Shown here piece after piece: positions 1 to 31,403 of a stretch of 31,403 bases of DNA. The stretch comes from a virus, in IMG/VR virus record IMGVR_UViG_3300027714_000068, positions 1-31,403 of that record. One strand, written 5' to 3'. The notes under the pieces were generated by a model. It was not told the DNA's origin, did not search any database, and saw nothing but the letters and a program-made list of their open reading frames with translations. Position 1 is the first letter of the stretch, and each line of letters opens with the position of its first letter. Position numbers and translations under genes: made by a program.

Positions 1-281
1 CAAAAATTAAAGACCTAGTAATGGGTTATGAAGCAGAAATGCAAAAACAAGTAACTGAGCGTTGGAAAATGGATATGCAATCCGATTCATGGCTTAGTAA
101 AAATATAAGACCACTAGTTCTAATATTCTTAGTGGTATCAACAGTATTGCTAATATTTATTGACGCTGGAGCTATTAACTTTATAGTTGAAGCTAAGTGG
201 ACAGACTTATTACAATTAGTATTAATAACCGTGATCGGTGCTTATTTTGGTGGACGATCATTAGAAAAAGTAAAAAAATAA
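1..281 (+). CDS. Holin-like membrane protein (5' partial)
   Basis: The frame is open from base 3 with no stop upstream of the first ATG (base 21), so the gene probably begins outside the window; from that ATG it is 86 aa. A charged N-terminal helix ends in a 'SDSWLSKNIRP' stretch, followed by two hydrophobic segments (about residues 29-52 and 60-78 from the ATG) and a basic tail 'GGRSLEKVKK'. This charged helix, SDSWLSKNIRPL motif and C-terminal GAYFGGR-S-EKV pattern match what I know of the phage 3TM-type holin family (PF11351-like). Such proteins sit in the inner membrane and time lysis. No endolysin is visible in the window. The next gene starts 3 bases after the stop, suggesting cotranscription with the virion genes. 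Confidence 0.72.
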   Translation, partial: KIKDLVMGYEAEMQKQVTERWKMDMQSDSWLSKNIRPLVLIFLVVSTVLLIFIDAGAINFIVEAKWTDLLQLVLITVIGAYFGGRSLEKVKK

Positions 282-284
282 ATT

Positions 285-644
285 ATGGGAATAAATTCAA
301 CAGAAGTCGCTTATGGCTTTGGACAAATGGGTAGTATTCATATATCAGGCACAACACTAACAACTTCAAACGGCGTTACGGCAGATCCAGGTGTTGGTGC
401 AGGGGCTGTGTTTTGTGCGATAACATTTTTAGAGGACACTGTGTTCGCTAATTCATTAGCTGGCTTAACGCCTGATGTAGCTCAATTATACCCTGGCGGA
501 ACTGGAAGTGTTAGTTCTTCTATAGATGCTGATGGTGGAGCTATTACCGGTACTGAAAGTTTTCCAAAAGGAGTTACTATTTATGGTAGATGGACAAGCA
601 TTACACTTGCTTCTGGTAGAGTGATAGCTTACATAGGAGCCTAA
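285..644 (+). CDS. Small conserved virion-like protein, unknown function
   Basis: 119 aa, Gly/Thr/Ser-rich and predicted mostly beta, with no signal peptide, membrane segment or catalytic motif. It starts MGINSTEVAYGFGQMGS and ends with a 'FPKGVTIYGRWTS' then 'ASGRVIAYIGA' pattern. I recall similar short proteins in marine phage genomes next to structural genes, but I know no function. Its stop overlaps the start of the next gene (TAATG at 642-646), indicating translational coupling to the LamG-like protein, so the two may act on the same part of the particle (inference). The ATG at 285 has the ATTATGG context shared by many genes here. Confidence 0.6.
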   Translation: MGINSTEVAYGFGQMGSIHISGTTLTTSNGVTADPGVGAGAVFCAITFLEDTVFANSLAGLTPDVAQLYPGGTGSVSSSIDADGGAITGTESFPKGVTIYGRWTSITLASGRVIAYIGA

Positions 645-1363
645 TGTTAGGACTAGGAAATAGCTTATCTCTTGGTGGAGCTCCTAGTGAGTTTTCAATA
701 CTTGAAACATCTCCAGAACTTTGGTGGAAATTTAATACAGGACAATCAACATCCGATCTTGATTCAGATGGCGATGCAGATGTATTATGGGTTGACCAAT
801 CAGGCAATCATATGGATGGTAAGGGAGGATTTACCACATCAATTGTTGACGCTAGGGAAGGTTCTTTTTCACATGGAGCTTGGTTAAGTGCAGATGATGC
901 TGATTTTTTACAGGTAGGAGACGAAAGTTTGGCCCTAACGGATGATTATACTATATTTGTGGTGTTTACAAATCATAATCTAGAAGATACTATTTTGGGT
1001 GGTGATAGTGACTTCATTAGGTTTGGGTTCGGTAATGATGCTTCAAAGATAAGATTTAAACATGGTGGTACGACCACTAACTTTACTTTTGATATTAATC
1101 CTTCAACTGGAAAGAACTTATACACAATTACTAGGAATGAGGGTGACGAGATGAAAATTAGTCAAAACTCCACCACAGCCTTGTTATCCCTAACGGCTTG
1201 TGATAGCGGGGATTTTGCTGCTAAGCGTGGTCCATTTGGAAGCAAAGGTATTGATGATGGTTCGGTGTATGAACTAGTAATTTACAACAGGTCTGTTACG
1301 GCGGCGGAAACAGCTCTAATAGAAGCAGATATATTAACAAGAAATAGTTTAACAGCAGATTAA
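644..1363 (+). CDS. LamG/concanavalin A-like lectin-fold protein, probable virion surface protein
   Basis: 239 aa. The pattern 'SPELWWKFNTG...WVDQSGN', then 'ADFLQVGDESLALTDDYTIFVVF', then '...YELVIYNRSVTAAETALIEADIL' near the C-terminus is that of phage and bacterial LamG/concanavalin-like jelly-roll domains: the N-terminal strand, the 'tDDyTIFvVF' strand and the final 'E(L/I)iiYnR.lt..E...ie.Yl' strand and helix. Such domains bind glycans or decorate virions; which applies here cannot be seen. It is the only recognisable domain and fills nearly the whole protein. The start overlaps the previous stop by one base. The identity of any ligand is unknown. Confidence 0.6.
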   Translation: MLGLGNSLSLGGAPSEFSILETSPELWWKFNTGQSTSDLDSDGDADVLWVDQSGNHMDGKGGFTTSIVDAREGSFSHGAWLSADDADFLQVGDESLALTDDYTIFVVFTNHNLEDTILGGDSDFIRFGFGNDASKIRFKHGGTTTNFTFDINPSTGKNLYTITRNEGDEMKISQNSTTALLSLTACDSGDFAAKRGPFGSKGIDDGSVYELVIYNRSVTAAETALIEADILTRNSLTAD

Positions 1364-1392
1364 TAAATAACAATTAAATTAAATTAAATAAA

Positions 1393-1692
1393 ATGGCAAC
1401 AAAAACAAAGGGCACTAATGCGAAGATTAAAGAATTAAAAGGTATCAAACCTGAGAAAATTACTACTGAACAGTTAGAAAAAGTTCAAGGTGTAATTAAT
1501 AGTATCAATAGAGCGCAGCTAGAATTAGGAGCAATGGAACTCAAAAAACACGAGATGATGCATAACATGGCTAGTCTTAAGGACGGTTTAATATCATTAC
1601 AATCCGAGTTTGAAAAAGAGTATGGTACTTTTGATATTAATATCCAAGATGGCACGGTAAATTACGGAGACGATGTCAAAGCTGATTCGTAA
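1393..1692 (+). CDS. Small coiled-coil protein, unknown function
   Basis: 99 aa, Lys/Glu-rich. Residues about 24-78 form a probable long helix or coiled coil ('LEKVQGVINSINRAQLELGA' onward), ending in a short beta-like tail 'YGTFDINIQDGTVNYGDD'. Similar small proteins with a helical body and a '...YG...INI.DG.I' tail occur in marine phage genomes near the terminase, without known function. It has no enzymatic motif. It follows a 29-base A/T-rich leader of ATTAA-type units (1364-1392) and overlaps the next gene by 20 bases, so the two are probably made together. A chaperone or assembly-factor role is only a guess. Confidence 0.55.
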   Translation: MATKTKGTNAKIKELKGIKPEKITTEQLEKVQGVINSINRAQLELGAMELKKHEMMHNMASLKDGLISLQSEFEKEYGTFDINIQDGTVNYGDDVKADS

Positions 1693-1894
1693 AATAAGTA
1701 TCGGTAAGGATTATAAGAGTGACGCTATGCACTATGCCGTGGGGCAAGAAGTATATGGTGGTCATACTATCTGCGATATAATAGAGGGAGATGATAAATT
1801 CTCTGTCTATATTAAAAAGAAAAATGATGTATTGCCCTGGAAAGATTTCAATAAGAACATGGCGGTATCTGTAGAATATAATCTCGAATACTAA
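1673..1894 (+). CDS. Small unknown phage protein (73 aa)
   Basis: 73 aa, starting MSKLIRKISIGKDYKSDAMHYAVGQ. It looks like a small mixed beta fold with no membrane segment, cysteine motif or catalytic signature beyond a single Cys. The frame overlaps the preceding gene by 20 bases and ends exactly where the next begins (stop/start ATGA-type overlap at 1892-1896), the usual arrangement for a genuine coupled phage gene. Similar 'IRKISIG.DYK..AMHY.VGQ' proteins occur, to my recollection, next to terminase genes in marine phages. Function unknown. Confidence 0.55.
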   Translation: MSKLIRKISIGKDYKSDAMHYAVGQEVYGGHTICDIIEGDDKFSVYIKKKNDVLPWKDFNKNMAVSVEYNLEY

Positions 1895-2484
1895 TGAAGA
1901 GCGTTTACAACTTTGTTGTAAAGCCAAAAGGAGAAAGATATAACAATACCAAAAAACTAGATGGTGGGGAGTTAATCCTTAACACGGAGATATTCAACCA
2001 TCAGTATGTTAATAGAGAAGCAGAGGTTATATCAACTCCTATTATTGGCGATACAGACATAAAGCCAGGTGATACAGTTATAGTACACCATAATGTATTT
2101 CGTAGATGGCACAACGTAAAAGGTGTTGAAAAGAATAGTAGAAGCTATTTCAATGAAGACACTTACTTTATAAACCACGATCAAATCTTTTTGTACAAAC
2201 AAGATGATAAGTGGATAGCTCCAAAAGGATATTGTTTTGTAATACCCTTAAAAGCTACAGATCAGTTTAATACCCAATCCGAAAAACCACTACAAGGCAT
2301 TGTCAAATATTCTGATGGTACGGTTGGGGTAAACGATTTAGTCGGGTTTAATCCCGGTGGGGAATATGAGTTTGTCGTTGATGGCGAGAGACTATTTCGA
2401 GTTTTATCAAATTTAATTACAATCAAATATGAACATCAAGGAAACGAAGAGGAGTATAATCCAAGCTGGGCACAAAGCAGTTGA
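1894..2484 (+). CDS. GroES-like (Hsp10-type) co-chaperonin-like protein with two tandem modules
   Basis: 196 aa. Residues about 4-101 follow the GroES layout: an opening strand 'YNFVVKPKGERYNN' with a Gly-Gly/leucine strand ('GGELILN'), a central 'VNREAEVISTP', the hallmark 'IKPGDTVIVHHNVFR' (GroES 'vkvGDiViF'), and a closing 'DTYFINHDQIFLY' (GroES 'e.liMsEsDILAiv'). After a linker, residues about 113-180 repeat an abridged form: 'CFVIPLK', 'PLQGIVKY', 'GVNDLVGFNPGGEYEF', 'LFRVLSNLITIKYE'. GroES-family proteins cap GroEL during folding, and phage versions (such as T4 gp31) help fold capsid protein. Its place just before terminase, portal and capsid genes fits such a role. The fold assignment is by eye; a virion role is not excluded. 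It overlaps the next gene by 56 bases. Confidence 0.55.
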   Translation: MKSVYNFVVKPKGERYNNTKKLDGGELILNTEIFNHQYVNREAEVISTPIIGDTDIKPGDTVIVHHNVFRRWHNVKGVEKNSRSYFNEDTYFINHDQIFLYKQDDKWIAPKGYCFVIPLKATDQFNTQSEKPLQGIVKYSDGTVGVNDLVGFNPGGEYEFVVDGERLFRVLSNLITIKYEHQGNEEEYNPSWAQSS

Positions 2485-2707
2485 AGAGTTGATTAAAGTA
2501 GCTAAAGAAGCTATTGTCACTGACTCTGAAGATGACTTAACAGCTGATAAACTTAAGAATGCCGCAGCATCTAAAAAACTAGCTATATTTGACGCATTTG
2601 AGATACTTAACAGAATTGAAGAAGAAGAAAACTTGCTTGAGGGTAAAACACCTGAAAAGGCAGAGGAAAAAACTTTTAAAGGATTCGCAGAAGGTAGATC
2701 TAAATAA
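2429..2707 (+). CDS. Probable terminase small subunit
   Basis: 92 aa, almost entirely helical and strongly charged. It opens 'MNIKETKRSIIQAGHKAVEE', has a central 'DLTADKLKNAAASKKLAIFDAFEIL' helix and ends '..FKGFAEGRSK'. It lies immediately upstream of the large terminase, sharing one base with it (2707), the classic small/large terminase order. Small terminase subunits recognise phage DNA and regulate the large subunit. No helix-turn-helix is obvious, so the call rests on position, size and recollection of similar sequences in marine phages. The start codon lies 56 bases inside the upstream gene and is the only Met in the protein, so the overlap is forced unless a non-ATG start is used. Confidence 0.6.
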   Translation: MNIKETKRSIIQAGHKAVEELIKVAKEAIVTDSEDDLTADKLKNAAASKKLAIFDAFEILNRIEEEENLLEGKTPEKAEEKTFKGFAEGRSK

Positions 2708-4920
2708 TGTACGAGCAAAGTTTAGTTAAGACGGTTGAACCAATAAAGAAAACCACTATTTCCAGAATGAACAAAGGAAAGAAATGGAAGTATGGTTACA
2801 ACAAAGAACAGGACTTAATAGTCCTCTCGCGTACTGGTCAGATAGGAGAAATCATAGAAATACAAAACCTAGTCATTGCCTTACCTAAGGTGCCTAAGGA
2901 TGTGTATAAGGACCCGAAAGATAAATGGGTTAAGTTTACTCAACCAAAGGAGTTAGAGCGCTTAAAGAACATCTTTGATTGGCGCGCGTATCCAGAGGAT
3001 CAAAAGGAACAATGGTATGATTATATAGATGAAGAGTTTAGAAGAAGGGAGGAGGGTTTTTGGTTTACAAACAATGGTAAACCAACCTGGATGCCAGGAA
3101 CACACTACATGTACCTACAATGGAGTAAGATTGATGTGGGTGCTCCGGATTTTAGAGAAGCAAATAGATTGTTCTTTATATTCTGGGAAGCTTGTAAGGC
3201 GGACAAAAGGTGCTACGGAATGTGCTACCTTAAGAATAGAAGATCTGGATTTTCTTTTATGTCGTCTGCAGAAACCGTTAACTTAGCCACCCTTGCAGGT
3301 GATAGTAGATTTGGAGTATTATCCAAAACAGGTGCGGATGCAAAGAAGATGTTTACTGATAAAATCGTACCAATTAGCATAAACTATCCGTTTTTCTTCA
3401 AACCGATACAAGATGGTATGGATCGTCCAAAAACAGAACTTGCGTATAGAGTGCCATCCACAAGGTTTACTAGAAAGAAAATAACAGCAAACGAAAAGAT
3501 AGAGGATCTAGAAGGATTGGATACAACGATTGACTGGAAGAATACTGGAGACAATAGTTATGATGGTGAAAAACTAGCATTACTAGTGCATGATGAGGCT
3601 GGTAAGTGGGAAAGACCTGAAAACATATTAAACAACTGGAGAGTTACAAAAACTTGTTTAAGATTAGGATCAAGGATTATCGGTAAGTGTATGATGGGAT
3701 CAACATCAAACGCTTTAGATAAAGGAGGTGAGAACTTTAAAAAATTATACAATGCTTCAGACGTTACAAAACGAAACAGAAATGGTCAGACAAAGTCTGG
3801 TTTATACTCTTTGTTTATCCCAATGGAATGGAACTATGAAGGATTTATTGATGAGCACGGAGTTCCAGTTTTCACTACTCCTGATGTCGATCGGTTCGAC
3901 CCAAGCGGTGAATTAATAGATGTAGGTGTAATAGATAACTGGCAGAATGAAGTTGATGGTTTAAAATCAGACCACGATGGATTAAATGAATTCTACCGTC
4001 AGTTCCCAAGAACAACAGAACACGCGTTTAGAGACGAGAGTAAGAATTCTATCTTTAATCTCGTGAAGATATACGAGCAAATTGATTATAACGAAGAGAT
4101 GTCTAGAACATTAGGAATTACTCAAGGTAATTTTCAGTGGGTTAACGGTGTTAAGGATTCACAGGTGATATTTTATCCAGATAAAAAGGGTAGATTTAAA
4201 GTAAGCTGGGTTCCACCTCAACAAATACAAAACAACGTTGTACTTAAAAACGGTATAAAACATCCCGGTAACGAACACATGGGGGCTTTTGGTTGTGATA
4301 GTTACGATATATCAGGAACGGTGGATGGAGTTGGATCTAAAGGAGCTTTACACGGTTTAACCAGGTTTAGCATGGAAGACGCCCCAGCTAATAGTTTCTT
4401 TTTAGAATACTTATCTAGACCACCAACAGCAGAGATGTTCTTTGAAGACGTTCTAATGGCTTTAGTGTTTTATGGGATGCCAATATTAGCAGAGAACAAT
4501 AAACCTCGTCTATTGTACTATTTAAGACGAAGAGGATATAGAGGGTTTAGCATGAACAGACCTGATAAGATATGGAATAAATTATCTGTAGCGGAAAAAG
4601 AAGTTGGTGGAATTCCTAACTCTAGTGAAGACATAAAACAAGCTCACGCCGCTGCGATTGAAATGTATATACAAGATCACGTTGGAATGAAGCAAGATGG
4701 AACGTTTGGCGATTTGTATTTCAATGAACTACTAAACGATTGGAGTAGATTTGATATAAATAAAAGAACAAAGCATGATGCGTCAATAAGTTCTGGTTTA
4801 GCTATTATGGCGAACAACAGGCATTTATATGCACCAAACGCTAAAGTAGAAAAACCGAAGTTAAATATAAGTATTTCTAAGTATAGTAATACTGGAAATA
4901 ATTCACAAATAATCAAATAA
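2707..4920 (+). CDS. terL: Terminase large subunit (packaging ATPase-nuclease)
   Basis: 737 aa, a typical full length. It translocates DNA into the prohead at the portal and cuts the concatemer. N-terminal ATPase: a degenerate Walker A-like 'KNRRSGFS' (about 176-183), Walker B 'LALLVHDE' (290-297, with D296 and E297) and a coupling motif 'MMGSTSN' (329-335). C-terminal RNase H-like nuclease: 'FGCDSYDISG...GVGSKGA' (about 529-547, first acidic motif), 'FFLEYLSRP' and 'ILAENNK' (about 564-599), and 'KHDASISSGLAI' (689-700, last acidic motif with D691). The SGFS element lacks the canonical GK[ST]; similar Arg-rich variants occur, as I recall, in crAss-like and other Bacteroidota phages. It is translationally coupled to the small subunit and followed 5 bases later by the portal gene. 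Confidence 0.9.
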   Translation: MYEQSLVKTVEPIKKTTISRMNKGKKWKYGYNKEQDLIVLSRTGQIGEIIEIQNLVIALPKVPKDVYKDPKDKWVKFTQPKELERLKNIFDWRAYPEDQKEQWYDYIDEEFRRREEGFWFTNNGKPTWMPGTHYMYLQWSKIDVGAPDFREANRLFFIFWEACKADKRCYGMCYLKNRRSGFSFMSSAETVNLATLAGDSRFGVLSKTGADAKKMFTDKIVPISINYPFFFKPIQDGMDRPKTELAYRVPSTRFTRKKITANEKIEDLEGLDTTIDWKNTGDNSYDGEKLALLVHDEAGKWERPENILNNWRVTKTCLRLGSRIIGKCMMGSTSNALDKGGENFKKLYNASDVTKRNRNGQTKSGLYSLFIPMEWNYEGFIDEHGVPVFTTPDVDRFDPSGELIDVGVIDNWQNEVDGLKSDHDGLNEFYRQFPRTTEHAFRDESKNSIFNLVKIYEQIDYNEEMSRTLGITQGNFQWVNGVKDSQVIFYPDKKGRFKVSWVPPQQIQNNVVLKNGIKHPGNEHMGAFGCDSYDISGTVDGVGSKGALHGLTRFSMEDAPANSFFLEYLSRPPTAEMFFEDVLMALVFYGMPILAENNKPRLLYYLRRRGYRGFSMNRPDKIWNKLSVAEKEVGGIPNSSEDIKQAHAAAIEMYIQDHVGMKQDGTFGDLYFNELLNDWSRFDINKRTKHDASISSGLAIMANNRHLYAPNAKVEKPKLNISISKYSNTGNNSQIIK

Positions 4921-4925
4921 TAAAT

Positions 4926-7331
4926 ATGGCAGAGTCTGGCATTAAAAATTATTTTCCAAGTCAAACCGTAAGTGACGCTGAAAAGCTAAGCTATGAGTAT
5001 GGGTTAAAAGTTGGTAAAGCAATTGGACAAGAATGGTTTAATAACAACAGGGGTTCTAGTAAACACAGAACTGGGCAAAATAATTTTCATAACTTAAGGT
5101 TGTACGCTAGAGGCGAACAGTCTACTCAAAAATATAAGGATGAGTTATCTATAAACGGTGATTTGTCCTATTTAAATTTAGATTGGAAACCAGTTCCAAT
5201 TATACCTAAATTTGTGGATATAGTTGTAAATGGTATTGCCGAAAGGACATACGACATAAAGGCTTACTCACAAGACCCGTTTGGAGTAGCTAAGAGAACA
5301 GAATACATGGAGTCCATGTTAGGAGATATGGAAACACAAGAGATGGCTGATTTTGCGATGAAATCGTTTCAAATAAATCTCCTTGAAAACGATAAAAACT
5401 CTTTACCAGAGACAGAAGAAGAACTAAGTCTACACATGCAAATGACTTACAAGCAGTCGGTTGAGATAGCTGAGGAACAAGCTTTAAACGTTTTGTTTGA
5501 AGGTAGTAATTACGAGTTAATCAAGAAGAGGTTTTACTATGATTTAGCCGTTCTCGGTATCGGAGCTACTAAAACAACATTCAACACGTCGGAGGGTGTT
5601 GTTATTGATTATGTTGATCCAGCCAACTTAGTGTATTCCCATACTGATTCCCCTTATTTTGACGACATATATTATGTGGGTGAGGTAAAAACCATCCCGG
5701 TAAATGAACTCGCTAAACAGTTTCCTCACTTAACAGAGAGTGATCTTGAGGAGATAATGAGTAGTAAGTCAACACAATCGTCCTACAAGACCAACGAGGG
5801 AGATAACAATATGATTCAAGTCTTATACTTTAATTACAAGACTTATATGAACGAGGTATACAAAATGAAAGAAACCGCTAGTGGTGCTGATAAGGTTATA
5901 CCTAAAGATGATTCTTTTAACCCTCCAGAAGGGAAAGAAGGGGAATATAATAAAATGATGAGATCTATAGAGTGCTTATATGACGGGGCCATGATTGTCG
6001 GTACTGATAGATTGCTAAAGTGGGAGATGGCAAGAAACATGATGAGGCCAAAAAGTGATTTCACTAAGGTAAGAATGAATTACTCTATAGTCGCGCCTAG
6101 AATGTACAATGGTAAAATAGAATCATTAGTCAGTAGGATAACTGGTTTTGCCGACATGATTCAGTTAACTCATTTAAAGCTTCAACAGGTGTTATCAAGA
6201 ATGGTTCCTGATGGGGTTTACTTAGATGCTGATGGTTTAGCTGAAATTGATTTAGGTAATGGGACAAATTATAGCCCACAAGAAGCTTTGAACATGTTCT
6301 TCCAGACGGGTTCTGTTATTGGTAGGAGCTTTACCTCGGATGGTGATATGAATCCAGGTAAAATCCCAATTCAGGAACTTACATCTGGATCTGGTGGAAA
6401 TAAAATGCAAGCCCTTATAGGTAACTACAACTACTACATGCAAATGATAAGGGACGCTACTGGTCTTAATGAAGCGAGAGATGGTAGTACTCCAGATAAG
6501 AATGCTTTGGTAGGGGTTCAAAAACTTGCCGCAGCAAATTCTAATACGGCTACTAGACACATATTGCAAGCTGGGTTATATTTGACCGCATCTACAGCTG
6601 AGTGTTTATCACTTAGAATATCTGACATTATCGAACACTCACCAACTAAAGACGCTTTTATCCAAGCTATAGGCGCTCACAACGTCGCTACAATAGAAGA
6701 GATGTCAGAGTTACATCTTTATGATTTTGGAATATTCTTAGAGTTAATGCCAGATGAAGAGGAAAAACAGATGTTAGAGAACAATATCCAAATGGCATTA
6801 CAACAAAAAAGTATAGAACTAGAAGATGCTATTGATCTACGGGACGTAAGAAATGTGAAGTTAGCTAATCAACTTTTAAAGATACGTAGAAAAAAGAAAG
6901 AAGACAAAGATAGAAAACTTCAAATGGAGAATATCCAAGCGCAAACAAAGTCTAATACAGAGTCAGCACAAGCGGCTGCTCAAGCTGAGGTTCAAAAAGA
7001 ACAAGCGTTATCACAAACCAGAGGCCAGTTAGAACAAATGAAATCTGGTTTAGAGATACAAAAGCTAACTAAGGAAGCAGAGCTTAAGAAAGAATTAATG
7101 GCGCTAGAATTTCATTTCAACATGCAACTTAGGGGAATTGAGGTTGATGGGGTGAAGGATAGAGAGAAGCAAAAGGAAGATCGTAAAGATGAAAGAACAA
7201 AGATACAAGCAACACAACAATCAGAGATGATTGAACAAAGAAATAGTGGAAAACCACCTAAAAACTTTGAGTCCGCGGGTAATGATATACTAGGTGGAGG
7301 ATTTGATTTAGGCTCGTTTGAACCTAGTTAG
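4926..7331 (+). CDS. Portal protein
   Basis: 801 aa. The dodecameric portal forms the DNA channel at one head vertex and docks the terminase. Evidence: its place between terminase and scaffold; an N-terminal body with an 'NLRLYARGEQ' helix and a 'WKPVPIIPKFVDIVVNGIAER' stretch typical of portal wing/stem regions; and 'VIDYVDPANLVYSHTDSPYFDD', the conserved 'v.P.nv.yd...d.f.D' portal element. A long charged helical tail (about residues 614-770, rich in Gln, Lys and Glu) is a likely coiled coil, corresponding to the portal barrel or an inward extension. The last 21 residues include 'FESAGND' (781-787), which recurs in the scaffold as 'FDSAGND'. The stop is TAG. Confidence 0.85.
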   Translation: MAESGIKNYFPSQTVSDAEKLSYEYGLKVGKAIGQEWFNNNRGSSKHRTGQNNFHNLRLYARGEQSTQKYKDELSINGDLSYLNLDWKPVPIIPKFVDIVVNGIAERTYDIKAYSQDPFGVAKRTEYMESMLGDMETQEMADFAMKSFQINLLENDKNSLPETEEELSLHMQMTYKQSVEIAEEQALNVLFEGSNYELIKKRFYYDLAVLGIGATKTTFNTSEGVVIDYVDPANLVYSHTDSPYFDDIYYVGEVKTIPVNELAKQFPHLTESDLEEIMSSKSTQSSYKTNEGDNNMIQVLYFNYKTYMNEVYKMKETASGADKVIPKDDSFNPPEGKEGEYNKMMRSIECLYDGAMIVGTDRLLKWEMARNMMRPKSDFTKVRMNYSIVAPRMYNGKIESLVSRITGFADMIQLTHLKLQQVLSRMVPDGVYLDADGLAEIDLGNGTNYSPQEALNMFFQTGSVIGRSFTSDGDMNPGKIPIQELTSGSGGNKMQALIGNYNYYMQMIRDATGLNEARDGSTPDKNALVGVQKLAAANSNTATRHILQAGLYLTASTAECLSLRISDIIEHSPTKDAFIQAIGAHNVATIEEMSELHLYDFGIFLELMPDEEEKQMLENNIQMALQQKSIELEDAIDLRDVRNVKLANQLLKIRRKKKEDKDRKLQMENIQAQTKSNTESAQAAAQAEVQKEQALSQTRGQLEQMKSGLEIQKLTKEAELKKELMALEFHFNMQLRGIEVDGVKDREKQKEDRKDERTKIQATQQSEMIEQRNSGKPPKNFESAGNDILGGGFDLGSFEPS

Positions 7332-7359
7332 AATTTATTAATTATTATTATATTATATT
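7332..7359 (+). promoter_or_regulatory. A/T-only leader before the scaffold gene
   Basis: 28 bases containing only A and T lie directly before ATG 7360. The final 11 bases before the ATG (TATATTATATT) are identical to those before ATG 10111, and the two leaders look alike over most of their length. There is no Shine-Dalgarno sequence. This fits Bacteroidota-type initiation on unstructured A/T-rich leaders; a promoter role cannot be shown. Confidence 0.3.
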
Positions 7360-8526
7360 ATGGAAGAAGAAAATGAAAAAGTAGTTGAGGAAACTACACA
7401 AGACCAAGTGGGGCAAGAACCTGTAGTTGAAACCCCTCCAGTAGACGAATCTAAATTTGACAGTGCCGGGAACGACAGTGTTATTAAGATTGATTTGGAC
7501 AAACCAGTAGTCGAAGAGGAGGTTAAAACTGAGATTGGAGCAGATACCGCTGTGGATGTTGTTACAGAACCAGAACAAACAACTCTACAAGAGATCACCG
7601 AGGAAACTATTAAAACTGAGGTTGCTGAGATTGAAGAAATAGCAACAGAAGCACAGGAGGCTATTAGGGAAAATATAGAAACAGGTGAACCACTACCAGA
7701 AAATATTCAAAAGTTAATGAACTTTATGAGTGAAACTGGTGGAGATCTAAATGATTATGTTAAGCTTAATCAAGACTATTCAAAACTAGATGACCAAAAT
7801 CTACTACACGAGTTCTATAAGCAAACAAAACCTCATTTAGATAATGAAGAAATTAACTTCCTTATGGAAGACAACTTCTCATTCGACGAAGATATAGACG
7901 ACGATAGAGATATACGTAGAAAGAAATTAGCGCTTAAAGAGCAAGTTGCTAGCGCTAAAAGCCACTTAGACGGGCAAAAGTCTACATACTATGAAGAGAT
8001 TAAAGCTGGATCGAAGCTCACAACTGAGCAACAGAAGGCGGTCAATTTCTTTGATAGGTATAACAAGGAAACAGAGGAAATGAACAAGTCTGCTGAATTA
8101 AATAGAAATGATTTTATGAAGAGAACCGACGAGGTTTTTAACAACAAATTCAAAGGTTTTGAATACAATGTTGGAGAAAAAAATTATAGGTTTAATATTA
8201 GAGACGTGGATCAAGTTAAATCAAATCAAAGTGATATTAGTCAATTCATGACAAAGTTTGTCAATGAGGATTCTACTTTGAAGGATGCTAACGGATACCA
8301 TAAAGCTTTATTTACAGCGGCAAATACCGACGCTATTGCGAAACACTTTTACGAACAAGGTAAGGCTGATGCTATAAAAGATAGTGTGGCTAAAGCTAAG
8401 AACGTAGATATGAACCCAAGACAGTCTCATGGAACGATTGATACTGGTGGGATTAAGTTCAAAGTAGTGGGTGACAGTTCTTCTGATTTTAAGTTCAAAA
8501 TAAAAAACAATAAATTTAAAAATTAA
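7360..8526 (+). CDS. Head scaffolding protein (probable)
   Basis: 388 aa between portal and major capsid protein, the standard scaffold position. The first ~105 residues are extremely acidic and rich in Glu, Val and Thr, low in complexity and probably disordered; the middle is helical and charged ('LALKEQVASAKSHLDGQKS', 'NFFDRYNKETEEMNK'); the C-terminal ~30 residues are basic, with repeated KFK ('IKFKVVG', 'DFKFKIKNNKFKN'). An acidic body with a basic C-terminal hook fits scaffolds that bind coat protein through a positively charged tail (family knowledge). Residues 33-39 (FDSAGND) match the portal tail. No protease motif is seen, so removal of the scaffold would need another protease or simple exit. 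Confidence 0.7.
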   Translation: MEEENEKVVEETTQDQVGQEPVVETPPVDESKFDSAGNDSVIKIDLDKPVVEEEVKTEIGADTAVDVVTEPEQTTLQEITEETIKTEVAEIEEIATEAQEAIRENIETGEPLPENIQKLMNFMSETGGDLNDYVKLNQDYSKLDDQNLLHEFYKQTKPHLDNEEINFLMEDNFSFDEDIDDDRDIRRKKLALKEQVASAKSHLDGQKSTYYEEIKAGSKLTTEQQKAVNFFDRYNKETEEMNKSAELNRNDFMKRTDEVFNNKFKGFEYNVGEKNYRFNIRDVDQVKSNQSDISQFMTKFVNEDSTLKDANGYHKALFTAANTDAIAKHFYEQGKADAIKDSVAKAKNVDMNPRQSHGTIDTGGIKFKVVGDSSSDFKFKIKNNKFKN

Positions 8527-8538
8527 AAAAACAAAATT

Positions 8539-10038
8539 ATGGCAATTACAAGTGCAGCAGCTGCGAATTTAACACCTTCACCGGTGATGAAAACGTTAGC
8601 TAGCAATTATTTAGACTTCACAACAGCCGGCGACGGTTGGGCGAAGCAATACATGCCGGATGTTTTAGCTCAGGAAGCAGAAGCTTATGGGAATAGAACT
8701 ATGGCAGGTTTTTTAAGACAAGTCGGAGCTGAAGAAGCGATGACTTCAGACCAAATTATTTGGTCAGAACAAGGTAGATTACATCTAGCTTATAAAGGTA
8801 GAGTTACAGATTCTGCAAACTCAGCATCTTCTGATGGTTTTGGTGGTCAAATCCAAATTGAAGAAGATATTGATGGTAGAACAATTACAACAACTCACGG
8901 TATTAGACAAAACGATATTTTATTAATCGCTGATGCTAATTCTTCAGCTGTTGTTTTAGTTACAACTGATCCAGTATCAACTCCAGATGATGATTTTGGA
9001 GTAAGAGTATACGACGCTGGTTCATCTACTACGACTTTAGCTCAATTAGGTTTTGTTACAAACGGTTCTGATGGAGCTACAGACTTAACTATATTAGTTA
9101 TTGGTTCTGAATATGAAAAGGGAGCTTCTGGTAGAACTGGACAAAACGAACCAGATCACAAGACTTATACTAATAAACCAATTATCTTAAAAGATAAATA
9201 TTCAGTATCAGGTTCTGATGCTGCTCAAATTGGTTGGGTAGAAGTTTCTAGTGAAGATGGTACTGGAGGTTACTTATGGTATGTTAAAGCCGAAGCTGAA
9301 ACTAGATTAAGATTCAATGATTATTTAGAAATGTCTATGTTAGAAACAGTTCCTGGTTCTAGTACGGCAGCTAACCAATCTGTTGATAATTACTTTGGAA
9401 CCGGCGTTAATAACGGTCATCAAGGATTATTTAATGCTATTGAAAGTAGAGGGAATCAAACTTCTGGTGTTACTGGTGTTAATGCTGCTACTGATTTAGC
9501 TGAGTTCGACGCTATCTTAGCAGAGCTTGATAAAAACGGTGGTATTGAAGAAAACATGATGTTTGTAAACAGATCTACTGCTCTAGCAATGGATGACATG
9601 TTAGCTTCTATGAACGGTTACGGAGCTGGTGGTACTTCTTACGGAGTATTCGACAACTCTGAAGACATGGCGCTTAATTTAGGTTTCTCAGGATTCCGTA
9701 GAGGTTCTTATGATTTCTACAAATCTGATTGGAAATATCTAAACCAACAAGATGGTAGAGGTGGTATTAATGCTACAAATACTGTTGGAGCAATCCGTGG
9801 AGTTATGGTACCAGCTGGTACATCTTCAGTATATGACCAAATGTTAGGTAGAAACTTAACACGTCCTTTCTTACACGTTAGATATAGAGCTTCTGAAACA
9901 GATAACAGATACCTAAAAACTTGGGTTACTGGTTCTGTTGGAGCTGTTACTTCTGACTTAGACGCGATGGAAGTACATTACTTATCTGAAAGAGCATTAG
10001 TTACGCAAGGAGCAAACAATTTCTTCTTGATGAACTAA
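8539..10038 (+). CDS. Major capsid protein
   Basis: 499 aa, directly after the scaffold and before a strong terminator. It forms the icosahedral shell, presumably with an HK97-type fold as in all tailed phages. Sequence features: Ala-rich N-terminus; 'GWAKQYMPDVLAQEAEAYGN' early on; a Gly/Asp/Thr-rich middle segment (about 144-200) that may be an inserted surface domain; and a C-terminal 'MLGRNLTRPFLHVRYRAS...LKTWVTGSVGA' typical of a coat P-domain end. Codon use is unusually uniform compared with neighbours: Leu is nearly always TTA, Arg AGA or CGT, and Gly GGT or GGA. This fits selection for very high expression, expected of the most abundant virion protein. The call rests on position, codon bias and family resemblance. 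Confidence 0.85.
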   Translation: MAITSAAAANLTPSPVMKTLASNYLDFTTAGDGWAKQYMPDVLAQEAEAYGNRTMAGFLRQVGAEEAMTSDQIIWSEQGRLHLAYKGRVTDSANSASSDGFGGQIQIEEDIDGRTITTTHGIRQNDILLIADANSSAVVLVTTDPVSTPDDDFGVRVYDAGSSTTTLAQLGFVTNGSDGATDLTILVIGSEYEKGASGRTGQNEPDHKTYTNKPIILKDKYSVSGSDAAQIGWVEVSSEDGTGGYLWYVKAEAETRLRFNDYLEMSMLETVPGSSTAANQSVDNYFGTGVNNGHQGLFNAIESRGNQTSGVTGVNAATDLAEFDAILAELDKNGGIEENMMFVNRSTALAMDDMLASMNGYGAGGTSYGVFDNSEDMALNLGFSGFRRGSYDFYKSDWKYLNQQDGRGGINATNTVGAIRGVMVPAGTSSVYDQMLGRNLTRPFLHVRYRASETDNRYLKTWVTGSVGAVTSDLDAMEVHYLSERALVTQGANNFFLMN

Positions 10039-10050
10039 TCATTATATTTT

Positions 10051-10086
10051 AAAAGATCGAGGCTTCGGCCTCGACCTTTTATTTTT
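10051..10086 (+). terminator. Rho-independent terminator after the major capsid gene
   Basis: A perfect 7-bp stem TCGAGGC/GCCTCGA (10057-10063 with 10068-10074) is closed by a TTCG tetraloop (10064-10067), the extra-stable UUCG type. One A-C mismatch further out, AAAAG pairs with CTTTT, followed by ATTTTT. It begins 13 bases after the capsid stop and is the only convincing terminator found in the window, so it probably sets high capsid transcript levels relative to the genes beyond it. Confidence 0.85.
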
Positions 10087-10110
10087 ATTAATTTTATTAT
10101 ATATTATATT
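10081..10110 (+). promoter_or_regulatory. A/T-only leader after the terminator
   Basis: 30 bases of pure A/T overlap the terminator T-tract and run to ATG 10111. The last 11 bases (TATATTATATT) equal those of the leader before the scaffold gene. No -35/-10 pair or Bacteroidota TTTG/TAnnTTTG promoter can be recognised in the short gap, so readthrough probably feeds the downstream genes. Confidence 0.25.
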
Positions 10111-10965
10111 ATGGCAAAAAAACAAAAAACAAACGTTGAGGTAAAAGAACCTCAAACTTATGAAGAGGTAGCGGTTAAAGCACCTCCGGTTGTAAAACAA
10201 CAAAAAAAAGAAACACCAGTTATAGATGTTCCAGAAAGTGATGCTTGGGAACCAAAATCAAGAACCTATCTTTTAAAAGGTAATAAAAAACCTTTAAGCA
10301 AAATGATAAGATCTGCAAACATATACTGGTTTGATGAAGAAAAAAAATATGAAAGGGAAATAAAGTATTGTGAAAATCAAAGAACACCTTTTGTTGACGA
10401 AATGCAAGGTGAACAAAGACTTTCGCATATTATATTTAGAAACGGAGTGTTACACGTTCCAAGAGAAAAAACAGTTTTGCAAAAGTTTCTTTCACTATAT
10501 CATCCTCATAAAAACAAGATTTATTATGAGCATAAACCTCAGTTAATAGCACAAGACGAATTAGCGGATATTAATTTAGAAGTAGACGCGCTAATAGCAG
10601 CTAGAAACATGGATATTGGTATGGCAGAAGCTGTCATGAGAGCTGAAATCGGTTCTAAGGTATCTACAATGAGTTCTAAGGAACTTAAACGCGATTTACT
10701 GGTATTTGCTAAGAAGAACCCTAAACTACTTTTAGCATTAGCTGGTGATGAGGACGTTCAACTTAGAAACTTCGGTATCAAAGCTACTGAAATAGGGGTA
10801 CTAAAGTTATCTCAAGATCAAAGAACATTTACTTGGGGATCTAACAATAGAAAACTAATGAATGTTCCCTTTGACGAACACCCATACTCAGCTTTAGCCC
10901 AGTGGTTTAAAACTGACGAAGGTATGGAGATTTACTCCAATATTGAAAAAAGATTAAATAATTAA
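10111..10965 (+). CDS. Conserved phage protein of unknown function (post-capsid)
   Basis: 284 aa. The N-terminal ~45 residues are Lys/Pro/Val-rich and probably disordered. The conserved core begins at 'MIRSANIYWFDEEKKYEREI' and continues with '..RTPFVDEMQG', 'VLQKFLSLYHP', a helical 'SSKELKRDLLVFAKKNPKLL' and a C-terminal 'NVPFDEHPYSALAQWFKTDE'. I recall relatives with this core just after capsid genes in marine phages, without assigned function. The position between the capsid and connector genes suggests a virion or assembly role. The 'RTFTWGSNNRKL' and 'ALAQWFKTDEG' elements near the C-terminus look like a small globular domain. It has no cysteine motif or enzyme signature. Confidence 0.65.
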   Translation: MAKKQKTNVEVKEPQTYEEVAVKAPPVVKQQKKETPVIDVPESDAWEPKSRTYLLKGNKKPLSKMIRSANIYWFDEEKKYEREIKYCENQRTPFVDEMQGEQRLSHIIFRNGVLHVPREKTVLQKFLSLYHPHKNKIYYEHKPQLIAQDELADINLEVDALIAARNMDIGMAEAVMRAEIGSKVSTMSSKELKRDLLVFAKKNPKLLLALAGDEDVQLRNFGIKATEIGVLKLSQDQRTFTWGSNNRKLMNVPFDEHPYSALAQWFKTDEGMEIYSNIEKRLNN

Positions 10966-10970
10966 TCTAA

Positions 10971-11003
10971 CTGTAGATGCAGTCGCTCTACGGGGCGATT
11001 GCA
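10971..11003 (+). promoter_or_regulatory. Candidate structured RNA element (crossing hairpins)
   Basis: Two G+C-containing stems sit in an otherwise A/T-rich gap. Stem A: CTGTAGA (10971-10977) with TCTACGG (10987-10993), 7 bp with one G-T pair. Stem B: TGCAGTCGC (10978-10986) with GCGATTGCA (10995-11003), 9 bp with one G-T pair. The stems use different bases but cross each other, a pseudoknot topology. The connecting loops (0-1 base) are too short for both to form fully, so alternative hairpins are likely. No T-run follows, so it is not a normal intrinsic terminator. It lies 20 bases before ATG 11023. Confidence 0.45.
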
Positions 11004-11022
11004 AACTACAAAATTTAATTAT

Positions 11023-11181
11023 ATGAAAAAATCTAAAGGATTAGGTGACTCAATAGAAAAAATTACAAAGGCAACTGGAATCAAAAAAGTTGTAGACACG
11101 GTCAGCAAGATAACTAAAAAGCCTTGTAACTGTGGGAAAAGGAAGGATACTTTAAATAGATTTTTCCCTTATAATAAATAA
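11023..11181 (+). CDS. Tiny CxC protein, unknown function
   Basis: 52 aa, Lys-rich: 'MKKSKGLGDSIEKITKATG', then a C-terminal 'KPCNCGKRKDTLNRFFPY' with a CxC pair. Small phage proteins with 'GLGD.IEK.TKATGIKK.V' and 'C.C..RK..LN..FP' occur across phages of Bacteroidota (recollection); their function is unknown to me. One CxC pair alone cannot make a full four-ligand metal site, so dimerisation or another ligand would be needed. I prefer ATG 11023 over the in-frame TTG at 10999, because that TTG lies inside the predicted stem and the ATG has the TTATATG context seen elsewhere. The next gene starts 9 bases downstream with AAATTATGG. Confidence 0.6.
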   Translation: MKKSKGLGDSIEKITKATGIKKVVDTVSKITKKPCNCGKRKDTLNRFFPYNK

Positions 11182-11190
11182 AAAGAAATT

Positions 11191-11895
11191 ATGGTTAATA
11201 TAGATACGATTTATCAAAGAGTTTTAGCGCTAGCTAATAAAGAACAGCGGGGATATATCACGCCCCAAGAGTTTAATCTATTTGCCAACCAAGCGCAGAT
11301 GGATATTTTTGAACAGTATTTCTATGACATAAAGCAGTTTAATAGAATACCCGGGGATTCTGGGGAATATAGTGATATTGTACATAATCTAAATGAAAAA
11401 ATCGCTATATTTGAAAGAAGAGATGGTTTATGGACAGGTGGTATTATATCATCACTTAGTGGTGACGATATATATAGGTTGGGAACTATGGTATATAACG
11501 GTAGAGAAATTGAGGAGGTTCAGCAAAATGAAATTTTATATATAAATCAATCCCCACTTACCAAGCCGAGTTTAGCGCGTCCTGTATACGTTAGAAGAGG
11601 GGAAAATCAAGTGGCAATATTTCCTAATGCCACTAGTGATGTGGCACTGTACAACACTGGTGTAAGTTTCACTTTTTTAACCACTCCAGCCGTGGCTAGG
11701 TGGGGTTATGTTGTTGTTAATGAAAAAGCAATGTACGATCCCACTAGCACTAGTGACTTTGAGCTACACGGGTCAGAGCAAGGTGAGTTAACTAATAGAA
11801 TTCTAGCACTTGCTGGTATAACGTTAAAACAACAGGGGTTAACGCAGATAGCGGCACAAATGGAACAAGCGAGAGTTCAACAAGAAAAACAATAA
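11191..11895 (+). CDS. Head-tail connector/adaptor-like protein (probable)
   Basis: 234 aa. Early helical part: 'MVNIDTIYQRVLALANKEQR', 'GYITPQEFNLFANQAQMDIF'; then a beta-rich middle with 'RLGTMVYNGREIEEVQ' and 'RPVYVRRGENQVAIFP'; then a C-terminal helix 'FELHGSEQGELTNRILALAG'. The layout (helices, beta insert, C-terminal helix), together with its place after capsid genes and before a nozzle-type protein, resembles podovirus adaptor/tail tubular A proteins that extend the portal ring. The similarity is of architecture and context, not a specific diagnostic motif. It lies 4 bases before the next gene, which also looks connector-like, suggesting two stacked ring components. Confidence 0.5.
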   Translation: MVNIDTIYQRVLALANKEQRGYITPQEFNLFANQAQMDIFEQYFYDIKQFNRIPGDSGEYSDIVHNLNEKIAIFERRDGLWTGGIISSLSGDDIYRLGTMVYNGREIEEVQQNEILYINQSPLTKPSLARPVYVRRGENQVAIFPNATSDVALYNTGVSFTFLTTPAVARWGYVVVNEKAMYDPTSTSDFELHGSEQGELTNRILALAGITLKQQGLTQIAAQMEQARVQQEKQ

Positions 11896-11899
11896 ATAA

Positions 11900-13258
11900 A
11901 TGGGATTATTAGACAACACTACACAACAAGCGTATTATCAAGGAAATGATTTTGGTAATTATCAATTCGTATCATTGCAAGATATTATAAATCAATTTAT
12001 CGTAGCTTATGTTGGTGAAGATAAAATAATACCTAAAGCAAGGAGAACAGACGTAGCTTTCCACGCTCAAAGAGCTTTGGCGGAATTATCTTTTGATACA
12101 TTCAAATCTTGTAAAGCTCAAGAAATTACCGTACCAGCTTCACTAAAAATGACACTCCCACAAGATTATGTAAATTATACTAAAATTAGTTGGGTGGATT
12201 CTGCTGGTATAAAGCATTTACTGTATCCCACTAGTAAAACGTCAAATCCAAAAATTATACCTTTTTCCACAAACGAAAATTATAGTTATGAAGTAGTGGC
12301 AGAATTAACGTCTGGATCTCCTAATATTCAAATAACTGGATCAGAACTTTGGATAGAACACGGGACAAAAGTTAGCGGTCCAATAATTGATAACTTTTCA
12401 TCTAATTGTATTATTACGGGTTCAAGTATAGTTGGTAATGATACCATTTTTATAATTCAGGATGGTGGTGGTGCTACTTTTATTCCAACGGCAACAGCTA
12501 GTGATCAATTAACTTTTTCTTCAACCGATGGGTCTATTTACACTGAATATCTTAATGGAGCACAAGTAACTAACACTGGTCCCTGGACCGTTGGTGATAA
12601 TGTTATTCCCGTTGCTTCAACATCTGATTTAAATGGGATAGAAGTTGGTATGTTTGTTAATGAGGGTCCTCTAAATTGGACTCCAGACACACGGGTTGTA
12701 GCTATAAATGGAACTGACATATTAGTAGATAAAACCGCTATAGTTAGTAATCCAACATCAACAGCGACTGTAAAGTTCATATCCAAACCGGAAAAAGTGG
12801 ATGAAAGCTCTATAACTTGGTCAAATTATAAATCAAGCACTCCATCTGAAAATCAAGATGACTATCAAGATGATACTTATTGGCCAATGGATGGATCAAG
12901 ATTTGGATTAGACCCACAACACGCACAAGCGAATGGATCTTTTTATATAGATTGTCATTCAGGAAAAATTCACTTTAGTTCTAATATTAGTGGAAAAACT
13001 GTAATCTTAGATTACATAAGTGATAGTCTTGGAACGGATGGGGAAATGCAGGTTCATAAGTTTGCAGAAGAAGCTATGTATAAATGGATTGCTCACGCAA
13101 TCTTAGCTGGTAGGGCTAATGTTCCGGAGTACCAGGTCAACAGGTTTAAGAAGGAGAGGTTTGCGGCTATAAGAACAGCAAAATTAAGATTATCAAACTT
13201 AAAGATAGAAGAATTAACTCAAATACTTAGAGGCAAATCTAAGCAAATAAAACACTAG
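11900..13258 (+). CDS. Connector/tail ring-like virion protein with inserted beta module
   Basis: 452 aa. N-terminal 'VSLQDIINQFIVAYVGEDKI', 'DVAFHAQRALAELSFDTFKS' helices and 'MTLPQDYVNYTKISWVDSAG' strand are characteristic of a conserved structural protein family in marine phages (recollection). The middle (about 160-300) is a Ser/Thr/Gly-rich beta segment containing an 'IEVGMFVNEG...TRVVAING' unit similar to units in the downstream fibre. The C-terminal ~65 residues are helical ('EEAMYKWIAHAILAGRANVP', 'FKKERFAAIRTAKLRLSNLK'). Helical ends around a beta insert fit an adaptor ring carrying a decorated surface domain. The giant tail gene begins 3 bases after the stop, so the two are probably coexpressed. 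Confidence 0.55.
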   Translation: MGLLDNTTQQAYYQGNDFGNYQFVSLQDIINQFIVAYVGEDKIIPKARRTDVAFHAQRALAELSFDTFKSCKAQEITVPASLKMTLPQDYVNYTKISWVDSAGIKHLLYPTSKTSNPKIIPFSTNENYSYEVVAELTSGSPNIQITGSELWIEHGTKVSGPIIDNFSSNCIITGSSIVGNDTIFIIQDGGGATFIPTATASDQLTFSSTDGSIYTEYLNGAQVTNTGPWTVGDNVIPVASTSDLNGIEVGMFVNEGPLNWTPDTRVVAINGTDILVDKTAIVSNPTSTATVKFISKPEKVDESSITWSNYKSSTPSENQDDYQDDTYWPMDGSRFGLDPQHAQANGSFYIDCHSGKIHFSSNISGKTVILDYISDSLGTDGEMQVHKFAEEAMYKWIAHAILAGRANVPEYQVNRFKKERFAAIRTAKLRLSNLKIEELTQILRGKSKQIKH

Positions 13259-13261
13259 TAC

Positions 13262-16200
13262 ATGCCAGAAATCAAGCATAATTTTACCGGTGGTAAGATG
13301 AATAAGGATCTCGACGAGAGACTTGTTCCCAATGGAGAATATAGAGACGCAATGAACATAGAGGTATTATCATCAGAGGGATCTGCTGTTGGTACTGTAC
13401 AGAACTTACTTGGCAATGATTATGGTTGTAATACTGGTGGTGCCGTTGGCTTAGGGTACACTGTGGGGTCTATTTCTGACGAACGAAATGACACGCTTTA
13501 CTGGTTTACCACTGATTCAGTTGCCGGTCAATCATCACTAGCGCCTGCTACTCTTTTGGAGGGGCTTGATAGCAATGATTTAGGCGTAGATGATATTTTA
13601 AATCCTATTGGAGGAGCTCACAGTCTTTATGCTGCTAACGGTGATGTAACTGATACTATCTTCCCCTTTAAAGACACAATAAGACGGAAAAAGCTTGATC
13701 AGTGTAGGGATGTCTTTGTTGATGTTTATGGGTTTATAACTCTTGTGCCAGACGGAAATCCTTCTGGAAGCACTTCTATGATTATGAATCTCTCTGATGA
13801 AGTGTTGCAGATGGTTAAAGAGGATTGGTTGGTGATGGGTGTAAATAGTAGCGGAGTGGTTTCAAACACTACCTCTGTTACCGGGCAAGACTATTTAGCG
13901 GGAACTCCTTTCACAGTAAATTATGACCCTGGTTATCAAACGTATGGTGGTTTTACGAGTGGAACGGTACATCTCAGCACGTTAGGAACGGGAGGGATGG
14001 GGGCAAATGATCCGATCACCTTTAGCTTATCACAATATCCAAATATTATTTATTTACCAGAAAATGCCTTTAGTCAAAACACGGGTGGTTTTAGTGGAAA
14101 CCCTCCACCTGGGGCTGAAATAACAATAAGTAATAATAGTGGAGACATCACTCTCCCAAACACAACGGTTGTTAGTTCATCGGTTGTAAGCATAGAATAT
14201 TATTCTGGTTTTGGAGAATTTCTAGTAGAAGTAGAACTTAGTTCGCCTTTCATTGGTAGCTTCTACGCTGATTGGAATTCACAAGCTGGTCCTCTTTTAA
14301 CCATTCCAGGTGGAACGCCTTGGGTTAATACTGGACTTGTTTACGGTAGCGGTTCCAGCTCTGCGACCCAAACAAATTTACTATCTGGTAGTCTTAGTGC
14401 TGGGGTTAGTTACCAAGCGGAATACGATACGGGTGTTACTAGATCAGATATAACTATCTCTGCTAGCTTTAATCTTGTAGATGATTGGAGTGTAGATGAC
14501 GTTGTTAAACCTACTTACTTATACCCTAGCGGAGGATGTATTGATTCAATCACTACTGACGCAAACGGTGATTACAGCGTGGTGATAAATGATTGTAGTG
14601 GTACTGTTATCTTCCCAGCGCAAGCAAGTGCTCATGTGAACATGTCGGATGGTTATCTGTTGGTGGAGATGGATGAGGTAGGGTCGATATACGTTGAAGA
14701 TTCGATTGATATGGGCGACGTGACCGCGCTCGTGTTTTCATCCCCCACCGAAAGGGTTTTAAGATTTGATTCGGGCAAACCAATTACCGGAATAAACATT
14801 ATTGATGACATGTTGTTTTGGACGGACGGTTACACGGAGCCTAAGAAGATAAATATATCACGTAGCATGAGGGGTACGGATGTTTCGGGACAAAGACACA
14901 CTAGACTTGTTAATGAAGATTTAGGAGTGGGATTAGATATTCCAGGACCTAACCTAGACGTATTGATAGCGGAAGAGCATGTAACGGTTATTAAGAAGTC
15001 ACCTCTAGCTCCAATGGGATTAGAATTTAGTACCGGTAGGAACGATAATTGGTCACAGTCCGCACAGATGCAAATTTCAAATGATACAAACGCTAACCAG
15101 TCGTCTTTTACACATAGTAGTGAGAGTAACGGGATCTACGACTTCTCGTCGCTCAAAGCTGGTGACTCCTTTCGGGTAGCAGTTTCTCAAGATGATGATG
15201 ATAATACAAATTTCACCTTGAGGGATTTAAAAGGGGCGAAGTGGACAGAGGGCACGGAGGTTGTTCTTAGAGAATACAACACCGAGGGTGAAGTATTGAT
15301 ACCGGTTAGAAACCCCAGGATAAAAGGGCGCATAGGTGGTTGGAGTGGTAATAGTTTTAAGGCTACAGATAACAATCCAGCACAGTTTGAGGTTGTAATT
15401 GAGTTCATGGAGGATGACATACCGAGCGCTGGGGATAGTGGGACGAGAAAGTTTGTTATAGATATTCTTGACCCCTCAGAAAACGTGTTTGAATTTAAGT
15501 TTCCTAGATTTTCTTATAGATATAAATACGAAGACGGGGAATACTCCACGTTTGCACCTTTTACAGAGGTAGCGTTTCTACCTGGAAACTTCGAATTCCA
15601 TCCTAAAGAAGGTTACAATCTAGGGATGACAAACTCTATAAAATCCCTGACCTTAAGAAATTTTAATGGAGAGGCAACACCTCCTGATGTGGTTAGTATT
15701 GATCTGCTATATAAAGATGATCATTCAACCAACATATATGTAGTGGACACTATAAGGCCAAAAGACGAGATTACTCCCAACCCGTGGAATGAGAATTCTT
15801 ACACTGTGACCAGTGATATCATACACAGGGTTTTACCATCAAACCAACTATTGCGCTCTTGGGACGCCGTCCCTAAAACAGCCTTGGCACAAGAGGTTGT
15901 GGGTAATAGACTAGTGTATGGTAATTATAAGCAGGGGTATAATTTAAAAAACAATGACGTTGACATCTACCCAAAGTTCATACACGAACTAACTACTATT
16001 AACAGTGACGTTAAGTCTATAAAATCACTAAGAGAGTATCAACTAGGAGTTGTTTTTGTAGATAAGTTTGGTAGAGAAACCCCCGTAATAACCAATCAAT
16101 CCGCAAGTTTTAAAGTAGACAAAGCAAGTGCTAAGCATAAAAATAAGATAAACGTTTCCTTTCAAGAAACCGCTAACGGAGGGAGTGGCGCGCCATCTGG

Positions 16201-19200
16201 CATGGATTTCTTTAAGTTCTATATAAAAGAAACCTCGGGCGAGTACTACAACATGGCAATGGATCGTTGGTATGACGCTGAAGACGGTGGTGTTTGGCTA
16301 TCATTTGCCTCCTCTGATAGAAATAAAATAGACATTGATACTTTTCTAATATTAAAAAAGGGGGTAGAATCTAGCAAACTAGTTGTAGATCCCGCGAGAT
16401 ATAAAGTATTGGCTATACAAAACGACGCTCCCGAATTTATCAAGATAAGTCAACACAATTGTGGTGAAATAAAGCAAATCAGAAATAACGAAAACTTATA
16501 TGAGGACGGTATCGAAAACGTTCCCATGCCTGGTAGGAATTGGTTTGCTGGAGACTTGTCTAGATTTGGTAAAACTAGTTTGAGAAGGTTAGATGAGTTG
16601 ATAATAGATCACGATATTTATGTTGACTTTTACAAGGCTGATGAGGTTAATATGAGTACACAGAAGTACAGGGTAACAAATTGCTCTAAACAAGAGGTGG
16701 ACGATGGTGATACGGTGGAGCATGGTTCGCACCAGTTCACTTTTAATATTGATGGGTATTTTGAAGATGACGTATACAGAATACTTCAAGGGCCTGATAG
16801 CTCCCCGACCGGTGTGAGTGAAAACACTGTCACCCGTTTCTACAAAGGTGTTAAAGAAGATTCTGCTAAGTTTGACGGTAAGTTTTTTGTAAAAATCCAC
16901 GCAGCTGGAAGTGCTTTTTCAACTACAATCTCAGAAGTAGATCTCGCTGAGATAGACCCTAAAGACTATACTACTCTCGCTGCTAAAAAAATATACTTCA
17001 TGGGAGGTGATTTAGCGGGTATTCACGAGGGTGATTATGGTTTTAAGGCTTTTGGAAATAATGATAGGGTTAAGAACGATATAATGTCTCTTGATCACAC
17101 TGGTGGCGTTAGTTATGATAATTTATATCTGACGGATTATGCAAACATTGCTGCTACTGCTGCAAGCATGCTTGGTGCAAAGGATATTCCTGGTGCGTTC
17201 AAGCTCAACAAGAAATTGACTAACTTGGCGCTTTGGCAGCAAGTTCCCGATAAATATCAAGCCTTTAGAGCTTATTTCAAAAATACCATTACAAACTTGT
17301 GGAATAGCCCAAATAATGACCACCGTAAGGAGGGTCTAGATACAATACCAGTACGTGAAGTTGGGGGAATTATGCAGTTGAAGGACGATTTGAATGGGTT
17401 CATTACAAATAATGAAAATTATTCAGGACACACTGTAACCATGTTTGGAATACAGGACGACTTAAAGATGAGGGGGAGAAGTTCCGAGTTTGCATATGAG
17501 GATGTGTTGTTTATTGACCAAGGACCTGTTGTTAATACAAACGGTTGGTGGAATGACGGGTGGAGAAAACATGGGTTTGGTGATACGGGTATGCGACCCG
17601 GGATAAGTAATTACAGTGATGTGGCGAGGGTAGAGCTGGGTCTTGGTCCTATTATGCCGGAAAAAGGTATTCCTTATAAAGATAAAGATTGGGCACCTAT
17701 GAGAAATTCAGGGGGTGGTTCACACTCAAAGTGGGAGTACTGGTCAAATATGTGGGATTTAAAAGATGATTCTAGAGATGTTTATAATAGCTCTGTGGAG
17801 GCGAGGGTCATGAGTAAGTTAGAGTCTGGAACTAAGTTTCGTTGGGCCGAAGATCCTAGTGGAACTATTTATACTGTATTTAAAGGCTATACTGAAGCTG
17901 CGCGTAATAGATATGAAACCAGGGGTGGATTCAAATCTTATGCTGCTGAGGCAAATCCCTGGATTAATGACCCATTCGCGGACAATTTATATTTTGATCA
18001 ATACGGACAAGCGCAATGGATGTCGGGGAAAACTGGTGGGGGGTATCTTCAAGATAGGATAAACCAGCCTTTTTATTACGCTGGAGAGAATTTCACTAGA
18101 AATAAACAGTTTTGGTGTTATCCAAGGATGAATTGGGAACCAACAATGCAGGGGATTACGGGGCCGATTGATGACGGTAGAGTGATAGATAAGTATGAAT
18201 ATAGCTCCGCTAATTATGATATTTTAGCTGTTGACGGGTCTTGGAACGATACTACTTTTGAGATTCATAAAGTGCATTTTGAGAATTCTCAAGACACGTC
18301 TGGATCGGGCTCTATACCAAGTCAAATAACAGTAGGTATGTTGTTGACACATGTCGGTGACGATGCTGTTGATGGGTTGACTGACAGTAATGGAAAATTA
18401 TTAAGAGGCGGATATTTAGTAAAAAGTATTACCCCGCCAGATAGTGGTGCTGATTATTATACGATAGAGTTTGAGGGTTACACGTCTATATATAGCAGCG
18501 GGATAGTTTCCGCGTCGGGTTGTGGCTCGTTAAACATACAACCGTGTTATGGAGAACCAGCTGACTTTAGCGGTAATAGAGCGTTAACATTTGTTCAACC
18601 AGCGATGAATGGGCTAAGTATTAACTCAGTTAAAAACGTTGGCTCACACTATAGTATATCGGGTAGGGTGATCGGGATTGGAGCTGTAGGTTATACTATG
18701 GAAGTTTTAGAGGAGATAAAAGAAAACAAAACCCTTCCAACTAACCCAGCTATATGGGAAACTGAACCTAAAGAATCTACAGATTTAGATATATACTACG
18801 AAGTGGGTGGTAAGAACCCAATCCGATTAAATGAAAAAACTATTGAAACAGCAATACCCTTAGGGTCAGAAGTGGTACTTCCTAACTCAGCAGGTGATCA
18901 CGCCAAAACTATTTTTGTGGAGAAATATTATCCGCCTGTTAGTAACACCATTGTTCTTGATGATTTTATTTGTGGAAATCAAAGTGGTGTTGATTGCGTT
19001 GGGGCTGATGGTGGTGATGTAAGTCCACTAAAACCAGGTGATAAAATCACGATTATCAAACCATCTGGAGAAAGAACTATCGTCACTATTGACGAAATTA
19101 AACCAGCTAATGAGGATTGGAGTGGTGAAGATCCACTTACTACAAGGGTGCTTAAGATAAGACGTAATTTATATAATAACAAACACATTTTAGGGTGGCA

Positions 19201-22200
19201 TAATTGCTACTCTTTTGGAAATGGGGTTGAATCTAATAGAATTAGAGATAATTTCAATTTACCATATATATCAAATGGTGTGCGAGCATCCGTGTCTTTA
19301 GAAGATTTCCCAAAAGAAGAAACAAGAAGTAGTGGTTTAATATACTCTGGTATATACAACTCAAATACTGGGGTTAACAATCTAAATCAGTTTATAATAG
19401 CTGAGAAAATTACGAAGGATGTTAATCCTACTTATGGTAGTATACAGAAGTTACACACTAGGGATTCTGACCTACTCACCTTGTGTCAAGACAAAGTGTT
19501 AAAAATACTTGCTAACAAAGACGCTGTATATAACGCTGATTCAAACCCACAGCTAATAGCGACTAAAAACGTTTTAGGGCAAACAATACCTTTTGTTGGG
19601 GAGTATGGTATATCAACTAATCCAGAATCTTTTGCGTCAGAAGCATATAGAGCTTATTTTACCGATAAAGTTAGAGGTGTTGTTATTAGATTGTCCAAAG
19701 ACGGTCTAACCCCAATATCAGACGCTGGAATGAAAGATTGGTTTAGAGATAACTTAAAACTAGGAGGGAGATTGATAGGTAGTTATGATGATAGGAAAAA
19801 CGAATACAACTTAACACTTAGAGGTGAGGTTAACAAAACAGTATCGTTTAGTGAAAGAGTTAAAGGATGGGTTAGTTTTAAATCATTTGTACCTGAGAAT
19901 GCTATTAGTTGTGCAAACGAGTACTATACGTTTAATGCTAACAACATATGGAAACATCATGTGGAGAGTTCTCCAAGAAACACGTTTTATGGTATCCACA
20001 CGCCATCTTGGTTTAATGTTTTACTCAATGACCAACCAGGTGTTGTTAAATCGTTTAAAACATTGAACTACGAGGGGTCTCAAGGGAGAATCGAGGGGCA
20101 AGCATCCTACCAAGTGTACATTCCAGGGAGTATAGATCCAAACACAGGAATAGGGATTATAAATCCAGATATACCTACCTTGCAAAGTGACGGGGAGTAC
20201 TATAACCTAGAAGGGAAAAATGGTTGGTATGTAGAAAATATTAAAACAGATTTAGAAGAGGGTAGTCTAAATGAATTTATAGAAAAAGAAGGAAAGTGGT
20301 TTAATTTTATTAAAGGTAAAGCAGATACTCAAACCACCTCAGGTACATTTTTAGGTGAGTTTGATAGTGGTGACGCGTCTTTTCAAGGGTTAGGTAGGTT
20401 AACTGGAGGTGTGTCTATAGCCAATATAAATGGGTGCACTAATCCCCTAGCATTAAACTATAATCAATTTGCTTTAGTGGATGACGGGTCTTGCGTGTTA
20501 GTGATACCTGGATGTGTAGATGCAAATGCCTTTAACTTTGACGCAAATGCTAACACTGATGATGGTTCATGTATGTATATGGGTTGCATAAACCCTAATA
20601 TGTTAAATTTTGATGCAAATGCTAATACAGATGATGGTTCTTGTATACCGTTTATCTATGGGTGTACCGATAATACTTCGTTTACAACGCAAGATTCTGA
20701 TGGAAACGTAGTTTCTTACCCACTACAGTCTAACTATAATGGAAGTGCTAACACGGATGATGGTAGTTGTATCGCAACTGTGTTGGGTTGTGTGGATACA
20801 ACTGCAACCAACTACAATGGTAATGCAAACATAGACAACGGGAGTTGTTCGTTCCCTGTATATGGTTGTGGCGACCTAGCCGCGTGTAACTACGATGCGA
20901 CGGTTACTGATCCCGATGGTTCGTGCTTATATTGTGGTAGTGCTACTGCTGATAATTACGACGCAGCTGATGCTAGCTGTCTTACAGGATGCTTGTGGTG
21001 CTTGTTTCATAATGCCTCTTTTCAAGTGACAAACCCCACAGACACTACACTAGAAGTAACATGGAGTAATCCAATTGGTGGGTCTGCTGTAGACATAACA
21101 ACGGGTGGTTGTTCTTACGTGGTTTCGTACTCTGTACAGGGGGAATCAGCTATAAACCAGGTAGCAACGACTCCTGTGCCTGGAACTAACACGTATATAA
21201 TACAAAACCTACAACAGGACACGGTATATGAAGTCTCAGCAAAATCAATTTGCAATACAACATCGTCTGATTGGAGCCCAGCGGCAACTATTCAGACGTT
21301 AATAACGGAGGTTCTTGGATGTGTGGATGCAGCCGCAATGAATTTTGACGCACAAGCAAACACAGATGATGGTACGTGTGTTGCATATATCTATGGTTGT
21401 ATGGATGCTATTGCAATAAATTACGATGCTGTGGTTAACACTGACGACGGTTCGTGTACTTATTGTGTGAACGGTTGTATGAATCCTGTAATGTTTAATT
21501 TTGACAATAACGCAACTTGTGATGATGGTAGTTGTATTGCAATAATAAATGGATGTATGGATTCAACGGCATTTAATTTTAACTCGGCAGCTAACACAGA
21601 TGATGGCTCTTGTGTAGCGATTAGTTATGGGTGTACTGACCCGGCGATGTTTAATTATGATGCTAATGCCAACACGGCTGATGGTAGTTGTGTTGTAATC
21701 ATAAGCGGGTGTACAGACGCCAACGCTTGCAACTACGACTCATCAGTGAATACTGATGATGGTTCATGTATACAATGTAATAGCAGTACCCTTATCATAA
21801 ACATGTCGGGGAATTGGAATTATGCCACGGCTGCTGGTAATTACTTAGATGGTGCAACGGCTGTTTGGAGTGTTAACTCTACACCCGACAACTCAACAGG
21901 TCATAGAATAAGATGGAGGAAAAGCAATCCAACCACTCCTTGGTCACAAGCAACCCTTTCGGGTGGCAGTGGGTCATACGGTATTGTTTCAACTTTTTTA
22001 GAAAACGTAGATTATGATTTCGCAATACAAACAGTGTGTGGTACTTGTAGTAGTGACTGGTCAGCAATAACAGTTGCTAACGCGGGAATTTACGCTGGTT
22101 GTACAGATGCGAATGCAAGTAACTACAACGCAAATGCCACTACAGACGACGGCTCTTGTACATATATTATTACCGGTTGTATGTATGGTCTTGCGGCTAA

Positions 22201-22492
22201 CTACGATCCTACCGCTACCGTGAACGACTTATCCTTATGTACTTGGGATTTTGCCACAGCGGGTCCTGGTTGTATGGATGCTACTCAGTGGAGCTATGTC
22301 GCTAACGCTACGTCTTCTGGTGGCGCGCCTTGTGAGCCATTTACTTATGGATGTACAAGTCCAACTGCTTCTAACTACAATGCTACTGTGAATACTGATG
22401 ATGGTTCTTGTATTTGGTTAGGTTGTACAGATTCAACTGCAACTAATTATGATAACACAGCGACAGTTGATGATGGTTCATGTTCATATTAA
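13262..22492 (+). CDS. Giant tail protein: nozzle/stabilisation-like body fused to a Cys-rich adhesin-like C-terminus
   Basis: 3076 aa, the largest gene here. It opens MPEIKHNFTGGKMNKDLDER followed by 'LVPNGEYRDAMNIEV', the N-terminal signature of beta-propeller tail nozzle/stabilisation proteins ('ERL.p.GEYrdA.Ni'). Propeller-like elements recur: 'ITGINIIDDMLFWTDGYTEP' (about residue 505), 'SLREYQLGVVFVDKFGRETP' (about 924), 'LLTLCQDKVLKILANKDAVY' (about 2069) and 'AYFTDKVRGVVIRLSKDG' (about 2131). From residue 2391 the protein changes character: 17 Cys-rich 21-residue-type repeats plus one degenerate copy, interrupted by two fibronectin III-like domains (about 2581-2683 and 2843-2940). In short-tailed phages the nozzle closes the tail tip, so the C-terminus would be exposed for host contact (inference). 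No signal peptide or autoprocessing motif is seen. Its codon use is less restricted than that of the capsid gene. Confidence 0.75.
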   Translation: MPEIKHNFTGGKMNKDLDERLVPNGEYRDAMNIEVLSSEGSAVGTVQNLLGNDYGCNTGGAVGLGYTVGSISDERNDTLYWFTTDSVAGQSSLAPATLLEGLDSNDLGVDDILNPIGGAHSLYAANGDVTDTIFPFKDTIRRKKLDQCRDVFVDVYGFITLVPDGNPSGSTSMIMNLSDEVLQMVKEDWLVMGVNSSGVVSNTTSVTGQDYLAGTPFTVNYDPGYQTYGGFTSGTVHLSTLGTGGMGANDPITFSLSQYPNIIYLPENAFSQNTGGFSGNPPPGAEITISNNSGDITLPNTTVVSSSVVSIEYYSGFGEFLVEVELSSPFIGSFYADWNSQAGPLLTIPGGTPWVNTGLVYGSGSSSATQTNLLSGSLSAGVSYQAEYDTGVTRSDITISASFNLVDDWSVDDVVKPTYLYPSGGCIDSITTDANGDYSVVINDCSGTVIFPAQASAHVNMSDGYLLVEMDEVGSIYVEDSIDMGDVTALVFSSPTERVLRFDSGKPITGINIIDDMLFWTDGYTEPKKINISRSMRGTDVSGQRHTRLVNEDLGVGLDIPGPNLDVLIAEEHVTVIKKSPLAPMGLEFSTGRNDNWSQSAQMQISNDTNANQSSFTHSSESNGIYDFSSLKAGDSFRVAVSQDDDDNTNFTLRDLKGAKWTEGTEVVLREYNTEGEVLIPVRNPRIKGRIGGWSGNSFKATDNNPAQFEVVIEFMEDDIPSAGDSGTRKFVIDILDPSENVFEFKFPRFSYRYKYEDGEYSTFAPFTEVAFLPGNFEFHPKEGYNLGMTNSIKSLTLRNFNGEATPPDVVSIDLLYKDDHSTNIYVVDTIRPKDEITPNPWNENSYTVTSDIIHRVLPSNQLLRSWDAVPKTALAQEVVGNRLVYGNYKQGYNLKNNDVDIYPKFIHELTTINSDVKSIKSLREYQLGVVFVDKFGRETPVITNQSASFKVDKASAKHKNKINVSFQETANGGSGAPSGMDFFKFYIKETSGEYYNMAMDRWYDAEDGGVWLSFASSDRNKIDIDTFLILKKGVESSKLVVDPARYKVLAIQNDAPEFIKISQHNCGEIKQIRNNENLYEDGIENVPMPGRNWFAGDLSRFGKTSLRRLDELIIDHDIYVDFYKADEVNMSTQKYRVTNCSKQEVDDGDTVEHGSHQFTFNIDGYFEDDVYRILQGPDSSPTGVSENTVTRFYKGVKEDSAKFDGKFFVKIHAAGSAFSTTISEVDLAEIDPKDYTTLAAKKIYFMGGDLAGIHEGDYGFKAFGNNDRVKNDIMSLDHTGGVSYDNLYLTDYANIAATAASMLGAKDIPGAFKLNKKLTNLALWQQVPDKYQAFRAYFKNTITNLWNSPNNDHRKEGLDTIPVREVGGIMQLKDDLNGFITNNENYSGHTVTMFGIQDDLKMRGRSSEFAYEDVLFIDQGPVVNTNGWWNDGWRKHGFGDTGMRPGISNYSDVARVELGLGPIMPEKGIPYKDKDWAPMRNSGGGSHSKWEYWSNMWDLKDDSRDVYNSSVEARVMSKLESGTKFRWAEDPSGTIYTVFKGYTEAARNRYETRGGFKSYAAEANPWINDPFADNLYFDQYGQAQWMSGKTGGGYLQDRINQPFYYAGENFTRNKQFWCYPRMNWEPTMQGITGPIDDGRVIDKYEYSSANYDILAVDGSWNDTTFEIHKVHFENSQDTSGSGSIPSQITVGMLLTHVGDDAVDGLTDSNGKLLRGGYLVKSITPPDSGADYYTIEFEGYTSIYSSGIVSASGCGSLNIQPCYGEPADFSGNRALTFVQPAMNGLSINSVKNVGSHYSISGRVIGIGAVGYTMEVLEEIKENKTLPTNPAIWETEPKESTDLDIYYEVGGKNPIRLNEKTIETAIPLGSEVVLPNSAGDHAKTIFVEKYYPPVSNTIVLDDFICGNQSGVDCVGADGGDVSPLKPGDKITIIKPSGERTIVTIDEIKPANEDWSGEDPLTTRVLKIRRNLYNNKHILGWHNCYSFGNGVESNRIRDNFNLPYISNGVRASVSLEDFPKEETRSSGLIYSGIYNSNTGVNNLNQFIIAEKITKDVNPTYGSIQKLHTRDSDLLTLCQDKVLKILANKDAVYNADSNPQLIATKNVLGQTIPFVGEYGISTNPESFASEAYRAYFTDKVRGVVIRLSKDGLTPISDAGMKDWFRDNLKLGGRLIGSYDDRKNEYNLTLRGEVNKTVSFSERVKGWVSFKSFVPENAISCANEYYTFNANNIWKHHVESSPRNTFYGIHTPSWFNVLLNDQPGVVKSFKTLNYEGSQGRIEGQASYQVYIPGSIDPNTGIGIINPDIPTLQSDGEYYNLEGKNGWYVENIKTDLEEGSLNEFIEKEGKWFNFIKGKADTQTTSGTFLGEFDSGDASFQGLGRLTGGVSIANINGCTNPLALNYNQFALVDDGSCVLVIPGCVDANAFNFDANANTDDGSCMYMGCINPNMLNFDANANTDDGSCIPFIYGCTDNTSFTTQDSDGNVVSYPLQSNYNGSANTDDGSCIATVLGCVDTTATNYNGNANIDNGSCSFPVYGCGDLAACNYDATVTDPDGSCLYCGSATADNYDAADASCLTGCLWCLFHNASFQVTNPTDTTLEVTWSNPIGGSAVDITTGGCSYVVSYSVQGESAINQVATTPVPGTNTYIIQNLQQDTVYEVSAKSICNTTSSDWSPAATIQTLITEVLGCVDAAAMNFDAQANTDDGTCVAYIYGCMDAIAINYDAVVNTDDGSCTYCVNGCMNPVMFNFDNNATCDDGSCIAIINGCMDSTAFNFNSAANTDDGSCVAISYGCTDPAMFNYDANANTADGSCVVIISGCTDANACNYDSSVNTDDGSCIQCNSSTLIINMSGNWNYATAAGNYLDGATAVWSVNSTPDNSTGHRIRWRKSNPTTPWSQATLSGGSGSYGIVSTFLENVDYDFAIQTVCGTCSSDWSAITVANAGIYAGCTDANASNYNANATTDDGSCTYIITGCMYGLAANYDPTATVNDLSLCTWDFATAGPGCMDATQWSYVANATSSGGAPCEPFTYGCTSPTASNYNATVNTDDGSCIWLGCTDSTATNYDNTATVDDGSCSY
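20432..22489 (+). repeat. Cys-rich GC...DGSC repeat array with two FN3-like inserts
   Basis: Encodes residues 2391-3076 of the giant tail protein. The unit is G-C-x-[DN]-x5-N-[YF]-[ND]-x3-[AV]-[NT]-x-[DN]-[DN]-G-[ST]-C, about 21 residues. I count seven units before the first FN3-like insert (the fourth carries an extra ~16 residues, the seventh is degenerate and lacks the leading GC), six between the inserts (from residue 2686) and five after the second (from residue 2946); the last ends two residues before the stop. The second and third units share almost identical DNA in their second halves (recent duplication); the others have diverged. Each unit has two Cys and several Asp/Asn, suggesting disulfide and perhaps calcium stabilisation (inference). 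Confidence 0.9.
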
Positions 22493-22504
22493 TAAATAAT
22501 AACT

Positions 22505-22891
22505 ATGCAAATAATAATTTTACCGTTTAGCGGATCTATTAATACTAGTCTTCAGGTGGGGGATTCCGTATACTATGACTCAGTAGGAACCGTGCCGAAT
22601 AGTGGGTTTTTAACCTCAGGTTCTCACGTGACATTTCTTGGAACAGTAACAACTATAGACTACGAGGATCTTACGGTGGCGGTGGTGTTCGATGATAACA
22701 GGTTTTCACCACACACGTCATTACAGCTCCCCGTGGGTGGTGGGAGTAGCTTTATTATGTTTGGAAAAAACAAAGCGGTTAATTCTTCTAGTTTAACAGG
22801 TTATTATGCGGACGTGAAATTTATAAATTACAGAACAGATGCGGTTGAGTTGTTCTCGGTTGGTTCGGAAGTCTCAGAAAGCAGCAAATAA
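22505..22891 (+). CDS. Small conserved virion-like protein, unknown function
   Basis: 128 aa, beta-rich. The first half, 'LQVGDSVYYDSVGTVPNSGF' and 'HVTFLGTVTTI', resembles a small beta barrel. The C-terminal half, 'FIMFGKNKAVNSSSLTGYYA' followed by 'DVKFINYRTDAVELFSVGSE' and ending 'SESSK', is a signature I recall from many marine phage structural modules, where the protein has no known function. It has no Cys, membrane segment or catalytic motif. Its place between the tail tip and the fibre suggests a minor virion component or a fibre/tail attachment part (inference). The start is preceded by an AT-rich gap of 12 bases and the next gene follows after 16. Confidence 0.55.
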   Translation: MQIIILPFSGSINTSLQVGDSVYYDSVGTVPNSGFLTSGSHVTFLGTVTTIDYEDLTVAVVFDDNRFSPHTSLQLPVGGGSSFIMFGKNKAVNSSSLTGYYADVKFINYRTDAVELFSVGSEVSESSK

Positions 22892-22907
22892 ATAAATAAA
22901 TAATAGT

Positions 22908-24668
22908 ATGACAAATAAGATCATAAACAATTTTGATATAGACTTAAGTGATATTGCTGCCAAAGGAGGGTTTAGAGAATTTAATATAAACGGAGACATA
23001 GATGCGGGCTTTAAGCTTGAGGTCAAAAATAGCAGTGGGGAGTATTATAATTTTACCACCCGAGCTTTTCAGGTAGCCCCAACTAGATTAAGCGGTAAAG
23101 GAAACATTTATAATAATGGTGTACTATTTCCCAGCAATACCAGTATAGTACAATACGATATTTATCTATGGGCTGACCCAGGGGTAAAACACGCTAGTCA
23201 CAATGAGGTGAGATTTGAGGATGGTAGTGTTGATATAAATTCATCCACAGGCTCTAACTCCTTACTATTGCAAAAGGTTATATACCAATACCCGGACTTA
23301 GCTCTAACCCTGAGCACTAACTCACCACGGGGTACTGTCGAGGTTGGTTCTCAGGTTAACGGTGGATTGACGGTTTCTAGAGGAGTAACTTCAAAAAAAA
23401 CACCTTTTGAAATATCTTGTAGTGTCACTACCGCTGCTAAATCATACCATATCATTAGGCAACCAACATCTAATGATGTTATATCTTTTGTAGAACCAGT
23501 CATAGGGTCTGCTCCAATTGACTTACCAGGAGAAAATATATACCCAACGGCTACAGCTGCTTTTACCGGTGATGATGTTAACGGCGCGGTAACTAGTGGT
23601 AGTGTGGTTAGAATGGATAACACTGACCTATCGGCTGTTATTAACGTTGGAGACAAGATAACAACTCCAGTTACAACAGATACTGTTGATGGTGCTGTTA
23701 GTAGTGGTGTTAAAGTAGTTATGGATAATAACGTTGCGGGTAAAATGGCTGTTGGCGATAGAATAACGTCACTAAGCGTTTCTTTGGCTAATGACGCTAA
23801 TTTTGCTAAAGAAATAATAACTGTTGCAGCGCTAAATCCAGATGGTGATAACGTTAAAGAGTTTTCAATGTCAGAGGCTGCTGCTATAGCAGATAACGCA
23901 GTCTTTACTTTTAGTTCTAAGGTTAATAGAAGTACAACAACAGTTACAGTCGTTGAAACTAGTGGTACAGCCACTGATTTCACAATGTCTCAAGCAATTC
24001 AATTTCTCGACAACGCTCCTTTAACTTTTTCGCCTAGAATGAATTCTAGCTGGCCAATAAATAATTATGCTAACATTATAGGGGAAGGCATGATTGTGGT
24101 TCCGACCACTAAAGTCCCAGGTGGCATATCGGTGTCGGATACCACGGGTCTTACCCCAACAATCACAAGAGGCCTGACCACGGCTCAAGCAGGTAGTATT
24201 ATCTTTAGTAGCCAACAAGTTGTTGATATCGCCGGTGACACACTGAAGATTGGAGGTTATGGAGAATCTGCCATATTTGATTTGCATGGTTATCGCGTTA
24301 AGTTTAGTGATCTAGCAATCGCACTAACACCAATTACTACTACTACTACAGCTGCATCAGCCGGCGGTTCTAGCACTAGTGTTGTTGTTGCCTCAAGAAA
24401 CGGTATATTAGATGACATTAGTACTGTTAGTGGTATAGGTATAAATCCAGCTGTAGTAGACCCAACTGTTGCTAGTGGGGCCGGTGCTGTTAGTGGAGCT
24501 GGAACCATTGTTCTTAGTGCAGTGCAAACCCTAGAAAATGGTATAACATTAACGTTTACGGGTGCTGGACAAAAAGCAACTATAACTGGTAACGTAGAGG
24601 TGTTAGAAACCGGTACAGCTGATCAAACCCTAAGTTTTGATGTAGAAAGACTCCTTTCTATAGCGTAG
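22908..24668 (+). CDS. Modular beta-rich fibre/virion surface protein
   Basis: 586 aa. The N-terminal ~220 residues form a distinctive domain ('INNFDIDLSDIAAKGGFREF', 'NGVLFPSNTSIVQYDIYLWA') that probably anchors it to the particle. The rest is built from repeated beta units: D-x-V-[ND]-G-A-V-[TS]-S-G-x-x-V-x-M-D-N at residues 222 and 258 (36-residue spacing), each running into an [IM]-x-V-G-D-[KR]-I-T element, then '[IV]TV(A)...F(S/T)MS(E/Q)A...DNA..TFS' units at about residues 305 and 345. Such Val/Thr/Asp-rich units are common in phage fibres and surface proteins. The C-terminal part is Thr/Ala/Ser/Gly-rich ('TTTTTAASAGGSSTS'), perhaps a flexible stalk. No enzymatic or S74 chaperone domain is seen. 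A 60-base AT-rich gap follows. Confidence 0.6.
   Translation: MTNKIINNFDIDLSDIAAKGGFREFNINGDIDAGFKLEVKNSSGEYYNFTTRAFQVAPTRLSGKGNIYNNGVLFPSNTSIVQYDIYLWADPGVKHASHNEVRFEDGSVDINSSTGSNSLLLQKVIYQYPDLALTLSTNSPRGTVEVGSQVNGGLTVSRGVTSKKTPFEISCSVTTAAKSYHIIRQPTSNDVISFVEPVIGSAPIDLPGENIYPTATAAFTGDDVNGAVTSGSVVRMDNTDLSAVINVGDKITTPVTTDTVDGAVSSGVKVVMDNNVAGKMAVGDRITSLSVSLANDANFAKEIITVAALNPDGDNVKEFSMSEAAAIADNAVFTFSSKVNRSTTTVTVVETSGTATDFTMSQAIQFLDNAPLTFSPRMNSSWPINNYANIIGEGMIVVPTTKVPGGISVSDTTGLTPTITRGLTTAQAGSIIFSSQQVVDIAGDTLKIGGYGESAIFDLHGYRVKFSDLAIALTPITTTTTAASAGGSSTSVVVASRNGILDDISTVSGIGINPAVVDPTVASGAGAVSGAGTIVLSAVQTLENGITLTFTGAGQKATITGNVEVLETGTADQTLSFDVERLLSIA
23571..23786 (+). repeat. Two-copy 36-residue fibre module
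   Basis: Two adjacent 108-base units (starting 23571 and 23679) encode the same pattern (D-x-V-[ND]-G-A-V-[TS]-S-G ... V-G-D-[KR]-I-T). Codons differ at many positions (for example AACGGCGCGGTAACT against GATGGTGCTGTTAGT), so this is an old duplication kept at protein level. Confidence 0.7.
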
Positions 24669-24728
24669 GGTAAAAAAGCGGTCAAAACTGTGATTATATT
24701 AGTTATAAATATAATTAAATATAATTAA
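24669..24728. other. Intergenic AT-rich gap with duplicated ATAATTAAAT
   Basis: The largest gap between genes (60 bases). It contains an exact 10-base direct repeat, ATAATTAAAT at 24711-24720 and 24721-24730; the second copy ends inside ATG 24729. There is no hairpin plus T-tract, so no terminator, and no recognisable promoter pair. It may be a translation leader for the acetyltransferase gene. Confidence 0.35.
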
Positions 24729-25151
24729 ATGGAAGACATTACGATACGACCTATAAGGGAGGAGGATTACGTACTTATAAATAACTGGTGGGAACAAATA
24801 AAGAAAACACCACCTCCTAGAAGTTTGTTACCAGAGAATGGTTTACATGGGCTTATGGCTTGTAAAGATGGTAGACCTATAGTTTGTACTTACTTATACT
24901 TAACAAATTCCAAGTTTGGATATTGTGATTACATGATAAGTGACAGTAGTTATAAGGGAAGAGATAGATTTGAAATAGTACTAAAGTTAATGGACATGTC
25001 GATTGGTACGGCTTGGGAATTGGGTTGTGAGGATTTCTGGTTTGTAACAAAAAGTAAAGGCATGCTAAAGAGATGCAAAGCTCTTGGAGTAAAAGTTTCA
25101 GAAGATCCATATTATTTAATATGCTCTTCAAATTCAAAAAAAGAAATATAA
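24729..25151 (+). CDS. GNAT-like N-acetyltransferase
   Basis: 140 aa, close to the size of a single GNAT domain. It begins 'ITIRPIREEDYVLINNWWEQ', the usual first strand and helix, followed by 'GLMACKDGRPIVCTYLYLTN', the beta-strand pair typical of GNATs, then helices and a closing strand 'DPYYLIC'. The acetyl-CoA pyrophosphate loop (usually [QR]xxGx[GA]) appears only as 'YKGRDRFE' (75-82), so it is divergent. Substrate unknown; phage GNATs sometimes modify host or virion proteins. An acetyltransferase inside a structural module is unusual in function but recurs in marine phages (recollection). It is 2 bases from the next gene and ends in a run of seven As before its stop. Confidence 0.6.
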   Translation: MEDITIRPIREEDYVLINNWWEQIKKTPPPRSLLPENGLHGLMACKDGRPIVCTYLYLTNSKFGYCDYMISDSSYKGRDRFEIVLKLMDMSIGTAWELGCEDFWFVTKSKGMLKRCKALGVKVSEDPYYLICSSNSKKEI

Positions 25152-25153
25152 AT

Positions 25154-26110
25154 ATGGCAAATAAAAATAAAAATACAGCACCTAGTCCTTTTCACAAAGG
25201 AGGCAAAGGAGAGGGTGATAGTAAGAAAAACTGGATGGGAAGAAAATTTTCAAGTATGGGGAGTTTTCTTAATCCATTTGGAGGATTTGGTAAAGGAGAA
25301 ACATATGGCGAAGACGAATGGGGTATTAAGGCGGCAACAGAAGATGCGGACAAGTCTTTTCAAGATTTTCAAGGATTAAAAGAAGGAGCTGGTGAAAATC
25401 TATGGGCTGGCGCTAAAAACTTAATTGATATTGATGATCATTTTGGTGGTTTAGATAATCCGATGGAAGATCTTACTGTTAACAAAGAACAAGTGCAATT
25501 TCAAAAACAAATGGCCACGCAACAAAACGTCAACATGATGGATATGATGATGGCTGGGGGTGGTGGCTCTGGCGCGGCGGCAAACGCTCAAGCGCTGTCT
25601 GGTATACAATCTCAACAACGTCAACAGCTCGGTGGGCAGATTGGTCAACAAGAATCCGCTAATCAAATGGCGGCAGCATCACAGGCTTCCCAAAACCAAA
25701 TGGCACAAGCAAAAGCACTTCAACAAGCGGATATGGCACAAGATCAAGGTGCTATGGAGGCTCAGAAATTCCAGTTACAAGGAGCTGCAGACGCTAGGGA
25801 GTTACAAATTCAAATGCAACAAGCGGAATTATCTTACCTAGCAGGACTTAAAGAATCCGCTGAGGCAAATAAGGATGTAGACACGGCTGGTAAGTCTGAC
25901 CGTAGATTAAAGAAAAATATAAACAAAATAGGTGAATCTGCTAGTGGGTTAAATATATATTCTTTTGAATATAAGAACCCGGCGGATGGCATAGGATTAT
26001 TCCAAGGCGTTATGTCTGATGAAATTCCACTAGAAGCTGTTGTTGAAAGTGGTGATTGGTATGATTTAGTAAATTACAGTATGTTGGACGTAGAATTTAA
26101 ACAAATATAA
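25154..26110 (+). CDS. Internal virion protein-like, Ala/Gln-rich, with truncated S74-type C-terminus
   Basis: 318 aa from ATG 25154. An upstream in-frame ATG (25073) would add 27 residues but lies inside the acetyltransferase gene; 25154 has the TAAATATGG context also seen at 26113. The N-terminus is basic and Gly-rich ('FHKGGKGEGDSKKNWMGRKF'). Residues about 110-245 are Gln/Ala/Met-rich and helical ('MMDMMMAGGGGSGAAANAQA', 'AQDQGAMEAQKFQLQGAADA'), like the small ejection protein (T7 gp14 type). From S248, 'SDRRLKKNINKIGESASGLN' resembles the start of a peptidase S74 intramolecular chaperone, but only about 70 residues follow and the usual trimer helix is absent, so it may be a remnant or a tail anchor. 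The gene order with two larger following proteins supports an ejection trio. Confidence 0.55.
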   Translation: MANKNKNTAPSPFHKGGKGEGDSKKNWMGRKFSSMGSFLNPFGGFGKGETYGEDEWGIKAATEDADKSFQDFQGLKEGAGENLWAGAKNLIDIDDHFGGLDNPMEDLTVNKEQVQFQKQMATQQNVNMMDMMMAGGGGSGAAANAQALSGIQSQQRQQLGGQIGQQESANQMAAASQASQNQMAQAKALQQADMAQDQGAMEAQKFQLQGAADARELQIQMQQAELSYLAGLKESAEANKDVDTAGKSDRRLKKNINKIGESASGLNIYSFEYKNPADGIGLFQGVMSDEIPLEAVVESGDWYDLVNYSMLDVEFKQI

Positions 26111-26112
26111 AT

Positions 26113-27942
26113 ATGGCAGTAGTTGATCAAAACGCAATGTTCAGAGCTGGTCTTGCTAGAGGGACCACCGGAAGAAACCCACAGGTTGAACGACAGTTAG
26201 CTAGAGAAGAACGTCTAATTAATTTTGGGTACGATATAGTTGGGGGTGTAGCCCAGGAGGCTATTAAAGACGGCTTTGAGGGTATGAAGAAGTTTAGAGA
26301 CGCTAAAGAGAGTCAAACCGCGGCGATGAATCTAGCGTTGGATAAAATGCCTAAAGAGAACGTGGGGTTGCAAGATGATGTTCGTTTAATTTATGACAAC
26401 TACAGGAAAGCCGCGAGAAGATCGCGCCTAACTTTTGGTAAAAAAAGAGCAGAGGCTAAGGCTGAGATGGGTAAATATATGGGTCAAATGACGTCATTTA
26501 ACGCATACTTAGAGGCCTACGCTCATCATGCTCCAAAGTCCCAAGGAACCCTATCTGTTGCCTCCGGTGTAGCTGGAGAAAATAACAAGGGTGGATCAGT
26601 AAACATGAGTGCGGCTGCTTATGGTGATCAAATTAGGAACACTACAGAGCAAGCAAACAATGATTTAGGTATGCTACTAAATTGGGATCACGAAGAAGGT
26701 GTTATGAAAGTACTAAGAGGTGGTAAATGGATTGAAGAAGATGGTAAGCGATCGTACGTGAACATGGGTATAGAGGAAAATAAAGAGTTGAAGGAGAAAT
26801 ATAAATCGTTTAAAAAGGATTTTGAAAGTAAACAAGGGGATGCTCAGGGAGGTGCATATCCTAGTGATGCTGATCCCGAAGCATTAGCCAATGCTACTAC
26901 TCCATCATATCAAGAGTGGGCGCAGCTGCAAAACAAAGAAACACTTCGTAATGTGAAGTATTCTGACTTGAAGTTTGCTCCTCCACAAGATAGAATCTTC
27001 ATGGACGATCATCTCGCGGTTAAAAAACAGTTCAGTAAAAATGGCTACAGTGATGGTAGTTGGCACAATAAAGAAATTGAAAAAGCAGAAGCTTATCAAA
27101 AAATAGACAGTTACAATAACAATACTTTCAAGGATTTCTTCTTTGGTGGACCAGGATTTAACCACTCAAATAGGAGATTAGGCACAGGATCCCTTGCTTA
27201 CAAAATGTTAATAAGTAGAAATCACGATGATAATCCAGATAACGATTTGATTGCTCCAGATTCTGAAAATTCAACTGCAGAGTCTAACACTAGGTGGGAG
27301 GGAGCTCTAACTACGTTGAAGATGCAAGATATGAATTCAGGTACACAATACAGGAAATTTGCACAAGAAAATTTGTGGACTGAACTAGAGGATATCCGCA
27401 CCGCCGCGGGGGATGCTTATAGGAGGGATAATCCAAAGGATCCAAGTGGTGGTGGTGGTGACGGTGCGAATTATATAAGCCTTTGGGGCAATCAAATTCT
27501 AGCACCACAAACAGCAACAGAAAGAAATGATTTTGCGACAGTGCAAAACATTGCTAATGATCAACCAACAGTGATAGTTGGTAACACGAAATATGAACGC
27601 GTTAATGGTGCGGGTTATGATTACAGAGCAATAGAGGATAAGTCCGGGGGAATTTGGAAGTCAATACCACCAAAACAGAGAACATCAACAAAGAAAGAAA
27701 GTTTAATCCAGTCGGTTAGCCCTGTATACGGTGGGGTGCCCGATGGTTACTTTGGTGAATCAACTTATAAAACACCAAAGAAAACTAATGTATTTAACCC
27801 AGCAGACGGTCAAGTCACGGTTACACAAATGAAAGATGTGTTAAGATCAAGTGGTGGACCTTACAACCAAAATGCCTCCGATGAACAGATAAGAGACATG
27901 TATGAAAAATACGTTAAATCATTAATGCCACAAAATCAATAA
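26113..27942 (+). CDS. Probable internal/ejection virion protein, unknown fold
   Basis: 609 aa. The N-terminal ~170 residues are helical and charged ('VERQLAREERLINFGYDIVG', 'FGKKRAEAKAEMGKYMGQMT'). The middle is mixed with Lys/Glu-rich stretches. A Gly-run 'PSGGGGDG' (about 445-452) separates a C-terminal domain ending 'QIRDMYEKYVKSLMPQNQ'. No catalytic motif, transmembrane segment or lectin domain is seen. Size and position between a gp14-like and a very large terminal protein match the podovirus internal core order (T7 gp14-gp15-gp16), so an ejectosome role is inferred, not shown. It sits 2 bases after the preceding stop and 1 base before the next start. Confidence 0.5.
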   Translation: MAVVDQNAMFRAGLARGTTGRNPQVERQLAREERLINFGYDIVGGVAQEAIKDGFEGMKKFRDAKESQTAAMNLALDKMPKENVGLQDDVRLIYDNYRKAARRSRLTFGKKRAEAKAEMGKYMGQMTSFNAYLEAYAHHAPKSQGTLSVASGVAGENNKGGSVNMSAAAYGDQIRNTTEQANNDLGMLLNWDHEEGVMKVLRGGKWIEEDGKRSYVNMGIEENKELKEKYKSFKKDFESKQGDAQGGAYPSDADPEALANATTPSYQEWAQLQNKETLRNVKYSDLKFAPPQDRIFMDDHLAVKKQFSKNGYSDGSWHNKEIEKAEAYQKIDSYNNNTFKDFFFGGPGFNHSNRRLGTGSLAYKMLISRNHDDNPDNDLIAPDSENSTAESNTRWEGALTTLKMQDMNSGTQYRKFAQENLWTELEDIRTAAGDAYRRDNPKDPSGGGGDGANYISLWGNQILAPQTATERNDFATVQNIANDQPTVIVGNTKYERVNGAGYDYRAIEDKSGGIWKSIPPKQRTSTKKESLIQSVSPVYGGVPDGYFGESTYKTPKKTNVFNPADGQVTVTQMKDVLRSSGGPYNQNASDEQIRDMYEKYVKSLMPQNQ

Positions 27943-27943
27943 T

Positions 27944-30900
27944 ATGCCAAAGTATATATTAAATGGAGAGCCTATTGAAGTAGCTCCTGAACACGTTAAA
28001 ATTTTCGAAATACAGAACCCTGGGGTTAAACTAGATAAAGAACAATTAATAAAAGACATTGCTCCTACGCCGGGAAAGTTAACGGGCCCTGCGTCAAAGA
28101 GTACGGATTCAGGGTCGGGCGATGGTTCGTCGGTATTAGTTCAAGATAGAGCTGCAGTTCAAGATAGAGCTGCGGTTCAAGATAGAACCGTACGGCCAAA
28201 TATTGTTATACCAGAAATAATAGGTGAAGCTCCAGATCTAACTATGGAGGATGTTCTTATGACCGACGAAGAAAGAACAGAGTTTGATCGCAAAGCTGAA
28301 GAACAACGTCAAAAAGGTGTTGAAGGTCAAAAACTTTATTTAAGAGAAAAACAAATAAAGGATAAAACAGGTCTTTTGCCTTCTAAATATCCAAGCTTAC
28401 AAGTTGGTACAGAAAAACAACCTCACATGGGACAAGTTGTAGATGTTCCAATATACGAGCAAGCTGATTTAGAAAAAATGGAAGAGATAACAGCTAATGT
28501 TACTTCTGAATATAGAAATGCATTTAATTCTTTAATGTCTGACGAACTTGAAACGCTTCAGAATTATGCTGAAGATCCTATGACTTATGAAAATGAGTTA
28601 AATGAAACTCATGATCAAGTATTTGCTGTAATGCAGGAAAAATATCCAGGTTTAGATAAACGAGCCTTTATGGATATAGTTGGTAAAGGTGGTGATGGTT
28701 TGTTTCAAACAGCTTTAAACAAAGTAACCGTTGAAGACAAAGAAAGGGATAATGCTGAAAATTTAATAGGTGCTACAACTTTGGATGAAGGTGTTTATAA
28801 GCAGATATTTAATCAAACTAGTCAAAACTTTAGTGAAAAAGAATTAAAAAAACAAGAATTAAATACTTTAATAAGGAAAAAAAATAGAGATTTAATTAGG
28901 TTGCAGGAAGAAGGTGGAGACGCTGGTGAAATAAAAAGATTAACATCAGAAATAAAAACTCATCAAAATGATATACAAAAGCTAGCAACAACAAAAACTA
29001 CCACTTCCGCTGGTCAAGGCGGGCTAGGCGCTTACACTAAACAGATTGAGGTTGTGGACAAGAAACTTGCTAGCTCGTACATGGACAACGAAACCACTGA
29101 GTATCGTCAAGGAAAGATAGATAAAGCAAAAAAAGATCTTGATGGAACTTTACTCACGCAAGTTCAAGAGCAAAAAATTAAAAATCCTAAGCTAACAGAT
29201 TTTGAGGCACATGAGTTACTGTATAAATCTAAAGCTTATAACTTACAGCAACTTTGGGCTACCGGTAACACGGAAACGGTTAATTTAAAGTTCAACGGTG
29301 GTTCGGCGCCAGACTTATATAAAAAACTAATTGAAGGTGGTTATATAAATAAAGAGCAACAAGAAAACTATACTAAACTTAATTTAAACGTTCCTATTAA
29401 AGCTCTGTTTGATGCTGGTTATGACGGTAGGGATTTTGAAGGACTTAGTAACACTCTAGGTTATAACGTTGATATCAAAGAAGATGATAGAAAAAAATTA
29501 TTAAACTATGAGTCGTCTATATACAGAAACAAGGGTGAGCTAGAATTACTACATGAATTAACATATGTAAACAACAATCCCGCAACGTTTGATAGAGGAG
29601 GTTTTATTGGAGAGGTTACTAGAGCTGGGTTATCAGCTACACTTACTCACTTTACAGATATACACCCTATAGAAGCAGACAAATTAGCGTCACTTGGGCC
29701 AGGTGCCACTGAATCTAAGCAACTTGAAGAGTTTGAGAAACTTGGAAACACTTACAACGAAGCGTTTAAAAATGAAATTGCAAAAGGAGAGATTGATGAA
29801 TTAGGTTTTACTCCAGATCAATTAAAAGCTATAGAAAGAACTCTTGGTGAAGAAGTTGGTGAAGGTTTTGGACATTTTGTTCCTATGCTTATAGAGCTCG
29901 GTGTTATATCTGCGGCTACAGGAGCAACTATGACGGCTACTGGTTTAACCAGAGTGTTAGCTGGTATGAGAAATGCTGGTGGTTGGAAGAAAGCTCAGTA
30001 CCACGCTATAATGACAATGGTTGAGGAGGGTAAAATGTTCACCGCTGGTTTCCAACCTGGCGCCGGTGCTGGTTTTTATGCTGGTGGTCAACTAACTTCT
30101 GGGTTTACACCATTTAAAAAACGATTTAAGTGGATGGATCCACTCTTTCAAAAAGTCGTAAAAGGTGGTCCAGTAGGAGCCGCTTCAGCTCAAATAGCTT
30201 TTAATATAGAAACTGGTATACAAGATTTATTAGGTAATAAAGATTTTCAAGCTACATTTGATCAACACTACGGTGATTTAACGTTTAAAGATGTAATTGT
30301 AGAGGGCATGGTATTTAGTATAGCTGGAGGAATGCATGTTAAGAAGACTGACTTTATGTCTACTAGGCGTAAGTACGATGCTATGACAGAGTTGAAGGAT
30401 AAGATGGGTGAGCTTATTGAAAAGCCAACCGGTCAACTTGGTAAAGAAGGTGTTGGTAGAGCTTTAGAAACTGCTTTTACCACAGATGCAGAGGGTAATA
30501 TAGTTCGTACTCGTCCAGAAGGATATGAAATGATGAGTAAAGAACAGCAAATGAAATGGGAGTCTTTAAACGAAGCACACAAAGCTTTAGATCAAATGAC
30601 TAAATTTGAGACCACAGCCATAGAGCTTGATCCCAACAACAAGGACTTTGTATCTAACGTGGACAAAATGTTTACGCAACCTATGAATGAAACCTTAAAA
30701 TCTGTAAACAAAGAATTTGAAGGGTTTGAAGTTGAATTTACAGAAAACCCAAAAGACCCAAGATTTCCCGAGGGTGCAGACGGCGCTGCTTTTATACCTG
30801 GTGAAGGTAAAAATCCAGGCACGGCTTTGTTTGTAAAAAATAAATTTACTCCAGAAAAACTGACGCACGAGGTGTTAGGTCATGCTGGTCTTGAATCTTA

Positions 30901-31403
30901 TTTTAACCGCAACCCCCAAGCAGAGGTTAAATTTAAAAAAAATATATCTAAGTTATTTGAGAAGTTTGATTTTCAAGCGTACGATGGAACACCTCTTGGT
31001 GAATTTATAAAGAAAAACTATAGTAAAGAAATTGGTAAAGGTAACAATATAGAACCACGAGAGTTTTTTGCTTACATGTTTGAATTATTGACTGATCCAA
31101 AAATATATTATCAGAAGGTGGCACCGACGTTTTTTAAAGAAGCAAAGCAAGAAATGTTATCTATGTTTGAAGAAGCTACTGGTATAAAACCAAAAATTAG
31201 AAATGTAAAACAATTTGTAGATTTTATAGGTAGATTATCTATAGACGCAAGAAGGGGATTAAATATTCAAACTAAAGTCGCTACACTTGCTAATTTAGAA
31301 GATTTAGATTTTCTTGGTATTGAGTTTGTTGAAAATCAAAGAAAAAATTTAGATAAAGCTGTAGATCAAGGTTATAGTTCAAAAAATTTAAATAGACAAA
31401 AAG
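27944..31403 (+). CDS. Large internal/ejection-type protein with HEVLGH metallopeptidase motif (3' partial)
   Basis: Open from ATG 27944 to the window end (at least 1153 residues, no stop). Starts 'MPKYILNGEPIEVAPEHVKI'. Residues 66-83 carry short VQDRAA/VQDRTV repeats. A long charged helical region follows, then a Gly/Ala-rich hydrophobic part with 'FVPMLIELGVISAATGATMT' (about 642-661), 'AGFQPGAGAGFYAGGQ' (about 700) and 'GPVGAASAQIAFNI' (about 744). At 975-980 is HEVLGH, an HExxH zinc-peptidase motif, and at 1037-1047 'EPREFFAYMFE' supplies candidate third-ligand glutamates as in gluzincins. As the last and largest of the ejection-type trio it could enter the host envelope with the DNA, with membrane-active and peptidase parts (inference). 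T7 gp16 instead carries a transglycosylase, so this would be a different enzyme. The C-terminal end is outside the window. Confidence 0.65.
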   Translation, partial: MPKYILNGEPIEVAPEHVKIFEIQNPGVKLDKEQLIKDIAPTPGKLTGPASKSTDSGSGDGSSVLVQDRAAVQDRAAVQDRTVRPNIVIPEIIGEAPDLTMEDVLMTDEERTEFDRKAEEQRQKGVEGQKLYLREKQIKDKTGLLPSKYPSLQVGTEKQPHMGQVVDVPIYEQADLEKMEEITANVTSEYRNAFNSLMSDELETLQNYAEDPMTYENELNETHDQVFAVMQEKYPGLDKRAFMDIVGKGGDGLFQTALNKVTVEDKERDNAENLIGATTLDEGVYKQIFNQTSQNFSEKELKKQELNTLIRKKNRDLIRLQEEGGDAGEIKRLTSEIKTHQNDIQKLATTKTTTSAGQGGLGAYTKQIEVVDKKLASSYMDNETTEYRQGKIDKAKKDLDGTLLTQVQEQKIKNPKLTDFEAHELLYKSKAYNLQQLWATGNTETVNLKFNGGSAPDLYKKLIEGGYINKEQQENYTKLNLNVPIKALFDAGYDGRDFEGLSNTLGYNVDIKEDDRKKLLNYESSIYRNKGELELLHELTYVNNNPATFDRGGFIGEVTRAGLSATLTHFTDIHPIEADKLASLGPGATESKQLEEFEKLGNTYNEAFKNEIAKGEIDELGFTPDQLKAIERTLGEEVGEGFGHFVPMLIELGVISAATGATMTATGLTRVLAGMRNAGGWKKAQYHAIMTMVEEGKMFTAGFQPGAGAGFYAGGQLTSGFTPFKKRFKWMDPLFQKVVKGGPVGAASAQIAFNIETGIQDLLGNKDFQATFDQHYGDLTFKDVIVEGMVFSIAGGMHVKKTDFMSTRRKYDAMTELKDKMGELIEKPTGQLGKEGVGRALETAFTTDAEGNIVRTRPEGYEMMSKEQQMKWESLNEAHKALDQMTKFETTAIELDPNNKDFVSNVDKMFTQPMNETLKSVNKEFEGFEVEFTENPKDPRFPEGADGAAFIPGEGKNPGTALFVKNKFTPEKLTHEVLGHAGLESYFNRNPQAEVKFKKNISKLFEKFDFQAYDGTPLGEFIKKNYSKEIGKGNNIEPREFFAYMFELLTDPKIYYQKVAPTFFKEAKQEMLSMFEEATGIKPKIRNVKQFVDFIGRLSIDARRGLNIQTKVATLANLEDLDFLGIEFVENQRKNLDKAVDQGYSSKNLNRQK
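28139..28192 (+). repeat. 18-base tandem repeat (VQDRAA units)
   Basis: Three consecutive 18-base units, GTTCAAGATAGAGCTGC[AG] twice (28139-28174) then a diverged copy (28175-28192), encode VQDRAA-VQDRAA-VQDRTV in the Ser/Gly-rich linker of the large internal protein. The first two copies differ by one base, so expansion is recent. Confidence 0.9.

Follow-up and report, generated by a model that had tools for sequence, protein, structure and literature searches.

A candidate adhesin arm fused past the conserved end of the tail muzzle in marine crAss-like phages

The tail of phicrAss001 is closed by the muzzle, a hexamer of about 1 MDa with a propeller similar to that of the T7 nozzle (PMC10172136). 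The published length variation among muzzles of the phicrAss001 type comes from segments inserted into IG2 and into the crass domain, the latter of which resides within the crassvirus muzzle body and has already been proposed to contact the cell (PMC10172136). The muzzle is viewed as a gatekeeper, and what triggers it to open the crAss-like tail on contact with the cell is presumed. Tail-region proteins with tandem domains of the Bacteroidetes type are also known in crAssphage, namely, the BACON tandem-repeat proteins, for which host binding has been proposed (PMC6949934). The domain in these proteins differs from the one described below, and they are encoded by ORFs of their own near the tail genes rather than within the muzzle (PMC6949934). 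Throughout, we use the term crAss-like in the wide sense.

The stretch of DNA analyzed here, which we call the window, is a linear viral metagenomic fragment of 31,403 bases. The gene order, with TerL (2707-4920) followed by the portal (4926-7331), structural genes and then the muzzle gene, is common to the window and Cellulophaga phage phi38:1. The muzzle gene (13262-22492, plus strand, as are all window features listed below) encodes 3076 amino acids from ATG to stop without interruption, whereas the strand opposite to it contains many stops and no open frame; a first-pass annotation had read the region as a single ORF of this length, and both its coordinates and its frame hold exactly.

The body of the protein, residues 1-2352 (13262..20317), matches the Pfam family crAss_MUZ (PF25731) in two colinear segments, residues 7-52 and 2052-2226, with a score of 51.8 bits against the curated cut-off of 27 bits, and the PHROG family phrog_14478 (virion structural) with an E value of 7e-125; the match to crAss_MUZ_C falls below the cut-off of that family. 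Homologs of the body are present in 87 records of Bacteroidetes phages, the nearest isolates being phages of Cellulophaga (e.g., phi38:1, Pervagoviridae), Flavobacterium, Maribacter and Tenacibaculum; the hosts of the named isolates with similar bodies belong to Bacteroidetes. Judging from these family matches, the body is a tail muzzle of the crAss type, that is, a tail-tip gatekeeper. The first-pass annotation had recognized a short-tail nozzle in this part of the protein; the assignment to a tail-tip nozzle stands, in the form of the crAss muzzle family (PF25731), but the body is not P22 gp10 or T7 gp12 itself, and no solved nozzle chain of either protein appears among the PDB sequence matches of the whole protein or of the A1 profile; the body is related to these nozzles only by way of the muzzle propeller, as already published (PMC10172136). 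The structural comparison proposed along with that annotation was run for residues 1780-2400, the C-terminal half of the body, for which the AlphaFold model is poor (mean pLDDT 50). The Foldseek matches of this model are mostly beta-propellers and include the phicrAss001 muzzle (7qok, probability 0.99); given the pLDDT of 50, the list lends the fold weak support, and a propeller in the body is likely.

Two of the closest known proteins differ from the window protein in length and in their C-terminal ends. phicrAss001 gp44 (PDB 7QOK) shares with it the crAss_MUZ family, the tail-tip gatekeeper assignment and the place among the tail genes, but the window body is about twice as long and is extended by an arm of about 690 amino acids that consists of DGSC repeats and FN3. 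The gp097 protein of phi38:1 (Pervagoviridae, Callevirus), annotated as a virion structural protein, has a homologous body in the same gene order, but is only 1324 amino acids long, lacks DGSC repeats and carries a different C-terminal domain (d128-type, see below). Several other records (L036, L055, L069, L071, L072 and MW202828.1, L323:5001-11021) encode the muzzle body in two ORFs, with the break upstream of the conserved end; in MW202828.1, a gene annotated as 'putative glycosidase' lies between the two parts.

The body ends with the motif EGKWFNFIKG (residues 2343-2352, 20288..20317), which recurs in the relatives, in most of them as EGKWFNYIKG. Downstream of this motif is the linker FDSGDASFQGLG (residues 2367-2378, 20360..20395), which carries QG(I/L)G and in which the Q and G of the QG pair are invariant across 43 extensions (alignment A4). 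Among the IMG/VR relatives, the DGSC repeats always lie beyond the conserved body end and never before it; an apparent case of repeats upstream of the muzzle end, in L354, is a spurious, weak second HMM match. On this evidence, the boundary between the body and the extension is real. In one relative, L068, the muzzle ends shortly past the conserved end and is followed by two separate genes that open with the window-type linker and continue into DGSC arrays. The first of these, which ends with an Lcl_C adhesin-type domain, is read in a different frame across the muzzle stop and may reflect a frameshift; the second has an independent start.

Beyond the linker, the last ~690 residues contain 13 canonical 21-residue units of the type GC...D(D)G(S/T)C, as detected by the repeat scan, with the canonical form GCxD..A.NY(D/N)..A..DDGSC; the HMM count is 16, that is, the 13 canonical units and about 3 degenerate ones. 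A degenerate DNA pattern of the unit has 9 matches in the window, all within 13262-22492, and none in 100 shuffles. The units, identified by repeat scan and HMM, form three arrays. The first (residues 2391-2555, 20432..20926) is followed by an FN3 domain (residues 2587-2676, 21020..21289; PF00041, E 1e-9 to 1e-10, with Foldseek matches to FN3), the second (residues 2686-2836, 21317..21769) consists of six repeats spaced by exactly 26 residues, and the third (residues 2946-3074, 22097..22483) reaches the stop. Between the last two arrays, a possible second FN3-like domain (residues about 2840-2940, 21779..22081) shows a weak phmmer match to FN3con (E 0.08). The six-repeat stretch is modelled at a pLDDT of about 95 as a regular rod with one cysteine pair per 26-residue repeat. 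In the Foldseek search against PDB, the repeat array has no match, and matches were obtained only for the FN3 part; an F-box/LRR match in PDB (6o60) was set aside as compositional. The separate, adhesin-like module of GC...DGSC repeats proposed in the first-pass annotation is supported by both counts and by the fixed junction, whereas of the FN3 domains for which it used the plural, one is significant and the second is suggestive only.

We compared the muzzle C-termini in 94 IMG/VR contigs, the window included, that were collected in two scans, with contigs, not species, counted once each. DGSC repeats are fused to the muzzle in 55 of the 94, including the window, so that the fusion is not peculiar to one phage; within this clade, it recurs, and its junction is fixed. 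In 16 contigs, the muzzle ends instead with a domain of about 125 residues, and 23 have neither. A homolog of this C-terminal domain of repeat-less muzzles is encoded in the window immediately after the muzzle gene as a separate 128-aa protein, which we denote d128 (22505..22891; phmmer, alignment A3). Its phmmer matches lie at the C-terminus of the muzzle ORFs of L008, L009, L023, L037, L041, L043, L050, L058, L069, L071, L072 and L075, and the C-terminus of the phi38:1 muzzle is a domain of the same type (alignment A3). The d128 domain and DGSC repeats never occur together on one muzzle, with d128 fused only where there is no array. Because phi38:1, the outgroup, has d128 fused, the simplest reading is that the d128-type domain is the original muzzle end that was displaced by the arrays. 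On the tree of the bodies, the DGSC state changes at least 7 times, with 5 changes forced by well-supported branches, counts that do not tell gain from loss.

The content of the extension varies as well: fn3 is present in 11 and Lcl_C in 3 of the 43 extensions scanned. The best BFVD matches of the model that includes the window FN3 domain and DGSC repeats are other viral proteins, among them A0A7S9SUA2 of Virus NIOZ-UU157 (UniProt, BFVD), named 'Crassvirus muzzle protein C-terminal domain-containing protein', a structural match of apparently the same build. Because of this match to a muzzle-named protein, at least one comparable fusion, apparently undescribed, seems to have been deposited already. 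In L356 (2464-10782), the same slot holds a C-terminal extension of about 1050 residues with different content and without DGSC repeats. In L042, the DGSC-bearing muzzle and d128 are separated by a 131-aa ORF (19492-19887) that is SET-domain-like by eye; the gene found between muzzle and d128 in loci of the L030 type, suspected of being a further adhesin, looks by eye like the counterpart, in a different order, of the 586-aa gene of the window.

Three genes downstream of d128 bear on the recognition function that the first-pass annotation placed in the fused region rather than on separate fibers. These encode a 586-aa tail-region protein (22908..24668), a 345-aa fiber candidate with a Peptidase_S74 (endosialidase chaperone) match (25073..26110; PF13884, 22.2 bits, cut-off 22) and a 609-aa tail-region protein (26113..27942). 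The fusion is present, but these fiber candidates are encoded next to it and vary along with the arms. The clearest case is the pair L032 and L034, which come from separate metagenomes. The two contigs have no differences in the 6 kb upstream of the muzzle and 3 in the 6,210 bases of the muzzle body, compared to 121 differences in 2,442 bases (5%) and 48 gap columns in the extension; 254 more are found in the 5,429 bases downstream of the muzzle, in the homologs of all three genes, and the large gene beyond the variable stretch is again identical over 839 residues. The substitutions in the extension show no adenine bias and are partly synonymous, for which reason a diversity-generating retroelement was rejected as their source in this pair; together with the dN/dS of about 0.43, the lack of bias favors recombination between diverged alleles, which the divergence fits, over a retroelement or strong positive selection. 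Similarly, L015 and L017 differ by 3% in the body versus 13% in the extension, whereas in L033 and L040, with a two-repeat extension, the extension is invariant and the downstream genes vary. As far as these comparisons go, the local divergence is what host-recognition loci usually show, and the long muzzle arms take part in it. At the sequence level, then, the comparisons demonstrate the homology to crAss muzzles, the fixed junction with DGSC and FN3 modules on its far side, arrays that were gained or lost repeatedly, their mutual exclusion with fused d128 and the locally elevated divergence of the extension in contigs that are otherwise nearly identical.

The DGSC repeat is widespread outside the muzzle. 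Among bacteria, it occurs mainly in marine Flavobacteriales, Crocinitomicaceae and Saprospiraceae, with additional carriers in Neomarinimicrobiota, and the repeat is found also in marine archaea and many viral ORFs. The first-pass annotation had assigned it to secreted flavobacterial proteins, and this assignment holds, with a T9SS sorting domain in 4 of the 7 bacterial DGSC proteins checked. These T9SS-secreted proteins of marine Flavobacteriales have the same repeat at a similar spacing of 24-26 residues, but they carry the sorting domain, whereas the window protein has no match to PF18962. Neither Pfam nor NCBIfam includes a curated family for the repeat, and a literature text search for DDGSC returned no relevant paper. 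One solved structure with the motif is that of perforin-2/MPEG1: residues 328-350 of PDB 6u2j match window residues 2942-2964, one GC..DDGSC unit whose pattern is almost that of the bacterial and phage repeat, with an E value of 0.002. In perforin-2, this is a single, non-tandem module of a metazoan pore-former, and the relation extends over one short motif; the authors of the structure name a truncated EGF-like domain near the GC..DDGSC copy (PMC6989145). The proposed origin of the extension in a surface protein of the host is not borne out by this distribution, which takes in Neomarinimicrobiota, marine archaea, perforin-2 and many viral ORFs; nor does repeat identity give a signal as to whether bacterial or viral repeats are the nearest kin of the window array, with no preference for bacteria. 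Two scans with back-translated extension peptides yielded no relatives because the repeat is too degenerate for this method; the degenerate DNA pattern succeeded.

Taking these observations together, the protein is probably the muzzle of a marine crAss-like podovirus that infects Bacteroidetes; an adhesin arm, swappable and fused past the conserved end, would bind the host surface. A role of the extension in host recognition would fit its variability, the FN3 and Lcl_C domains and the standalone copies. Under this scenario, arms made of disulfide-pinned DGSC rods and FN3 modules would project from the tail tip, probably six per virion, by analogy with the hexameric phicrAss001 muzzle. They would bind a structure on the surface of the host, probably jointly with the fiber proteins encoded downstream, and, once bound, would position the muzzle on the host or contribute to opening the gate through which DNA and cargo leave. 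Presence in the virion, receptor binding and coupling to gating are inferred. Because separate fiber candidates exist, the arm may be auxiliary and, against a recognition arm, the L032/L034 extension shows no sign of positive selection (dN/dS about 0.43).

Alternatively, the extension could be a passive spacer or a general sticky decoration that binds particles, mucus or polysaccharide, with specificity residing in the downstream fiber genes. The downstream genes are indeed no less variable than the extension in L032/L034 and vary alone in L033/L040; about 40% of the relatives lack the repeats; and BACON and similar immunoglobulin-like repeats, which form tail-associated arrays in crAss-like phages, have a binding role that is itself unproven (PMC6949934). 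However, recombinant-like divergence within the muzzle gene is confined to the extension, some extensions contain Lcl_C adhesin-type domains, and the arrays are not scattered but take the place of a conserved domain at a single junction; we regard this alternative as unlikely. Less probable still is that the extension is cleaved off or transiently fused, which would leave a mature muzzle of about 2380 residues and the array as a protein of its own. The L068 arrays, in separate genes with the same linker, and the bodies split into two ORFs in several relatives are compatible with such an arrangement, but the fused frame is kept in at least 50 contigs, neither a protease motif nor any known processing was found, and a frameshift might account for the boundary of the first L068 gene, although the second copy has its own start. 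Finally, in a metagenomic fragment with a repeat type common in bacteria, one has to consider that the fusion is chimeric or that assembly misjoined bacterial DNA to a phage contig; because the identical junction is found in dozens of contigs independent of one another, flanked on either side by phage structural genes, this explanation is refuted, its probability being negligible.

A broader extrapolation of the adhesin-arm reading, which we put forward tentatively and on balance doubt, is that marine crAss-like phages use the C-terminus of the muzzle as a docking slot for adhesins, in which DGSC arms displaced the ancestral C-terminal domain into a gene of its own. The arms would circulate in muzzle-fused, standalone and host-type T9SS-exported forms, and a receptor sensor would be wired covalently, in six copies, to the gate. 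In the window protein, receptor-type modules and the gate share one polypeptide, in a clade with cultured relatives; because they do, and because candidate recognition genes account for nearly all differences within natural pairs such as L032/L034, the link between recognition and gating is amenable to testing. The analysis also names a likely host-range locus for a group of uncultured marine viruses and brings to notice an uncurated cysteine-rich repeat common to marine bacteria, archaea, phages and perforin-2.

Versions of the repeat protein with T9SS export signals are encoded on some viral contigs as well. On other viral contigs, 5 of the 9 DGSC ORFs examined carry the T9SS sorting domain PF18962 and a sixth has a type IX signal of the CHU_C type; the T9SS-type ORFs have signal-peptide-like starts. 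In one relative (contig IMGVR_UViG_3300030104_002039; L376:2192-4597, minus strand, also L353), an 801-aa protein opens with a signal-peptide-like stretch and carries a DGSC-type array together with a T9SS sorting domain, and the muzzle on the same contig (L353) is in the d128-fused state. This protein aligns with the window extension at 4e-108, a score of the kind that repeats inflate; the record of a relative thus includes a complete, host-type exported version, from which the arms may derive or to which they may have passed. Elsewhere (L238:7616-11679, L239:2161-6140, L245:2212-6272 and L251:3466-8597), a gene with a signal peptide, DGSC repeats and a T9SS domain is followed by a conserved protein of 344-357 aa. 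These partner proteins have no Pfam match, and one of them that was searched for in the phage collection has no match there. They have signal-peptide-like starts and are 52-79% identical among the four viral contigs, one of which carries a terminase gene; judging from this conserved arrangement, the two genes form an apparent cassette.

Follow-up and report, generated by a model that had tools for sequence, protein, structure and literature searches.

The stretch of viral DNA analysed here (the window; 31,403 nucleotides) ends within a very large reading frame whose product carries the sequence HEVLGH. The question it raises is whether this sequence marks a working metallopeptidase and, if so, what such an enzyme does inside a giant phage protein. 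The frame at 27944-31402 is open at its 3' end after 1,153 residues because the IMG/VR source record is itself a 31,403-base fragment, and the remainder lies beyond the record. Full-length relatives are about 2,900 aa long (2,894 in L001, 2,920 in L003 and 2,914 in L027). Only the first 1,153 aa of the window's own giant being present, the multi-domain content discussed below is taken from relatives. The features of the window on which the argument draws are as follows.

2707-7331, plus strand: terminase large subunit and portal protein, placing the phage with the Elemovirus/Cellulophaga/Maribacter phage group
27944-31402, plus strand: 5' part (1,153 aa, ATG start) of the giant protein at the end of the structural module
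30647-31180, plus strand: predicted zincin metallopeptidase core (AlphaFold2 on 37 homologues)
30866-30883, plus strand: HEVLGH, residues 975-980; predicted zinc ligands H975 and H980, predicted general base E976
31061-31063, plus strand: E1040, predicted third zinc ligand, 60 residues past H980; Glu in 37/37 homologues
31082-31084, plus strand: E1047, conserved acidic residue on the same helix as E1040 (31 E, 5 D, 1 Q)

The terminase and portal are akin to those of Flavobacterium phage Elemovirus, of Cellulophaga, Maribacter and Tenacibaculum phages and of the spring-water podovirus MW202828, and the window phage is of flavobacterial type. The giant is the terminal protein of the structural module; a preliminary description of this DNA presumed it to be an ejection protein. 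The same slot in cultured relatives is occupied by giant proteins annotated 'structural protein', such as the 3,694-aa gp21 of Elemovirus. From the annotation of related phages and the position of the gene, the giant is probably packed in the particle and injected.

Other products of the region merit mention. No further protease had been thought visible, which is not quite right: a Peptidase_S74 match (an intramolecular chaperone/autoprotease), just over the Pfam cut-off, lies near the C-terminus of the product of 25073-26110, the second gene upstream of the giant's. This frame overlaps the previous one, and its true start may lie downstream of 25073. A small GNAT-acetyltransferase-like protein is encoded within the structural module at 24729-25151, and in MW202828 the protein at this slot carries the annotation of an acetyltransferase subunit. 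The tail-module protein at 13262-22492 (3,076 aa) ends in many GCxDxxAxNYxxxANxDDGSC repeats, with fibronectin-III-like stretches between them; the repeat type is one known from Bacteroidota surface proteins.

Conservation of the predicted zinc site

HEVLGH at residues 975-980 and EPREFFAYMFE at 1037-1047 lie where they were originally placed. The former is an HExxxH motif, one residue longer than the HExxH of ordinary gluzincins, with the extra residue aligned as V977. HExxxH occurred in 1.5% of shuffles of the window ORF, and HExxH or HExxxH in 3.1%, so that some 3% of ORFs of the same composition would offer a motif of this kind without function.

A DNA pattern based on the giant's conserved C-terminal domain retrieved 56 virus-contig stretches, nearly all of which encode that domain, and the portal was 65-78% identical to the window's in 19 of the 21 contigs checked. 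An iterated profile of the peptidase region gathered 37 members of one phage group, the window counted among them as L004. One of the 37 domains is fragmentary and lacks the stretch with the HExx(x)H motif. When these domains were aligned, the column of E1040 was Glu throughout, while those of E976 and H980 were Glu and His, respectively, in 36. In the column of H975, 34 domains had His and two (L049 and L080) had Gln. The spacing between the second His and E1040 ranges from 47 to 82 residues. EPREFF begins with a Glu, E1037, that lacks such conservation: it is Lys in L001 and most often Lys across the family. Outside the near clade, identity to the window's domain is mostly 9-33%. Early relatives displayed both forms of the motif at the same place: HEVLGH in L001 and L002, and HEMSH, HEISH and HELTH in L003, L022 and L027, respectively.

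The preliminary description had let its reading depend on relatives keeping His and Glu at these sites. The exceptions are the sister lineages L049 and L080, which have QExxH at residues 863 and 816 (stop-to-stop frame numbering), with Gln in place of the first zinc His; both retain the Glu, the second His and the third-ligand Glu. All other members that cover the site keep the full set.

An alignment in which the motif was not used as a guide gave the same residues prominence. Sixteen full-length giants from other contigs, aligned whole, share 116 invariant columns in total. Before the C-terminal domain (residue 1853 of L055), only four columns are invariant among the 319 filled in all 16 rows, and these four hold both His and both Glu residues of HExxH...E. 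It is difficult to account for the invariance of these residues, and no others in that region, by anything but a catalytic or metal site. By these alignments the motif is real and beyond chance, because of its conservation across very divergent homologues and not because of the single motif match. Given this invariance and the fold predicted below, a chance motif without function is scarcely credible, and the alignments already refute it.

The family extends to cultured phages. The A3 profile matches Elemovirus gp21 (YP_010108907.1) at E 1e-9, where the motif reads HEIFH. A profile built from the zincin-like stretches of Elemovirus, Gundel_1 and MW202828 can be aligned with the family across the motif (hhalign probability 88.6, E 2.6e-6). 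Elemovirus gp21 thus shares with the window giant both its slot at the end of the structural module and a homologous zincin domain (HEIFH at residue 1543); its site is of the HExxH form, and the other parts of the protein are largely unrelated. More HEFGH zincin-like domains were observed in related giants, at residues 1615 and 2500 of that of MW202828 and at residue 1337 of Gundel_1 gp074. The Gundel_1 domain and the second of MW202828 match each other (blastp E 2e-12).

Predicted fold and comparison with known zincins

AlphaFold2 with the 37 sequences predicts a core consisting of an N-terminal helix (residues 902-921), three strands (929-933, 948-952 and 959-964), the motif helix (970-989) and a Glu helix (1036-1049), followed by helices to 1079. 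Mean pLDDT was 70.5; values were about 80-92 over the part that runs from the N-helix up to the motif, and 55-84 over the later helices. An earlier model from seven sequences (mean 60) was weak and has been replaced, although it gave the same order of elements.

In Foldseek comparisons with the PDB, the best E values were 0.26-0.46, and no match reached E 0.001. The lists are dominated by zincins (LF-like proteins, 4l7a, PPEP-1, matrix metalloproteinases), none of them significant alone. LF-type zincins, 4l7a and PPEP-1 led the list of the first model, and about 30 of the 50 matches listed for the second were zincins or the N4 virion RNA polymerase (9pnt). Among predicted viral proteins (BFVD), the top match had a probability of 0.97 but did not reach E 0.001; the matches listed include proteins annotated as polyvalent, a virion RNA polymerase and zincin/SprT/IrrE proteins. 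These comparisons are consistent with the predicted zincin fold.

Profile searches against families, as proposed in the preliminary description, found no curated family that recognises the domain. When the window protein and full relatives were scanned with Pfam and PHROG, no zincin family emerged, and no RNA polymerase was recognised in the full relatives. The Pfam model MPTase-PolyVal (PF18818) had no match in eight records at E up to 10, nor was one listed for the 37 domains. A tblastn search of the domain against phage records gave no match, and GTDB genome contigs yielded no relative by protein or DNA pattern. A sequence-profile search of the PDB gave chance-level matches only, a few of them near the motif to serralysin-type proteases. 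One Pfam candidate, DUF705 (E 0.0048), did not reach its cut-off, and its match is outside the domain.

The closest known parallels are the zincins (MPTases) of 'polyvalent' giant proteins from phages and plasmids. No other domain is as common in those proteins, and a set of MPTases with HEXXXH has already been reported (Iyer, Burroughs, Aravind 2017, PMC5512222). The core of these zincins is that predicted here (N-helix, three strands, HExxH/HEXXXH helix, Glu helix), and they too occur in giant multi-domain phage proteins with other enzyme domains. The differences are twofold. Firstly, the window domain has no match to PF18818, which is a single model whereas the paper describes 12 clades. 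Secondly, the HExxxH of the window arises inside an HExxH family. We therefore claim the zincin kind and the polyvalent architecture, and not membership in the curated PF18818 model. A further parallel is offered by gp50 of N4, the virion RNA polymerase, whose C1 domain carries HExxH (PMC12633501, PDB 9pnt). Here a zincin-like domain resides in an injected virion protein of about 3,500 aa, although its match in the Foldseek list is not significant.

Taken by itself, the identification of the domain as a zincin is one in which we have great confidence. H975, H980 and E1040 would bind zinc, and E976 would activate the water. Of the original proposal, a zincin-type domain with Glu as third ligand is supported, but the gluzincin layout as first read is not: the motif exceeds HExxH by one residue, and it is E1040, not E1037, that matters.

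The extra residue of HEVLGH

Among the 37 domains, HExxxH occurs only in the window, L001 and L002; the remainder that cover the site have HExxH spacing (QExxH in L049 and L080). In a domain tree rooted on Elemovirus, the three form one clade (support 0.998) nested within HExxH members, so the one-codon insertion is derived, and the tree indicates that the HExxxH form arose once from the HExxH form.

Such an insertion might have broken the geometry of the site, leaving a structural or metal-binding module in the window clade from which cleavage has been lost. The rarity of HExxxH in the family speaks for this, as does the loss of the first His in L049 and L080, from which activity may be dispensable. 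However, all ligands and the general base are retained, and codon differences suggest that the site is being kept. Around HEVLGH, synonymous and nonsynonymous differences number 11:1 against L001 and 10:2 against L002. In the Glu helix they are 8:1 and 12:0, respectively, and over the whole stretch 80:40 and 75:37. By these counts the HEVLGH codons are under purifying selection, and the low nonsynonymous share at the motif and the Glu helix therefore points to a site maintained rather than decaying.

There is, furthermore, a precedent for a working HExxxH. Dipeptidyl peptidase III has the motif HELLGH, with zinc bound by H450, H455 and E508, and a form with a one-residue deletion has a very similar metal site (PMC3268031). 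By analogy, a bulge in the helix could accommodate the extra residue of HEVLGH. On these grounds we consider loss of cleavage improbable.

The third ligand of dipeptidyl peptidase III (family M49) lies 52 residues on, compared with 60 in the window. M49 enzymes are, however, exopeptidases of about 720 aa with another fold and have no sequence or fold match to the window domain. The resemblance of HEVLGH to HELLGH is convergent. M49 itself, considered on account of this resemblance, was rejected on fold and sequence: it had no Pfam match, and none of its structures featured among the PDB matches listed by sequence or by fold.

Possible roles within the giant protein

In relatives, the conserved C-terminal domain (about 700 aa) is preceded by one of two enzymes, with which it forms a C-terminal module. 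These are a HAD-type phosphatase (FDFDET...LTAR...VDDA) and a P-loop protein resembling zeta-toxin/polynucleotide kinase (FLAGGAGSGKS), located as follows (stop-to-stop frame numbering).

HAD-type phosphatase: residue 2064 of L001, residue 1857 of L055, and many relatives
P-loop kinase: residue 2000 of L066, 1921 of L087, 1994 of L102, 1363 of L106, 1748 of L081 and 475 of L062

The two do not occur together in any listed member, as though one replaced the other at a single site. The presence of several unrelated domains in one long polypeptide, a putative zincin together with a phosphatase or kinase in relatives, fits the polyvalent plan.

The preliminary description had suggested an envelope-breaching (peptidoglycan) or capsid-maturation peptidase, to which the presence of a scaffold and the presumed nature of the giant as an ejection protein lend some plausibility. 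The position is not that of a prohead protease: head maturation proteases usually lie between portal and scaffold, while this zincin lies inside a giant of about 2,900 residues whose slot is one of injected or virion-internal proteins. Nor does it belong to any known type of peptidoglycan peptidase, and HExxH zincins are not known to form a peptidoglycan-cleaving family. Related phages are, moreover, annotated with separate cell-wall enzymes (M15 peptidase, D-Ala-D-Ala carboxypeptidase, amidase). We regard this suggestion as very unlikely.

We infer proteolysis and virion delivery, and the substrate may then be the giant itself or a host protein. In the first case, the main task of the zincin would be to cut its own polypeptide, in the particle or after delivery, and self-cleavage would free the N-terminal part, the C-terminal module and the portion between them. 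We place self-processing first because P1 DdrB is processed, on which the self-processing argument of Iyer et al. is based (PMC5512222), and because the domain is flanked by variable N-terminal parts on one side and by an exchangeable enzyme module on the other. The giant protein showed no conserved cleavage site.

In the second case, the same zincin would be injected as an effector and would cleave a host protein early in infection, an option also offered by Iyer et al. (PMC5512222). The domain diverges fast, as its low identities attest when set against those of the portal, yet retains its catalytic residues. Such divergence is, however, common to the whole of the N-terminal 1,850 residues of the giants and singles out no host target. 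We consider a host-directed role a possible but doubtful explanation. Self-processing would thus be the most likely role and host-directed cleavage the second.

The reading as a whole is that residues from about 900 to 1080 form an active zincin (HExx(x)H...E), engaged mainly in self-processing, within a giant, multi-domain, probably virion-packaged and injected protein of the polyvalent type. Against it we count the virion RNA polymerase of N4, packaged uncut despite its MPTase domain (PMC5512222), the two relatives with QExxH and the lack of a curated family match. With these considered, we judge the chances of the complete reading to be evenly balanced. A bolder formulation, to which we give slightly less than even weight, has two parts. 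Firstly, a traceable one-codon insertion would have converted the HExxH site of an injected protease to a HExxxH site that is active, giving a natural parallel to the pair formed by HELLGH and the one-residue-deletion form of dipeptidyl peptidase III. Secondly, the giants of this group would constitute an unrecognised zincin family that delivers a processing protease together with swappable HAD-phosphatase or kinase modules.

Zincin domains in polyvalent phage proteins, including the HEXXXH set, are already known; what is new is a zincin member in the giants of an aquatic phage group. Part of the largest protein still uncharacterised in a widespread group thereby gains a function, and the only residues invariant in the first 1,850 or so positions of that protein are those of a protease. 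The occurrence of both zinc-site lengths within one family may be used to test how zincins tolerate the additional residue; what proteases do in injected proteins can be tested in Elemovirus, a relative in culture on Flavobacterium sp. BAL314.
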